Part shown: positions 1 to 64,000 of the stretch, piece by piece
Layout of the letters: each line of letters begins with the position of its first letter
How positions within the stretch are numbered: the stretch's first letter is position 1
Program-made: the position numbers and the translations under genes
NCBI RefSeq assembly: GCF_008119665.1
Contig: NZ_CP043046.1
Coordinates: 4,898,001 to 4,962,000, forward strand
DNA length: 64,000 bases
Source of the DNA: Pigmentiphaga aceris
Lineage (GTDB): Bacteria; Pseudomonadota; Gammaproteobacteria; Burkholderiales; Burkholderiaceae_B
Reading direction: 5' to 3'
Notes under the pieces: model-generated
What the model was told of the DNA's origin: nothing
What the model saw: only the letters and a program-made list of their open reading frames with translations
Databases searched by the model: none

Positions 1-156
1 ATACAGGTAGCCCACCGGAATGTGAATCCAGTGATAGTTGTCTTTGCCACCGGCTTCCAGCAGAAGCACGCGCACCGACGGATCTTGCGACAGGCGATTG
101 GCCACCACACACCCTGCCGAGCCTGCGCCGATGACGATGTAGTCGTAGCTGTCCAT
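1..156 (-). CDS. GMC-family oxidoreductase (choline dehydrogenase-like), N-terminal fragment
   Basis: Only the first 52 codons are present; the gene leaves the window at its left edge. The reading frame opens with [20 protein letters not shown], the FAD-binding beta-alpha-beta fold of the glucose-methanol-choline oxidoreductases (GxGxxG at residues 10-15), followed by an acidic residue closing the fold in LLLEAGG. Family members oxidise alcohols such as choline or polyethylene-glycol-type substrates using FAD; the substrate cannot be told from this fragment. It is divergently oriented from the LysR-type gene at 320, with about 160 bp between them, an arrangement in which the LysR protein often controls the enzyme gene (inference). 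Confidence 0.9.
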
Positions 157-319
157 GTTCCCTGCCCCCGATGCGAAGGCCCACACTCTCGCGCCACGGA
201 CAAGCGCCGTCCAATGAGTTGTAGAAAACCGCAATATAAAAACGGCTAATAATGTGAGTTACTGCGGTTCGCGCCGTGATCGAGCCGTATCGGTCGCGCG
301 TCTTCTTCGGGTTATCTCC

Positions 320-1321
320 ATGGACATCAAGCACCTGCGCACCTTTGTCGAGGTGGCCCGCCAACGCAACCTGACGCGTGCCGCCGAGACCTTGCACCTG
401 ACCCAGCCTGCGATCAGTCTGCAGCTCAAGCATCTGCAGGCCAGCACCGGCCTGGCCCTGTTCACACGCACGGTGCGCGGCCTGGTGCTCACCGCAGATG
501 GGCGTGCCATGCTGACAGCAGCCGAACGAGTATTGGGTGCCTTCGATGACTTCGACGCGCTGGGCGATTCCTTGCAGAACACTGTGCGCGGCAGCCTGCG
601 CATCGGCACCGTGCTGAACCCGGAATTCCTGCGGCTGGGCACCTGCTTGCGACAGTTGCTGGAACGGTACCCGCACTTGCAGACCTCGCTGCGCCACGGC
701 ATGTCGGGGTGGGTAGCAGCACAGGTGCAGCGCGGCGAACTGGACATGGGTTTCTTCCTGGGACCGTTGCCCGCAACGACGACAGGCAGGCGCAAGGTGG
801 GGGGCGGCAGTGCCGATCTGGACAGTGCTGAAGCTGGCAGCGTGAAAGGCACCGATCTGCTGCACACAGACCCGGCACAAGGCAGTACCCCTTCCCGCAA
901 GCAGGCATTGCATCTGCAAGCGCTCGCCCCGTTTACCTACTACGTGATTGCTCCGCAGGATTGGAGTGCGCGCATCGAAGGTCAAGGCTGGGCGCAGATC
1001 GCCGCCCTGCCCTGGATCGGCACGCCACCCGACTCGGCCCACCACCGGCTGTTGTCAAAGAAATTTGCAGCACTTGGCGTGACTCCACGCGTGGTGGCCG
1101 AGGTCGATCAGGAAGCCTCGATGCTCGACTTGGTGCGTGCCGGCGTGGGCTTGTCACTGGCACGCGATTCCATCGCTTTGCGCGAGTCTCAGACCGCTGG
1201 CCTGCAGATCGTCAAGGGCTTGTCGATCCGCACGGAACTGGCGTTGATCTGCCTGGAAAGCCGTCGGACCGATCCGGTGATTCAAGCGGCGTTTTCGGTG
1301 ATTGGGCAGGCGTTTCGCTAG
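320..1321 (+). CDS. LysR-family transcriptional regulator with an inserted loop in the effector domain
   Basis: Start chosen at ATG 320 (MDIKHLRTF), the usual beginning of a LysR winged helix-turn-helix; the frame is open upstream to a GTG at 254, but that extension does not look like protein of this family. The protein is 333 aa. Residues 1-60 form the HTH (LTRAAETLHLTQPAISLQLK) and about 90-330 the periplasmic-binding-protein-like effector domain. LysR proteins are usually about 300 aa. The excess lies at about residues 151-196, a Gly/Ser/Thr-rich, charged stretch between GELDMGFFLGPL and LHLQALAPFTYYV, where relatives have a short turn. The likely target is the divergent GMC oxidoreductase gene (inference from orientation). 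Confidence 0.9.
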   Translation: MDIKHLRTFVEVARQRNLTRAAETLHLTQPAISLQLKHLQASTGLALFTRTVRGLVLTADGRAMLTAAERVLGAFDDFDALGDSLQNTVRGSLRIGTVLNPEFLRLGTCLRQLLERYPHLQTSLRHGMSGWVAAQVQRGELDMGFFLGPLPATTTGRRKVGGGSADLDSAEAGSVKGTDLLHTDPAQGSTPSRKQALHLQALAPFTYYVIAPQDWSARIEGQGWAQIAALPWIGTPPDSAHHRLLSKKFAALGVTPRVVAEVDQEASMLDLVRAGVGLSLARDSIALRESQTAGLQIVKGLSIRTELALICLESRRTDPVIQAAFSVIGQAFR

Positions 1322-1367
1322 CGTTGAAAGCCGGCGAAAAGCCAGACACGAAAAAGGTCTCTGGACG

Positions 1368-1393
1368 AAAAACGGCCCGCTGAAAACGGGCCG
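1368..1393 (-). terminator. Rho-independent terminator after the deaminase gene
   Basis: Read on the minus strand, a 7-bp G+C stem (CGGCCCG/CGGGCCG, 7-nt loop) is followed by TTTTT. It lies about 70 bp past the deaminase stop codon and also sits between two convergent genes. Confidence 0.7.
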
Positions 1394-1461
1394 ATTTCAT
1401 TCGGCGAAGGTCGATTGAATGCACTGCTTCCATCAATGCATGTCAATCAGTCCACATCAAC

Positions 1462-2532
1462 TCAGTGCGCAAACGCCAGGAACGTCTCGTCCAGCAGATC
1501 GATGTATCGCTGCTTCGTCGCCGCGTCCGCAAAACTGCCTTCGAAGGCGTTGCGTGACAACTGGTATGCAGCATCTGAATCCAACCCAGTGGCCGCAAAG
1601 GTCTGCAGGAAGTTGTCGTTCATGTAGCCGCCAAAATACGCCGGGTCGTCCGAGTTGATCGTGACGGCCAAGCCTGCGGCCAGCAAGGCCCCGATATTGT
1701 GGTCCGCCAAGTTGGGGAACACACAGAGCTTCTGGTTCGACAAAGGGCATACCGTCAACGGAATGCGCTCGCGCGCCAGGCGGTCCATCAAGGCGGGGTC
1801 GTGAATGGCCTGCACGCCGTGATCGATGCGCTCGGCGTGCAAGACATCCAGCGCAGCATGAATGTAGGCAGGCGGTCCTTCTTCACCCGCGTGCGCCACG
1901 ACATGCAAACCCAGTTCGCGGCATTGTGCGAAGACCCGTGCGAATTTCTCGGGCGGATGCCCCAGTTCGCTGGAATCCAGACCCACACCGATGATGCGGT
2001 CCAGATACGGCTTGGCTGCTTCCAGCGTGGCGAAGGCGTCTTCTTCGCTCAGGTGCCGCAGGAAGCACAGGATCAGCGATGCATCGATGCCGAAGTCCTT
2101 CTTGGCATCGACACAGGCGCGATGCAGGCCGTCGATCACCACCTGCATGGCGACGCCACGTGCGGTGTGGGTCTGCGGGTCGAAGAATATCTCGGCACAC
2201 ACGACCTTGTCGGCAGCCGCGCGGCGGAAGTACGCCTGCGCCATGTCGTAGAAATCCTGCTCGCGCAGCAGCACACTCGCGCCTGCGTAGTAGATGTCCA
2301 GGAAGCTCTGCAGATTGGTGAACGCGTAGGCGCGTCGCAGGCTGTCCACGTCCGGGTACGGCAGTGCCACCCCATTGCGCGCAGCCAGCGCAAAGATCAA
2401 CTCAGGCTCAAGCGAACCCTCGATATGGATGTGCAGCTCGGCCTTGGGCATGCTGCGCAGCAATTCGGGAAGTCGCTCGGCGGCGATACGGGGAACGACG
2501 GGTCGGGAGTCGGCAGGTCGGGGGTCAGTCAT
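1462..2532 (-). CDS. add: Adenosine/adenine deaminase family hydrolase
   Basis: A 356-aa zinc hydrolase of the adenosine deaminase superfamily. Start set at ATG 2532 (MTDPRPADS); the frame is open further upstream but without family-like sequence. Visible motifs are the metal-binding HIHIEGS near the N-terminus, the HAGEEGP motif with the metal-ligand His and catalytic Glu, the HGVQA histidine, and NSDDPAYFGGY with the zinc-binding Asp. The EGSLEPELIFALA and SDDPAYFG versions of the motifs resemble the bacterial/fungal adenine deaminase branch more than classical E. coli Add, so adenine may be the true substrate (inference from remembered families). The product would be hypoxanthine or inosine in purine salvage. 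It lies downstream of the spermidine-synthase-like gene, separated by a strong hairpin. Confidence 0.88.
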   Translation of the reverse strand: MTDPRPADSRPVVPRIAAERLPELLRSMPKAELHIHIEGSLEPELIFALAARNGVALPYPDVDSLRRAYAFTNLQSFLDIYYAGASVLLREQDFYDMAQAYFRRAAADKVVCAEIFFDPQTHTARGVAMQVVIDGLHRACVDAKKDFGIDASLILCFLRHLSEEDAFATLEAAKPYLDRIIGVGLDSSELGHPPEKFARVFAQCRELGLHVVAHAGEEGPPAYIHAALDVLHAERIDHGVQAIHDPALMDRLARERIPLTVCPLSNQKLCVFPNLADHNIGALLAAGLAVTINSDDPAYFGGYMNDNFLQTFAATGLDSDAAYQLSRNAFEGSFADAATKQRYIDLLDETFLAFAH

Positions 2533-2692
2533 GGCAATCCTCGGAAGCGCGACAGGTGAGGGTCGGGTGTGCGGTTCAGATACGCAGTTCAAATGTGAAG
2601 TCTGAAAGCGAGCAGCCTGAGCATGCCGTGCAGACATGCAGCGACAAGATGCAATGGCAACATGAAATTCAGCGAACCACTTCAAGCAGAGC

Positions 2693-2722
2693 GTCGAACG
2701 GCAGCATGAGCTGCCGTTCGAC
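2693..2722 (-). repeat. Perfect 13-bp inverted repeat between spermidine-synthase-like gene and deaminase gene
   Basis: Two 13-nt arms (GTCGAACGGCAGC and its complement) flank a 4-nt loop, about 10 bp past the stop codon at 2731. There is no T-run, so it may act as a transcript-stabilising hairpin or a weak terminator. Confidence 0.6.
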
Positions 2723-2730
2723 AACGCCAC

Positions 2731-3555
2731 TCAGAAGTGCAGCACCTTCTTTTTAGCACTGGTCATGAAGATATTGCCGCTGAGCGCGCGCGCCCAGGCT
2801 TGCGCTGGCAAGTCGTAGCGTGCGGTCACGGCATCGGCACGCGCCTCGAACGCGACCGAATCGATTTCCAGCGGCGGGCCGGTGAACCCCAGCACCACGC
2901 GGTTTCCTTCGTCGAGTTCGGGCAAGACCATCACCCGGCCACGGAAGGCTTCCTGCATACGCAGGAAATTGCGCTTGAAACTTTCGTGCTCACCGAACAG
3001 GTTCACGGTGATCATGCCGGCTTCGTCATCGCCACCCACCACACGCCGACACGCCTGGTAGAACGCCAGCGAATCACGCACCGGGCCACGTGCCTCGGCG
3101 TCGTACAAGTCCACCATCAGCACCCGGCAACTGCCTTCGTTCTCGGGGCGCTCGACCCACAGGCCAGCGTCCTCGTGTTCGATGGAGAAGCGCGGGCCTT
3201 CAGGCGGCAGCTTGAAGTACGCGCGACACGCCGCAGTGACGCGCGGGTTCCACTCGACGGCCCGCACCTGGCTGCGCGTATAACGCAGGCAGTAACGCGC
3301 AAGTGCACCGGCACCCAGTCCGAGCGTACCGATGGCCAGCGGCGTGCGCGGCGGGTCCAGGAACAGGAGCCACGCCATCATCTGCTGCGTGTAGTCAAAG
3401 ATCAGCTTTGGCGGATCATTGATCTGCATGCCGCCCTGCACCCACGGGGTACCGAAGTGCAGGTAACGAACGCCGTCCAGTTCCGAGAACGTCGGCTCGT
3501 CGGCCTCAGACGGCCCGGAGGCCACCTGAGTCGATTTGCTAGTGCGGCGGGTCAA
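2731..3555 (-). CDS. Spermidine synthase-like protein (SpeE-type methyltransferase fold)
   Basis: 274 aa. The SAM-fold glycine loop is [18 protein letters not shown] with the acidic residue VEWNPRV, followed by the [14 protein letters not shown] segment that holds the catalytic-site Asp in spermidine synthases. The family transfers an aminopropyl group from decarboxylated SAM to putrescine, but many genomic SpeE-like paralogues lack proven activity, so the substrate is uncertain. The first start in frame is TTG at 3555, whose last two bases and next base form the TGA stop of htpG (TTGA overlap), implying translational coupling to htpG. A later start is possible, since the first 20 residues are polar and not conserved-looking. 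Confidence 0.8.
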
Positions 3556-5474
3556 GCCGATGCCTGCGGCGCGATGCCGGCCAGCAGCAGGTTGTTCACA
3601 CGGCGCACGAAGGCGGTCGGGTCTTCCAGCGACGCGCCTTCAGCCAGCAGGGCCTGGTCAAGAATGACCTCTGCCCAGTCGGCGAACACCGCGTCGCCCA
3701 CGTCCTGCACCCGTGCCACCAAGGCGTGCTGCGGGTTGATTTCCAGAATCGGACGCGATGCCGGCGCTTCCTGACCAGCGGCCTTCAGCATGCGCAGCAG
3801 GTGCGGGCTGAGTTCGTTGTCATCGACCACCACGCAAGCAGGCGAATCCACCAGGCGGAAGGTGACACGAACGTCCTTCACGCGCTCGCCCAGCGCCGTC
3901 TTCAGGCGTTCGACCAGCGGCTTGAAGTTCTCGGACACTTCTTCCTGCTGCTTCTTTTCTTCTTCGTCGGCCAGTGCGCCCAGGTCCAGGCCACCCTTGG
4001 CGATCGAGACCAGCGTGCGGCCATCGAAATCGCGCAGGAAGGACAGCATCCATTCGTCGACACGGTCGGTCAACAGCAGCACTTCGATGCCCTTCTGGCG
4101 GAAGATCTCCAGGTGCGGGCTGTGGCTGGCAGCGGTGTAGCCGTCGGCCGTCACGTAGTAAATCTTGTCCTGGCCTTCCTTCATGCGGCTGACATAGTCA
4201 GCAATCGACACGCTTTGGGTTTCGTTGCCGGTGTGGGTAGACGCAAAGCGCAACAGCTTGGACACACGCTCCAGGTTGGCGGCGTCTTCGCCCGTGCCTT
4301 CCTTCAGCACCTGGCCGAAGGCTTCCCAGAACACCGCGTAATCTTCCGGCTTGTTCTCGGCCAAGTCTTCCAGCATCGACAGCACGCGCTTGGTCGAGCC
4401 TTCGCGAATGGCTTTGACATCACGGCTTTCCTGCAGCAGTTCACGCGACACGTTCAGCGGCAAGTCGGCCGAATCGATCACGCCGCGCACGAAGCGCAGG
4501 TAGCCCGGCAGCAGTTGTTCAGCGTCTTCCATGATGAAGACACGCTTCACGTACAGCTTCACGCCGTGCTTGGCGTTGCGATCCCACATATCGAAGGGAG
4601 CGCGCTTGGGCACGTACAGCAGCTGGGTGTACTCGCTGCGACCTTCCACACGGTTGTGGGTCCAGGCAAGCGGCTCGTCGAAATCGTGCGCGACGTGCTT
4701 GTAGAACTCCTTGTACTGCTCTTCCGTGACTTCCGACTTCGAGCGTGCCCACAAGGCGCTGGCCTGGTTGACGGTCTCGTCTTCGTCGGTCGTGACCTGC
4801 TTGCTCTGCTCGGCGTCCCATTCCTCTTTTTTCATCAGGATGGGCAGCGAAATGTGGTCAGAATAACGACGCAGGATTTCGCGGATGCGGCGGCTGGTCA
4901 GGTATTCGTCTTCCTCGGCGCGCAGATGCAGCACCACGTCGGTACCGCGCGTGGCCTTTTCAGCGGCTGCGATGGTGAACTCACCTTCGCCAGCCGATTC
5001 CCACAGAATGGCTTCCGACGGCGCGGTGCCAGCACGACGGCTGAGCACCGACACGCGGTCGGCCACGATGAAGGAGGAATAGAAGCCAACGCCGAACTGA
5101 CCGATCAGTTGGGCATCTTTCTGCTTGTCGCCAGTCAGCTGGCTGAAGAATTCCTTGGTTCCCGAACGGGCGATGGTACCGAGGTTGGCAATTGCCTCCT
5201 CGCGCGTCATGCCGATGCCGTTATCGGAAATCGTCAGCGTGCGCGCCGCTTCGTCGATCGAAATACGGATCGCCAGGTCGCTGCTGCCTTCGAACAGCTC
5301 GGGCCGGTCGATGGCCTCGAAACGCAGCTTGTCGCTGGCGTCTGAAGCATTGGACACCAGCTCGCGCAGGAAGATTTCCTTGTTGCTGTACAAGGAATGG
5401 ATCATCAGGTGAAGCAGTTGCTTCACTTCGGTCTGAAAACCAAGGGTCTCGGAAGTCGGGGTCGATTGCGTCAT
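3552..5474 (-). CDS. htpG: Molecular chaperone HtpG (bacterial Hsp90)
   Basis: 640 aa, the usual length for bacterial Hsp90. The N-terminal GHKL ATPase shows [18 protein letters not shown] (Asn that holds Mg-ATP), the [12 protein letters not shown] loop and the glycine-rich [11 protein letters not shown] lid segment; the middle domain and C-terminal dimerisation domain follow at normal length. HtpG is a homodimeric ATP-driven cytosolic chaperone that remodels client proteins, often with DnaK. Start ATG 5474 ([20 protein letters not shown]) fits the family. It is followed with a 4-nt overlap by the SpeE-like gene. The upstream region carries a heat-shock-type promoter. Confidence 0.98.
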
Positions 5475-5512
5475 GGATTTTCCCTACAGGGAGCATGATT
5501 GGAACCCGGCGC

Positions 5513-5540
5513 AGTTTGGGCCGCTTCGGCTGATTTCAAG
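5513..5540 (-). promoter_or_regulatory. Sigma-32 (heat-shock) promoter candidate for htpG
   Basis: On the minus strand CTTGAAA (5540-5534) matches the sigma-32 -35 element exactly; 13 bp later CCCAAACT (5520-5513) resembles the -10 element CCCCATNT. It lies about 40 bp ahead of the htpG start, in agreement with heat induction of htpG in other proteobacteria. Confidence 0.6.
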
Positions 5541-5599
5541 CCCTGTTCTGGGACTTTGCCAGATCGCCAGCAACGACATTCTCGGAAGTCAGTATTAGC

Positions 5600-7204
5600 A
5601 TGAATAAAAAACCAACCACCGTTGTGCCGTCAGTTGGCTCCGATTTGACTGAAACCTGGCAGCGAATGGCCGACGATCCGTCTCCAGAAAACGCAGGCAG
5701 CACGAGCATGCTTCAGGCAGGCGCCAAGCGCCGCGATAAAGCTGGAGACAAACAACGCGCGCTGCGTGACTTCCTGCACGCCCTGCCCGCCAGCACCCTG
5801 GCCGACAAACTGCTGGACTTGGCCGATAGAGATCGCGACATCGATCGCGACTTGCACCAGTGGCAAACGCTCCACACCGCCCGCGACACCCCCAAGGCAT
5901 TGAAATCTGTCATCACCACCTTGATGGCATCCAAGCGCGGGTTCATCGACAGACGGGAAACCAGGGAGTACGTACGTAGTGCACAGGCCGTCTTACCGCT
6001 TCTGCAACAGGCCAGGGAATTGAGCCCGGAGGAAGGCGCAACGCTGAGCTTGCATGCGCTGCGTCGAATCTGGCGTGTACTTGAACAGGCGGATGATTCC
6101 CACGGCGGCATGGGTGGTCTGTGCATGGCAATCGGCGAACAATGGCTGTTGGCGATACAGGCCATCAGTACTCAACCAGCAGGCTTCGGAGACAAGCTGG
6201 TTCAGATTCAACTGGACGATCCCATCGGCATGCTGGATGTCAGCGACGTGTTGGCAAGCATGGGACCGGCGGCCTGCGAACGTTATCGACTCGCCTTGGC
6301 GGAACGCCGACACCAAGCCAAACATGCCGTGGCCGCCGCCAAGGCCGAGTGGGCAGCAGCACAGCGTGGTCACATAGCAGAGCACTTTGTCGTGGAGCAC
6401 GGCGCTGGCGAAAGCGAAATGACGTTATGGCGACTGGAGCGACTGTACCTGTCTCACCTGGAGACAATCGGCGACATCGACGGAGCTTTGACCGTGCTGC
6501 GCGAAGACATGTCCAATGCCGAGGCACACAATCGCGTTCTGGATTTTCTTCAAAAGCACGGACGTCAGGGAGAAATGCTGGTGCTGGCGGAACAAGGCAC
6601 CAGCGCATTTCCTGGCGATCACCGACTGCAGTCTCATCTGATGCGCTGCTATGAACGCGATGGCCGCACCAGCGAAGCGCTGGCTTTGCGACGAAAGCAA
6701 TTTGAATCTGCGCCTGACCTGTACCGCTACGAAAGTGTGCTGAAAGCGGGGGAGGCAGACGGCCAAGATTTGGTGAGCTTGCGACAGGCGCTGCATGATT
6801 TTCTTGCTGCCGCAGAAACTACACCCCGCAAGCAACGCTTGAACCGGGAAGGCTCGGCCGCGCGGGATGTTTCCATACGCGTGAATATTTTGCGCTCGGA
6901 AGCACGCTGGCTTGACGCCTTGGCGCTGACGCAGGCACCTGCTTTCTGCGAGAACCTTGTCCGACTGGAACTAGCCAGAGAACTGCCGCCAGACTTCCAC
7001 GTCCAGGCACTGGAACTCATGATCTCGGTTTTTCATAGTCTGATGCAGCCGGCTGCTGGCCAATATCGCCACGAACTTGCCTTGGTCGACGAGATTCTGA
7101 AACGGATGACGGCCGATCAGGGCGCGGCATGGCTGGCTGAGATACGCATCGAGTACAAAGTGAAACGCAACTTCATACGGGATCTGCCGGCGTCTGGAAA
7201 CTGA
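5600..7204 (+). CDS. DUF6880-like alpha-helical (TPR-like) protein of unknown function
   Basis: 534 aa, no signal peptide or membrane segment visible. Residues about 55-200 (LRDFLHALPASTLADKLLDL, then KRGFIDRRETREYVRSAQA and a QADDSHGGMG turn) resemble the DUF6880 family, often found as the C-terminal part of SWIM zinc-finger proteins; this recognition is from memory. The C-terminal half reads as helical repeats with TPR/HAT-like spacing (GDIDGALTVLREDMSNAEAH; ERDGRTSEALALRRKQFESA). No SWIM zinc finger CxCx(n)CxH is seen, so this is a stand-alone version. It diverges from htpG and converges on cheB, so it has no operon partner. Function unknown. Confidence 0.75.
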   Translation: MNKKPTTVVPSVGSDLTETWQRMADDPSPENAGSTSMLQAGAKRRDKAGDKQRALRDFLHALPASTLADKLLDLADRDRDIDRDLHQWQTLHTARDTPKALKSVITTLMASKRGFIDRRETREYVRSAQAVLPLLQQARELSPEEGATLSLHALRRIWRVLEQADDSHGGMGGLCMAIGEQWLLAIQAISTQPAGFGDKLVQIQLDDPIGMLDVSDVLASMGPAACERYRLALAERRHQAKHAVAAAKAEWAAAQRGHIAEHFVVEHGAGESEMTLWRLERLYLSHLETIGDIDGALTVLREDMSNAEAHNRVLDFLQKHGRQGEMLVLAEQGTSAFPGDHRLQSHLMRCYERDGRTSEALALRRKQFESAPDLYRYESVLKAGEADGQDLVSLRQALHDFLAAAETTPRKQRLNREGSAARDVSIRVNILRSEARWLDALALTQAPAFCENLVRLELARELPPDFHVQALELMISVFHSLMQPAAGQYRHELALVDEILKRMTADQGAAWLAEIRIEYKVKRNFIRDLPASGN

Positions 7205-7279
7205 CTGCTTAGGTATCGGCAGAGAACACGATCGCTCAAGCAAGCAGCGATCAACCGCGCTGCCAACAACCTGCCTCGC

Positions 7280-8380
7280 TCAAACCCCGGCCGCGCCGCC
7301 CGCCCAGCCCGGCGGGGCCAGTTGCATGATCTCGCGCGCCACGTTTGATAGCGGCACTACGCGCTCGACGCCGCCGCGACGGATGGCTTCTTTCGGCATG
7401 CCGAACACCACGCAGCTGTCTTCGTCCTGCGCCAGCGTGCGGGCACCGGCGGTGCGCATCTCCAGCAGGCCGGCGGCACCGTCGTCGCCCATGCCCGTCA
7501 TGATGATGCCAAGCGCATTCTGGCCGGCCGAGCGCGCTACCGACCGGAACAACACGTCGACCGAGGGCCGGTGGCGGTTGACCAGCGGGCCGTCGACCAC
7601 CGACACCACGTACTGGGCACCGCTGCGGCGCAGGGTCATGTGTTTACCGCCGGGGGCAATCAGCGCCCTGCCCGGCAGTACGCGATCGTTGTCCACGGCT
7701 TCGCGCACCTCGATCTCGCACAATCCGTCCAGCCGGGAGGCAAAGGCGGCGGTGAAGCGCTCGGGCATGTGCTGCACGATCACCAAACCCGGCGATACGC
7801 GTGGCAGAGAGGTCAGCACCAATTCCAGGGCCTGCGTGCCGCCTGTAGAGGTGCCCAGCGCAACCACACGTTCAGTAGTGCGGATGGTTGCCGGGCCGCT
7901 GGCTGCCGGCAGGATGGCGTCAGCAGTGAGTTTGGGTGTCGGGGTCAGCGGCAGTTCACGGCGCACGGTCTTGCTGACCCGGGCACGTGCGGCAGAACGC
8001 ACCGTAGAGATCATTTCCTGGGCGGATTCGCTCAGGAATTGCTTGAGCCCCAGCTTGGGCTTGGTGACGATGGCCACCGCACCTGCGGCTAGCGCATCGA
8101 GCGTGGTCTTGGCACCGCGCTCGGTCAGGGTCGAGCAGATGACGACCGGCGTCGGCCGTTCGTTCATGACTTTCTTCAGGAACGTAATGCCGTCCATTTT
8201 CGGCATTTCGACGTCCAGCACGATCACGTCCGGCCAGCGCAGTTTCATGCGTTCGATGGCCAGCAGCGGATCGGCCACGGCAGCGATGACTTCAAAGCCG
8301 GGTGCCTCCTTGAACATCGCCACCAGCACCTGACGCACCACTGCCGAGTCGTCGACGATCAGGACGGAAATCGGCGTCAT
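7280..8380 (-). CDS. cheB: Chemotaxis response regulator protein-glutamate methylesterase CheB
   Basis: 366 aa with an N-terminal receiver domain (acidic pair D10-D11, phospho-acceptor D56 in [13 protein letters not shown], Lys in IVTKPK at about 108) and a C-terminal methylesterase domain (catalytic Ser178 in [10 protein letters not shown], His204 in [10 protein letters not shown], Asp near 299-300 in [11 protein letters not shown]). CheB removes methyl groups from, and deamidates, receptor glutamate sites when phosphorylated by CheA. The start ATG overlaps the cheD stop by 4 nt. It is the last gene of the minus-strand chemotaxis cluster. Confidence 0.98.
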
Positions 8381-8922
8381 TGACGCTTCCTGGCCTCGGG
8401 TGCCGCGTCGCCCGTGGGCGTGACCTGCCGCACCCAGACGTCACCGTCTTTGATGTCGAACAGCACCTGCCGGTGCCCGGCACCGAACAGGTGCTCGGCG
8501 CGCACCTGAATGCCACGCGCCGCCAGCATGTTGCGCGCTGCCTCGCCGTTGTTGCGACCGATGTGGAATTCGCGCGAGGTCGGCAGCCCGCAGAACATGT
8601 CCGCACCACCGAACACCTTGGCCACGCACTGCCGTGGGTCTACGCCCTGGGCGACCAAGCCGGACCACATCAATTCCAGCGCGTCGTCACCATAACGGCC
8701 ATCGAGCGTGGCCGACGCGCGTGCACGCCGGGCCAGCAGGAAGTGCGACATGGCCCCGATCTGCCGGGCAGGATGCCACAAGGTAATGGACACGCACGAA
8801 CCCAGCAGCGTGCGAACACGAAAATCTGCACCGCCGACGAAAAACTCGCCCGGTTGCAGGAACACATCGATGGCCGACCCCGGCTTGAGCAGCGGGGTGA
8901 CATTGGAAGGAAATTTTTGCAT
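8377..8922 (-). CDS. cheD: Chemoreceptor glutamine deamidase CheD
   Basis: 181 aa from ATG 8922 (a TTG one codon upstream is also in frame). Conserved family features are [13 protein letters not shown] with the nucleophilic Cys and [11 protein letters not shown] with the catalytic His, followed by [10 protein letters not shown] and [13 protein letters not shown]. CheD deamidates specific glutamines in MCPs and in some bacteria interacts with CheC or other phosphatases. It overlaps cheB by 4 nt and lies behind cheR, the common cheR-cheD-cheB adaptation module. No cheC or cheX is in the window. Confidence 0.96.
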
Positions 8923-8997
8923 CAACGTAGATGTCAGGGCTCGCCGTCGACCCCTGTTGATGACAGTTCGGTCACAGCGACTTTCGTATATTGGGAA

Positions 8998-9807
8998 TTA
9001 CGGCTTGCGGTAGGTTGCAGGCGCGATCTGGCGTACCGCGGTGCTGATCTCGTGCAGGCTTTCGGAATGACCGATGCAGAAATAACCACCAGGGCGAAGC
9101 AGCGACAATACTCGCTCAACTACCTTGCGTTTGGTTGCCTGATCGAAGTAGATCATGACATTACGCAAAAAGATCACATCGAAGCTGCCAAGTTCGGGCA
9201 GTGTGGTATTTAAGTTCGCATGACGGAAGCTGATGCGGTCGCGCAGTTCACGTGATACGAGCACGGTTCCCTCTTGTTCCCCGATGCCTTTCAGGCAGAA
9301 ACGGCGCAGATAATCGGCCGGTACATGCATGGTCCGCTGGCGCACGAAGTGCCCGGTCTTGGCCTGTGCCACCACCCGGGTGCTGATATCCGTGCCCACC
9401 ACTTCCCAGGGGCGGTTGCCCCGGCTGTCGGCCAGCACCATGGCCATGCTGTAGGCCTCTTCCCCGGTCGAGCTGGCGGCGCTCCACACGCGGAACGGTC
9501 GACCGCCACGTGCAAGGTCATCCGCTTCAGCGGCAACCTTGCGCAGCAGGTCGAAATGCTTGGGTTCGCGGAAAAAGTAGGTTTCGTTGGTCGTCAGCAG
9601 ATCGATGGCGGTCTGGACCTCGGTCTTGTCCTTGCCATCGCGCAGCAGCGCGAAGTAGGCACCGTAATTGTCCAGATTGCGCGCGCTCAGTCGGCGCGCA
9701 AGGCGGCCGGTGACCAGCGCTTTCTTGGCCGGTGACAAGTTGATGCCAGCGGCTTCGTAGATGAAGCGCTGGAAGTCCTGGAATTCACGATCGGTGATCA
9801 TCATCAT
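8998..9807 (-). CDS. cheR: Chemotaxis protein methyltransferase CheR
   Basis: 269 aa from ATG 9807 (MMMITDREFQDFQRFIYEAA); the open frame extends to 9942 but that part overlaps the upstream gene and is not CheR-like. An N-terminal helical domain (residues about 1-75) is followed by the SAM-binding domain with VWSAASSTGEEAYSMAM, TDISTRVVAQAK, IFLRNVMIYF and FCIGHSESL. CheR methylates receptor glutamates with SAM. Only 1 nt separates it from the stop of the preceding RR-EAL gene, so the two should be co-translated. The receptor tails encoded upstream end in a FARF-type pentapeptide that could tether this CheR. Confidence 0.97.
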   Translation of the reverse strand: MMMITDREFQDFQRFIYEAAGINLSPAKKALVTGRLARRLSARNLDNYGAYFALLRDGKDKTEVQTAIDLLTTNETYFFREPKHFDLLRKVAAEADDLARGGRPFRVWSAASSTGEEAYSMAMVLADSRGNRPWEVVGTDISTRVVAQAKTGHFVRQRTMHVPADYLRRFCLKGIGEQEGTVLVSRELRDRISFRHANLNTTLPELGSFDVIFLRNVMIYFDQATKRKVVERVLSLLRPGGYFCIGHSESLHEISTAVRQIAPATYRKP

Positions 9808-9808
9808 G

Positions 9809-11158
9809 TCAGGGCCGGGTCGACGGCACACCAGCAAGCGTCGCCGTGTCGTCGGGTTGGCCTGCGGTAGAGAAGTTATAGGGAAGAGACGACGGTGCCC
9901 GACGCTCTTGGCGCAAGCTGCACAAGCGTTCGCGATGTGCATGCAACCAGGTTGGCAGGTCTTCGGCGGGCATGGGTCGCGCGATCAGATAACCCTGGCC
10001 CACGCAACAGTCGAAGGACTGCAGCAGCAACCAGTCTTCGATGGTTTCGATGCCTTCGGCCACCGTGGTCAAACCCAACTGGCGCGCCATGTCCAAGGCC
10101 GACTGCAACAGCACCCGCGAGCGTTTGCGCTGATGTGCACCGTGCACAAAAGAGCGATCGATCTTCAGTTCGGTGAACGGGATGCGTGCCAGCTGCAGCA
10201 TCGACGAAAAACCCGTGCCGTAATCATCGATCGACAGGCCGAAACCTTTCAGCCGCAAGCGCGCCAGCACGCCCAGCGACACACTCAGATGCGAGGCCAC
10301 CGAGCTTTCGGTGATCTCGAACACGATCTGCGCGGGGGCCACGCCGTATCGCTGAACCATCTCGACAATCACCGGCACCAGGTCGGCGTCATCAAGCAAA
10401 GATGGCGACAGATTGATCGACACTGACCAGCGCAGGCCACGTGCGTTCCAACCGGCCAAGCGAGCCAGCACCTGCGGAATCACGCTCAACGTCAACGGGC
10501 GGATCAGGCCGTTGGCCTCGGCCATTGGAATGAACTGATTCGGCGGGATCATGCCGTATTGCGGGTGTGTCCAGCGAGCCAGCGCTTCCAGCCCCCGGAT
10601 GATGCCGGTGCGGATATCCACTTTGGGCTGATAGTGGACGATGATGTCGCCGCTATCGATGGCCCGCCCCAGATCGACCGGGCTTACCGTGGGCAGGGCG
10701 GGCTCGGCACGAGGCACCACGGGGTAGGTCAGCGCCTCGCCGTACTCGCGCAGGGCGCGTTCCAGCCCGCCGATCTGCAAAGGCTTGCGCAGCGCACCCA
10801 GCACGTGGAAATCCATGCTGCGGGTCATGGTGGCAATCGAATCGATCAGGGCTTGCTCACGCCCCGACACGATGATCACCGGCAGACTGAACCCTTGTAC
10901 GTGCAGGTTATGGACCAGTTCAACGCCGTCCATGTCCGGCATTTCCAGGTCCAGAATCATCACGCTTGGGGTCAGCACCAGCATGGACAACAGCTCAAGC
11001 GCTTCGATGCCGTTGCCCGCTTCGTAGACCAGGTCGATCCCGGCGCGTCGGCACAGCGCGGCGGTGTGGCTGCGCTGCAGGGCCGAATCGTCGACGATCA
11101 GCACCGAATCAGGCTTGGGCGCGACACGATTCAGCATCTTGTCTGCCCCTTCCGACAT
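9809..11158 (-). CDS. Response regulator with EAL domain (probable c-di-GMP phosphodiesterase)
   Basis: 449 aa. Receiver domain at residues about 17-140 with D23-D24 and phospho-acceptor D70 (VMILDLEMPDMDG). EAL domain at about 165-425 with E191-A192-L193 in GLEALARWTHP, the SINLSP Asn, FEITES, SIDDYGTGFSS, KIDRSF, VAEGIE and GQGYLIARPM motifs, so the residues that bind metal and c-di-GMP look intact and hydrolysis of c-di-GMP to pGpG is expected. An alternative start at ATG 11137 (MLNRVAPKP) has a better ribosome-binding site (GGAAGGGG). The position between the MCPs and cheR suggests the receiver is phosphorylated by the cluster's CheA (inference), coupling receptor input to c-di-GMP level. 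Confidence 0.92.
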   Translation of the reverse strand: MSEGADKMLNRVAPKPDSVLIVDDSALQRSHTAALCRRAGIDLVYEAGNGIEALELLSMLVLTPSVMILDLEMPDMDGVELVHNLHVQGFSLPVIIVSGREQALIDSIATMTRSMDFHVLGALRKPLQIGGLERALREYGEALTYPVVPRAEPALPTVSPVDLGRAIDSGDIIVHYQPKVDIRTGIIRGLEALARWTHPQYGMIPPNQFIPMAEANGLIRPLTLSVIPQVLARLAGWNARGLRWSVSINLSPSLLDDADLVPVIVEMVQRYGVAPAQIVFEITESSVASHLSVSLGVLARLRLKGFGLSIDDYGTGFSSMLQLARIPFTELKIDRSFVHGAHQRKRSRVLLQSALDMARQLGLTTVAEGIETIEDWLLLQSFDCCVGQGYLIARPMPAEDLPTWLHAHRERLCSLRQERRAPSSLPYNFSTAGQPDDTATLAGVPSTRP

Positions 11159-11259
11159 GCCCGCACGCGTCGGCCCGATACGGGCCTGGACGCGGTGGTG
11201 AAACGGTGGGTGGACGCGATGATTGACATGCCAGTAGTAAGAAGTAGGATTTGAGTCCG

Positions 11260-13467
11260 TCAGAACCGGGTGAAGCGACTTTCGTCGACAGAATGATCCA
11301 GACTGACAGACGTGAGCTGCGGCTTGCGGGACTCACGCGTATCGCGTTGATCCCGTTTTACCGCCGTGCTGCGGCGCGAGATTATCGCAGCCGATTGTCC
11401 CGAAATCGTGAAGAACGACATGCTTTCTTGCAGACGTTCGGCCTGACCGCTCATCTCTTCGGCCGTGGCTGCCAGTTCTTCCGAGCTGGAGGCGTTCTGT
11501 TGGGTGGTCTGGCTCAGTTGCGTGACGGCAGAATTGATCTGGCCCACGCCCGACGATTGCTCTTCCGACGCGGCAGAAATTTCCTGCACCAAGTCAGACG
11601 TCTTGCGGATGCTGGGCACCATTTCGTCCAGCAGCTTGCCGGCGCGTTCGGCCAGGTCCACGCTGGATGAAGCCACTTCACCGATTTCCTGCGCCGCCAC
11701 CTGGCTACGTTCAGCCAGCTTGCGTACTTCGGCTGCCACCACCGCAAAGCCCTTGCCGTGTTCGCCTGCGCGGGCTGCTTCAATTGCTGCATTCAATGCC
11801 AGCAGATTGGTCTGGTAAGCGATGTCATCAATGATCGAGATCTTCTTGGCGATCTGCTTCATGGCAGCCACCGTGGCCTTCACCGCTTCACCGCCTTCAG
11901 CGGCTTCGCTCGACGCCTTCGACGCCATGCCATCCGTAACCCTGGCGTTCTCAGTATTCTGCGCAATCGATGACGTCATCTGTTCCAGCGACACACTGGT
12001 TTCTTCCACACCGGCGGCTTGTTCGCTGGCGGCCTGCGACAGCGATTGGGCGGTTGCACTGACCTGCTCGGAAGCACCTGCCAGAGCATGCGCACCAGCG
12101 TTGACCTCTGCCACGACCGACGACAGCTTCTCGGCGGTGCTGTTGACGTAGCCCTTCATTTCATCGAAGGAGCCTTGATAGGCCTTGTCGATCCGTTTGG
12201 TCAGATCGCCTTCCGACATGGCCGCCATGACGCGCACCACATCGTTCAGGCTGTTGCCGATGGTAATGACCAGCTGGTTCAGTCCCTCGCCCATTTCTTT
12301 CTGGAAGCCTTGCATGCCGGCCAGATCGACACGCGAACTGAATTCACCCTGGTTGGCGGCCAGCACCAGGCTGCGCTGGCCAACGATCAGGCGGTCGAGC
12401 TTTTCGGCCGTGCTGTTCACATAGCCTTTCATCTCGTCGAACGCGCCTTCATAGGTCTTGTCGATGCGCTTGTCCAGATCGCCGGCTGACATGGCACCCA
12501 TGACCCGCACCACGTCGTTCAGGCTTGCGCCAACGGTCGTGACCAGCTGATTCAGCCCCTCACCCATTTCCTTCTGGAAGCCCTGCAGGCCCGCCAACTC
12601 GACACGTGAGTCGAAATTGCCACGATTGGCTGCAGACACCAGCGCGCGTTGGCCGCTGATCACCTGATTCAGACGCGACACCATTTCCTTGACTGCCGCC
12701 AGCATGCTGGTGGTATCGCCCTGGGCGGTGATGACTTCGGTGCTCAGGTCGCCGTTGGCCACGCGACGCAGTTGTTCAGCGGCGTAATCAGGCTCGCCAC
12801 CCAACTGACGCAAGATGCTGCGCGTGACCAGGAACGCGGCGGCAATCGCCACCAATGCGGCGGCGATACCCATGCCGATCATCAAGCTTCGCGCGAACTG
12901 ATAACTGCTTTCTGCTTCAGCGACACTCTCGCGATTCTGTGTGGCTTCGTGTTCCACCAGTGCATCGATCTGACCGCGCAACACCACGCCCTGGGGGGTG
13001 TACTCCTCACGCAATACCACTGTGCCTTGATCGTTCAGGTTCTTCAACGCGAGATCAGAGACGCGATCAAGCACAGTGAAGAGCTTGCGACTGCCGTCAC
13101 GGACTTGCGCCAGCATGTCGCGTTCAACAGCGCTCGTGGTCGGATCGGCCGCGAAGATGGCGCTCATGTCCTCGATCGATTTTTCGAAATTGCGGCGCAA
13201 CACCAATCCCGCTTCGACTTCTCGCTGAATCACCAGTGGGTCGGTATTCAGCAGCTGGGATCGAACATTTCCCCCGAAGGCGTAATACGTCGACTTCATG
13301 TTCTGGCTATGCTGGATCAACACGTTGTTGACCCCGGTGATATAGCGCAAGCCGCTTTGCAAGTCCTGCATGCGCAGCACAGCCAACACAATGACAGCAG
13401 CAAAAATCAACAAGACGATGCCAAAGGCTGTCGCCAGACGCGTGCCGACTTTCATGTTCGTGAACAT
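11260..13467 (-). CDS. Methyl-accepting chemotaxis protein 1, about five HAMP-like units
   Basis: 735 aa from ATG 13467 ([15 protein letters not shown]); the frame opens earlier at 13500 but the other receptors start at the MF(A/K/T)xMKV motif. TM1 at about 10-32, periplasmic four-helix-bundle-type sensor 33-190, TM2 about 193-216. Then come HAMP-like units marked by GDL/GNF/GEF turns at residues about 239, 283, 329, 374 and 420. The signalling domain is about 450-690 with the highly conserved tip [20 protein letters not shown]. The C-terminus is DESRFTRF. It detects an unknown periplasmic ligand and controls CheA with CheW. Its lower HAMP units and signalling domain are nearly the same as in MCP4. 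Confidence 0.95.
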
Positions 13468-13618
13468 ACTGGGGGTCCCACTTTTTTTTAAGCACCGCAA
13501 CGGCGGAAAAACATTAACTATCTAAGATTGGTCATTGCTGACCATGGTTCGGAAAACGGGAAGAAGCGACGACGTGCTCGCCAGACTTGCGTCGCTGCGA
13601 ATAGGTCACAGACAGCAT

Positions 13619-15547
13619 TCAAAAACGTGCGAAGTTCGCCTCGTCAACATGCGAGTCACCCACCAATGACATCTCACGGCGGCGTGCAACCGGGGTGGGT
13701 GCCGCACGCAACGGTGCGCGACGGGAGGCTGCCACGACAGGCGCAGCCGGTGATGCAACCGTGAAGAACGACATGGTCTGCTGCAGGCGCTCGGCTTGGC
13801 CGCTCATCTCTTCGGCAGTGGCTGCCAGCTCTTCCGAGCTGGATGCGTTTTGCTGGGTGGTCTGGCTCAGTTGCGTGACAGCGGAATTGATCTGCACCAC
13901 GCCCGAAGACTGCTCTTCCGAAGCAGCAGAAATCTCCTGCACCAGGTCGGAAGTTTTACGGATGCTGGGCACGATTTCATCGAGCAGCTTGCCCGCGCGT
14001 TCAGCCAGATCCACGCTGGAAGACGCCACTTCACCGATTTCCTGTGCAGCGATCTGGCTGCGTTCGGCCAGCTTGCGCACTTCCGCTGCCACCACCGCAA
14101 AGCCCTTGCCGTGTTCGCCGGCGCGGGCTGCTTCAATCGCCGCGTTCAAGGCCAGCAGATTGGTCTGATAAGCGATGTCATCGATGATGGTGATCTTCTT
14201 GGCGATCTGCTTCATCGCCGACACGGTTGCCTTGACAGCCTCACCGCCTTCAGTCGCCTCGTTGGAAGCCTTGGACGCCATGCCATCGGTCACGCGGGCG
14301 TTCTCGGTGTTCTGGGCAATCGATGAGGTCATCTGTTCCAGCGATGCGCTGGTCTCTTCCACGCCAGCCGCTTGTTCGCTGGCGGCTTGCGACATGGATT
14401 GTGCGGTTGCACTGACTTCATCGGATGCACCGGCCAATGCCTGCGCACCGGCGTTGACCTCTGCCACGACCGACGACAGCTTTTCAGCAGTGCTGTTGAT
14501 GTAGCCCTTCATTTCGTCAAAGGAGCCTTCATAACGCTTGTCGATCCGCTGGGTCAGGTCACCCTCGGACATGGCTGCCATGACGCGCCCCACGTCGGTC
14601 AGGCTGTCACTCACCGTGGTGGTCAGCTGGTTCAGGCCCTGCCCCATGTCTTTCTGGAAGCCTTGAAGCCCGTTCAGATCAACTTGTTTGGTGAAGTCAC
14701 CCTGGTTTGCAGCTTCGACAACAACACGCTGACCATCGATCACCTGTTTCAGTCGGGCAACCATGTTCTTGACTGCCACCAGCATGCTGCTGGTGTCGTT
14801 GGGCTTGATCTGGATGTCGACATTCAAGTCGCCGTTGGCCACGCGATCAAGCACCGCCGCCGCGTAGTCAGGCTCACCACCCAGTTGACGCAGCATGCTG
14901 CGCGTCACCATCAGACCGGCCACAATCGCAATCAAGAATGCCGCCACACCCGTGCCGATCAGCAAGGCGCGGGCGAAATGGAAGCTCTCCGTCGCTTCGG
15001 CTACGGCCAGCTTGTTGTCGTTTTCTTCGTACTTCAGAAACTCTTCAAGCTTGTCTTGCAAGGCGGTGTTGGGTTGATTGAATTCGTCGCGCAGAATGTC
15101 GATCGCCTGCGCTTGCTGGCCCGCTTTCTGTGCGGCAGCAACGCGTGCACCAGCTGCGCTGAGCTTGGTCGCCTCGGCGCGCATCTGCTCAACCATTCGA
15201 CGCTCGGTGTCAGTAGAAGTCGGATCGTCCGACAGGATCTTGGCGAGCGCGTCGATCGACGTGTCGACAACGCCCTTGCGTTGATTCAGTCGGGCCTGTG
15301 CGGCGTCCAACTCAGCACTGTCTGCCGACAGCAGCAGACGCCGCGTACTCGCCGAGATGCCCGTCGTTGCCGAAATGGCCCGCTGTGCGTGCGAAACCAT
15401 CACATTGTTGACTTCATTGATGTAGGTGATCCGGTCTTGCTGTGCCTGCAGACGCAGCACAGACACCACCACGATGACGAGTAGCAAGACCAGCACGGTT
15501 GCAAACGCAATCGCCAGACGGGTCCCTACTTTCATGCCTTTGAACAT
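13619..15547 (-). CDS. Methyl-accepting chemotaxis protein 2, about three HAMP-like units
   Basis: 642 aa from ATG 15547 ([15 protein letters not shown]). TM1 about 10-32, four-helix-bundle-type periplasmic domain 33-190, TM2 about 193-215 and a first HAMP-like unit after it ([20 protein letters not shown]). Further units have the turns NQGDF (about 291-295) and MSEGDL (about 326-331). The signalling domain from about 360 matches the neighbouring receptors except for scattered substitutions. The C-terminus is DEANFARF. The sensor shares the first residues and general pattern with MCP1 but differs in sequence, so it probably senses a different ligand. A terminator lies between it and MCP3 upstream. 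Confidence 0.95.
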   Translation of the reverse strand: MFKGMKVGTRLAIAFATVLVLLLVIVVVSVLRLQAQQDRITYINEVNNVMVSHAQRAISATTGISASTRRLLLSADSAELDAAQARLNQRKGVVDTSIDALAKILSDDPTSTDTERRMVEQMRAEATKLSAAGARVAAAQKAGQQAQAIDILRDEFNQPNTALQDKLEEFLKYEENDNKLAVAEATESFHFARALLIGTGVAAFLIAIVAGLMVTRSMLRQLGGEPDYAAAVLDRVANGDLNVDIQIKPNDTSSMLVAVKNMVARLKQVIDGQRVVVEAANQGDFTKQVDLNGLQGFQKDMGQGLNQLTTTVSDSLTDVGRVMAAMSEGDLTQRIDKRYEGSFDEMKGYINSTAEKLSSVVAEVNAGAQALAGASDEVSATAQSMSQAASEQAAGVEETSASLEQMTSSIAQNTENARVTDGMASKASNEATEGGEAVKATVSAMKQIAKKITIIDDIAYQTNLLALNAAIEAARAGEHGKGFAVVAAEVRKLAERSQIAAQEIGEVASSSVDLAERAGKLLDEIVPSIRKTSDLVQEISAASEEQSSGVVQINSAVTQLSQTTQQNASSSEELAATAEEMSGQAERLQQTMSFFTVASPAAPVVAASRRAPLRAAPTPVARRREMSLVGDSHVDEANFARF

Positions 15548-15597
15548 ATGTATTCCAATCGCCATCACCGCGTAACGCGGTCTACCAAAACATTAAG

Positions 15598-15625
15598 AAA
15601 AAAGTGCCGGCCGTGACCGGCACTT
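15598..15625 (-). terminator. Intrinsic terminator inside the chemotaxis cluster (between MCP3 and MCP2)
   Basis: On the minus strand the 9-bp stem AAGTGCCGG/CCGGCACTT with a 6-nt loop runs straight into TTTTTTCTT. It stands about 20 bp past the MCP3 stop and about 50 bp ahead of the MCP2 start, so it should reduce transcription of MCP2, MCP1, RR-EAL, cheR, cheD and cheB relative to cheA and cheW. Confidence 0.75.
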
Positions 15626-15645
15626 GTCAAACCGCTTGAACGGAT

Positions 15646-17697
15646 TTAGAAACGGGCAAACAAGGATTCATCGACAGCGTCATCGATCTGGGCCGTCTGA
15701 CGACGGGCCACCACGACCGGCTTGACGGCACGGAGGTTGCGGGAGGATTCGCCACGCAAGGCCGGCTTGCGCAACTCGGCCACGGTATTGAGTCGGAAGA
15801 AGGCCATGGTTTCCTGTAGACGTTCGGCCTGACCGCTCATCTCTTCGGCCGTGGCTGCCAGTTCTTCCGAGCTGGAGGCGTTCTGCTGCGTGGTCTGGCT
15901 TAGTTGCGTGACGGCGGAATTGATCTGGCCCACGCCCGACGATTGCTCTTCCGACGCGGCAGAAATTTCCTGCACCAGGTCAGACGTTTTACGGATGCTA
16001 GGCACCATTTCGTCCAGCAGCTTGCCAGCGCGTTCAGCCAGGTCCACGCTGGACGACGCCACTTCACCGATTTCCTGCGCGGCCACCTGGCTGCGCTCGG
16101 CCAGCTTGCGTACTTCCGCTGCCACCACCGCAAAGCCCTTGCCGTGTTCGCCTGCGCGCGCTGCTTCAATTGCTGCATTCAGCGCCAACAAGTTGGTCTG
16201 ATAAGCGATGTCATCAATGATCGAGATCTTCTTCGCGATCTGCTTCATGGCCGCCACCGTGGCCTTCACGGCTTCACCGCCTTCGGCCGCTTCGCTCGAC
16301 GCCTTGGACGCCATGCCATCGGTAACCTTGGCGTTCTCGGTATTCTGCGCAATCGATGCCGTCATCTGCTCCAGCGATGCGCTGGTTTCTTCCACACCGG
16401 CGGCTTGTTCGCTGGCGGCTTGCGACAAGGATTGCGCCGTTGCGCTGACTTCTTCCGATGCGCCGGACAGTGCTTGCGCACCGGCGTTGACCTCGGTGAC
16501 GACCTGCGAAAGCTTGGCCACGGTATCGTTCACGTAGGTCTTCATCTCGCCGAACGAGCCTTCGTACGACTGGGTGATGTTCTTGGTCAGATCGCCATCG
16601 GCCATGGCACCCATGACACGCACCACATCATTGATGCTGTTGCCGGTGGTGGACACCAGGCTGTTCAGCCCCTCGCCCATTTCCTTCTGGAAACCTTGCA
16701 GGCCATTCAGGTCGACACGGTCCTGGAAGTTGCCGGCGTTTGCGGCTGCCACCACGCGACGCTGTCCATCGATCACCTGACCAAGCTTGGCCACAGTGTT
16801 GTTGACGTAGTCGCGCATTTCACCAAACGAACCCTGGTAAGGCTTGTCGATGGTCTGCGTCAGGTCACCACGCGCCATTGCGCCCACCGAGCGCACCACA
16901 TCGTTGATGCTTTCGCCGGCAGAAGTCACCATCTGCCGTGTCGTGTACAGCAGGCTGCTGGTATCGCCAGGACGCACCGCCACATCGACCGTGAAGTCGC
17001 CCACCGCCACGCGCCGCATCACGTCTGCCGCGTAGGACGGCTCGCCGCCCAGCACCTTGGCAAAGTTGCGCGTGATCAGGAAACCCAGTGCGCATGCGAT
17101 CAATACCGCACAGATCGCCAGACCGATCAGCCAGGCACGGGTCTGGTCGTACAGCACGTCGCCAGACTGCCGGGCGTTTTCGATCAGCTCTTCCTGGAAG
17201 CGCACCATCGCCGCAGCGGCAGCGCGCTGGGCAAGCTGGCTGGGCAGGAAGTCCGAGTTCATGTACTCGATGGCCTGAACCTTGTCCGTGCGCGAGATTT
17301 CAAGCAGCCGCTGATAACGCGAGCCCGTCGCGGCGCGGGTGTCTTCCATCTGCTTGAACAACTCCCTGCCGCGAGGAAGCGTCAGCAAGGCAGAAAGCTG
17401 TTTCATCAGCTCGCCATTGCGTGCACGGTTTTCCATCAGCCGTGCCCAGATTTCATTGGCGTCGGTCTGGTTTGTAGCAAGCAGGAACTGGCCGACGAAG
17501 CGCCCGTTGTCGATCGTGCCCTTGTCGATGTTGTTGGCGAGCACCAACCTGGGATAGATCACATTGGCGATGGCAACCGTCGTTTCGTTGACCGCAGCCA
17601 GACGAAACACGGCAAGCACGGCAACGACCAGCAGCAGCAGGATGACCACGCCGAAACTGGACGCAAGCCGGGTTGAGACCTTCATGTTCGCGAACAT
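15646..17697 (-). CDS. Methyl-accepting chemotaxis protein 3, about four HAMP-like units
   Basis: 683 aa from ATG 17697 ([17 protein letters not shown]). TM1 about 10-30, four-helix-bundle-type sensor to about 185, TM2 just before the [20 protein letters not shown] segment that begins the first HAMP-like unit. Further units have the turns ARGDL, NAGNF and ADGDL. The signalling domain has the standard tip and the C-terminus is DESLFARF. The stretch from GEPxYAADVM through [14 protein letters not shown] is almost the same as in MCP4, while the last HAMP unit ([20 protein letters not shown]) is its own. It is followed on the minus strand by an intrinsic terminator. Confidence 0.95.
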
Positions 17698-17774
17698 AAC
17701 TTCCTTGTTAACCGATGCACTGGCAATCGGTCTTAATCAGTGACGTGGTCGACCCGGACAACGGGAGGGAAAAA

Positions 17775-20105
17775 TCAGAAACGTGCAAACTCGGATTCAT
17801 CGATATCGTTGCTGGCGTATGCTGGCTGACGACGCTCGATGGATGGTGCAAGGGGTTTTGCCAGACTGTTCGAACGGTTACTTGCCTTGCCGCTGGCCCT
17901 GCGGGAGATCATTGGAGCCCCTGCCAACTTGAAGAACGCCATGGTCTCTTGCAGACGTTCGGCCTGACCGCTCATCTCTTCGGCCGTGGCCGCCAGTTCT
18001 TCCGAGCTGGACGCGTTTTGCTGCGTGGTCTGGCTCAGTTGCGTGACGGCGGAATTGATCTGCGCAACGCCTGACGACTGCTCTTCCGAGGCAGCAGAAA
18101 TTTCCTGCACCAGGTCAGACGTCTTGCGGATGCTGGGCACCATTTCGTCCAGCAGCTTGCCGGCGCGTTCGGCCAGGTCCACGCTGGAAGATGCCACTTC
18201 ACCGATTTCCTGCGCAGCTACCTGGCTGCGCTCAGCCAGCTTGCGCACTTCCGCTGCCACCACCGCAAAGCCCTTGCCGTGTTCGCCGGCGCGGGCTGCT
18301 TCGATGGCAGCATTCAGTGCCAGCAAGTTGGTCTGATAAGCGATGTCATCGATGATCGAAATTTTCTTTGCGATCTGCTTCATCGCAGCCACCGTGGCCT
18401 TCACGGCTTCGCCGCCTTCGGCTGCTTCGCTAGACGCCTTGGATGCCATGCCGTCAGTGACTTTCGCGTTTTCGGTGTTCTGCGCAATCGACGCCGTCAT
18501 CTGTTCCAGCGATGCACTGGTTTCTTCCACACCGGCAGCTTGTTCACTTGCTGCGTGGGAAAGCGATTGCGCGGTTGCGCTGACTTCTTCCGACGCGCCC
18601 GCCAACGAGTGCGCACCGGCGTTGACTTCAGCCACAACCGTGGACAGCTTCTCTGCCGTGCTGTTCACGTAGCCCTTCATTTCATCGAAGGAGCCTTGAT
18701 AGGCCTTGTCGATCCGTTTGGTCAGATCGCCTTCCGACATGGCGGCCATGACGCGCACCACATCGTTCAGGCTTGCGCCCACGGTGGTGACCAACTGATT
18801 CAGGCCCTCGCCCATTTCTTTCTGGAAGCCTTGCATGCCGGTCAGTTCGACACGCGAACTGAAGTCACCCTGGTTGGCAGCCAGCACCAGACTGCGCTGG
18901 CCAACGATCAGGCGGTCGAGCTTTTCGGCCGTGCTGTTCACATAGCCCTTCATCTCATCGAACGCACCTTCGTAGGTCTTCTCGATACGCTTGTCCAGAT
19001 CACCCGCCGACATGGCACCCATCACCCGCACCACGTCACTCAGGCTTGCGCCGACCGTGGTGGCCAATTGGTTCAAGCCCTCGCCCATTTCCTTCTGGAA
19101 GCCTTGCAGGCCATTCAGATCGACCCGGTCCTGGAAGTTGCCGGCGTTTGCTGCTGCCACCACGCGACGCTGTCCGTCGATGACCTGATTCAGCTTGGAC
19201 ACGGTGTTGTTGACGTAGTCGCGCATCTCACCAAAAGAACCCTGGTAAGGCTTGTCGATGGTCTGCGTCAGGTCACCGCGCGCCATTGCTCCTACCGAGC
19301 GCACCACATCGTTGATGCTTTCGCCGGCCGAGGTCACCATCTGTCGTGTCGTGTACAGCAAACTGCTGGTATCACCAGGACGCACCGCGACATCGACCGT
19401 GAAGTCGCCCACTGCCACACGTTTCATCACGTCTGCGGCGTAAGCTGGCTCACCGCCCAGCACGCGCGAGAAGTAACGCACCAACAAGAAAGCGAGTGCG
19501 ATGGCGATGAGAATGGCTGCGGCCGACAAACTGGCAATCAAGTTACGCGTCGAGGTATAGACCTGGTGAATATTGTCTCGACCTGCATCCATCTGTGCAG
19601 CCTGGAAGTTGGTGAAATCGCGCAAGGCGGCGATATACGCCAGATTGGCGGGAACAACCTCGGCATACAGATAATCACGCGCCTGCGTCTTGTCAACGGC
19701 ATTGGCTGTGTACACCTTGTCGTAGGCAACACCCAGGGCCTCTCGCCGAAGGTGGATGACCTTCAGCAGCTCTCGGCCCCGATCTTTGTTCACCATGGTT
19801 TCGAGAACGTTCAGGCGCTCGATATTGCGCGCGCGGTTTTCGTTCAAGATTTTCCAGACGGCATCGGCCTCGACCTTGTCACGCGCCAGAACCAAGTTGC
19901 GAATACTGCGGCTGTCCTCAGCCAATGACTCGGCGATTTCGTTGCCCAGCTTCACGCGTGGATAGACCTCACCCGTGATGATGCTCGCCGCCTCGTTGAC
20001 ATCGGAGAGCCGGACCATGCTGAGGCCTCCGATGAGCAGCAGCAATATGACCACCACGCCAAAGCTCAATGCCTGTCGGGTTGCCACTTTCATATTCGCA
20101 AACAT
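17775..20105 (-). CDS. Methyl-accepting chemotaxis protein 4, about six HAMP-like units (mosaic)
   Basis: 776 aa, the longest of the set, from ATG 20105 ([17 protein letters not shown]). TM1 about 12-32, periplasmic sensor 33-188, TM2 about 190-212. HAMP-like turns lie near residues 233 (VGDF), 277 (RGDL), 322 (AGNF), 368 (AGDL), 413 (QGDF) and 459 (EGDL). Residues about 216-345 are almost the same as in MCP3; from about 350 on the sequence follows MCP1, which suggests a recombinant of the two. Signalling domain about 490-735; C-terminus DESEFARF. Its sensor resembles that of MCP3 in layout ([10 protein letters not shown] versus [10 protein letters not shown]) but not in detail. Confidence 0.95.
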
Positions 20106-20188
20106 GATTTCCTTTTTTGCCAGCCTGCGCTGGTCACTCTTATATTTTTACGAACTGAACTACTGACGAAACTACGAACGATCGCAAG

Positions 20189-21844
20189 TTAAAAGCGGGC
20201 GAACTGCGATTCGTCCACATCATCAGCCGCATAGCCGACCTGACGACGCGGTGCTGCTGTTGAGATCACAGGTTGCTTGGCAACACGCGCAGGACGCGGC
20301 ACCTCACGCACAGCCGTTCTGCGCGGCTCGGTGGCACCGGCCAGCTTGAAGAAGGACATGGTTTCCTGCAGGCGTTCGGCCTGACCGCTCATCTCTTCGG
20401 CCGTGGCCGCCAGCTCTTCCGAGCTGGATGCGTTCTGCTGCGTGGTCTGGCTCAGCTGACCCACTGCGGCGTTGATCTGTGCAACGCCCGCCGACTGCTC
20501 TTCCGAGGCTGCCGAAATTTCCTGCACCAAGTCGGACGTCTTGCGGATGCTGGGCACCATTTCGTCCAGCAGCTTGCCCGCGCGTTCAGCCAGGTCCACG
20601 CTGGACGACGCCACTTCACCGATTTCCTGTGCAGCGATCTGGCTGCGTTCGGCCAGCTTGCGCACTTCCGCTGCCACCACCGCAAAGCCCTTGCCGTGTT
20701 CGCCGGCGCGGGCTGCTTCAATGGCGGCATTCAGTGCCAACAAGTTGGTCTGATAAGCAATGTCGTCGATGATCGAAATCTTTTTCGCGATCTGCTTCAT
20801 GGCCGAAACCGTGGAGCGCACGGCCTCGCCACCTTCGGAAGCTTCGCTGGCTGCCTTGGCTGCCATGCCATCGGTGACCTTGGCGTTCTCCGTGTTCTGC
20901 GCAATAGACGCCGTCATCTGTTCCAGCGATGCGCTGGTTTCTTCCACACCCGCAGCTTGTTCGCTGGCGGCTTGCGACAAGGATTGTGCGGTTGCGCTGA
21001 CTTCTTCCGATGCCCCTGCCAGCGAATGTGCACCGGCATTGACTTCGGACACCACCGTCGACAGGCGGCCGACCATGTTCTGCATTGCGCCCAGCAATTG
21101 CGCGGTTTCGTCTTTGCCGCTGACCTGAATCTGCATGCTCAGATCCCCCTGGGCCAGACTGTCGGCGACTTCTGCGGCACGACGCAGGGGACGCGAAATG
21201 CTGCGACTGATCAGCAAGCCAAGGCCCACACCGACAAGAAGCGCGGCGGCAATGATCGCAATCATCGTGGTGCGGCTGTTCTGGTAGATGCTTTCGGTCT
21301 GCTCGCTGGCAGCCTTTGCGTTCACGCGCTTGAGCTCTTCAAGTTCGCCCAGCGCGGCGTCCATGACGTTGGCGTGCTGACGCACCGCATCGAGCAGACG
21401 CACCAGTTCGGGCGGACGCGATGCCAGGGGCTCGGCAGCCGCCATGGCCAAGGCGTTGGTCATGTCGCGTTGGTAATCGTCCCAGGTGTTGTCGATCTGG
21501 GTGAACAGCGCGCGGGCACGATCGGTGACGAAGCGGGTACGCGCCTGGTCGAAGTTCTCGCGGGCGGCGGTCGAGGAACGCTTGATCGACGCCTGATGAC
21601 GATCACGCTCTTCCTGGGTAGTGGCCAGCAGGAAGTTGGCGCGCGCGCGGCCGATCTCGACCACGTTCATGTTGGCTTCCTTGATATAGGAAACCCCCAG
21701 CAATTCCCGGTTGTACATCTGTGCAGCGAGATCGTTCATCTCGCGCGTGTTCATCAAACCGACCACACCGACGACAGCGCTCAGGGATGCAACGACGACA
21801 AAGGCAATAACAAGACGAGTACCGATCTTGAAGTTCGATAGCAT
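20189..21844 (-). CDS. Methyl-accepting chemotaxis protein 5, single HAMP
   Basis: 551 aa from ATG 21844 ([15 protein letters not shown]), preceded by AGGAGCG; a longer open frame to 21898 overlaps cheW and lacks support. TM1 about 10-30, four-helix-bundle MCP-type periplasmic domain 31-190 with the [16 protein letters not shown] opening typical of that class, TM2 about 193-213 and one conventional HAMP ([20 protein letters not shown] then GDLSMQIQV). The signalling domain matches MCP1-4; C-terminus DESQFARF. With the Tar/Tsr-like layout it is the simplest receptor and the one next to cheW; the poly-HAMP receptors may derive from another lineage that shares its signalling domain through gene conversion (inference). 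Confidence 0.95.
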
Positions 21845-21872
21845 GACAAGCGCTCCTAGGGGGTTGCCGTCT

Positions 21873-22397
21873 TTAGACGGTCGCGTCCGCGCTGGCATCG
21901 ACCAGGGCGGCTAATTCATCGATCGAGAAGACCTGGTCGACGTCGAGCAAGATGACGAATTTCTCGTCGACCTTGCCGATGCCGCGAATGAAATCAGAAC
22001 GAATGCGTGCACCGAAAGCCGGGGCAGACGCGATGGCGTCGTCCGCGATTTCCAGCACTTCATTGACTGCATCGACCAGCACGCCCACTACCTGGCGGCC
22101 ATGTGCGGTGCTGAGTTCAACGATGACGATGCAGGTGCGTTTGCCGACCTGGCTGGCCGAGCGGCCAAAGCGTGCCTGCAAGTCCAGCACCGGGACGACT
22201 GCACCGCGCAGGTTGAGCACGCCGCGCACACACTCGGGCATCAACGGAACCGTGGTCAGGTTGCGGAATTCGATGATTTCCTTGATCGACAGAATGTCGA
22301 TGGCGAAAACTTCGTCGCCCAGCAGGAAGGTCAGGAACTGTGCCGGCTCAGCGGCGACGGCCACGGGGGCCAACTGGCGTGAGGCGTTGGTGTTCAT
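21873..22397 (-). CDS. cheW: Chemotaxis coupling protein CheW
   Basis: 174 aa, a single CheW domain: [20 protein letters not shown], then [20 protein letters not shown] and a C-terminal strand pair ending near FSIDELAAL. CheW bridges receptors to CheA in the membrane-associated array. AGGAAC precedes the ATG. It lies between cheA and the first of the tandem MCPs, and is the only cheW in the window although six receptors are encoded. Confidence 0.97.
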
Positions 22398-22439
22398 GAG
22401 GCGATGAGTTCCTAAATATGCGGAATGAGAGGCGGCGCA

Positions 22440-24650
22440 TCAGGCCGTCAACGGATGGCGGGCGCGGTCGGCGGTGGCCTGGGCAGCAGCCCGTTCCATC
22501 AGCACGGGCACGTCGAGAATCAGTACGACTTCACCGCTGCCGCTGATGCTCGATCCGCTGATGCCGCGGATCTGGCTGAACAGGCGGCCAAGCGGTTTGA
22601 TCACCGTCTGGAATTCACCCAGCAAGGTGTCCACGACCAGACCGACCTTGCGGCCGGCATGACGTACCACCACGATGTTCTCCCGCCCTTCAGGCGAACC
22701 ACCCAGCGAGAACAAGTCGCGCACGCGCATGAAGGGCAGGACTTCGCCGCGCAGGTTGGTGTAGTCGTGGCCGGGTTCGGCCGAGAACTCCACGCACTCG
22801 TCGATCATGTCCAGCGGCACCACGAACACCGATTTGCCTACGGTGACCTGGAAGCCGTTGATGATTGCCAGCGTCAGGGGCAGACGCACGGTGACCGTGG
22901 TGCCCTGACCGGGTTCGCTGGCCACCGACACCGAGCCACGCAGTTCGGCGATGTTGCGCTTGACCACATCCATGCCCACACCACGGCCGGACAGGTTGGT
23001 GACGGCAGCAGCGGTGGAGAACCCCGGCTCGAAGATCAGTGCATAGATTTCGCCGTCGCTCAGATGGCGACCCGGCTCGACCAGACCACGCTCGACAGCT
23101 TTTTCCAGAATGCGGTCGCGCTGCAGACCGCCGCCGTCGTCGCCGACTTCGATCACGATTGCGCCGGAATCATGGAAGGCGTTCAGGCGGACCGTGCCAC
23201 GTGCCGGTTTGCCGCGCGCAGCGCGCAGTTCGGCGGACTCGATGCCGTGGTCCATGGCGTTGCGAACCAGGTGCGTCAGCGGATCGGCAATGCGTTCCAC
23301 CACGGTCTTGTCCAGCTCGGCATCTTCGCCGCTGACTTTCAGTTCGATGTCTTTACCCAGTTCGCGGGCCACATCGTGCACCACGCGCTGGAATCGGCTG
23401 AAGGTGCCGCCGATCTTCACCATGCGCAGTTGCAAGGTGCTGTCGCGCACGGCCTCGACCAAACCAGCCAGCGCGGAATGGGTTTCCTGCAACTCGGAGT
23501 CGTTGACGCGGCGTGCCGCCAGCTGCGCGCCGGAAGCCATGATGATCAACTCGCCGACCAGATCGATCAGGTGATCGAGCTTGTCTGCATCGATACGGAT
23601 CGACGGGCTTTCCCGGCTCTTGGTTTCCTGCCCTTTGTTTTCCTGACCCTTGGTTTCCTGGCTCTTGGATTCGCGTGCCGACTGCAGCACCGCGTTCAAC
23701 GCAGCATCGATCTGCGTATCGGCGGGCAACGCGTCAACCGGCGCGGACACGTCCACAGCTACTGCATCCGCCGAATCCCCCAGCAATGCAGCGTTCAGTA
23801 CCTCTGCATCGACCGCGCCGCACAGGCTCAGCGCCTCGACCAATCGCGCCTGCGTTTCGGGCAGACGCTCCACCAAGGCAACGTAGTCGTTCAAGCCACG
23901 TTTGGGCGGCAACAGATGCAATACGCAGTCGTCTTGCACGAACTCGAACACGCTCTCGATCGTGGCGCGATCGGCCTCGGTGCGGAACACGATCTCGAAG
24001 CCCAGATAGCATTGCTCCGGGTCCATCTGGTCGGCCTCGGGCAAGGCGTCAGCCAGCGGCACGATGGCGGTTATCGTGCCCAGCGTACCCAGATAGCGAA
24101 TGAAGGACAGCGGGTCCATGCCGTTGCGCAGCACTTCCGTGCCGAAACGCAAGGAGATGTGCCAGGTGCCGTCATCGATCAGATCGGCATTCGCGTCAGC
24201 GTCAATGTTCGAATCGACAGCCGTGACCACAGCTTGCGCAGCCGGTGCGGCCTCGGCAACCAGATAGGTCTGCAGTTGCGCCAGCAGCGGCTCGCCTTGG
24301 GCAGTCAGTTCAGGATCGGGGTCGGTGCGACCGGCTGCGATCAGGGCAACCATTGCGCCGATGTGATCGCCGCAGGCCAGCAACAGCGCAACCAGCGAAT
24401 CGTCGATGGCCAGATTGCCTGCGCGCACATCGTCGAGCACGCTTTCCACGACGTGGGTGAAGCTGACAAGATGGTCCAGACCAAACAGGCCCGCAGATCC
24501 TTTGACGGTGTGCGCGGCGCGGAAAATGGCATTGACCCGTTCGCTGCTGTCGTCGGCGTCACGGCCCAGCGACAGCAGGGCGGCTTCCATGTCTTCCAGC
24601 AGTTCGCGGCTTTCGACAATGAAGGTCTGAAGAGCGTCGTCGAGGTTCAT
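22440..24650 (-). CDS. cheA: Chemotaxis histidine kinase CheA
   Basis: 736 aa. P1 phosphotransfer domain 1-105 with phospho-accepting His47 (RAAHTVKGSAGLFGL); a P2-like regulator-binding domain about 160-255; a linker with a 5-residue repeat (about 328-346, QETKG/QENKG/QETKS); P3 dimerisation helices about 350-405; P4 kinase domain about 405-590 with HLVRNAMDHGIE, DDGGGL and GRGVGMDVVKRNI; P5 CheW-like domain about 595-725. It autophosphorylates and passes phosphate to CheY and CheB, and possibly to the RR-EAL protein. Its start overlaps the STAS gene by 4 nt, so the two should be co-translated. Confidence 0.97.
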   Translation of the reverse strand: MNLDDALQTFIVESRELLEDMEAALLSLGRDADDSSERVNAIFRAAHTVKGSAGLFGLDHLVSFTHVVESVLDDVRAGNLAIDDSLVALLLACGDHIGAMVALIAAGRTDPDPELTAQGEPLLAQLQTYLVAEAAPAAQAVVTAVDSNIDADANADLIDDGTWHISLRFGTEVLRNGMDPLSFIRYLGTLGTITAIVPLADALPEADQMDPEQCYLGFEIVFRTEADRATIESVFEFVQDDCVLHLLPPKRGLNDYVALVERLPETQARLVEALSLCGAVDAEVLNAALLGDSADAVAVDVSAPVDALPADTQIDAALNAVLQSARESKSQETKGQENKGQETKSRESPSIRIDADKLDHLIDLVGELIIMASGAQLAARRVNDSELQETHSALAGLVEAVRDSTLQLRMVKIGGTFSRFQRVVHDVARELGKDIELKVSGEDAELDKTVVERIADPLTHLVRNAMDHGIESAELRAARGKPARGTVRLNAFHDSGAIVIEVGDDGGGLQRDRILEKAVERGLVEPGRHLSDGEIYALIFEPGFSTAAAVTNLSGRGVGMDVVKRNIAELRGSVSVASEPGQGTTVTVRLPLTLAIINGFQVTVGKSVFVVPLDMIDECVEFSAEPGHDYTNLRGEVLPFMRVRDLFSLGGSPEGRENIVVVRHAGRKVGLVVDTLLGEFQTVIKPLGRLFSQIRGISGSSISGSGEVVLILDVPVLMERAAAQATADRARHPLTA
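23619..23672 (-). repeat. 15-bp tandem repeat in the cheA P2-P3 linker
   Basis: Three full 15-bp units (CTTGGTTTCCTGCCC and two variants, plus-strand reading) plus a partial fourth encode the Q-E-(T/N)-K-(G/S) peptide repeat of CheA. Unit length is a multiple of three, so copy-number change would keep the frame. Confidence 0.85.
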
Positions 24651-24937
24651 GCCGTGGCTCCAATCGGGTCGAGTTGCTCGCCGAACCCCAGCATGGCCAG
24701 GCCCTCACGCACGGCCGCGCTGTGGCCGATCAGGCGCAGCGGCTTTTCCTGGCGTGCGGCCTCACGACGGGCCAACAGCAGCAGCTGAATGCCCGAGGTG
24801 TCGATCTCTTCGACCAAGCGAAGGTCGATGTCCAGCGCCTGTGCGTCAGCAATTGCCGCCAGCACGGTGTCCTTGAGCTCTGCGGCCCGATAAATCGTCA
24901 TCTCGCCCTCGATGGGCAAGGATGCACACGTGTCCAC
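24647..24937 (-). CDS. STAS-domain protein (anti-anti-sigma-like) of the chemotaxis cluster
   Basis: 96 aa, one STAS domain: LPIEGEMTIYRAAELKDTV, central VEEIDTSGIQLLLLARREA with Ser48 at the place phosphorylated in SpoIIAA-type proteins, then a C-terminal helix LAMLGFGEQL. Start is GTG 24937, supported by GGAGAG six bases upstream. Such small STAS proteins occur beside cheA in several proteobacterial chemotaxis clusters, where their role is not settled; it could bind CheA or a partner switch kinase. No anti-sigma kinase is in the window. It overlaps cheA by 4 nt. Confidence 0.88.
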   Translation of the reverse strand: MDTCASLPIEGEMTIYRAAELKDTVLAAIADAQALDIDLRLVEEIDTSGIQLLLLARREAARQEKPLRLIGHSAAVREGLAMLGFGEQLDPIGATA

Positions 24938-25035
24938 TATGGCTCTCCGTACATGAATGCTGTCGTCCAGGCGAGGGAACGCCTGAGATGGGTGCGCTTA
25001 CAGACCTGCCAGCGCCACGCGCCGGTATTTCCCGA

Positions 25036-25404
25036 TCAGGGAAGGACGAGCTTTTCCACAGCGGCCAGCAGTTGAGCGGGCTGGAAAGGCTTGACGATCC
25101 ATGCCTTGGCACCCGCTTGCTGGCCTTCCCGCTTCTTTTCTTCCTGGCTTTCCGTGGTCAGCATCACGACTGGCGTGAACTTGTAGGCCGGCAGTTGCTT
25201 GACTGCCTTGACGAAGCTGATGCCGTCCATGTTGGGCATGTTCACGTCGCTGATGATCAGGTGAACGCGCTGACCCGTCAGCTTGCTGAGCCCGACTGCG
25301 CCATCGCTGCCCTCGATCACGTCGTAACCGGCGCCGCGCAAGGTGATGCCGACGACCTGTCGAACCGATGCCGAGTCATCGACGATCAAGATAGTTTTTG
25401 CCAT
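25036..25404 (-). CDS. cheY: CheY-like single-domain response regulator
   Basis: 122 aa from ATG 25404 (MAKTILIVDDSASVRQVVG); a longer open frame to 25512 runs through hairpin DNA and is not family-like. A lone receiver domain with the acidic D9-D10 pair, phospho-acceptor Asp in LIISDVNMPNMDG, a Thr in MLTTES and Lys in WIVKPFQP. There is no output domain, so it should act by binding a target such as the flagellar switch. It lies immediately ahead of the STAS-cheA-cheW genes, the usual place for the cognate CheY. No CheZ phosphatase gene is nearby. Confidence 0.93.
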   Translation of the reverse strand: MAKTILIVDDSASVRQVVGITLRGAGYDVIEGSDGAVGLSKLTGQRVHLIISDVNMPNMDGISFVKAVKQLPAYKFTPVVMLTTESQEEKKREGQQAGAKAWIVKPFQPAQLLAAVEKLVLP

Positions 25405-25447
25405 GTCCGTTCCAAAAAAATACTTGCGGCATCCCACCCGCGCCACC

Positions 25448-25518
25448 AGTCTGGCTATAGCCAGACTTGGCGACTTGAGCTGCTGCAGGCAGCAGCCCGG
25501 GCGACGATGCACGCATCG
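25448..25518. repeat. Three successive palindromes between the short MCP gene and cheY
   Basis: A perfect 20-bp palindrome (25448-25467, AGTCTGGCTATAGCCAGACT), an 8-bp-arm hairpin with 2-nt centre (25479-25496) and a 6-bp-arm hairpin (25505-25518) fill most of the 124-bp gap. No T-run follows directly. They could serve as mRNA-processing or attenuation structures. Confidence 0.6.
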
Positions 25519-25528
25519 CTGTCATCAA

Positions 25529-26725
25529 TCAGAAAAAGGTGATCTCGCCCGCCGACGAGCTTTCTGTCTTGCGCCCTGCGTGAACGTTGCGCTCTTGCTC
25601 TGTGGCATAGCTGCTGCTCAACGCATCGAGCTCGTGTGCCGGGTCCATGGTGCTGACGGCAGCACCGGCAGCAGGGGCAAACACGGTTGCCGGCGCGCGC
25701 TTCACGCTATCGCGCACGTGGCAGAGAATCTGGCTGGTGCGGTCCTGGAATTGCAGCGAGACGATGGCTGCGGACACGGATTCGTTCACGCCGTGGGCCT
25801 CGCGTGCCAGCGTGGCACCCGATTCGGCAATGCGTTGGGTCAGACCGGAATATTCGTCGAGCACGCTCGCCACGCGTTGCTCGGCGGCAGCGGCAGCGGA
25901 TTCGCTGGCGCGCACGGAATCACGGACGGCTTCGACGGCCTCGGAAATGGACGCGATGGTTTCGGCAGAGGTGGCGGCCATGCGCACGCCCAGCTCGCCC
26001 GATGCTTGCGACAGACGCTGCATTTCGGCGGCCACGACAGAGAAGCCACTGCCGCTGTTGCCCGCACGTGCCGCTTCGATCGCGGCGTTCAGCGACAACA
26101 ACGTGGCGCTCTTGGCCACGGCCTGCACCGAATCGGCACCTTCCCGCAGTTGTTCGATGCGCGCGGCAAGCGCTTCCACGCGATCACGCATTACCCGCTC
26201 GCGGCTGCATGACTCGCGCAATTCGGCAATCAGGCCAGCCAGTTCTGCGCGGCCATGCTCTTCGACTGCGGCCACCGCATCACCCTGCATGCTGTCGTCG
26301 GCGACCCGAATGGATTGTTCCAGGCTGCTGACGATGATGGCGAAGCGATTGGTGAGTTCGTTGATCGAGGTTTCGGTCTCGACGCGCGCGACTTCAATCA
26401 GGTCGCCCCAGACTTCGCCCAGTTGCCGGCTGGCCCCTTCGGCAGCCAGCGAGAGCTGCTCGGCGTTTTCCTGCGCAGCCAGGTTGGCGCTGGCCTGGAC
26501 CTCGCGCGCGTGCGCGAGCCAAGCGTGCGCGCGTGTGCGCCACATGAGCGCCCCCGCGAGCATCAACAGACCGCCAGACGCCGCCAAGCCACCGCTTAGC
26601 CAAGGCGATAGCGTGCCCCGCCCACCAAGAAAGAGAAAGACAAGGACCGCAATAGCACCAGCGCCGATGGCGACGTCGGGAAGCGGAGACTTGCGAACCG
26701 GAAGGGCAAGAGGTGGATGATTCAT
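25529..26725 (-). CDS. Non-canonical methyl-accepting chemotaxis-like protein without periplasmic sensor
   Basis: 398 aa. Two adjacent hydrophobic segments at about 18-35 and 43-62 separated by only a few residues give a membrane hairpin without sensor domain or HAMP. A coiled-coil region follows, then a signalling tip [20 protein letters not shown] with the conserved [10 protein letters not shown] core and a Ser/Gly variation after it. The antiparallel coiled coil is shorter than in the neighbouring MCPs. SAAIVSLQFQDRTSQIL is a motif seen in this MCP subclass. The C-terminus is SSAGEITFF, unlike the FARF tails of the other five. It is the first gene of the cluster, directly behind a FliA-like promoter. 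Confidence 0.88.
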   Translation of the reverse strand: MNHPPLALPVRKSPLPDVAIGAGAIAVLVFLFLGGRGTLSPWLSGGLAASGGLLMLAGALMWRTRAHAWLAHAREVQASANLAAQENAEQLSLAAEGASRQLGEVWGDLIEVARVETETSINELTNRFAIIVSSLEQSIRVADDSMQGDAVAAVEEHGRAELAGLIAELRESCSRERVMRDRVEALAARIEQLREGADSVQAVAKSATLLSLNAAIEAARAGNSGSGFSVVAAEMQRLSQASGELGVRMAATSAETIASISEAVEAVRDSVRASESAAAAAEQRVASVLDEYSGLTQRIAESGATLAREAHGVNESVSAAIVSLQFQDRTSQILCHVRDSVKRAPATVFAPAAGAAVSTMDPAHELDALSSSYATEQERNVHAGRKTESSSAGEITFF

Positions 26726-26768
26726 CGGGCTCGTTACAAAAGTGACGGTACGTAACGTCTGTCTCTGT

Positions 26769-26795
26769 ATAACGGCCAGTTTAAGAACTTCTTAA
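26769..26795 (-). promoter_or_regulatory. FliA (sigma-28)-like promoter and overlapping palindrome ahead of the chemotaxis cluster
   Basis: On the minus strand TTAA (26795-26792), 15 bp and GCCGTTAT (26776-26769) resemble the sigma-28 consensus TAAA-N15-GCCGATAA. A perfect 7-bp inverted repeat, TTAAGAA-C-TTCTTAA (26781-26795), covers the -35 side and could be a regulator site. The first ATG lies about 45 bp downstream. Confidence 0.5.
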
Positions 26796-26922
26796 GGGAA
26801 AAAGGCGCTTTTCTTAAAGGCTTTAAACCTAGATTTGGCGCGGTTTTCCAGCGCTTTTCGAGGCTTTGAAACAGGAAAATTATGGTTTTCCTGAAATTTG
26901 TTTTGATAAATCTGAATTTCAG

Positions 26923-28368
26923 TCAATCGAAAGCTTGCAACAAGGATTCGATCACACGAAGTGCAGAAATGTTACCGGCTGTCGCAGCAGAAAACCTCAT
27001 TCGCGTAGATGGCATTTGCCCGGGTGAAAATAAACTTCCCGGTGCCAGCACGACACCCTGCTCTGCCGCGAGACGCGCCATGCGTTCGGTGTCACGGCCG
27101 CAATCGCCCCAGACAAACATGCCGGCCGGTGGGAGTTGGGGGACTTTCACGCCCAGTTTCAACAAGACCTTGAGCGTGCGATCTCGTTCCATATCGACGC
27201 GCGCCCTGACCCGTACCAGGTGCCGTCGGTAATGACCTTCGGCCAAAATACGGTGAACTGTACGCTCGCCCAACTCGCTGGTGGGCAAAGCTGTCAGAAT
27301 TTTCAGGTCAGTCAGCGCCTGCACCACAGCCGGTGCCGCAGCGATATAGCCTACGCGCAGGCTTGCAGCCAGCGTTTTGCTGAATCCACCGACGTGAATC
27401 ACCCGGTTCAACTGATCGAGCGCAGCCAGGCGAATCGGCTGACCCGGGTGAAGTTCTCCGTAGGTATCGTCTTCCACCACGATGAAGTCGTGCTGCTCGG
27501 CAATGCGCAATATTCCATACGCACCACCGGCAGACAGGCTGTAGCCCGTTGGGTTGTGAACCGCGGCATTGATCAGGAAAAACTTGGGTTTGTGCAGGGC
27601 AGCCAGACGCGCCAGGGCGTCCAGATCCGGGCCATCCGGCCCGCGTGGTACGCCGATCGGCCGAGCGCCGAAGGCAGTCAGACGACCGAAGATCAGGGGC
27701 CAGGCGGGGTCTTCCACCAGTACGGTGTCACCAGCTTGCAATAGGTGGCGCGCAATCAGGTCGAACGCATGGGTGACGCCACTGGTTGTCAGCATGTGAT
27801 CGGGATGCGCAGGAATGCCGTCTGCCTGCAGGCGCGCCGCCAACTGCTGGCGCAGCGGTGCGTAGCCCTGTGCCGTCCCATAACCCAGCAAGCTGTCCCG
27901 CACAGTGCGGCCCACCGCGCGTACGCTGGCAGCGACCATCTCGGCATCCAGCCAGTCGGGCGGCATCAGCCCGCCGCCGGCGTGTTCGGCGGCCGAGGTG
28001 TCGCGAAACATATTGCGCAGCAGCCATCGGATGTCGATGTTGCCTTCCGCAGCCAACACCGGATGACGAGGGACCGGTGCCAACGGCGCAGCGGGTTTGG
28101 TGGCCACAAAAAACCCGGCACCGCGCCGGGACTCGGCATGCCCATCGGCCACCAGCCTGTCATACGCCTCGACCACCGTGAATCGGCTGACCCCCATTTC
28201 GCTGGCGAGTTGCCGTATCGACGGCAGCCGGCTGCCCGGGCGCATGGCGTCGCGCTCGATGCGATGCGTCATCTGCCGTGTCAGTTGTTCGACCAGGGTT
28301 TGATCCACATCACGGCTGGGAATGGCAGACAAACTTGAAGAAAGCGCGGGGGTGGCGTCGGGTGTCAT
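26923..28368 (-). CDS. MocR-family regulator (GntR-type HTH fused to class I aminotransferase domain)
   Basis: 481 aa from ATG 28368 (MTPDATPALSS). N-terminal GntR winged helix (about 22-90: QLTRQMTHRIERDAMRPGSR, then QLASEMGVSRFTVVEAYDRL) followed by an aminotransferase class I/II fold (about 130-480) with the PLP-binding Lys in GGFSKTLAASLRVGY. MocR proteins use PLP or an amino-acid adduct as effector and usually act on a divergent operon. Here the divergent genes are an EamA exporter and a LysE-type exporter, so the regulator probably controls export of an amino acid or related amine (inference). The frame is open to 28476 but the extension lacks family sequence. Confidence 0.93.
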   Translation of the reverse strand: MTPDATPALSSSLSAIPSRDVDQTLVEQLTRQMTHRIERDAMRPGSRLPSIRQLASEMGVSRFTVVEAYDRLVADGHAESRRGAGFFVATKPAAPLAPVPRHPVLAAEGNIDIRWLLRNMFRDTSAAEHAGGGLMPPDWLDAEMVAASVRAVGRTVRDSLLGYGTAQGYAPLRQQLAARLQADGIPAHPDHMLTTSGVTHAFDLIARHLLQAGDTVLVEDPAWPLIFGRLTAFGARPIGVPRGPDGPDLDALARLAALHKPKFFLINAAVHNPTGYSLSAGGAYGILRIAEQHDFIVVEDDTYGELHPGQPIRLAALDQLNRVIHVGGFSKTLAASLRVGYIAAAPAVVQALTDLKILTALPTSELGERTVHRILAEGHYRRHLVRVRARVDMERDRTLKVLLKLGVKVPQLPPAGMFVWGDCGRDTERMARLAAEQGVVLAPGSLFSPGQMPSTRMRFSAATAGNISALRVIESLLQAFD

Positions 28369-28409
28369 GGGAATTTGACCAGGCCAGTGTCTGAATTGAT
28401 CGTTAAAGT

Positions 28410-28425
28410 GTACCGGTACTGTACT
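28410..28425. promoter_or_regulatory. Candidate MocR operator in the divergent promoter region
   Basis: GTACCGGTAC is a perfect 10-bp palindrome, immediately followed by TGTACT, giving three GTAC-type cores within 16 bp in the 106-bp space between the MocR gene and the exporter genes. MocR proteins commonly bind repeated half-sites here; the assignment is inference from position. Confidence 0.4.
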
Positions 28426-28474
28426 GCCATTTGCAGATAAAGTGAGCTGCCAGTTCTTCTTGGAATGTTCCACC

Positions 28475-29398
28475 ATGCGCGCCGCCCCTGCGCTTCCTGC
28501 TCTGCCCTCATCCCCGCCAACGGGAATACCGTCCTGGACTGCCTACGCATACGGGTTTATTGGCGTGTTGGTGTTCTCGATGACCTTGCCGATGTCTCGC
28601 ATTGCTGTCGCCGAACTCGACCCCTTGCTGGTCGGACTCGGCCGTGCGCTGATTGCCGCCATTCCTGCTGCATTGCTGTTGTGGATTACGGGCAGCCGAC
28701 GCCCGACCCGCAACGAATGGTCTGGTCTTGCGCTGGCCATGCTGGGCATTGTGGTGGGCTGGCCGCTGATGTCCACCCTTGCCATGCGCAGCGTGCCGTC
28801 CTCGCACGGCGCAATCATCAATGGCTTGCTGCCCTTGTCTACTGCGATGTTTGCCGCGTGGCGCAGCGGCGAACGGCCATCCATCGGGTTCTGGGCATGT
28901 GCATTGGTCGGTGCGGCCTTGGTGGTGGGTTTTGCGTTGCAAGCCGGACATGGCGCATTGCAGACCGGTGACCTGTGGCTGCTGTTGTCAGTCGTGGCGG
29001 GCGGCATGGGCTATGCAGAAGGCGCACGGGTTGCGCGCACGCTGGGCGGGTGGCGCACCATCTGCTGGGCACTGGTGGCAAGCGCGCCGCTGTTGATCGT
29101 ACCTGTGGGGGCAATGGCCGTGCAGGTGCCAAGCCTGCCCTCAGTACCAGCCATGCTGGCAGTCGCCTACCTGTCCTTCGGTTCTATGTTCCTGGGCTTT
29201 TTTGCCTGGTATCACGGGCTGGCGCTGGGCGGCATTGCCCGGGTCGGACAGGTGCAATTGCTGCAGCCGTTTCTTACCGTGTTGGTTGCCGCGCTGCTGA
29301 TTGGTGAATCCGTCGATACGGGTACTTATCTATGTGCGATTGCAGTCATTGCGGTGATTGCCGTGGGTCGCCGCTGTGCGGTCGGAGGTAAAAAATGA
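28475..29398 (+). CDS. EamA/DMT-family membrane exporter
   Basis: 307 aa from ATG 28475 (MRAAPALPALP); a GTG at 28442 is also in frame. About ten hydrophobic helices in two EamA repeats: the first ends near GFALQAG, the second contains LSFGSMFLGFFAWYHGLALG and QLLQPFLTVLVAALLIGESV, a characteristic EamA motif. The family exports amino acids and metabolites, mostly of unknown specificity. It overlaps the downstream LysE-type gene by 4 nt and diverges from the MocR regulator, so the two exporters are probably co-regulated. Confidence 0.9.
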   Translation: MRAAPALPALPSSPPTGIPSWTAYAYGFIGVLVFSMTLPMSRIAVAELDPLLVGLGRALIAAIPAALLLWITGSRRPTRNEWSGLALAMLGIVVGWPLMSTLAMRSVPSSHGAIINGLLPLSTAMFAAWRSGERPSIGFWACALVGAALVVGFALQAGHGALQTGDLWLLLSVVAGGMGYAEGARVARTLGGWRTICWALVASAPLLIVPVGAMAVQVPSLPSVPAMLAVAYLSFGSMFLGFFAWYHGLALGGIARVGQVQLLQPFLTVLVAALLIGESVDTGTYLCAIAVIAVIAVGRRCAVGGKK

Positions 29399-30042
29399 TG
29401 CCCGTTTCCATCACGCCATCTGACGGCTTGTCGTTGAGCATGATTGCGTCGCTTGCCCTGTTTGCACTAGTCAGCTCCATCACCCCTGGCCCCAACAACC
29501 TGATGCTTGCCTCGTCGGGTTTGAATTTTGGTGTGCGTCGCACGATGCCGCATATCTTCGGTATTTCGCTTGGCGTGTCGGCCATGCTGATTCTGGTTGG
29601 CCTGGGATTGAGCACGGTGTTCCAGACCTGGCCGGTGCTGTATACGGTGCTGAAGTATGTGGGCGGTGCCTACCTGCTGTACCTGGCGTGGTGCATTGGC
29701 ACGGCCGGCCCGGTGGGCCCGGGGGAAAGTCGCGGCAAGCCTTTCACGTTCCTGCAGGCGGCTGCGTTTCAGTGGATCAACCCCAAGGCCTGGATCATGT
29801 CGATCGGCATCATTGCGACCTATACGCCGCAAAACGGGTTCTACGTGAACCTGATGGTGGCGGCCGTGGTGTGTACCTTGGTCAACCTGCCCAGCATCAC
29901 CTTGTGGGCGGCATTTGGCAGCGCCTTGTCCCGGGTGCTGCGGGCATCGGCTGCGGTGCGGGCGTTCAACGTGTCGATGGCATTGTTGTTGGTGGCGTCG
30001 CTGTATCCGCTGGCGCAAGATTTGTTGGTGTCGTTGAAGTAA
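29395..30042 (+). CDS. LysE/RhtB-family amino-acid exporter
   Basis: 215 aa with about six membrane helices. The family signature is visible at the N-terminus (SSITPGPNNLMLASSGLNFG), then GISLGVSAMLILVGLGL and KYVGGAYLLYLAW. A strong ribosome-binding site GGAGGT precedes the ATG; a second ATG follows directly. The start overlaps the EamA stop (ATGA). The family exports basic or neutral amino acids and homoserine-type compounds; substrate unknown. A bidirectional terminator follows. Confidence 0.92.
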   Translation: MMPVSITPSDGLSLSMIASLALFALVSSITPGPNNLMLASSGLNFGVRRTMPHIFGISLGVSAMLILVGLGLSTVFQTWPVLYTVLKYVGGAYLLYLAWCIGTAGPVGPGESRGKPFTFLQAAAFQWINPKAWIMSIGIIATYTPQNGFYVNLMVAAVVCTLVNLPSITLWAAFGSALSRVLRASAAVRAFNVSMALLLVASLYPLAQDLLVSLK

Positions 30043-30064
30043 GCGCAGCAGGCACGACAGACGT

Positions 30065-30103
30065 AAAAAAAACCGGTGCCGCTTGCGCGACACCGGTTTT
30101 TTA
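30065..30103. terminator. Bidirectional intrinsic terminator between the LysE-type gene and parC
   Basis: A-run plus ACCGGTG paired with CACCGGT plus T-run (12-bp arms at 30067-30078 and 30091-30102, 12-nt loop). It lies between convergent genes and can serve both. Confidence 0.88.
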
Positions 30104-30130
30104 CTTGGCGGCTAGCTGTTAGCCCGCGCC

Positions 30131-32455
<2,325 letters not shown>

Positions 32456-34435
32456 TTAAATATCCACCTCGGCAAGATCGCCCTTCTCTTCCAGCCAGGC
32501 GCGTCGCTGCGACGCCTCGCCCTTGCCCATCAACATGTCGAACATTTCGGTCGTCTGCAGGCCACCGACCTCGCCGATACGCACCGGCAACAGGCGTCGC
32601 GTGTCGGGGTTCATGGTGGTTTCCCACAGTTGTTCCGGGTTCATCTCACCCAGGCCCTTGAATCGGCCGATGCTCCACGCGGTTTCGCGCACGCCTTCCT
32701 TGCGCAGCTTGTCGGTGGCGGCTTCCAGTTCACCGTCGTCCAGGCAATAGATCTTGCGCGCCGGGCGCTTGCCCTGTGCCGGCACGTCCAACCGGTACAG
32801 CGGCGGACGCGCCACGAACAGGTGACCGGACTCGATCACTTTGGGGAAGTGCTTGTAGAACAGGGTCAGCAGCAAGACCTGAATGTGCGAACCGTCCACG
32901 TCGGCGTCGGACAGGATGCAGATGCGGCCGTAGCGCAAATTGCTCAGGTCCGGCGTGTCATGCATGCTGTGCGGATCGACACCGATGGCCACGGAAATAT
33001 CGTGGATTTCGTTGTTCGCAAACAAGCGATCACGATCCACTTCCCAGGAATTCAGCACCTTGCCGCGCAAGGGCAGAATGGCCTGGAATTCTTTGTCGCG
33101 GCCCATCTTGGCCGACCCACCTGCGGAGTCGCCCTCGACCAGGAAGACTTCGGTGCGTGAGACATCATTGCTTTCGCAATCGGTCAGCTTGCCCGGCAAC
33201 ACGGCCACGCCAGAGCTCTTTTTCTTTTCCACCTTCTGCGTGGCACGCACCCGTGCCTGCGCCTGGCGGATGGCAAGCTCAGCCAGCTTCTTGCCATATT
33301 CCACATGGGAATTCAGCCAGAGTTCCAAGGCCGGACGGGCGAAGTTGCCGACCAGACGCACGGCGTCGCGGCTGTTCAGACGTTCCTTGATCTGCCCCTG
33401 GAATTGCGGGTCCAGCACCTTGGCCGACAGCACGAAGCTGGCGCGGGCGAACACGTCTTCCGGCAACAGCTTCACGCCCTTGGGCAGCAGGTTGTGCAGT
33501 TCGACAAAGCCCTTCACCGCACCGAACAAGCCGTCACGCAAACCAGCTTCGTGCGTGCCGCCGGCGGATGTCGGAATCAGGTTCACGTAGGACTCGCGCA
33601 CCACGTTGCCTTCTTCGGTCCAGGCAACTACCCAATGTGCGCCTTCGCCTACTGCGAAGGTCTCGTGATCTTTTTGCGCGTACTGCTCGCCCTCGAACAT
33701 GGGGATGACGAGTTCGGCACCGCCCAGGGCTTCACCCAGGTAACCGCGCAGGCCATGTTCGTAGAGCCAGGTTTGCGTGGTGAAGGTGCTTGCACCGCCG
33801 CGTTCGCCAGCTTTTTCGACGCGCAGCGTGACTTTCACGCCGGGCAGCAGCACCGCCTTGCTGCGCAACAGGCGTGACAGCTCGTTCATCGGCAGCGCCG
33901 CGCTGTCGAAATACTTGGGGTCCGGCCAGCAGCGCACACGCGTGCCGGATTTGCGACGGGTTTCCGACACCGGCGCAATCGGCTCGATCACGTCGCCATC
34001 GGCAAACACCAGACGATGCGCGCCGCCATCACGCCAGACCGTGACTTCCAGGCGGGTGGACAGCGCGTTGGTGACGGATACGCCCACGCCATGCAGGCCA
34101 CCGGAAAACGCATACGCGCCGCCGTCGGCCTTGTCGAACTTGCCGCCTGCGTGCAGGCGGGTGAAAACCAGTTCCACGACCGGCGCACCCTCTTCAGGGT
34201 GCATGCCGACGGGAATGCCCCGGCCCTCGTCCTCGACGGTGACGCTGGCGTCACCGTGGACGGTGACCTGGATGTGCTTGCCGTTGCCCGCCAGCGCCTC
34301 ATCGGCCGCGTTATCGACGACTTCCTGGATGATGTGCAGCGGGTTTTCGGTGCGGGTATACATGCCCGGGCGCTGCTTGACGGGCTCAAGCCCTTTCAGC
34401 ACCCGGATAGACGATTCGGTGTAACGCGTAGCCAT
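32456..34435 (-). CDS. parE: DNA topoisomerase IV subunit B
   Basis: 659 aa. GHKL ATPase with IIQEVVDNAADEALAGNG (Mg-binding Asn), EDEGRGIPVG and the glycine-rich SGGLHGVGVSVTNAL; TOPRIM part with LVEGDSAGGSAKMGRD and SDADVDGSHIQVLLL. The length without the long GyrB insert and the adjacency to parC support ParE. It supplies ATP hydrolysis for topoisomerase IV. A 56-aa membrane protein gene and an MFS gene lie upstream in the same orientation. Confidence 0.97.
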   Translation of the reverse strand: MATRYTESSIRVLKGLEPVKQRPGMYTRTENPLHIIQEVVDNAADEALAGNGKHIQVTVHGDASVTVEDEGRGIPVGMHPEEGAPVVELVFTRLHAGGKFDKADGGAYAFSGGLHGVGVSVTNALSTRLEVTVWRDGGAHRLVFADGDVIEPIAPVSETRRKSGTRVRCWPDPKYFDSAALPMNELSRLLRSKAVLLPGVKVTLRVEKAGERGGASTFTTQTWLYEHGLRGYLGEALGGAELVIPMFEGEQYAQKDHETFAVGEGAHWVVAWTEEGNVVRESYVNLIPTSAGGTHEAGLRDGLFGAVKGFVELHNLLPKGVKLLPEDVFARASFVLSAKVLDPQFQGQIKERLNSRDAVRLVGNFARPALELWLNSHVEYGKKLAELAIRQAQARVRATQKVEKKKSSGVAVLPGKLTDCESNDVSRTEVFLVEGDSAGGSAKMGRDKEFQAILPLRGKVLNSWEVDRDRLFANNEIHDISVAIGVDPHSMHDTPDLSNLRYGRICILSDADVDGSHIQVLLLTLFYKHFPKVIESGHLFVARPPLYRLDVPAQGKRPARKIYCLDDGELEAATDKLRKEGVRETAWSIGRFKGLGEMNPEQLWETTMNPDTRRLLPVRIGEVGGLQTTEMFDMLMGKGEASQRRAWLEEKGDLAEVDI

Positions 34436-34488
34436 GACACTCCGGCAGCGATGGAAAACAAGCCGCCATTCTACGGACTACCGGGCGC

Positions 34489-34659
34489 TTACCCCAGGCC
34501 GCAGAGCGCCATCAGCGTTTCCCATTGCAAGATCAGCATGGGATGCTGGTAGGCAGCGAAGCCCGCGCCCAGCACCGCAAGCAGCAGAAAGTAGCCCGCC
34601 AGCCGCCAGGGACGCGAAAAAAGCGGCGTATCGGGCGAAGAATCGGCGGGCTTGGGCAT
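34489..34659 (-). CDS. Small membrane protein, 56 aa
   Basis: ATG 34659 to TAA at 34489 encodes 56 residues beginning MPKPADSSPDTPLFSRPWRL with one hydrophobic segment at about 20-36 (LAGYFLLLAVLGAGFAA), a second weak one near the C-terminus (MLILQWETLMALCGLG), and no recognised domain. It begins 30 bp after the MFS gene and reads in the same direction, so it could be the last gene of that transcript. Function unknown. Confidence 0.55.
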   Translation of the reverse strand: MPKPADSSPDTPLFSRPWRLAGYFLLLAVLGAGFAAYQHPMLILQWETLMALCGLG

Positions 34660-34689
34660 GATGGAATCAGCGAGAAAAGAAGCCGGAAA

Positions 34690-35922
34690 TCAAGCGGGCT
34701 GCGCAAGCGGGCGCTCACGCACCGGCAGGCACAGCGCAGCGGCAGCAAAAGCCAGGCCCAGGCCAAGCAGCCACACTACCGTGTAACTGCCGGTGGCCAC
34801 GTACAGCTTGCCGCCCATCCACACGCCCACGAAGCTGCCTACCTGGTGCCCCAGGAACACCACGCCCGACAAGGTGGCGGCGTAACGCATGCCGTAAATC
34901 TGCCCGACCAGGCCAATGGTAAGCGGTACCGTACCCAGCCAGACCAGCCCCATGACAGCAGCGAACCCGTACAGCACCATGGGGGTAAGTGGCAGCAGCA
35001 ACAGCACGCCAATTGCCACGCCCCGCATCGCGTACAAGCCAGCCAGCAGCAGGCGCTTGCTGTAACGGCCACCCATCTTGCCCGCCCACAGCGAGCCGAA
35101 CACGTTGAACAGGCCGATCAGCGCCAGGGCCGTGGCACCCTGACTGGGGTTCAGGCCTTGATCGACCACATAGGACGGCAGGTGCAGAGTAATGAACGCC
35201 GTGTGGAAGCCGCAGACTGCATAGCTCCAGAACAGGAAATGGTACGAAGGATGACGTACCGCCTGACGGATCGCGCCCCACATGGACAGGCCAGCCGTGC
35301 CTTCATTGGCAGGCTTGCCAGTCAGCTGGGTAGCCATCGGCAATACCAGCGCCACCATCATCGACAAGGTGAACAAGGCACCCGACCACTGCAAGGCGTC
35401 GATCAGGAACTGCCCGGTGGGCACGATCAGGAACTGGCCCAGCGAGCCACCCGCGCTGACGATGCCCAGCGCGGTACTGCGTTGTGACAGGGGAACAGCA
35501 CGCGCAATCACCGGCAGAATGACCGGGAAGGTGGTGCCCGCCTGACCCAGCCCGACCAGCACGCCTGCGCTGAGATAGAGCTGGACTTCGCTGCCGGCAA
35601 AGCGCATCAGTACCAAGCCCAGCGCGTACAACAAGGCTGCACCGGCAATCGTGCGCCCTGCGCCGACGCGATCGGCCAGCATGCCAGCCCCGATCGCGCC
35701 AATGCCCCAGGTCAGGTTCTGAATGGCAAAGGCCATTGAAAATACGTCACGGCCCCAGCCGTTTTCCAGCCCGATGGGCTGCATGAACAGCCCGAAGGTG
35801 GCGCGCACCCCCATGGCCAGCAGCACGGCCAGCGCCCCGATCACGATCATGCGGGTGGCCGGCGTGCGGCTGGTCGGAGGACTGGCCGGGGGGGCAGAAA
35901 CGGGGGGAACGACACCAGACAT
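34690..35922 (-). CDS. Major facilitator superfamily transporter (OFA/CynX-like or monocarboxylate-type)
   Basis: 410 aa from ATG 35922 (MSGVVPPVSAPP); a GTG at 35958 extends the frame by 12 residues. A Pro/Ser-rich N-terminal tail is followed by about 12 membrane helices. The first helix shows GVRATFGLFMQPIGLENGWG, close to putative oxalate/formate-antiporter-like or monocarboxylate MFS proteins, and the A-motif is GMLADRVGAGRTIAGAAL. Substrate unknown. It precedes the small membrane protein gene and parE on the same strand. Confidence 0.9.
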   Translation of the reverse strand: MSGVVPPVSAPPASPPTSRTPATRMIVIGALAVLLAMGVRATFGLFMQPIGLENGWGRDVFSMAFAIQNLTWGIGAIGAGMLADRVGAGRTIAGAALLYALGLVLMRFAGSEVQLYLSAGVLVGLGQAGTTFPVILPVIARAVPLSQRSTALGIVSAGGSLGQFLIVPTGQFLIDALQWSGALFTLSMMVALVLPMATQLTGKPANEGTAGLSMWGAIRQAVRHPSYHFLFWSYAVCGFHTAFITLHLPSYVVDQGLNPSQGATALALIGLFNVFGSLWAGKMGGRYSKRLLLAGLYAMRGVAIGVLLLLPLTPMVLYGFAAVMGLVWLGTVPLTIGLVGQIYGMRYAATLSGVVFLGHQVGSFVGVWMGGKLYVATGSYTVVWLLGLGLAFAAAALCLPVRERPLAQPA

Positions 35923-36059
35923 GGGGGAAGCCTTGGGGATTCGGGGAATGTGAAACACGGGGATACTCAGAATCGTACTCCCCGCCGGGCGTCACGGGCC
36001 GCGCCCGGTGTTAGAATCGCCACGCGTCGACACGGCGTTTTCCCCAACGCCGTTGCCGT

Positions 36060-36134
36060 CTCCCCATAGTTCAATGGATAGAACGAGTGCCTCCTAAGCG
36101 CTAGATACAGGTTCGATTCCTGTTGGGGGGACCA
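36060..36134 (+). tRNA. tRNA-Arg (anticodon CCT)
   Basis: A full cloverleaf can be folded: acceptor CTCCCCA pairs with TGGGGGG (one G-U), D stem GTTC/GAAC, anticodon stem AGTGC/GCGCT around the loop CTCCTAA with CCT at positions 34-36, T arm ACAGG-TTCGATT-CCTGT, discriminator A and an encoded CCA end. It reads AGG codons. The first base pair C-G is less usual. No integrase or repeat flanks it. Confidence 0.95.
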
Positions 36135-36217
36135 GACGCACCTGGGTACATTTGCATGCAGCCTGGGCCAGATGCATTAGGTAGGATGCGGCTCCGACTC
36201 TTCCGTACGGAGTGCCG

Positions 36218-36388
36218 ATGTCCTTACCCCAAACTCCCCAAGAGCCCCGCCAGGAACACAGTGGCTGGTCCAAGGCGATTCTCGCGCTGGGCGCGTGGGC
36301 GGTCGCACCGTGGATCGCGCGTGTAATCACGGTGATTGCGCTATGCGCTGTGGCTATCGTCGCCATTATCTATGGCCGCGGACACTGA
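36218..36388 (+). CDS. Small membrane protein, 56 aa, downstream of tRNA-Arg
   Basis: ATG 36218 to TGA 36388, preceded by CGGAGTG as ribosome-binding site. A polar start (MSLPQTPQEPRQEHSGWSKA) is followed by a hydrophobic helix at about 22-52 (ARVITVIALCAVAIVAIIYG). No recognised domain. It is the only plus-strand ORF between the tRNA and the bidirectional terminator at 36431, which fits a short transcription unit, possibly read together with the tRNA. Function unknown. Confidence 0.55.
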   Translation: MSLPQTPQEPRQEHSGWSKAILALGAWAVAPWIARVITVIALCAVAIVAIIYGRGH

Positions 36389-36430
36389 TTTTGTTCCGGG
36401 GCGCTGATGCGCCTGCATGGAAATCAGTCA

Positions 36431-36456
36431 AAAAAAGGTGCCTCGGCACCTTTTTT
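36431..36456. terminator. Bidirectional intrinsic terminator between small ORF and glutathione transferase gene
   Basis: AAAAAAGGTGCC and GGCACCTTTTTT form 12-bp arms with a 2-nt centre; it can end the plus-strand small-gene transcript and the minus-strand glutathione transferase transcript, starting two bases past the latter's stop codon. Confidence 0.88.
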
Positions 36457-36458
36457 CA

Positions 36459-37085
36459 TTACAGCGCCGGTCGCGTCTGGTTTACCCAGCGCTGCACCGA
36501 TGGGCGCTGCCACTGGTGCGCCGCGTAGGCGGCAAGCCGTGCCGGCACCTGGTCCCCGTGCAACGCCAGGCGGTTGAGCATCACCGCCAGGTCGACATCG
36601 GCAAGCGACCATTCGCCGCAGACGTATTCGGCACCGTCGGGCAACAAGGCCTCGGCGGCGGCAAACAGCTTGTCGGCGGCGCGCTGGGCGTCAACGGACA
36701 GCGGCTGTCCTTTCTGACCGTAGAACACGACCAGCGTGGATCGCTCTTGCCGGATCGGCACCAGATCGCTGCGCAGCCATGCCTGGATCTGGCGTGCCTT
36801 GGCGCGGGCCTTGATCTCCTGCGGATACAGCCGAGCAGCCGGGAACAGTTCGTTCAGATATTCGGTGATGGCCGAGGATTCAGCCAGGGAAAAGTCCCCG
36901 TGAATCAAGGTCGGCACGCGTCGGGTCAGTGACACGTTGGCATACGCCGGCGCGTGGTTCATACCTGCACCCAGGTCCACCGTTTCGATATCGAACGGCA
37001 ACTTGGCCTCGTGCAAGGCCACAAAAACCGACATGGCGTACGGGCTGGTGAACTGTGAATCTACGTAAAGGCGGGCGTCGGACAT
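36459..37085 (-). CDS. yfcF: Glutathione S-transferase, YfcF-like
   Basis: 208 aa. N-terminal thioredoxin-fold domain about 1-85 (LYVDSQFTSPYAMSVFVALH, cis-Pro in RVPTLIHG, and LAESSAITEYL which binds the gamma-glutamyl part of glutathione), then an all-helical C-terminal domain with GEWSLADVDLAVMLNRL. The opening with Ser rather than Tyr or Cys in the catalytic place and the overall pattern resemble E. coli YfcF, which has glutathione transferase/peroxidase activity and aids oxidative-stress tolerance. A single-gene unit, ended by the adjacent terminator. Confidence 0.88.
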   Translation of the reverse strand: MSDARLYVDSQFTSPYAMSVFVALHEAKLPFDIETVDLGAGMNHAPAYANVSLTRRVPTLIHGDFSLAESSAITEYLNELFPAARLYPQEIKARAKARQIQAWLRSDLVPIRQERSTLVVFYGQKGQPLSVDAQRAADKLFAAAEALLPDGAEYVCGEWSLADVDLAVMLNRLALHGDQVPARLAAYAAHQWQRPSVQRWVNQTRPAL

Positions 37086-37165
37086 CGGAGCGATCTCTTG
37101 TCTGAATCGAGCATGGGTGGGTCGATGAGCTTACTAAACAATCGATCACCCGCGCCGCTTGCCCC

Positions 37166-37360
37166 TTATCGGAACAGCCAGATCAGCAAGGACACCAGAC
37201 CAAGCCCCATCGGCAGCATGATGCCGAACAGGGACAGCCAGCCGAACACCATCCAGCCCGACGCGCCATCTACTTTGCGGGCGGCGCGTTCCATGAAGTA
37301 GACAGGGATCAGGCAGAGCGCGGCCGCGATGGCCCAGACAGTCCAGATTTTTCCGATCAC
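37166..37360 (-). CDS. Small two-helix membrane protein, 64 aa
   Basis: Encodes [20 protein letters not shown]... with two hydrophobic helices (about 6-24 and 38-62) joined by a short basic loop ([13 protein letters not shown]). No recognised family. It is separated from the glutathione transferase by 80 bp and diverges from hisC. The residue pattern (charged loop, Trp/Leu-rich helices, basic end) looks protein-like, but small size keeps confidence moderate. Confidence 0.55.
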
Positions 37361-37494
37361 GGCAGTGCCCTTTTGCAGAAATGCCCACGGCCAGAGAACT
37401 CAGGCGCAGGCGGCGACCGAATCATAGCGGCGAACCCGGCCGCATCGATGCCACAATAGCAATTCATTTTCCTTGCGCATCCGTGCCGCCCGCC

Positions 37495-38559
37495 ATGTCC
37501 ACCAGCCCGTACTGGAGCGCGCTTACCGCGTCGCTCACGCCCTATGTTCCCGGAGAGCAGCCCCGCATTGACGGTTTGGTCAAGCTCAACACCAACGAAA
37601 ACCCGTTCCCGCCCTCCCCCAAGGTGCATGAGGCGATCGCGGCAGCCGTTGGTGGATTGGCGCGTTACCCGGACCCCAACAGCACGGATTTCTGCCAGGC
37701 AGTGGCTGACTACGTCGGCCTGCCGCTGGATCATGTGTTTGCGGGCAATGGGTCGGACGAAGTGCTGGCGGTGGTATTCCAGGCCTTGCTCAAGCACGAG
37801 CAGCCCACGTTGATGCCGGATATCACTTACAGCTTCTACCCGGTCTACTGCCGCCTGTTCGACATCGCCTACCGGGCTTTGCCGCTCAAAGACGATTTCT
37901 CGATCGACCTGAATGACTACCTGGTGCCCAACGGCGGCGTGATCTTCGCCAACCCGAACGCACCGACTGGCTGCCCCCTGCCGCTGGCCGACATCGAGGC
38001 CTTCCTCCAGAAGCAGACCGATTCAGTCGTGGTGGTGGATGAAGCCTATGTGGACTTCGGTGGTGAGTCGGCATCCAGCCTGGTCAGCCGTTACCCGAAC
38101 CTGCTGGTGATTCAGACGCTGTCGAAGTCGCGTTCGCTGGCAGGCCTGCGTGTGGGCTTCGCCTTGGGCCAACCGCCCCTGATCGATGCCTTGCAACGTG
38201 TGAAGAACAGCTTCAATTCCTACCCGGTGGATCACTTGGCGATTGCCGGGGCGACTGCAGCTATCCACGATGTGGACTATTTCGAACAGACTCGCCAAGC
38301 CATCATCGCCACGCGCACGCGGTTGGATGACGCCTTGAAAGCACGTGGTTTCGAGGTACTGCCCTCGGCCACCAACTTCATTTTCGCGCGTCACCCCAAG
38401 CACGATGGCAAGGCGCTGGCCGCCGGCCTGCGCGCGGAAAAGGTGCTGGTACGCCGCTTCGATGCACCGCGCATCGATCAGTTCCTGCGCATATCGATTG
38501 GCTCGGAAGCCGACACCGATATCTTGTTGCAGGCGCTCGACAAGGTCATGGCAGCCTGA
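37495..38559 (+). CDS. hisC: Histidinol-phosphate aminotransferase
   Basis: 354 aa from ATG 37495 ([20 protein letters not shown]); the frame is open upstream to 37381 without family sequence. Class II aminotransferase with the substrate-phosphate segment [55 protein letters not shown] and the PLP lysine in [17 protein letters not shown]. It converts imidazole-acetol phosphate and glutamate to L-histidinol phosphate. It lies outside a his operon here; in related genomes such a stand-alone hisC copy is common, so broad aromatic/histidinol-P specificity is possible. Confidence 0.93.
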
Positions 38560-38605
38560 GTTTCACGCAATAACCTGCGAGTGAGCCAGCAGTTATCATT
38601 GGCCG

Positions 38606-40621
38606 ATGTTTGGTCTTCCCTGGCTCTCTCCCATCGCGCTCGCCACCGGGTGCCTGCTTGTCGCAGCTGTCGGCGGCGGGCTGGTCTGGCGTCGGCATTA
38701 TCTGGCCGCGTCACGCCTGCTGATCTACGTGCTGGGCGGCGCGATGTTCGTGGTGTTCGGCCACGACCCTGGCCTGATGTCGCAGCTGGCACTGCCCTTT
38801 GTTGCGCTGTTGGTCAGCGCGACGGTGTTGTTGCGGCTGCATGAATCGATCGTCCTGACGATCGGAACGCTGGCCGCTACTTTCCTGATTGGTGTGTGGC
38901 GCATCAACGTAGTGGATGCGGTCGATGCAACCTACCCGCTCAGTGACACGGTCCCGTACAACCCGTCTCCTTACGTTGCGCCGCTGGAGTGGCTGTCGTT
39001 TGCGTTGACGGCAGCACTGGCGGTCTCGGCGCTTTGTCTGCTGCGCCAGTCCACCAACGACGCCCACAAGCGCGCGATGGCCGCGCATGCAACGCGTCGC
39101 CAGGCCGAGGCGCGTGCCCGCCGCGCTGGCGTGGAATTGCGCCAACTGACCGACCGATTGCCCCTGCCCGTCTGTTTGCTGGACCCTAACGGCAAGGTGC
39201 TGCACGCCAACCAGGCTTGCCTGACATTGCTTGGCCGATGCGCGGCCGATATTGACGAAGACACCGACGTATTCACCTTGTGGCCGCGAGGCAGTGCCGA
39301 ATCGGTTGCATCCCACCACATCAAGGCCAGCCGTGGTCGTACCAGTACCTATGTGCTGCCGTTCACCACGCCTGAAGGGGTGCAGTACGAGTTCGAAGCC
39401 TGGACCTCGCCCGCGCGCCGGGTAGGTGCGCAGCGCCACGAAACCATGACCATGCTGGTGGACCAGACGGGCCGTCGTCTGGCCGAGCGTGCGCTGGGTG
39501 AACACGAGGCGATGTACCGGGCGGTGGTCGAATATGCGCCCCTGGGTATTCTTACGCAGGAAGCGGGGGTGCTCAGTTACGCCAACCCCGCGGCACTGCT
39601 GCAACTGGGCGCACAAGATGCGGCTGGTCTGTACGGGCGTCCATTCTGCGATTTCATCGTGCCCGAACAGCGTCACGACGCACATGAACGGGTGAAACCA
39701 CTGGAATCCGCAAGCGGTTTCATCGAGTTCAGCCCTTTCCGCCTGGAAACCCTGGACGGCGCAATCCGCAATGTCGAACTGGCGGCGGTCAGCATCCCGC
39801 GCAACGGGCGCATGTTGACGCAGTTGTTCTGTGTGGACGTGACGGAACGCGAACGTGCCCAGGACATCGTGCGCAAGCTCAATGAAACGCTGGAACTGCG
39901 TGTTGCCGAACGCACCAGTGAGCTGGAGGCGTTCACCTCATCGGTGTCACACGACTTGCGCGCACCGATACGTCAGGTGATTTCCGCCACCGACATTTTG
40001 CTGCGACGCCTGAGCGGCCAGAGCGACTACGATCCGTTGCCCATGCTGGGCGCGCTAGGTGCCACGGCCAAGCGCATGAGCCAGACCATTGAAGCCTTGC
40101 TGGAATTGTCGAGGCTGGGCCGGGCGGGCATTGCCGCCACCACCTTCCCGCTGGAACCGCTGATTCACGAAGTGATTGCCGATGTCTCGGACGCCCGTCG
40201 CGAGGTCGAGGTCGACTGGACCTTGGGCGCGTTGCCGCACGTGTATGGCGACCCGCAGTTGATCCGCATGGTGCTGGTCAATCTGATCGACAATGCGGTG
40301 AAATTCAGCCGTTATCGTCACCCGGCGCGCGTGAAGATCTGGGCTGATGCCAATGACGAGATGATCACGGTATCGGTACGAGACAACGGGGCGGGATTCG
40401 ACATGCAGAAGGTCGACAAGCTGTTCGACATGTTCAGCCGCCTGCACTCAAGCACTCAGTTCGAGGGTACTGGTGTGGGGCTTGCGCACTGCCGTCGCAT
40501 TGTGGAACGGCATGGTGGGCGCATGACCGCGGACGGCCGGCCCGAGGGGGGCGCGACCTTCCGCTTTTCGCTGCCGCGCGAGAAGGCGGCAGCCGCCGCG
40601 TCAGCGTACTTGCACGCTTAG
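38606..40621 (+). CDS. Membrane PAS-domain sensor histidine kinase
   Basis: 671 aa. Four or five hydrophobic helices within residues 5-150 form a membrane sensor of unknown type. PAS domains follow at about 180-290 and 300-415, then a coiled coil ([20 protein letters not shown]) leading to the HisKA domain with His449 in [14 protein letters not shown], and HATPase_c with [19 protein letters not shown] and [18 protein letters not shown]. The dimerisation/phosphoacceptor part resembles phytochrome-type kinases. No response-regulator gene adjoins, so it is an orphan kinase. Its last 21 bp overlap the convergent FAH-family gene. Confidence 0.92.
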
Positions 40622-41296
40622 GCGGGTCAGCGAGGCAACGCCGACTTCGATCAGATCACCCGGCTTGACCGCGCCCACACCTTCGGGCGTGCCGGTGAAG
40701 ATCAGGTCGCCAGGTTGCAGCGTGAACAGACCCGACAGGTGTTCGATGACCTCGGCCACGCTCCAGATCAGCTTGGACAGATCGCTCTTCTGGCGGGTTT
40801 CGCCATTGACGGTCAGCCAGACATCACCTTGCGTGATTTCGCCGGTATCGACGATCGGGTGCAGTGCAGCGATCGGTGCCGACTGTTCGAATGCCTTGCC
40901 CACTTCCCAGGGACGTCCTTGCTTCTTCTGCTCGTTCTGCAGATCGCGGCGCGTCATGTCCAGTCCCACGCCATAACCCCAGATGTGACGCAGCGCGTCA
41001 GCAGCCGGGATGTCCTTGCCGCCCAGGCCGATCGCAACGACCAGCTCGGCTTCGAAGTGCAGGTTCTGCGTCTTCGACGGATAGTCCATCGTCACGGTCT
41101 CGCCGGGGGCACCGGTGATGATCGCGTCGGCGGGCTTGCCGAAGAAGAAGGGCAACTCACGCCCGGTGAAACCCATTTCCTGCGCATGTTCGACGTAGTT
41201 GCGGCCGACGCAATAAATGCGACGGACCGGGAACTGGGACTCGCTGCCGACGACCGGAATGGCGACGATTGGCGCGGGCTCGAAAACATAAGACAT
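40601..41296 (-). CDS. Fumarylacetoacetate hydrolase (FAH) family protein
   Basis: 231 aa from ATG 41296 ([14 protein letters not shown]), with AGGAG upstream. FAH fold with [30 protein letters not shown] and the metal-binding acidic residues in [13 protein letters not shown], then [14 protein letters not shown] and [15 protein letters not shown]. Family members hydrolyse C-C bonds in acylpyruvates (fumarylpyruvate, fumarylacetoacetate) or decarboxylate oxaloacetate; this compact single-domain type resembles fumarylpyruvate hydrolase/FAHD1-like proteins, specificity unproven. It sits downstream of ppa on the same strand, separated by a hairpin, and converges with an overlapping histidine kinase gene. 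Confidence 0.92.
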
Positions 41297-41328
41297 GAGA
41301 CGAACTCCTGGAGACGGAATACCTGGCA

Positions 41329-41356
41329 CACCGGGGTGCGGTGCCGCGCCCCGGTG
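41329..41356 (-). terminator. Hairpin between ppa and the FAH-family gene
   Basis: CACCGGGG/CCCCGGTG arms of 8 bp with a 12-nt loop lie 7 bp past the ppa stop. There is no T-run, so termination would be weak; it may instead set ppa mRNA end or stability. Confidence 0.4.
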
Positions 41357-41362
41357 ACGGGT

Positions 41363-41896
41363 TTACTTGGCGGCTTCGAAGGCCTTCAGACCCGCAACGA
41401 TCTCGGCGTGGGCGGCTTCCGGGCCTTCCCAGCCCTTGACCTTGACCCACTTGCCCTTCTCCAAGTCTTTGTAGTGCTCGAAGAAGTGCTGAATCTGCAT
41501 CAGGTATTCCTGCGGCAGATCGTCGGGCTTGTTCCAGTGGTTGTAGATCGGGATCAGCTTGGGCACCGGCACGGCGAGCAGCTTGGCGTCGCCGCCAGCT
41601 TCGTCGTCCATCTGCAGCACGCCGATTGCGCGGCAGCGGATGACCGCGCCGACCGACACCGGGTAAGGCGTGATCACCAGCACGTCGACAGCGTCGCCGT
41701 CGTCGGCAACGGTGTGCGGGATGTAGCCGTAGTTACACGGGTAGCGCATGGCCGTCATCATGAAACGGTCGACGAACAGGGCACCGGTGTCCTTGTCGAC
41801 TTCGTATTTGATCGGATCCGAATCTTTCGGGATCTCGATGATGACGTTGAATTCTTCCGGCAACTTGGTTCCGGGACCGACGCGATCAAGATTCAT
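41363..41896 (-). CDS. ppa: Inorganic pyrophosphatase (family I)
   Basis: 177 aa from ATG 41896 ([20 protein letters not shown]), the family length; the frame is open to 41935 but the extension is not conserved. Conserved elements: [27 protein letters not shown], the signature [12 protein letters not shown] with the metal-binding aspartates, and the C-terminal [17 protein letters not shown]. It hydrolyses PPi to two phosphates in the cytosol, pulling biosynthetic reactions forward. It is a hexamer in other bacteria. Confidence 0.97.
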
Positions 41897-42062
41897 GGCG
41901 ACCTGATAAACAGTGAATGAGTACGACGCCGTCACATCGTGCCAGTTGCAAAGCCGTTTGAAGAAGGCTTTGCGTCGAACACGCGCTGCGACGCCGAAAA
42001 ATTGGAAACGCGAAGATTATACGGCGCACCCAGGCTTGGTTTTCCTGCCTGCTGGCTTGAAC

Positions 42063-42090
42063 GGCGCACCACCACGATGTGCGGTGCGCC
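42063..42090 (-). terminator. Hairpin after hemY
   Basis: GGCGCACC and GGTGCGCC arms of 8 bp with a 12-nt loop lie about 20 bp beyond the hemY stop. No T-run follows, so it is a possible 3' end structure of the hem operon rather than a classical intrinsic terminator. Confidence 0.4.
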
Positions 42091-42111
42091 ACCCCTTGGT
42101 TCCAGCTGGGT

Positions 42112-43389
42112 TTACAAGCCGGCCGCGCGATCCGGGCCAGCGAGGTCAAGTGGTTCGACAACCACGTCGGTCAAGGACGGCGCAGCGTCGAGTGTGGGCA
42201 GATCGACCAGGGATTCGGTGGCACGCTGCCAATGGCGGCGTGCATCGTCAGGACGGCCAATACGGTCGAACAAGGCCGCCAGCAAGGCATGGGTACGGGG
42301 ATCGGAACGACTGGCGAGACTGCGTTCCAGGTAGCGCTGCGCAGCCCCCCACAGCTTGCCGTTCAGGCACAGTGCACCCAGCGTCTGCAGCAGATCGGCA
42401 TCGGTGGGCGATTGCTGCAACCAGGTCTCGGCTTTTTCCAGACGCGGCTTGACCTCGGCGGGCACCGTGCGGGCATAGGCCTGCCACAGTTCACGGGTGG
42501 GGTTGGCCTGGATGGCGGCTTCCAGAATGGCACGCGCCCGCACCGGATCACCGCCTTCTTCAAAGGACGCGGCAGCAGCCAGCGCCACTTCAGGCACGAT
42601 CCGTTCATCGTCTTTCAGATCTTTCCACAAGTCGCGGCGGACCACGTCATCGGACGTGGAACGCAGACGCTCGGTTGCGGCGGCGGCGATCATGCGGTGG
42701 CTGGCGGCTGCGTGCAGCGCGTTGCGTTTGGCCAGCGTGCGAGCCAGCTTCAACACTTCAGCCCAATTGCCCAGTTCGCGGTGTGCCCGCAAAGCCAGAC
42801 GCAACGAGTGCACGTGGCGCTGACCGCCTTCGTGCAGGGGTTCAAGCAAGGCAAGTGCTTCTGCCGGCCGTTGCTGTTCAAGCAGCAATTCGGCTTCCAC
42901 GATGGACACCGCAGACATCAGTGCCGGATCACCTTCAGCCACGCCACGCACGCGCACCAGCAAGGCGTCGCGGCGCGCGAATTCCTGCATGGCATGGGTC
43001 GCCTGGGCCGATGACAACAGCGCCAGCACCTGGCGAACCGGAGTCTTGCTTTGGTCGGCAACCTGCGCCATGTCCCGCTCGGAGCGGGCAAAGCGCCCTT
43101 GCAGCAGATGAATCCAGCCCTGTTCCAGGATGGTTTGCTGTTGAGCCTGCACACGCTGTTCACGCCAGGCACGCACACGGGTCGGCAGGCCGGTGGTCCA
43201 CGCCAGTGCACGCAGCAGCACGTAGGTAGCGGCAAACAGCACGACCAGGAAAAGCACGGCAAGTGTCAGCGACACTTCCACGCGGTACGGCGGCACCAGC
43301 AGCGCGACGTTGCCCGAGTAATCGCGCACGGCGATTGCCAGGCCGACCGCGGCCACTACCAGAATGAAGGTCCAGAACCAGGCGCGCAT
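42112..43389 (-). CDS. hemY: Heme biosynthesis-associated protein HemY (TPR membrane protein)
   Basis: 425 aa. Two N-terminal hydrophobic helices (about 4-22 and 41-63) separated by the short VRDYSGNVALLVPPYRVEVS segment that typifies the HemY_N domain, followed by TPR-like helices (QQRPAEALALLEPLHEGGQR; WLQQSPTDADLLQTLGALCL; WGAAQRYLERSLAS). This is the proteobacterial HemY of the hemCDXY operon, not protoporphyrinogen oxidase, which shares the name. Its role in late heme biosynthesis is still unclear. The start lies 3 bp after the hemX stop. Confidence 0.92.
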   Translation of the reverse strand: MRAWFWTFILVVAAVGLAIAVRDYSGNVALLVPPYRVEVSLTLAVLFLVVLFAATYVLLRALAWTTGLPTRVRAWREQRVQAQQQTILEQGWIHLLQGRFARSERDMAQVADQSKTPVRQVLALLSSAQATHAMQEFARRDALLVRVRGVAEGDPALMSAVSIVEAELLLEQQRPAEALALLEPLHEGGQRHVHSLRLALRAHRELGNWAEVLKLARTLAKRNALHAAASHRMIAAAATERLRSTSDDVVRRDLWKDLKDDERIVPEVALAAAASFEEGGDPVRARAILEAAIQANPTRELWQAYARTVPAEVKPRLEKAETWLQQSPTDADLLQTLGALCLNGKLWGAAQRYLERSLASRSDPRTHALLAALFDRIGRPDDARRHWQRATESLVDLPTLDAAPSLTDVVVEPLDLAGPDRAAGL

Positions 43390-43392
43390 GAC

Positions 43393-44535
43393 TTACCTCG
43401 CCGGTTCGGCTGGGGCGTTGCGCGGCAATACGGCGCGCGCCGCTTTCAAACTGTCGCCAATGTCGGGGGCCTGAACGTTCAGATCCACGGCCGACACCTG
43501 TTTGAGCAACGCCTGGGCACGCACCGTTTGACGGGCTTCCGGGTCGAAATAACGGTTGAAGCCTTCCAGCACCGCAGCCAGATCGGCGCGCCACGGGCCG
43601 TCCTGGCGAGCCAGCAAGGCCATGCGGGCGCTGGTCAGACGCAGCTTCAGGTTTTCGCGCAGCAGGGCTGCCTGTTCAGGGGACACCAGCAACACACCGG
43701 GTTGATCGATGCGCTGGATACGAATCAGTTGGTTAGTGTCGCGCAGCAGCGCGTCGCGCCACGGTACGGTCCACGCCACGGTGCGTTGCCACCAACTGGC
43801 ATCGGCAGGGGCAGCCGGGGCAGCTGCATCAGTCTCGGTTGCCGGTGCATTGCTTGCAGCGGCGCGGCGCGGTTCAACCGAGGCCAGCATCGGCAGGCCG
43901 TCAACCGACGCAATCAATTGGTCCAGCTTGCTTGCGGTACCGGTGACGTCCAGCGACGGCAATGCAGCAAGTCGTTGCATATCGCGGGCAATTGTCCGAC
44001 GGACGGCAGCAAATTGCGGGCGATCGGCACGTGCAAGCCGCGCATCGGCCACTTCCAGGGCAGCGATGGCGCTCTGAATGTTGCCTGCCAGTTGCAGTTG
44101 TTGGGCGGCCATCGACAAGGCTTGTTCCACCTCGATCATGGCCCACTCGTCTTCACCACGCGACAGTTGCTGATAAAGCTGTTCAAGCGCAGCCTGCTGG
44201 CTTTGCGATTCGACCAGGCGCGCGTCGAGTGCGGCGAGCTTGTCAGCGGCGTCCTGGGCCACGGACAGCGATTGACGGGCGCGGTTCTGCGCTTCGCGTG
44301 TCTGGGTGTCCAGCTTGACGTAACGGCTGGCGGATTCGCGACCCACGGCATCGATGAGCTGCTGCTGACGCCATAAGGCGGCACCCAGCGCAATGATCAC
44401 GATGACGGAGAACACCAGCGCGGCAAACAACCAACGGCTGGATGAGCGTGCGGCGCGAGGCGGACGGCTCGCGCCACCGGGGGCGGCGGGCGATGCCGAG
44501 CCTGGCTCGACGATGTCTTTTTCGGAGGCAATCAT
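43393..44535 (-). CDS. hemX: HemX-like uroporphyrinogen-III C-methyltransferase family membrane protein
   Basis: 380 aa. A Pro/Ala/Ser-rich cytoplasmic start is followed by one membrane helix (about 35-55, LFAALVFSVIVIIALGAALW), a coiled-coil region (about 60-130) and the conserved HemX domain with WAMIEVEQALSMAAQQLQLA and AVLEGFNRYFD. No SAM-binding methyltransferase motifs are present, so despite the historical family name it is probably a structural or accessory protein. It overlaps hemD by 4 nt and precedes hemY. Confidence 0.9.
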   Translation of the reverse strand: MIASEKDIVEPGSASPAAPGGASRPPRAARSSSRWLFAALVFSVIVIIALGAALWRQQQLIDAVGRESASRYVKLDTQTREAQNRARQSLSVAQDAADKLAALDARLVESQSQQAALEQLYQQLSRGEDEWAMIEVEQALSMAAQQLQLAGNIQSAIAALEVADARLARADRPQFAAVRRTIARDMQRLAALPSLDVTGTASKLDQLIASVDGLPMLASVEPRRAAASNAPATETDAAAPAAPADASWWQRTVAWTVPWRDALLRDTNQLIRIQRIDQPGVLLVSPEQAALLRENLKLRLTSARMALLARQDGPWRADLAAVLEGFNRYFDPEARQTVRAQALLKQVSAVDLNVQAPDIGDSLKAARAVLPRNAPAEPAR

Positions 44536-45347
44536 GCCAATGATTCTATCGCGGCAACCACGGCATCATCGCCCGCTGGGCAGGTTTGCAACACTATCGC
44601 TGCGTCCGTCGGTCCGTGCTCGGCGGAAATGGCTTGCCACACGGCGGTCACATGCGCGGCGATCCGGGGATGTGTCACAACGAAGCGCCCCTGCAACCAC
44701 CAGTCTGTCAGACCGTGCTCACGGGTGCGCGTCAGCAAGGCATCGACGCCTTCGACACTGGTCAGCAACCAGACGGCAGGTGCCTGACGCGCAGCCAGGC
44801 CTTGCAGCATTGCACAGGCATGCGGTGCCCAAGGCGCAGGGTCGCGCCGGTACGCGGTGTGGATGCAGACCTCGACCCCGGCGGCGCGCAAACGGCCAGC
44901 CAGCCAATCTCGTCCCTGTGTGCCACGCACGATCAGCACCTTTCGCAAGGGGTGCTGGCGTGCCTGCAAAGCATCCCATAAGGCCTCGGAATCGAATTGG
45001 GCCGCACACGCGGGCGGCGTGACCAATTCAGACGCCACCCCAAAAGCGGGATGCGCGCGTACCGCCGCTGCGCTACCGGGGCCGACGGTTGCAGCCGCCA
45101 CATGAGCAGGCCAGACGGCGTCGGGCGCTTCGCGCAAACGTCGATCCAGGAAGAACCGGGCGGCATTGCCGCTGACGAACACCACCAGGTCAACGTCGCT
45201 CAACGAAGGCAGTGGTTCCTCGAACGATGCCGTCAGCGTCAATGCAGGCAGGCTGAGCACCTCACGGCCCGTTGCGCGCAGTCGCTCGGCCAAGGCTTCG
45301 TTCTGACCAGCCGGCCGGCACAGGATGACCGCCTGGGCGTGCGCCAT
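44532..45347 (-). CDS. hemD: Uroporphyrinogen-III synthase
   Basis: 271 aa, two-lobed HemD fold: VILCRPAGQNEALAERLRAT, DVDLVVFVSGNAARFFLD, VGPGSAAAVRAH, KVLIVRGTQGRDWLAGRLRA and VWLLTSVEGVDALLTR. It closes and inverts ring D of hydroxymethylbilane to give uroporphyrinogen III, acting directly after HemC. HemD sequences are poorly conserved, but the operon position between hemC and hemX (8-bp gap and 4-nt overlap) makes the call firm. Confidence 0.93.
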   Translation of the reverse strand: MAHAQAVILCRPAGQNEALAERLRATGREVLSLPALTLTASFEEPLPSLSDVDLVVFVSGNAARFFLDRRLREAPDAVWPAHVAAATVGPGSAAAVRAHPAFGVASELVTPPACAAQFDSEALWDALQARQHPLRKVLIVRGTQGRDWLAGRLRAAGVEVCIHTAYRRDPAPWAPHACAMLQGLAARQAPAVWLLTSVEGVDALLTRTREHGLTDWWLQGRFVVTHPRIAAHVTAVWQAISAEHGPTDAAIVLQTCPAGDDAVVAAIESLA

Positions 45348-45355
45348 GTGACCGC

Positions 45356-46309
45356 TCAGTGCTCGATCGCCAGCGCGGCGAGAATCTCGGCGGCACCGTC
45401 GCGCAGCAGTTCATCGGCCAAGCGCAGACCCAGCGCTTCGGCGTCGGCGACTGCAGCACGGCCTTCGCGGCGGATCACCGTGCGGCCGTCCGGGCTGGCC
45501 ACCAGGGCGCGCAACCAGATCAGGCCATCGGCACCGACTTCCGCATATGCGGCCAAGGGTACCTGGCAAGAGCCGCCCAGCTTGCGCGACACGGCACGTT
45601 CTGCGGTTGACGTGGCAGTGGTTGCCGCATCGGCCAGCGGTGCCAGCCAGGCTTCGACATCGGAACGGCCTGCCTTGACTTCGATACCGAGCGCGCCCTG
45701 CCCTGCTGCCGGCAGGCTGTCTTCAGGCGACAGCAGACCACGGATGCGGGCACCCAGGCCAAGCCGTTCAAGACCGGCGGCAGCAAGAATGATGGCCGCG
45801 TATTCGCCACGGTCGAGCTTGCCCAGACGGGTGTCCAGATTGCCGCGCAGCGGGCGCACCTCGATGTGCGGGAAACGTTCGCGGATCTGCGATTCGCGTC
45901 GCAGGCTGGACGTGCCCAGGATGGCACCGGGGGGCAGATCGGCGATCGAAGCATAGGTACTGGACACGAAGGCATCGCGCGCATCGGCGCGTGCCATCAC
46001 GACCGGCATGGCAAAGGCATCGCCCAGATTGACCGGCACATCCTTGAGCGAATGTACCGCCAAGTCGGCCCGGCCATCGAGCAGCGCGTTTTCGAGTTCC
46101 TTGACGAACAGTCCCTTGCCGCCGACCTTGGACAAGGTACGGTCCAGTATCTGGTCCCCCCGTGTGGTCATGCCAAGGATTTCTACATTGCAACGCGGAT
46201 ACAGGGATTGCAGGCGCGCTTGCACGTGCTCGGCCTGCCACATGGCAAGCCGGCTCTCGCGTGAGGCGATGACAAGACGTTCGGGGTCGGGATGAATGAC
46301 GTGGGACAC
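45356..46309 (-). CDS. hemC: Hydroxymethylbilane synthase (porphobilinogen deaminase)
   Basis: 317 aa from GTG 46309 (read as [20 protein letters not shown]), the usual family start and length; an ATG at 46381 would add 24 residues without family resemblance. Key features: [36 protein letters not shown] with the active-site Lys, [22 protein letters not shown], and [14 protein letters not shown] whose Cys attaches the dipyrromethane cofactor. It polymerises four porphobilinogens. It is the first gene of hemCDXY and diverges from ppc. Confidence 0.95.
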
Positions 46310-46482
46310 GGCGAGACGCAGGCAAGGAAAGAGACGGCAGTTTAGCCGCTCTGCCCGGCCAAGCCCCTTGACCCAGCGCATGTGGGCCGGTGGCGGGCAC
46401 TGACAGCGTGCAATCCAGCCGCTAAGCTGGACGTTTTCCGCGCCGCAGCGCGGCGGCCACCATCCCTTTGAAGCAGGTATTG

Positions 46483-49347
46483 ATGACGACCGACCTCAGC
46501 AGCCTTCCCGATTCCGATCATGCATTGCGCGAAGACATCCGCCTTCTGGGCCGGATTCTTGGCGATGTGATTCGCGCCAACGAAGGCGACGACGTTTTCA
46601 ACACGATTGAAACCGTGCGCCGCACGGCGGTGCGCTTTCGTCGCAACGGCAACAGCGTCGATGGCCGTGCGCTGGAAAAGCTGCTGAACCAGCTGTCACG
46701 CGACAACACCAATTCAGTGGTGCGCGCTTTCAGCTACTTCCTGCATCTGGCCAATATTGCCGAGGACCGCGAGCAGAACCGACGACGCCGCGCCCATGCA
46801 TTGGCAGGCGGTGACGCGCCGCGCGGCAGCCTGGAAAGCGCCGTGACGGAACTGCGCGGCCGGGGTGTGACGCCTGCGCGTATCCGCAAGTGGCTGGGCC
46901 AGGCCAGCGTGGTGCCGGTGCTGACCGCGCACCCGACCGAGGTGCAACGCAAGAGCACGCTGGACGTGCACCGCGACATTGCCCGCGTCTTGCAGGACCG
47001 CGACGCACCGCACACGGCGGACGAGACGCAGGAACAGCTGCTGTCCTTGCTGGGGCGCATCTCTACCCTGTGGCAGACCCGCATGCTGCGATATTCGCGG
47101 TTGACGGTGGCCGACGAGATCAAGAATGCGGTGTCCTATTACCGCAGCACCTTCCTGACCGTGATTCCGCGTGTTTATGCGCATCTGTCGCGGTTGATCA
47201 ACCGCGATCCGGCCTCGCCCTTCGCCGCGCCTGCGGCCGCGCTGCCGACCTTCCTGCGCATGGGCAGCTGGATCGGTGGCGACCGGGACGGCAACCCGAA
47301 CGTAGGTGCCGATACGCTGCGCCTGGCCTTGCTGCGTCAGGCTGCGACGGTGTTCGAGCATTACCTGGAAGAGACCCACGCGCTGGGTGCCGAACTGTCG
47401 ATGACCACCTTGTTGACACAGCCGTCACCGGAATTGGCGGCGCTGGCCGCGAATTCGCCCGACGTGTCGGAACATCGTCGCGACGAGCCGTATCGTCGTG
47501 CGCTGGTGGGCGTCTATGCGCGGTTGGGGGCCACCGCCAAAGCACTGGTGGGCAACGTGACGCTGCGACGCACGCCACCCGATGCCGCACCCTACGAATC
47601 GCCTGACGCCTTTGCGGCCGACCTGGCAGTGATTGCCGAATCGCTGGTCAGCCACAACAACGCCCCGGTGCTGCGCCTGCGTCTGAATGCCTTGCAGCAG
47701 GCCGTGACTGTCTTCGGTTTCCACTTGGCCACGGTGGACCTGCGACAGAGTTCTGACGTTCACGAACGCACCCTGGTCGAATTGTTTTCTCAGGCTGGTG
47801 TGGTGGAAGACTATGCCGCGCTGGATGAAGATGCCCGGATTGCCTTGCTGTGCGCCGAGTTGCGCGAGCGTCGCCCGCTGGTGTCACCGTGGATTCAATA
47901 CAGCGAAGGCACGACCCACGAGCTGGACATCTTCCGCGAAGCCGCGCGCAGCCGGCAGCGCTACGGCAAGGAAGCGGTTCGCCAATACATCATTTCGCAC
48001 ACCGAATCGGTCAGTGACCTGCTTGAGGTGCTGGTCTTGCAGAAGGAAACCGGCTTGGTCGCGGCGGGTGTTGCACCGCAGCCTGAAGACGGGCTGATGG
48101 TGGTGCCGCTGTTCGAAACGATTGAAGACTTGCGCAATGGCCCGCGCATCATGGCGCAGTGGATGGACCTGCCCGAGGTGAAGGCGCGCATCAAGCTGTC
48201 GCAGGCGCAATCGCAGGAAGTCATGCTGGGTTATTCGGACAGCAACAAGGACGGCGGTTTCCTGACTTCGAACTGGGAGCTGTATCAGGCCGAGCGTGCG
48301 CTGGTGGAAGCCTTCCGTACCCGTCATATCCGACTGCGCCTGTTCCATGGGCGCGGCGGCACCGTGGGGCGTGGGGGCGGCTCCAGTTTCGACGCCATTC
48401 TGGCGCAGCCGCCGGGCACCGTGGACGGCCAGATTCGTCTGACCGAGCAAGGCGAGGTCATCCAGAGCAAATACAAGGACGCCGAGATCGGCCAATGGCA
48501 CTTGGAACTGTTGGTGGCAGCCACCCTGGAAGCCAGCCTGGTCAACGCGGATGAAGCGGCCACGGCCGAAGACGCGAACATGGAGCGCTACGCCGACACC
48601 ATGAAGCTGCTGTCGGACAAGGCCTTCAGCGCCTACCGTGGCCTGGTTTACGACACGCCGGGCTTTGCCGAGTACTTCTTTGCGTCCACGCCGATTTCCG
48701 AGATTGCCGGCCTGAACATCGGTTCCCGCCCTGCTGCCCGCAAGTCCACCGGCCGTATTGAGGACCTGCGCGCAATTCCCTGGGGCTTCTCGTGGAGCCA
48801 GTGCCGCCTGCTGCTGCCGGGCTGGTTCGGCGTGGGATCGGCGATCGAGTCCTATCTGGCCAAGGGCGCAGGCAAGGGAGCGAACACCAGCGCAGCCGCG
48901 CGGGCCGAGCGCGTTGCCCACCTGCGAGACATGGCGCGTGACTGGCCGTTCTTCCGTACCTTGCTGTCGAATATGGAGATGGTGCTGGCCAAGAGCGACC
49001 TGGCCATTGCGTCACGGTATGCCGAACTGGTGCCGGATCGCGCCCTGCGCACACGCATCTTCAAACGCATTCGCGAAGAATTCGATCTGACGCTCAGCGC
49101 CTTGAAGCTGATTACCGAGCAAGACGAATTGCTGGATGGCAATCCGGACCTGGCCCGCTCGATTCGTGATCGCGTGGCCTATATCGATCCGCTCAATCAC
49201 TTGCAGATCGAGCTGATTCGCCGTCACCGGGATGCTGCTGCCAAGGCCAGCGGCAAACGCAAGCCACCCGAGGCGGATGAACGACTGCAGCGCGGGATTC
49301 ACCTGAGCATCAACGGCATTGCGGCGGGGTTGCGCAACAGCGGATAA
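46483..49347 (+). CDS. ppc: Phosphoenolpyruvate carboxylase
   Basis: 954 aa from ATG 46483 ([20 protein letters not shown]); in-frame TTG codons lie at 46480 and 46468. Catalytic motifs: [13 protein letters not shown] with the active His, [38 protein letters not shown] and the mobile loop [14 protein letters not shown]; the C-terminus ends [12 protein letters not shown] as in other PEPCs. It fixes bicarbonate onto PEP to give oxaloacetate, replenishing the TCA cycle. Cytosolic homotetramer, allosterically controlled in relatives. It diverges from hemC; a terminator is found only about 270 bp past the stop codon. Confidence 0.97.
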
Positions 49348-49619
49348 GTGGCAGGTGCAACGTTTGGGAGCCTGATCGCACAGGTTTGCATCGGCCAGAC
49401 GGGTGCTTTCAAGACAGGCACTCGTCCACGCTGCCTCTTTTGTGCTCGCTGATTACAAGTCATTGATATGTAAGGAATTTCTCAAACGCCCCACATACTG
49501 CCCCCAGCGTTATCCACAGCAGCTGGGGATAACCCGAATATCTGTACGGACGGGCAAACCGTGCTGCGGCTGTGGAAAACTGCAAGTTCCTTGTCCTGCT
49601 GAACAGCGCACAAAAAGCA
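49348..49619. other. Intergenic region after ppc with DnaA-box-like sites
   Basis: No protein-like ORF was found. The region has a relatively A+T-rich stretch (about 49445-49495) followed by TTATCCACA (49510-49518), TGGGGATAA (49524-49532) and TGTGGAAAA (49571-49579). The first is an exact DnaA box; the other two are inverted boxes with one mismatch each. The first two form a near-perfect 25-bp palindrome (49509-49533; 11 of 12 pairs). Confidence 0.6.
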
Positions 49620-49656
49620 AACGGCCCCGCAGGCTTTCGCCGCGGGGCCGTTTTTT
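49620..49656. terminator. Intrinsic terminator between ppc and the prepilin-like ORF
   Basis: AACGGCCCCGC and GCGGGGCCGTT form 11-bp arms (49620-49630, 49642-49652) followed by T-run on the plus strand; the minus-strand side has only a short T-run. It ends plus-strand transcription from ppc and may serve the convergent short ORF. Confidence 0.85.
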
Positions 49657-49670
49657 CTACTGCGCCAGGA

Positions 49671-49781
49671 TCAGCGGAACTGCGTCAGCAAGACCGCCGC
49701 CACGATGCCGACAATGGCAAGCAGACTCATGACTTGCATCAAGGTCAGACCTGCCTGACGGCGTGGGGATCGATTCAACAT
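49671..49781 (-). CDS. 36-aa prepilin-like peptide, possible pilin remnant
   Basis: ATG 49781 to TGA 49671. The AAGGAG ribosome-binding site eight bases upstream is excellent. The peptide has a basic leader (MLNRSPRRQAG), then LTLMQVMSLLAIVGIVAAVL and a short TQFR end. This copies the layout of a type IV prepilin N-terminus (basic leader, Gly before the cleavage site, hydrophobic helix), but Gln stands at +5 where pilins have Glu, and no globular domain follows. It lies directly downstream of terC, where Ralstonia-type genomes carry pilin genes (from memory), so it may be a decayed pilin or a stand-alone micro-membrane protein. Confidence 0.6.
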   Translation of the reverse strand: MLNRSPRRQAGLTLMQVMSLLAIVGIVAAVLLTQFR

Positions 49782-49809
49782 AAGCAGACTCCTTCCTGGT
49801 GAACCAGCT

Positions 49810-50541
49810 TCAACCCTTGGCCAGGGCTTCGGCGCGCACCTTGCGGCGTGCGAGCACGCTACCCAGCACCACCACGAACACCGCGCCGAACACGGCAGCC
49901 GAGTAGTGGATGATGCTCAGGGTTTGCGGCGTCCAGTCAGGCTTATACAGGTTCTGCACGATGACCGGATCGGTCACCAGCATGCCGCCTGCAATCCAGC
50001 CCAGCAAACCACCACCCAGCGTGATCACGATCGGGAAGCGATCGATCAGCTTGAGCACGATCGCGCTGCCCCAGATGATGATCGGGATGCTGACCACCAG
50101 GCCGAAGATCACCAGACCAAGCTGGTGCTCCGGGTCGGCGTTCTGTGCTGCACCGGCGATCGCGATGACGTTGTCCAGGCTCATCACGAAGTCGGCGATG
50201 ATGATGGTCTTGACGGCGGCCCACAGGTTGGCGCTGCCTTCAATGTTGTCATGCGAATCGTTTTCCGGAATCAGCAGCTTGACGCCGATCCACAGCAGCA
50301 GGACTGCGCCCACCAGCTTCAGGAACGGAATCTGCAGCATGGTCACTGCAAACGAAATCAACACCACGCGCAAGATGATGGCGCCTGCGGTTCCCCACAG
50401 AATGCCCTTCACGCGCGTGTCTTTGGGCAGGTTGCGGCAAGCCAGGGCAATCACCACGGCATTGTCACCACCCAGCAAAATATCGATCAGAATGATCTGG
50501 AACACCGCGCCCCAGTGCATCCCTTCCAAGTATTCAAGCAT
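49810..50541 (-). CDS. TerC-family membrane protein (YjbE-type, probable metal exporter)
   Basis: 243 aa, about seven membrane helices. TerC motifs with acidic residues inside helices: IILIDILLGGDNAVVIALAC and IIIADFVMSLDNVIAIAGAA. Relatives export Mn2+ or protect against metal and alkaline stress, and some load metalloproteins during secretion; the specific metal is inferred. AGGAGGA precedes the ATG. The 162-nt leader between sucD and this gene holds a terminator/anti-terminator arrangement typical of riboswitch control, which supports a metal-responsive role. The 36-aa prepilin-like ORF follows. Confidence 0.92.
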   Translation of the reverse strand: MLEYLEGMHWGAVFQIILIDILLGGDNAVVIALACRNLPKDTRVKGILWGTAGAIILRVVLISFAVTMLQIPFLKLVGAVLLLWIGVKLLIPENDSHDNIEGSANLWAAVKTIIIADFVMSLDNVIAIAGAAQNADPEHQLGLVIFGLVVSIPIIIWGSAIVLKLIDRFPIVITLGGGLLGWIAGGMLVTDPVIVQNLYKPDWTPQTLSIIHYSAAVFGAVFVVVLGSVLARRKVRAEALAKG

Positions 50542-50563
50542 CCGGTCCTCCTGGACTTCGAAT

Positions 50564-50605
50564 TAAAAACCGCCGACCCGCTGTCTTGCGACGGCGGGCC
50601 GGCGG
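50564..50605 (-). terminator. Intrinsic terminator/attenuator just ahead of terC-family gene
   Basis: CCGCCGGCCCGC pairs with GCGGGTCGGCGG (12 bp with one G-U, loop about 12 nt) and runs into TTTTT on the minus strand. It can end sucCD transcription, and since terC starts 23 bp later it probably also works as an attenuator. Confidence 0.8.
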
Positions 50606-50695
50606 TATGGCACCGCCCCAACAGGCACGGTGGAGCAACGTAGCACGCTGCCCGAACGCCGGGAATTGGTGCTCCCCCCGCGGAAAGCACCAAAC
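50564..50695 (-). promoter_or_regulatory. Candidate yybP-ykoY (Mn2+) riboswitch leader of the terC-family gene
   Basis: The minus-strand leader begins just after sucD. It contains a hairpin TTGGTGCT/AGCACCAA (50693-50666) with GGGGGGAG in its loop, a GGGCGGTGCCATACCGCC hairpin whose 3' arm overlaps the 5' arm of the following terminator, and then the terminator. Only 22 bp separate the T-run from the terC start, too little for a separate promoter, so expression must pass the terminator. yybP-ykoY riboswitches commonly precede TerC genes; the match to their consensus loops is partial. Confidence 0.45.
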
Positions 50696-50703
50696 CCGGG
50701 TTA

Positions 50704-51585
50704 TTACATGACGGACTTCAGCAACTTGGCCAGTTCCGACGGGTTCTTGGTCGTGCGGATACCGCACGCTTCGAGCACGTCGAGCTTGGCTTGTGCGGTG
50801 TCATCACCACCAGCGATCAGCGCGCCGGCGTGGCCCATGCGCTTGCCTGCCGGTGCGGTAACGCCCGCGATGAAGCCAACCACCGGCTTCTTCATGTTGT
50901 CCTTGGCCCAACGTGCCGCGTCAACTTCGTCCGGGCCGCCGATTTCGCCGATCATGATGACGGCGTCGGTTTCCGGGTCATTGTTGAACAGTTCCAGCAC
51001 GTCTTTGTGCTTCAGACCGTTGATCGGATCGCCACCGATACCGACGGCGCTCGACTGGCCCAGGCCCAGTTCCGTGACTTGTGCCACGGCTTCATAGGTC
51101 AGGGTGCCCGAGCGGCTGACGATGCCGATGCGGCCCTTGCGGTGGATGTGACCGGGCATGATGCCGATCTTGATTTCGTCCGGCGTGATCAGGCCCGGGC
51201 AGTTCGGTCCCAGCAGCAGGGTCTTCGAACCGGCAGCGGCCATCTTGGCCTTCAGTTCGGCCATGTCACGGACCGGGATGCCTTCGGTAATGCAGATCAC
51301 CAGTTCCAGTTCGGCCTGGACGGCTTCCCAGATGGCGGCGGCAGCACCTGCCGGCGGCACGTAGATCACCGACACGGTGGCACCGGTTTCGACAGCGGCG
51401 TCTTTGACGCTGGCGAAAATCGGGATGCCTTCGAAATCTTCGCCGGCCTTCTTGGGGTTCACGCCAGCAACGAACGCAGCCTTGCCGTTCGCGTAATCAC
51501 GGCAGCCGCGGGTGTGGTACTGGCCCGTCTTGCCGGTGATGCCTTGGGTGATGACTTTGGTATCTTTGTTGATCAGAATCGACAT
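50704..51585 (-). CDS. sucD: Succinate-CoA ligase [ADP/GDP-forming] alpha subunit
   Basis: 293 aa. CoA-binding Rossmann N-domain (about 1-125: VITQGITGKTGQYHTRGCRD, FAGV-like FVAGVNPKKAGE) and ligase domain with the phosphohistidine loop GKRMGHAGALIAGGDDTA. LLGPNCPGLITPDEIKIGIM and SRSGTLTYEAVAQ are family-typical. With SucC it converts succinyl-CoA to succinate with formation of a nucleoside triphosphate in the TCA cycle. It follows sucC by 21 bp. Confidence 0.97.
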   Translation of the reverse strand: MSILINKDTKVITQGITGKTGQYHTRGCRDYANGKAAFVAGVNPKKAGEDFEGIPIFASVKDAAVETGATVSVIYVPPAGAAAAIWEAVQAELELVICITEGIPVRDMAELKAKMAAAGSKTLLLGPNCPGLITPDEIKIGIMPGHIHRKGRIGIVSRSGTLTYEAVAQVTELGLGQSSAVGIGGDPINGLKHKDVLELFNNDPETDAVIMIGEIGGPDEVDAARWAKDNMKKPVVGFIAGVTAPAGKRMGHAGALIAGGDDTAQAKLDVLEACGIRTTKNPSELAKLLKSVM

Positions 51586-51606
51586 GTAGCGAATTCCCGG
51601 TATCTA

Positions 51607-52779
51607 TTACTTGGCGGCAGCTGCGGCAGCGGCAACGACCTTGGTGGCCGCTTCGGCCATGCTGTCGGCGCTGATGATCGGCAGGCCCGATTTGGCCAGC
51701 AGCTCTTTGCCCAACGCTTCGTTGGTGCCCTTCATGCGGACCACCAGCGGCACCTTCAGGTCAACGGCGCGGCAAGCGGTGATCACGCCTTCGGCGATGA
51801 CGTCGCAGCGCATGATGCCGCCGAAGATGTTCACCAGGATCGCCTTGACGTCCGGGTTCTTCAACATGATCTTGAAGGCTTCCGTGACCTTCTCGGCGGT
51901 TGCACCGCCGCCCACGTCCAGGAAGTTGGCCGGCTCGCCGCCGAACAGCTTGATGGTGTCCATGGTGGCCATGGCCAGGCCTGCGCCGTTGACCAGGCAG
52001 CCGATGTTGCCTTCCAGCTGGATGTAGGCCAGGTCGAACTTGCTGGCTTCGATTTCAGCCGGATCTTCTTCGGCCAGGTCGCGGTAAGCAACGATGTCCG
52101 GGTGACGGAACAGCGCGTTCGGATCGAAGTTGAACTTGGCGTCCAGGGCGATGATGTCGCCGCTGCCGGTCAGGATCAGGGGATTGATTTCGGCCAGCGA
52201 AGCGTCGGTCTCTTGGTAGACCTGATACAGCTTCTTCAGTTGGTCGACGGCTTGCGGCACCGAAGCTTCCGGCACGCCAATACCGCGGATCAGGGTGGCT
52301 GCATCTTCGTCGGTCAGGCCGACGACCGGGTCAACGAAGACCTTCAGAAGCTTTTCCGGCGTGTTGTGCGCCACTTCTTCGATGTCCATGCCGCCTTCGC
52401 TCGACGCCATCACGCCGATCTTTTGCGTGGCGCGGTCGGTGACGATACCGATATACAGTTCTTTCTTGATGTCCGCGCCTTCTTCGATCAGCAGACGGCC
52501 AACTTTCTGGCCTTCCGGACCGGTCTGGTGCGTGATCAGTTGCATGCCAAGGATTTCATTGGCAAGCGTGCGCACTTCTTCGATCGAGCGGGCCAGCTTG
52601 ACGCCGCCGCCCTTGCCACGGCCACCGGCGTGGATCTGGGCCTTGACGACCCATACCGGGCCGCCAAGCTTTTCGGCTGCTTCAACGGCCTCATCGACCG
52701 AGAATGCGGGGAAGCCGCGCGGAACGGTAACGCCAAACTTCTTGAGAAGCTCTTTGCCCTGGTACTCGTGGATTTTCAT
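51607..52779 (-). CDS. sucC: Succinate-CoA ligase [ADP-forming] beta subunit
   Basis: 390 aa. ATP-grasp domain ([37 protein letters not shown], and [17 protein letters not shown]) and C-terminal ligase domain ([35 protein letters not shown]). It binds the nucleotide and succinate and works with SucD. It begins the sucCD operon, about 770 bp downstream of recX. Confidence 0.97.
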
Positions 52780-53546
52780 GCGGAGCCTTCGCTGTCAGGG
52801 GAATGCGGTGAAAAAGCCGCTACGATCGGCCAGATGTCCGGCAGACCCCGCCGCATTGCGCCAGGCAGGCGAAACACGTCGGGACGTAACGACAAACGGG
52901 GATGCCGGGGATGCACTAGGCGAACCGGCGACTGAGAAGAAAACGGGATTTTTTGCAAGGATGCCGGGCTGCTTCGACACGACCGGTTCCTGCCGCCAGA
53001 TCGACACGCGCACGCCAGGGGCCAGCGCAGGGCGGCCATTGGAAAGCGGAGCAGACAGGAAGGTCGAGGAGCGGACCATGAAGAAAAATCTTGAGCCTGA
53101 AAGAAACGCGGCGCGAAGGCCGGTCCATATGCCAAGGAAGTCAGTACACCGGTAAACGTGATACACGTTGACACAGAACGACCTAGTAAAAACCCTGAAA
53201 ACATCTTGGTGCAGTGCCGCAACAGTTTCAGGGTGAATCAGGTCGATCAGTGACATCCGTACGCTTGCGAGCGGGTGCCATGCACCGCTTGGACAGGTGT
53301 CCGGCGCAAGAAAAAGCCACTGATCAAGCTGCGACCAACGTCTTCGTATTCCTGTCCGGGCCTTGTCTGTGCCTTATAAGCCTCGGGTTGGAGTGTTATC
53401 CGAGTCTTATATATGACACTGCGGGCCGACGACCTTCTCGCATGGGCGAAAAATCCCGAAGAGTATAACGCACCGCCCGCATTGCTACCTGGTTACCCCT
53501 AGGCCAAGACTGCCATGCAGGCGTCATCTTGACGTGCTGACACGCG
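52780..53546. other. 767-bp gene-poor gap between sucC and recX
   Basis: No ORF on either strand looks like a protein; the longer ones are Arg/Ser/Pro-rich antisense frames. The gap must hold the sucCD promoter on the minus strand, but no convincing -35/-10 pair was picked out. A terminator-like hairpin (53188-53233, minus strand) divides it. A 25-codon plus-strand ORF at 53078-53155 has a GAGGAG site upstream but no other support. A small RNA is possible and cannot be judged from sequence alone. Confidence 0.6.
53188..53233 (-). terminator. Terminator-like hairpin between recX and sucC
   Basis: On the minus strand CCCTGAAAC and GTTTTCAGGG form a stem (one bulged base) around a 22-nt loop and are followed by TTTTTA. 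It would end leftward transcription coming from recA-recX, about 310 bp past recX. Confidence 0.5.
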
Positions 53547-54479
53547 TCAGTTTTCGTCCTCGCCACCGCCCAGAACCCGCCGGATGACATCTTGCGAAAA
53601 CCCTCGCGCGGCAAGAAACCGGGCCTGCTTGGCCCAGGTTTCGCGATCGGGAGGCACGGCACCGAAGCGCTTGCTCCAGACCGTCTGGGCACGCACGAAT
53701 TCCGACGCCTGGAGTTCAGGTTTGACGGCCGCAATCTCGGCCTGGTCGATCCCGTGCTGACGCAGCTCCTGGATGATGCGTGAGGTTCCCTGGCGGGAAG
53801 CACGCCGGTGCACCACGCTTTGCACGAAGCGCGAAGTGGACATCCACCCTTCCCGCGTGAGCGCATCCAGCACCGCTTCGATTTCATCGCGATCATCGGA
53901 CCATCGCCCCAGCTTGCGGGCGAGCTCGAAGCGGCTGTGTTCACGGCGCGACAGGTAATCGGCCGCACGCATTTTCAGCGACGGACCATCGGGGCGCGTG
54001 GGTTTTTTAAGGACAGGCTGCTGGCTTGAGCGGGTGAAGCCATCGATCACGACGGGTTCAGGCTGTGGCAAACCGCGTTTGCGTGCCTTTTGCTCGCTGG
54101 AACGACTGAAGCCGCCATTGTCGGCGGCCTGAGACGATTGCTTGCGAGCACTGGAGCCGAAACTGCCGCTGGATTTTCTTTCCGATGGGGCATCGGAGTC
54201 CCGACGGGACGCCTGGCTGGATGTTCCGAACGATGTTCCAGCGGACTTTCCGAATGAAGCCCCAGCCCCCCCTACAGGCGACGCTCCACCAGACCCCTGA
54301 TTGGACGTTCGGGCAAAAGCTCGCGCAGGTGTCTGCGTTCGCCCAGCTGTCTGACCAGATTCCTGACCGGAAGTCCGGCCAAGAATCTGTTCGAACGGCT
54401 CGTCGTCGTCCTCATCCTCGTAAATGCGACGACCGGGCGCGGACGGCCAACCCGGACGGGCAGGCCGTTCGCCGCTCAC
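53547..54479 (-). CDS. recX: RecX regulatory protein with a long disordered N-terminal extension
   Basis: 310 aa, about twice the usual RecX length of 150-160. The RecX three-helix repeats occupy about 166-306 ([26 protein letters not shown]-type segment [31 protein letters not shown], and [16 protein letters not shown]). Residues 1-165 are low-complexity Ser/Gly/Arg/Gln with an acidic EDEDDDE patch near 21-27. The gene overlaps recA by 4 nt, and the frame contains no internal stop, so the extension appears to be translated. RecX binds RecA filaments and limits strand exchange. A shorter product from ATG 53972 (MRAADYL) is conceivable. Confidence 0.92.
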
Positions 54480-55561
54480 TCTGCCGTGCCTTCGGCAGCG
54501 ACGGCCTTGCCGGCAGCGCGCGCTGCCACACCGAGCTGTTCACGCACACGGTTTTCGATCTCGTAGGCCATGGCGGTGCGATCCTTCAGGAATTCGCGCG
54601 CATTGTCCTTGCCTTGTCCGATGCGTTCGCCGTTGTAACTGAACCAGGCACCCGACTTTTCAACGATGCCGGCTGTCACGCCCAGGTCGATGATTTCGCC
54701 TTCGCGCGAGATGCCCGCGCCGTACATGATGTCGAATTCGGCACTCTTGAACGGCGGCGAGACCTTGTTCTTGACGACCTTGACGCGGGTTTCGTTACCC
54801 ACGACCTCATCGCCCTTCTTGATCGAACCGGTACGACGGATGTCCAGGCGAACCGATGCGTAGAACTTCAGTGCGTTGCCGCCCGTGGTGGTTTCGGGGT
54901 TGCCGAACATCACGCCGATCTTCATCCGGATCTGGTTGATGAAGATGACCATGCAGTTGGTACGCTTGATGGTGGCGGTCAGCTTGCGCAGAGCCTGGCT
55001 CATCAGACGGGCTTGCAGGCCCGGCAGCGAGTCACCCATTTCGCCTTCGATTTCAGCCTTCGGTGTGAGCGCGGCAACCGAGTCGATCACGATCAGGTCG
55101 ACCGAGCCCGAGCGCACCAGCGCGTCGGTGATTTCAAGCGCCTGCTCACCCGTGTCCGGCTGCGAGATCAGCAGGTCGGTCAGGTTCACGCCCAGCTTCG
55201 ATGCATACGACACGTCGAGTGCGTGCTCGGCGTCGATGAAGGCGCAGGTACCGCCGAGCTTCTGCATTTCGGCGATGACTTGCAGCGTGAGCGTGGTCTT
55301 GCCCGAGGATTCCGGGCCGTAGATTTCGATCACACGGCCGCGCGGCAGGCCGCCGACGCCCAGTGCGATGTCCAGGCCCAGCGAGCCGGTGGACACGACC
55401 TGGATGTCATGTTCGACTTCGTTGTCGCCGTAGCGCATGACCGAACCCTTGCCGAACTGCTTCTCGATCTGGGCGAGCGCGGCGGCAAGCGCCTTGGATT
55501 TCTCTGCCGTGGCCGCGGCTGCAGCGGCGGCAGCTGCCTTGGAGGCCTTGGTGTCTTCCAT
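54476..55561 (-). CDS. recA: Recombinase RecA
   Basis: 361 aa. Ala-rich start ([20 protein letters not shown]), then [14 protein letters not shown], Walker [18 protein letters not shown], Walker [13 protein letters not shown]1 region [20 protein letters not shown] and L2 [13 protein letters not shown]. RecA forms filaments on single-stranded DNA, carries out homologous pairing and triggers LexA cleavage. The N-terminal poly-Ala run is longer than in E. coli. It heads recA-recX behind a promoter covered by a LexA box. Confidence 0.98.
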
Positions 55562-55712
55562 GTATCGTCCTTTGAGATGTCGGGCTGTTCAGCCCAAGGG
55601 TTCAGTCTGGATTTCGGTCAAGCCGTACGGTGTGCTTGCGGATGACCAGGCCAACTACCTGGTTCTGCCAACAAGACATCTGCGTCGGGCCCGAATTATG
55701 TCATCGGCCACC

Positions 55713-55741
55713 ACTGTATAAAAAAACAGTGTGGATAGCAA
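55713..55741 (-). promoter_or_regulatory. recA promoter with overlapping LexA (SOS) box
   Basis: CTGT-N8-ACAG at 55714-55729 is a full LexA box (flanked by A/T as ACTGTATAAAAAAACAGT). On the minus strand TTGCTA (55741-55736), a 17-bp spacer and TACAGT (55718-55713) form a sigma-70 promoter, so LexA would cover the -10 and spacer. The recA start lies about 150 bp downstream. Confidence 0.85.
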
Positions 55742-55832
55742 GGTCCTGGTGGGATCTGCACCACAAGGAACCGGTCTACCCCAGGTACGGCCCGTATAGC
55801 CAGTCTCAAGTCCCCCTCGTACAATTCGTACC

Positions 55833-56513
55833 ATGCGCATACTTATCGCCGAAGATGACAGCATTCTTGCCGACGGACTGTCGCGTTCGTTGCGTCAGAA
55901 CGGCTATGCGGTTGACGCCGTCCATGACGGGGCGTCTGCCGATGCGGCACTCGCTGCCCAGCCCTTTGACCTGCTGATACTGGATATCGGCCTGCCCAAA
56001 CTCAGTGGGCTGGAAGTGTTGCGGCGCATGCGCGCTCGCAATTCGCACATGCCAGTACTGATATTGACGGCGGCCGACAGCATCGAGCAACGGGTCAAAG
56101 GCCTGGACCTGGGTGCCGACGATTACATGGCGAAACCTTTTGCCCTGTCCGAACTGGAAGCCCGCGTGCGCGCGCTGACCCGACGGGGCGCAGGCGGCGG
56201 TCCTGCCGTATTGCGACACGGTCGTCTGTCTTTCGATCAGGTCGGCCGGGTCGTCACCGTGGATGAACAGGCGGTGGAACTATCGGCGCGCGAAGTCAGC
56301 CTGCTGGAAATCCTGTTGCAGCGCAGTGGCCGCATGGTCAGCAAGAAACAATTGGTCGATCACTTATGCGAATGGGGCGAGGAAGTCAGCACCAATGCCA
56401 TTGAGGTTTATGTACATCGCCTGCGCAAGAAGCTGGAGCCCGGCGTGAAAATCGCCACTGTGCGTGGACTGGGTTATTGCCTGGAACGCGATACCACCCA
56501 GGCCAGCGCATAA
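55833..56513 (+). CDS. OmpR/PhoB-family response regulator (TctD-like)
   Basis: 226 aa. Receiver domain 1-115 with E8-D9-D10, phospho-acceptor Asp in LLILDIGLPKLSG, Thr in LILTAAD and Lys in YMAKPFALSEL; winged-helix output about 125-220 with ELSAREVSLLEILLQRSGRM and NAIEVYVHRLRKKLEPGVKI then TVRGLGYCL. The sequence is closest to the TctD/QseB-type group. With the kinase gene 140 bp downstream it should form a two-component system; the next gene is an MHS-family transporter, its most likely target (inference). Confidence 0.92.
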   Translation: MRILIAEDDSILADGLSRSLRQNGYAVDAVHDGASADAALAAQPFDLLILDIGLPKLSGLEVLRRMRARNSHMPVLILTAADSIEQRVKGLDLGADDYMAKPFALSELEARVRALTRRGAGGGPAVLRHGRLSFDQVGRVVTVDEQAVELSAREVSLLEILLQRSGRMVSKKQLVDHLCEWGEEVSTNAIEVYVHRLRKKLEPGVKIATVRGLGYCLERDTTQASA

Positions 56514-56653
56514 AAAGCGGGTCGTGCGCCCGCTTTAGGCACCCCAGCCTTTTGACCAAGGCCTGGCCCCGCCTCCGTTCTGCCGTTTTCGCTCTCCCCA
56601 GCCCCGCCTTATACCGCTGCGCGCCCTTTCCGCCCAACCTAGTCTGCTGAACC

Positions 56654-58210
56654 TTGCCTGTTGAACTCCTCCCGCTGATTTTGCCCCCCGCGCCACCGCA
56701 CGGGTCCAACCCGCACGGGCCTACCCACTTGGGCGGGGAACTCAATCAGGAGGCGCTCGCCGCGTTGCGGCAAGGCTCGGTCGGCCCGACCTTCGAGCCG
56801 CCGCAGCGCTCGCTGTTCGGCGAAATCCTGGATTGGATGCTGGCACCGCTGTTCCTGCTGTGGCCCATGAGCGTGGCGATCACCTATGTGGTGGCGCAAG
56901 CCATTGCCAACGCGCCGTATGACCGTGGCCTGGCCAACAACGTGCTGGTTCTGGCGCAGCAGGTGCGCCAGGTCGATGGTCGCGCCAGCCTGCGCTTGCC
57001 CCTGCCCGCCACCGACATGCTGCGTGCCGACGCCACCGACAGCGTGTTCTATCTGGTACTGGGCAGTCGGGGTGAACACCTTGGCGGGGATCGCGAACTG
57101 CCCTTGCCGCCTGAGCTTGAACCGCCATTGCCAGGCGTGATCCAGTATCGCGACGATGTGCTGCGCGGTTTTGGTATCCGCATCGCCTATACCTGGGTGG
57201 ACTTGCGCGGTACGGATGGCGCACAACCCGCCTTGGTCCAAGTGGCCGAAACCCTGGAAAAACGCGCCCAGCTTGCCAACGAGATCATCAAGGGCGTGAT
57301 CATCCCGCAGTTCATCGTGCTGCCGGTGGCGGTGCTGCTGGTGTGGTTCGGGCTGTCACGCGGCATTGCCCCGCTCAATGCCTTGCAGGCGCGATTGCGC
57401 GCGCGCCGCCCGGACGACCTGTCGCCGATCAACGAGCGCGAAGCCCCCCAGGAAATCGCCCCGCTGGTTGCCGCCATGAACGATCTGCTGGCGCGCCAGG
57501 CGGCCAACGTCCAGGCACAGCGCCGGTTTGTGGCCGACGCTGCGCACCAGATGAAAACCCCGCTGGCGGGTTTGCGCACCCAGGCCGAACTGGCGCTGCG
57601 CAATGCCAGCCCCGAAGACATGCAAGCCAGCCTGCGCCAACTGATCACCAGTTCGGAACGCACCACCCGCTTGGTGAACCAGCTGCTGGCCTTGGCCCGC
57701 GCAGAAGATCCCGGCCGCAGCCGCGCTGGTTTCGTTGATGTCGATATGCAAGGCATTGCGCGCGATCAGACGCTCAACTGGGTGGCCGAAGCCATGAACC
57801 GGCAGATCGATCTGGGCCTGGAAAGTGACGAGACACCCTTGCAGGTCGAAGGCAATCCCCTGCTGCTGGCAGAACTGCTGAACAACCTGATCGACAACGC
57901 GCTGCGCTACACCCCCGCCGGCGGGACGGTCACGGTTCGTCTATATGGGGAAGGCGATCAGGTCGTCCTGGAAGTCGACGACTCAGGCCCTGGCATCCCC
58001 GAAAGCGAACGGCTGCGGGTGTTCGACCGCTTCTACCGGATTCTGGGCACGACAGCCGACGGCAGCGGCCTGGGCCTGGCCATCGTGCGCGAAATCGCCC
58101 TGCGACACGGCGGAAGCGTGACGATTGCGGGAAACTCCCAAGAACCGCAGTCGAACCAGCCGGGAACCCGCATGATCACTCGCTTTCCGCGCTTTTTGCC
58201 CTCGGCCTGA
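56654..58210 (+). CDS. Two-component sensor histidine kinase (TctE-like, 2CSK_N-type sensor)
   Basis: 518 aa from the first in-frame start, TTG 56654, just after an in-frame stop; no clear ribosome-binding site is seen and the true start could be at a later GTG/TTG. A Pro-rich cytoplasmic start of about 50 residues precedes TM1 (about 60-85); the periplasmic sensor (about 86-210) with ANNVLVLAQQVR fits the 2CSK_N class; TM2 about 211-235. HisKA with His298 in RRFVADAAHQMKTPLAGL, HATPase_c with LLNNLIDNALRYTP, DDSGPGIPESER and GSGLGLAIVREIALRHGG. Partner of the regulator upstream. Relatives sense tricarboxylates. Confidence 0.9.
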   Translation: MPVELLPLILPPAPPHGSNPHGPTHLGGELNQEALAALRQGSVGPTFEPPQRSLFGEILDWMLAPLFLLWPMSVAITYVVAQAIANAPYDRGLANNVLVLAQQVRQVDGRASLRLPLPATDMLRADATDSVFYLVLGSRGEHLGGDRELPLPPELEPPLPGVIQYRDDVLRGFGIRIAYTWVDLRGTDGAQPALVQVAETLEKRAQLANEIIKGVIIPQFIVLPVAVLLVWFGLSRGIAPLNALQARLRARRPDDLSPINEREAPQEIAPLVAAMNDLLARQAANVQAQRRFVADAAHQMKTPLAGLRTQAELALRNASPEDMQASLRQLITSSERTTRLVNQLLALARAEDPGRSRAGFVDVDMQGIARDQTLNWVAEAMNRQIDLGLESDETPLQVEGNPLLLAELLNNLIDNALRYTPAGGTVTVRLYGEGDQVVLEVDDSGPGIPESERLRVFDRFYRILGTTADGSGLGLAIVREIALRHGGSVTIAGNSQEPQSNQPGTRMITRFPRFLPSA

Positions 58211-58366
58211 AACGGCCTGACAGCCGCGTTCAGCATTTCGTAAGCACATCGTCAGTATCGAGTCAGACACCCTTCCTACTCTGTCTTCAGTCTGGCCCTG
58301 CCGGGTCGGGAAGGCTCCGCAATTCCAACACTATCAAGCGGAATCGAATCCAGGGAGATGGATGTC

Positions 58367-60040
58367 ATGAGCACAATCAGCGCCCGTGCGGACGCAAGCG
58401 GTCAGCCGCGTCCGATGACCAAGGAAGAGCGAAAAGTGATTTTCGCTTCGTCATTAGGCACGGTTTTCGAGTGGTACGACTTTTATCTATACGGTTCGCT
58501 CGCGGCGATCATTGCACGCCATTTCTTCTCGGGCGTGAATGAAACTGCAGCATTCATCTTTGCCTTGATGGCCTTCGCGGCCGGTTTTGCCGTTCGACCC
58601 TTCGGTGCACTGGTATTCGGTCGCCTGGGTGACCTGGTTGGCCGCAAGCACACCTTCCTGATCACCATCTTGCTGATGGGCGTGTCCACCTTCCTGGTGG
58701 GTATCTTGCCGGCTTACGCCTCGATTGGTATCACTGCCCCGATCATTCTGATCGTGCTGCGGCTGGTCCAGGGCCTGGCGCTCGGTGGCGAGTACGGTGG
58801 CGCAGCAACCTACGTTGCCGAGCACGCGCCGCACGGCAAGCGCGGTTTCTACACCAGCTGGATCCAGACTACCGCCACGCTTGGACTGTTCCTGTCCCTG
58901 CTGGTGATCCTGGGCGTTCGCACCTGGCTGGGTGAAGATGCCTTCATCGCCTGGGGATGGCGCATTCCGTTCCTGGTGTCGATCGTGCTGCTTGGCATTT
59001 CCGTCTGGATCCGCCTGCAACTGAGCGAATCGCCTGCCTTCAAGCGCATGAAGGAAGAAGGCACGGTCTCGAAGGCACCGCTGAAGGAATCCTTCGGTCA
59101 GTGGGGCAATCTGAAGCTGGTGCTGCTGGCACTGTTCGGCCTGACCGCTGGTCAAGCCGTGGTCTGGTACACGGGACAGTTCTACGCGCTGTTCTTCCTG
59201 ACCCAGACACTGAAGGTAGAGGCGACCACCGCCAATATCTACATTGCCATCGCGCTGCTGCTGGGTACGCCGTTCTTTGTGGTGTTCGGGATTCTGTCTG
59301 ACAAGATCGGTCGCAAACCGATCATTCTGGCGGGCTGCCTGCTGGCCATCCTGACCTACTTCCCGGTGTTCAAGGCGATTACGCACTACGCCAATCCGGC
59401 ACTGGAAACCGCCCAGGCCAATGCGCCGGTAGTGGTGGTGGCCGACCCGAAGACCTGCTCATTCCAGTTCAACCCGGTCGGCACCGCGCAGTTCGTCACG
59501 TCTTGCGACCTTGCCAAATCCTTCCTGGCAGCCAATTCGGTCAACTACGACAACCAGGCGGCTGCGCCGGGAAGCGTGGCGCAGATCAAGATTGGCGACA
59601 AGGTCATCACGTCCTTTGAAGGTCGTGGCCTGTCGGCAGACGAGCTGAAGACACGCACGGCAGACCTGCGCAAGAACCTGACCGATGGCATTCGCGCCGC
59701 AGGCTACCCGGCCAAGGCAGACCCGGCGAAGATCAATCCCGTGGTCACGGTTGCTTTGCTGACCTACCTGGTCTTGCTGGTAACGATGGTGTACGGGCCG
59801 ATTGCGGCGATGCTGGTGGAAATGTTCCCGACGCGTATCCGCTACACCTCAATGAGTCTGCCGTATCACATTGGTAACGGTTGGTTCGGCGGGTTCCTGC
59901 CCACGACCTCGTTTGCCATCGTCGCGGCCACCGGCAATATCTATAGTGGCCTGTGGTATCCGATCGTGATCGCTGCCATGACCTTGGTGATCGGCACGCT
60001 CTTCGTACGAGAAACCAAGAACAATCGCATCGAAGACTGA
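58367..60040 (+). CDS. MFS transporter, metabolite:H+ symporter (MHS) family, with large inserted domain
   Basis: 557 aa from ATG 58367 (MSTISARADASG); GGGAG lies nine bases upstream, while the ATG at 58358 directly abuts it. Twelve-helix MHS type: FEWYDFYLYGSLAAIIARHF, VRPFGALVFGRLGDLVGRKH, QGLALGGEYGGAATYVAEHA, DKIGRKPII and IRYTSMSLPYHIGNGWFGGF. Between helices 8-9 region (about 345) and the next helix (about 460) sits an insert of about 115 residues (KTCSFQFNPVGTAQF..., KIGDKVITSFEGRGLSADEL) not present in KgtP or ProP. The family imports carboxylates or osmolytes by proton symport. It follows the TctDE-like pair and is probably controlled by it. Confidence 0.92.
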   Translation: MSTISARADASGQPRPMTKEERKVIFASSLGTVFEWYDFYLYGSLAAIIARHFFSGVNETAAFIFALMAFAAGFAVRPFGALVFGRLGDLVGRKHTFLITILLMGVSTFLVGILPAYASIGITAPIILIVLRLVQGLALGGEYGGAATYVAEHAPHGKRGFYTSWIQTTATLGLFLSLLVILGVRTWLGEDAFIAWGWRIPFLVSIVLLGISVWIRLQLSESPAFKRMKEEGTVSKAPLKESFGQWGNLKLVLLALFGLTAGQAVVWYTGQFYALFFLTQTLKVEATTANIYIAIALLLGTPFFVVFGILSDKIGRKPIILAGCLLAILTYFPVFKAITHYANPALETAQANAPVVVVADPKTCSFQFNPVGTAQFVTSCDLAKSFLAANSVNYDNQAAAPGSVAQIKIGDKVITSFEGRGLSADELKTRTADLRKNLTDGIRAAGYPAKADPAKINPVVTVALLTYLVLLVTMVYGPIAAMLVEMFPTRIRYTSMSLPYHIGNGWFGGFLPTTSFAIVAATGNIYSGLWYPIVIAAMTLVIGTLFVRETKNNRIED

Positions 60041-60096
60041 TCTTTCTTGCGCCAGACCGTCCGTCGGCAAGCCCGGCGGACATTGAACGGCCCCCG

Positions 60097-60124
60097 ACGG
60101 CCCCCGCTTGGGGGCCGTTTTTTT
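60097..60124 (+). terminator. Intrinsic terminator after the MHS transporter gene
   Basis: ACGGCCCCC and GGGGGCCGT form a 9-bp stem with a 4-nt loop followed by TTTTTT. Confidence 0.88.
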
Positions 60125-60128
60125 ACAC

Positions 60129-60157
60129 TTGTTTAGATACATTCATGGATGTATATT
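60129..60157 (+). promoter_or_regulatory. RND operon promoter with overlapping AcrR/TetR-type operator
   Basis: TTGTTT (60129-60134), a 17-bp spacer and TATATT (60152-60157) make a sigma-70 promoter. Inside it ATACATTCATGGATGTAT (60137-60154) is a near-perfect palindrome (8 of 9 pairs) closely resembling AcrR-type operators with ACAT/ATGT half-sites. No TetR gene adjoins, so the repressor would act from elsewhere. Confidence 0.65.
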
Positions 60158-60305
60158 TCAACTCCTGCCATGGCAGCAATATTGACGCCGCCTTTGCCGC
60201 ACTGCACCATTCAATACCTACACTGGCTCAGTCATCCTTCAGCAAGAAAGGGTGGCGTATCGTCATTGGCCATTACCGATTCCGTTTATTTTCCCGAGGC
60301 GTTTG

Positions 60306-61526
60306 ATGCTCGTTCCCCGACACACTCTGCGACTGACCACGGCAGCCTGCCTGGTTGCTCTGACCACTTTGGCCGCATGCGGCAAAAAGGCGGAGCAAGC
60401 GCCTGCTGCCCCGCCAGCCCCCGTGAAAGTGGGCGTGGTCACGCTGCAACCCCAGCAATACGCCTTGAACAACGAACTGCCTGGCCGGACTTCCGCCTTT
60501 GTGGTGGCAGAAGTGCGCCCGCAGGTAGGCGGCGTGATTCAAAAGCGCCTGTTCACTGAAGGCACGGACGTCAAGGCCGGCCAACAGCTCTATCAGATCA
60601 ATCCCGAGGTCTATCAAGCTTCGCTGGAAAGCGCGCGTGCGTCGCTGGCCCGGGCGGAAGCCAATGTGGCCGCCACCTCGTCGCGCGCCAAGCGCTACCA
60701 GGAACTGGTGGCAATCAACGCCATCAGCAAGCAGGAATTTGACGACACCAGCGCCACGCTGAAGCAGAACCAGGCCGATGTAGCCTCGGCGCGTGCAGCG
60801 GTGGAATCGGCACGCATCAATGTGGCCTACACCCGCGTGACCGCACCGATCTCCGGTCGCATCGGCATGTCGACGGTGACCCAGGGTGCGCTGGTCACGG
60901 CGAACCAGACCAACGCGTTGACGACTATCCATCAACTTGATCCCATCTACGTTGATCTTTCTCAATCAAGCACGCAATTGTTGAAGCTGAGACGTGATCT
61001 GGCTACTGGCAAGCTGCAAAGTGCCGGCCAGGACAAAGCGCGGGTGAAGCTGGTGCTGGAAGACGGCACCGTCTACGGCCAGGAAGGCGAGCTGCAATTC
61101 GCCAGCGTCGTGGTCGACCCGACCACCTCGGGCGTGACGCTGCGTGCCGTGTTCCCGAATCCGAAGCAGGAATTGCTGCCGGGCATGTTCGTGCGCGCCC
61201 GCCTGACCGAAGCGGTCGATGACAACGCCCTGCTGGTACCGCAGCAAGGCGTCACGCGTGACCAGAAGGGTCGTCCGACAGCACTCGTCGTCAACGCCGA
61301 GAACAAGGTCGAAATTCGCCAGCTCGAAGCCGGCCAGGCTGTTGGTGACAAGTGGGTGATCCAGTCTGGCCTGAAGGCTGGCGACCGCGTGATCGTCGAA
61401 GGCGTGCAACGCGTGAAGGCGGGTGCCACGGTTGAAGCGGTTCCTGCCGCGATTGCCGCCCCGGCTGCTGGTACGCCAGCGCCTGCGGCCGCCCCGGCCA
61501 CGCCGGCTCCCGCGCCGACGAAATAA
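60306..61526 (+). CDS. RND efflux periplasmic adaptor lipoprotein (AcrA/MexA family)
   Basis: 406 aa from ATG 60306 (MLVPRHTLRLTTAACLVALT); the longer open frame to 60252 lacks support. Lipoprotein signal with lipobox LAAC and Cys25. Then beta-barrel/lipoyl segments (VRPQVGGVIQKRLFTEGTDV, VTAPISGRIGMSTVTQGALV), a coiled-coil hairpin (about 105-170, ESARASLARAEANVAATSSR) and the membrane-proximal domain. The C-terminus is Ala/Pro-rich. The protein joins the inner-membrane RND pump to an outer-membrane TolC-type channel. The pump gene follows after 12 bp; an outer-membrane gene may lie beyond the window. Confidence 0.95.
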   Translation: MLVPRHTLRLTTAACLVALTTLAACGKKAEQAPAAPPAPVKVGVVTLQPQQYALNNELPGRTSAFVVAEVRPQVGGVIQKRLFTEGTDVKAGQQLYQINPEVYQASLESARASLARAEANVAATSSRAKRYQELVAINAISKQEFDDTSATLKQNQADVASARAAVESARINVAYTRVTAPISGRIGMSTVTQGALVTANQTNALTTIHQLDPIYVDLSQSSTQLLKLRRDLATGKLQSAGQDKARVKLVLEDGTVYGQEGELQFASVVVDPTTSGVTLRAVFPNPKQELLPGMFVRARLTEAVDDNALLVPQQGVTRDQKGRPTALVVNAENKVEIRQLEAGQAVGDKWVIQSGLKAGDRVIVEGVQRVKAGATVEAVPAAIAAPAAGTPAPAAAPATPAPAPTK

Positions 61527-61538
61527 GGAATCGCGTTC

Positions 61539-64000
61539 ATGGCAAAATTTTTCATCGATCGGCCCATCTTTGCGTGGGTGATCGCCATCGTCATCATGCT
61601 CGCGGGCGTGCTGGCGATCACCACCCTGCCGGTATCCCAATACCCGCAGATCGCGCCGCCCAAGGTCCAGATCAACGCCACCTACCCGGGTGCGTCGGCC
61701 AAGACCCTGGAAGACACGGTCACCCAGGTGATCGAGCAACGCATGAACGGTATCGACGGCCTGCGCTACATGGCCTCGACCAGCGATTCGTCGGGTACGG
61801 TACAGATCACGCTGACTTTCGAAGCGGGCACCAACCCTGACATCGCCCAGGTGCAGGTGCAGAACAAACTGCAACTTGCTACCGCCTTGCTGCCGCAGGA
61901 AGTGCAGCAACAAGGTATCCGGGTGTCCAAGGCCAGCGCGGGCTTCCTGATGGTGGCCGCCTTCGTGTCGACCAATGGCACGCAAGGTCGTGACGACCTG
62001 TCCGACTACGTGGCCGCCAACGTGCAGGACCCGATCAGCCGGGTGCCGGGCGTGGGTGACATCACCCTGTTCGGTTCGCAGTACGCCATGCGGATCTGGC
62101 TCGATCCGACAAAGCTCAACAGCTACAAGCTGACCACGGGTGACGTGCGCACTGCGCTTACCTCGCAGAACGCGCAGATCTCGGTCGGTCAATTGGGCGG
62201 CGCGCCGGCAGTGCCGGGCACGCAATTGAACGCGTCGATCAACGCCCAGAGCCGTCTGCAGACCGTCGAGCAATTCGGCAACGTGATCATGCGTGTGAAT
62301 CAGGACGGCTCGCAGGTTCGCCTGCGTGACGTCGCGCGCATTGAACTCGGTGCAGAAAACTACGGCTTCGACAGCAAGTTCAACGGCCAGCCCGCAGCCG
62401 GTTTTGCCATCAACCTGGCAACCGGTGCCAACGCGCTGAACACGGCGTCGGCAGTGAAGGCACGCTTGAAGGAATTGAGCGAATTCTTCCCAACCGGGAT
62501 GGAAATCCGTTATCCGTATGACACCACGCCCTTCGTGAAGATTTCCATCGAAGGCGTGATCCAGACACTGGCCGAAGCAATTCTGCTGGTGTTCCTGGTG
62601 ATGTACCTGTTCCTGCAGAACTTCCGCGCCACATTGATCCCGACGATTGCGGTGCCCGTGGTGCTATTGGGTACCTTCGGGGTGCTGGCGGCGGCCGGGT
62701 TCTCCATCAATACCCTGACCATGTTCGGCATGGTGCTGGCCATCGGGCTATTGGTGGACGATGCCATCGTGGTGGTGGAAAACGTCGAGCGGGTGATGGC
62801 GGAAGAAGGCTTGTCGCCAACCGAAGCTACGCGTAAATCGATGGGCCAGATTACCGGCGCACTGGTGGGTATTGCGCTGGTGCTGTCTGCAGTGTTCGTG
62901 CCGATGGCCTTCTTCGGTGGCTCGGTGGGCGCGATCTATCGCCAGTTCTCGATCACGATCGTGTCGTCGATGGCACTGTCGGTGGTGGTGGCACTGACGC
63001 TTACGCCTGCGCTGTGCGCAACCATGCTCAAGCCGATTCCGAAGGGCCATCACGGTGCCAAAAAGGGCTTCTTCGGCTGGTTCAACCGCAATTTCGACCG
63101 CGCCACAGCCAAGTACGAAGCCTCGGTCGCGCACATTCTGCGTCGTGGCATCCCTTACCTGGTGATGTATCTGGTGCTGGTCGGTGGCATGGTGTTCCTG
63201 TTCACCAAGCTGCCCAGTTCCTTCCTGCCTGATGAAGATCAGGGGATTCTGTTCACGCAGATTCAGCTGCCGGCCAATGCGTCGATGGAACGCACGCAAG
63301 GCGTGGTGTCGCAGGTAGAAAAGCACTATATGGAGAACGAGAAAGACAACGTCAACTCGATCTTCACGGTAACCGGCTTCAGCTTCGCCGGCCGTGGCCA
63401 GAACATGGCGATCGGCTTCGTGAGCCTGAAAGACTGGAGCCAGCGCAAGACGCCCGAGTCCAAGGCAGGCGGTATCGTCGGCCGGGCAATGGGTGCGTTC
63501 TCGCAGATTCGCGACGCCTCGGTGTTCGCCTTCCCGCCGCCAGCCATTATTGAACTGGGTAACGCCACCGGCTTCGACTTCATGCTGCAAGACCGTGCCG
63601 GTCTGGGTCACGAAGCACTGATGCAGGCGCGTGGTCAGTTGCTGGGCTTGGCGGCACAGCAGCCGGGCGTGCTGAGTCAGGTGCGTCCGAACGGCATGGA
63701 CGACACACCGCAGTACCAGGTTGACGTCGATTTCGAGAAATCCAGCGCGCTGGGCATCGCGGTCAGCGACATCAACGCCACCTTGTCGACGGCATGGGGC
63801 GGCGCGTACATCAATGACTTCATCGACAAGGGTCGCGTGAAGAAGGTGTACCTGATGGCAGACGCGAAGTTCCGCATGCTGCCAAGCGATCTGGACCGCT
63901 GGTACGTGCGCAACAACCAGAACGAGATGGTGCCGTTCTCGGCATTCGCCACCGGACGCTGGGTCACGGGTTCGCCCAAGCTTGAGCGTTACAACGGCGT
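61539..64000 (+). CDS. RND multidrug efflux transporter (AcrB/MexB, HAE1 family), truncated by window end
   Basis: ATG 61539 ([20 protein letters not shown]) opens a frame that runs to the end of the window (820 codons of an expected 1040-1060). TM1 at about 10-28, porter domain segments ([60 protein letters not shown]), the proton-relay pair in [19 protein letters not shown], and the second periplasmic loop beginning [20 protein letters not shown]. It exports drugs, dyes and detergents driven by proton influx. It forms a trimer with the adaptor encoded upstream. The C-terminal third is missing only because the window stops. Confidence 0.96.

Follow-up and report, generated by a model that had tools for sequence, protein, structure and literature searches.

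The 64,000-nucleotide stretch of Pigmentiphaga aceris DNA analyzed here, hereafter the window, encodes in a single che cluster five chemoreceptors in tandem (R1–R5, all on the minus strand) whose stalks hold between one and six HAMP units. We show that these stalks and those of related receptors follow a grammar, M(DC)n plus a variant, M-C(DC)n, with near-strict alternation, where M is our label for the membrane-adjacent unit and D and C are our labels for the two kinds that then alternate. Each receptor is probably built from a four-helix (4HB) sensor, an M HAMP, n D-C dyads and a 34H output, and the differences in stalk length probably arose by rare dyad steps.

A che cluster with five tandem receptors

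The five genes are flanked by a response regulator with an EAL domain on one side and by CheW and CheA on the other (Table 1). All five proteins score 129–135 bits with PF00015 (cut-off 34.6), which identifies them as MCPs, and all match 4HB_MCP_1 (PF12729) above its cut-off. The genome holds 46 signaling-domain matches, six of them inside the window, and two matches to the CheA dimerization domain, of which the CheA of the window is one. The CheR ORF overlaps the next gene, so its true start probably lies further in. In R5, an inner ATG at codon 19 would place the end of the gene at 21844, the end given in a first-pass annotation made from the sequence alone.

Table 1. Genes of the che cluster, HAMP units of the five tandem receptors, and the estimated breakpoint in R4
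Feature	Position in window	Strand	Description
CheB	7280..8380	-	
CheD	8377..8925	-	
CheR	8998..9942	-	ORF
Response regulator	9809..11158	-	EAL domain
R1	11260..13500	-	Transmembrane MCP, 4HB sensor, stalk MDCDC, 5 HAMP
R2	13619..15568	-	MCP, stalk MDC, 3 HAMP
R3	15646..17697	-	MCP, stalk MCDC, 4 HAMP
R4	17775..20105	-	MCP, stalk MCDCDC, 6 HAMP, recombinant stalk
R5	20189..21898	-	MCP, stalk M, single HAMP
CheW	21873..22397	-	
CheA	22440..24650	-	
CheY-like receiver protein	25036..25512	-	
R6	25529..26725	-	MCP-like; no HAMP or sensor-domain match
R1 unit 1	12667..12798	-	Type M
R1 unit 2	12535..12666	-	Type D
R1 unit 3	12397..12528	-	Type C
R1 unit 4	12262..12393	-	Type D, GEF turn
R1 unit 5	12124..12255	-	Type C
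R2 unit 1	14747..14878	-	Type M
R2 unit 2	14615..14746	-	Type D
R2 unit 3	14477..14608	-	Type C
R3 unit 1	16915..17046	-	Type M
R3 unit 2	16783..16914	-	Type C
R3 unit 3	16648..16779	-	Type D
R3 unit 4	16510..16641	-	Type C
R4 unit 1	19323..19454	-	Type M
R4 unit 2	19191..19322	-	Type C
R4 unit 3	19056..19187	-	Type D
R4 unit 4	18918..19049	-	Type C
R4 unit 5	18783..18914	-	Type D
R4 unit 6	18645..18776	-	Type C
R5 unit 1	21062..21193	-	Type M, sole HAMP
R4 breakpoint, codon 346	19068..19070	-	Estimated recombination breakpoint; R3-like before, R1-like after

Number and kinds of stalk units

Anchored turns and our own HMMs give 5, 3, 4, 6 and 1 units in R1, R2, R3, R4 and R5, respectively, the same counts that the first-pass annotation had read from the translations, and the structure model of R4 described below agrees with its six connectors. 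That annotation had recognized the units by a GD(L/F) or GNF turn about every 45 residues. The period holds, with a spacing of 44–46 residues in the window, but the motif needs amending: the fourth unit of R1 turns on GEF, so that a search for G[DN][LF] overlooks it and counts four units in this receptor. The unit HMMs, which were first built on units of the window and later trained from relatives, spell the stalks MDCDC, MDC, MCDC, MCDCDC and M for R1 to R5, and identity among the 19 units likewise resolves three sets (M, D and C). M units stand first in each stalk and read GGEPxYA in R1–R4, D units carry AANxG[NDE]F and QGFQK, and C units carry GDL and Y.G.F.EM. The D units are mutually 60–93% identical, which rules out chance as the source of the repeats. 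The sole unit of R5 is 22–29% identical to the other first units, and its M call comes from position and HMM.

The Pfam HAMP models alone do not return these numbers and leave several units of R1–R5 uncalled. PF00672 (HAMP) yields 2, 2, 3, 4 and 1 stretches in R1–R5, and PF18947 (HAMP_2) yields 2, 1, 2 and 3 in R1–R4, which equals their numbers of C units, plus one stretch below the cut-off in R5 (E 0.14). The HMM search that the first-pass annotation had proposed recovers its counts with our models, not with those of Pfam alone. With Pfam detecting only some of the units, the count depends on their regular spacing, on our own HMMs and on the predicted structure of R4.

The repeated units are divergent HAMPs

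A D unit and the C unit after it form a 91-residue dyad, whose profile matches a di-HAMP of Aer2 (3vol, E 3.5e-21) and also 9trk, a fusion of a histidine kinase with Gcn4p (E 2.3e-11). Structure prediction, likewise proposed in the first-pass annotation, points the same way: an AlphaFold model of the R4 stalk, in which a dimeric fold was modelled as a monomer and confidence is accordingly low (mean pLDDT 67.8, pTM 0.33), shows its helices linked by exactly six non-helical connectors. A Foldseek search with this model gave zero matches at 0.001; the three matches with E <0.01 are all poly-HAMP crystal structures of Aer2 (4i3m, 4i44 and 3lnr, E 1.8e-3 to 5.8e-3), and the next match has E 0.17. 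Divergent poly-HAMPs are chains of stacked domains of about 45–50 residues, each made of a helix, a connector with conserved glycine and hydrophobic positions, and a second helix; the spacing of 44–46 residues, the six connectors of the R4 model and the profile matches to 3vol and 9trk place the units of the window in this type. By eye, D and C units are without the DExG motif at the junction of connector and AS2, which is also lacking in the divergent poly-HAMP type described in PMC3570549.

Could the D and C units instead be a coiled-coil spacer with GD turns? The units left uncalled by Pfam and the modest confidence of the R4 model would suit such a spacer. It is hard to reconcile with the sequence matches to HAMP structures of Aer2 and of a histidine kinase, with the six helix-connector-helix motifs of the model, and with best Foldseek matches that all fall on Aer2 poly-HAMPs. 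We consider a spacer very improbable and agree with the first-pass annotation that the units are HAMPs.

Stalk grammar and receptor series in relatives

At E 1e-15, the dyad profile has matches in 98 of the 399 genomes sampled from the order; at 1e-25 it matches in 2 of 268 genomes of the window's own family and in 47 of 392 genomes of another family. To describe the grammar we used 97 loci (the window, L137, L039–L066 and L138–L204, of which L195 yielded no receptor) and 128 unique receptors beginning with M, the window's five included. The common architectures are MDC (56 receptors), M (42) and MDCDC (16), followed by M(DC)5 (4), MDCDCDCDC (2) and MDCDCDC (1); the others are MC (3), MCDC (2), MCDCDC (1) and MDCCDC (1), the last being the sole stalk that breaks the D/C alternation. 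Transitions between units are DC (125), MD (80), CD (45), MC (6), CC (1) and DD (0). D is followed by C in 125 of 125 cases, and C is the last unit in all 86 poly-HAMP stalks. Spacing is equally regular, with 46 residues from D to C in 123 of 125 cases and 45 from C to D in 44 of 45. Given this alternation and the C end, stalk length changes mostly by whole dyads. The founding states of the stalks are two, M-D and M-C, and odd-numbered poly-HAMP stalks (79) far outnumber even-numbered ones (7, two of which are R3 and R4).

At the connector of the M unit, a DE pair occurs in 38 of 42 single-HAMP receptors versus 32 of 86 poly-HAMP receptors (Fisher p 4e-9, indicative only, as the motif search was crude and the rows are not independent). 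R5 has DE, and R1–R4 have DT. The contrast fits an altered coupling of the first HAMP once a chain follows it.

The receptors make up 78 distinct series, 33 of which (window included) contain both single-HAMP and poly-HAMP members. A three-unit MDC receptor is present in 31 of these 33, again with the window, and four mixed series besides the window extend to MDCDC. Related loci show 1-3, 1-2-3 and 1-3-5 series, so a graded set, which the first-pass annotation had found unusual, is not special to this locus; only the window has a series of five receptors, and the other 77 series have four at most. In a tree built from 127 sensor domains, with many long branches and SH-aLRT values as its only support, architecture changes 26 times compared with 60.7 in shuffles. 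Unit number seems to be stable over long times in each receptor slot, and length change seems to be rare. This comes near the outcome that the first-pass annotation had named as refuting its proposal of a locus that generates receptors of different length: unit number is largely fixed receptor by receptor in relatives. One supported part of the proposal is the stalk of R4 (below), which bears direct marks of recombination between stalks resembling those next to it. With unit number mostly stable per receptor, the locus is no fast length generator, and its lengths move by rare dyad steps.

Conserved output domains and a recombinant stalk

The signaling domains of R1–R5 are mutually 89–95% identical in amino acids and 84–89% in nucleotides, and 149 residues separate the turn of the last unit from the tip in all five, which upholds the earlier description of a nearly constant output. 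They form one clade, on one side of a branch with SH-aLRT 98, in a tree of 63 rows. Within-locus clades of signaling domains also occur elsewhere (L137, SH-aLRT 95; L165, 98; L183, 99; L059, 86). At L039, L041, L046, L047, L065 and L138 the paralogues do not group by genome, and with many such loci homogenization is not general. The sensor domains of the window are mutually only 25–39% identical. Those of R5 and of R3/R4 are placed closer to receptors from other genera, with modest support and long branches, and the sensors of R3 and R4 group with an MC receptor of a Rhodoferax bin (SH-aLRT 90). The simplest reading of five signaling domains kept alike beside sensors that are far apart is gene conversion of the output end. 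Because the window's sensors are placed with weak support and on long branches, a recent duplication of whole genes followed by rapid divergence of the sensors is a possible alternative.

The stalk of R4 is a recombinant, in which an R3-like MCD front is joined to an R1-like CDC back to give MCDCDC. Its first three units are 89–94% identical in nucleotides to those of R3 over residues 241–330, and its last three are 82–98% identical to those of R1 over residues 331–480, with 78% in the following 30 codons. One dyad allows an in-register comparison of R3, R4 and R1; over its 85 informative sites, R4 switches from R3-like to R1-like near codon 346 (maximum chi-square 43.9; 0 of 10000 shuffles as high).

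Length has changed in relatives as well. The MDCDC receptors of L143, L149 and L156 nest among MDC receptors with sensor domains 59–68% identical, and their two dyads are 84–90% alike in nucleotides, the pattern expected as after duplication of a dyad within the gene. The MDCDC receptors of L042, L043, L166 and L176 are also placed among MDC receptors, with sensors 64–73% identical in comparison with L058, L060, L061 and L063, and their dyads are only 73–74% alike. In such events D would pair with D and C with C, and unequal exchange, whether its partners are paralogues or repeats of one gene, would add or remove whole dyads. Pairing of this kind would confine length to whole-dyad steps, so the order of relays would stay intact at any length.

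Length class and predicted height

Compared with Tsr, a 36H receptor, the signaling domain of R4 is missing seven residues on each arm, and the arms of R1–R5 are equal in length; this is one heptad fewer per arm than 36H and places all five in class 34H. Among the 30 receptors covered by this comparison, out of 40 in the genome outside the window, 28 aligned with 21 residues more per arm (40H), and 2 were not classed. In the usual view, receptors mix only with others of their own length class, length being as a rule a count of signaling-domain heptads.

In PMC11253619, 34H receptors are assigned to F8 systems, and array height in P. syringae is given as 20 nm for F8 versus 23 nm for F6; PMC6628036 gives 35 Å for each HAMP added. 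Arithmetic on these published figures, with the 20 nm receptor taken to have a single HAMP, predicts heights of ~20, 27, 30.5, 34 and 37.5 nm for 1, 3, 4, 5 and 6 units, that is, for R5, R2, R3, R1 and R4 in this order. We infer that the membrane-to-baseplate distance would grow by ~3.5 nm per HAMP unit. The geometric study (PMC6628036) spans 0 to 2 HAMPs and assumes uniform length, on the grounds that receptors that differ in length segregate into arrays of their own. Should a lattice not accommodate receptors of different heights, this one system would form several arrays, or its long receptors would be forced to bend. The first-pass annotation had raised the ideas that stalk length might set gain, invert the signal or sort receptors into separate arrays. 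That R1–R5 are sorted by height in the cell is a tentative idea, and we hold it to be rather doubtful.

Function and origin of the graded series

In the architecture that we favor, the signal would pass from a periplasmic four-helix sensor to an M-type HAMP, through n 91-residue di-HAMP dyads, to a 34H signaling domain. Different sensors would feed the cluster's CheA/CheW, common to all five, and each dyad would relay the signal with its sign kept, as expected if HAMP conformers alternate in the manner described in PMC3570549. The main physical effect of n would be on the distance from membrane to baseplate. A far more elaborate version, in which one CheA/CheW serves receptors of five heights (~20–37.5 nm) and two HAMP phases, with stalk length and phase, assembled from exchangeable dyads, sorting them into separate tiers or arrays or setting their output sign, and with the tip maintained by gene conversion, appears improbable.

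A serious rival is that the graded series is a neutral by-product of in-register gain and loss of dyads, with length barely affecting output provided that C closes the chain, and reflects drift plus homology, with no designed set. The R4 stalk is indeed a product of recombination, in-register exchange alone gives whole dyads, so that selection on length is not required to explain the grammar, and lengths in the family vary widely, the longest stalk called having up to 11 units. The recurrence of 1-3 and 1-3-5 orders in relatives and the agreement of architecture with the sensor tree tell against neutrality, although shared ancestry alone would give the same; we rate a neutral origin as possible, at somewhat short of an even chance. 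It is also conceivable that the stalks carry a phase code, with C next after M in the even-numbered R3 and R4 and D or the signaling domain in that place in the odd-numbered R1, R2 and R5, the two groups being opposite in sign and both signs meeting on one output. Successive HAMP units of Aer2 adopt conformers whose signals are opposite (PMC3570549), even counts are as rare as noted above, and R3 and R4 group by sensor with the MC receptor of the Rhodoferax bin, which all suit such a code. However, the sensor and the M unit may set the sign, and the even-count receptors persisted as a lineage; we think a phase code unlikely.

Under the favored architecture of sensor, M HAMP, dyads and constant output, the locus separates two meanings of length, with signaling length constant and the HAMP stack varying by up to five units. 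The length rule of arrays thereby becomes testable in nature: R5 and R4 should mix if the tip is decisive, and should not if membrane distance is. Moreover, a modular stalk that changes in steps of two relays is a clean case that bears on the keeping of sign by a HAMP pair.

Comparison with known systems

Poly-HAMP chains, di-HAMPs and alternating conformers are already known; in the open-access literature we found no paper on tandem graded transmembrane receptors in one che cluster. The closest structural likeness is to Aer2 (McpB) of Pseudomonas aeruginosa (3lnr, 4i3m, 4i44, 3vol), to which the dyad is homologous and its predicted fold similar, and whose HAMP conformers, as reported in PMC3570549, alternate along the chain. 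Aer2 differs in being soluble, with a PAS-haem domain and three plus two HAMPs according to PMC7184735, whereas the receptors of the window are transmembrane, with a 4HB sensor, a 34H rather than 36H output and a variable number of dyads. R1–R5 do not belong to the Aer2 family, which has PAS-haem and no transmembrane sensor: no PAS match is listed for them, their PF12729 matches lie above the cut-off, and the NCBIfam Aer2 model scores 226–308 bits against a cut-off of 1200.

In its output the series resembles PSPTO_0912 of the F8 system of Pseudomonas syringae, which is likewise of 34H length and encoded inside a che cluster. PMC11253619 reports a C-terminal pentapeptide, and R1–R5, by eye, end in xFxRF; the F8 system as described there has one 34H receptor, with a modelled and imaged height of 20 nm, versus five here. 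Two histidine kinases resemble the series in their HAMPs but have no chemoreceptor output, namely 9trk, through its match to the dyad profile, and Bos1, a class III hybrid histidine kinase of Botrytis with a chain of six divergent HAMP repeats (PMC3418262). Massilia, Telluria, Herbaspirillum, Aquabacterium and a plasmid of Xanthomonas sacchari have che loci with the same receptor family, in which the 1-3, 1-2-3 and 1-3-5 series noted above occur, and the plasmid record matches the window in its kind of gene set, EAL response regulator included.

Stalk composition in related loci

Among the stalks called in this analysis, the highest count was 11 HAMP units, assigned by the unit HMMs in four related loci (L191, L202, L203 and L204) whose receptor frames span 970-1342 aa. 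The receptor L183:10138 has the order MDCCDC, where M is the membrane-side HAMP and D and C are the two unit types that otherwise alternate, and it is the sole stalk with consecutive C units among the 128 unique receptors; it could reveal the effect of a single-unit step. Two Aquabacterium loci each encode an extra receptor of ~740 aa (L046:11261 and L065:11265) with low stalk scores against the unit HMMs, and these stalks, left out of the unit counts, probably consist of diverged HAMP units. By a crude motif search over non-independent rows, the connector DE pair of the M unit is retained in 38 of 42 single-HAMP receptors but in only 32 of 86 poly-HAMP receptors.

Additional MCPs and a plasmid-borne cluster

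By arm length, all members of a run of seven MCP matches elsewhere in the P. aceris genome belong to the 40H signalling-domain class. A domain profile search of R6 returned neither a HAMP nor a sensor-domain match. MCP ORFs of ~380-450 aa that lack HAMP were repeatedly seen close to many related loci. The Xanthomonas sacchari cluster comprises three receptors with CheA, preceded by a STAS-domain protein, CheW, an EAL response regulator, CheR and CheB.

Location of additional MCP genes and of the Xanthomonas cluster
Feature	Location	Remarks
Seven MCP matches	own genome, C1:294335-307495	single strand, inside 13 kb
R6, MCP-like protein, 398 aa	window, 25529-26725	minus strand; adjoins cheY
L137	Xanthomonas sacchari plasmid NZ_CP010410.1, 509 kb	plasmid-borne che cluster
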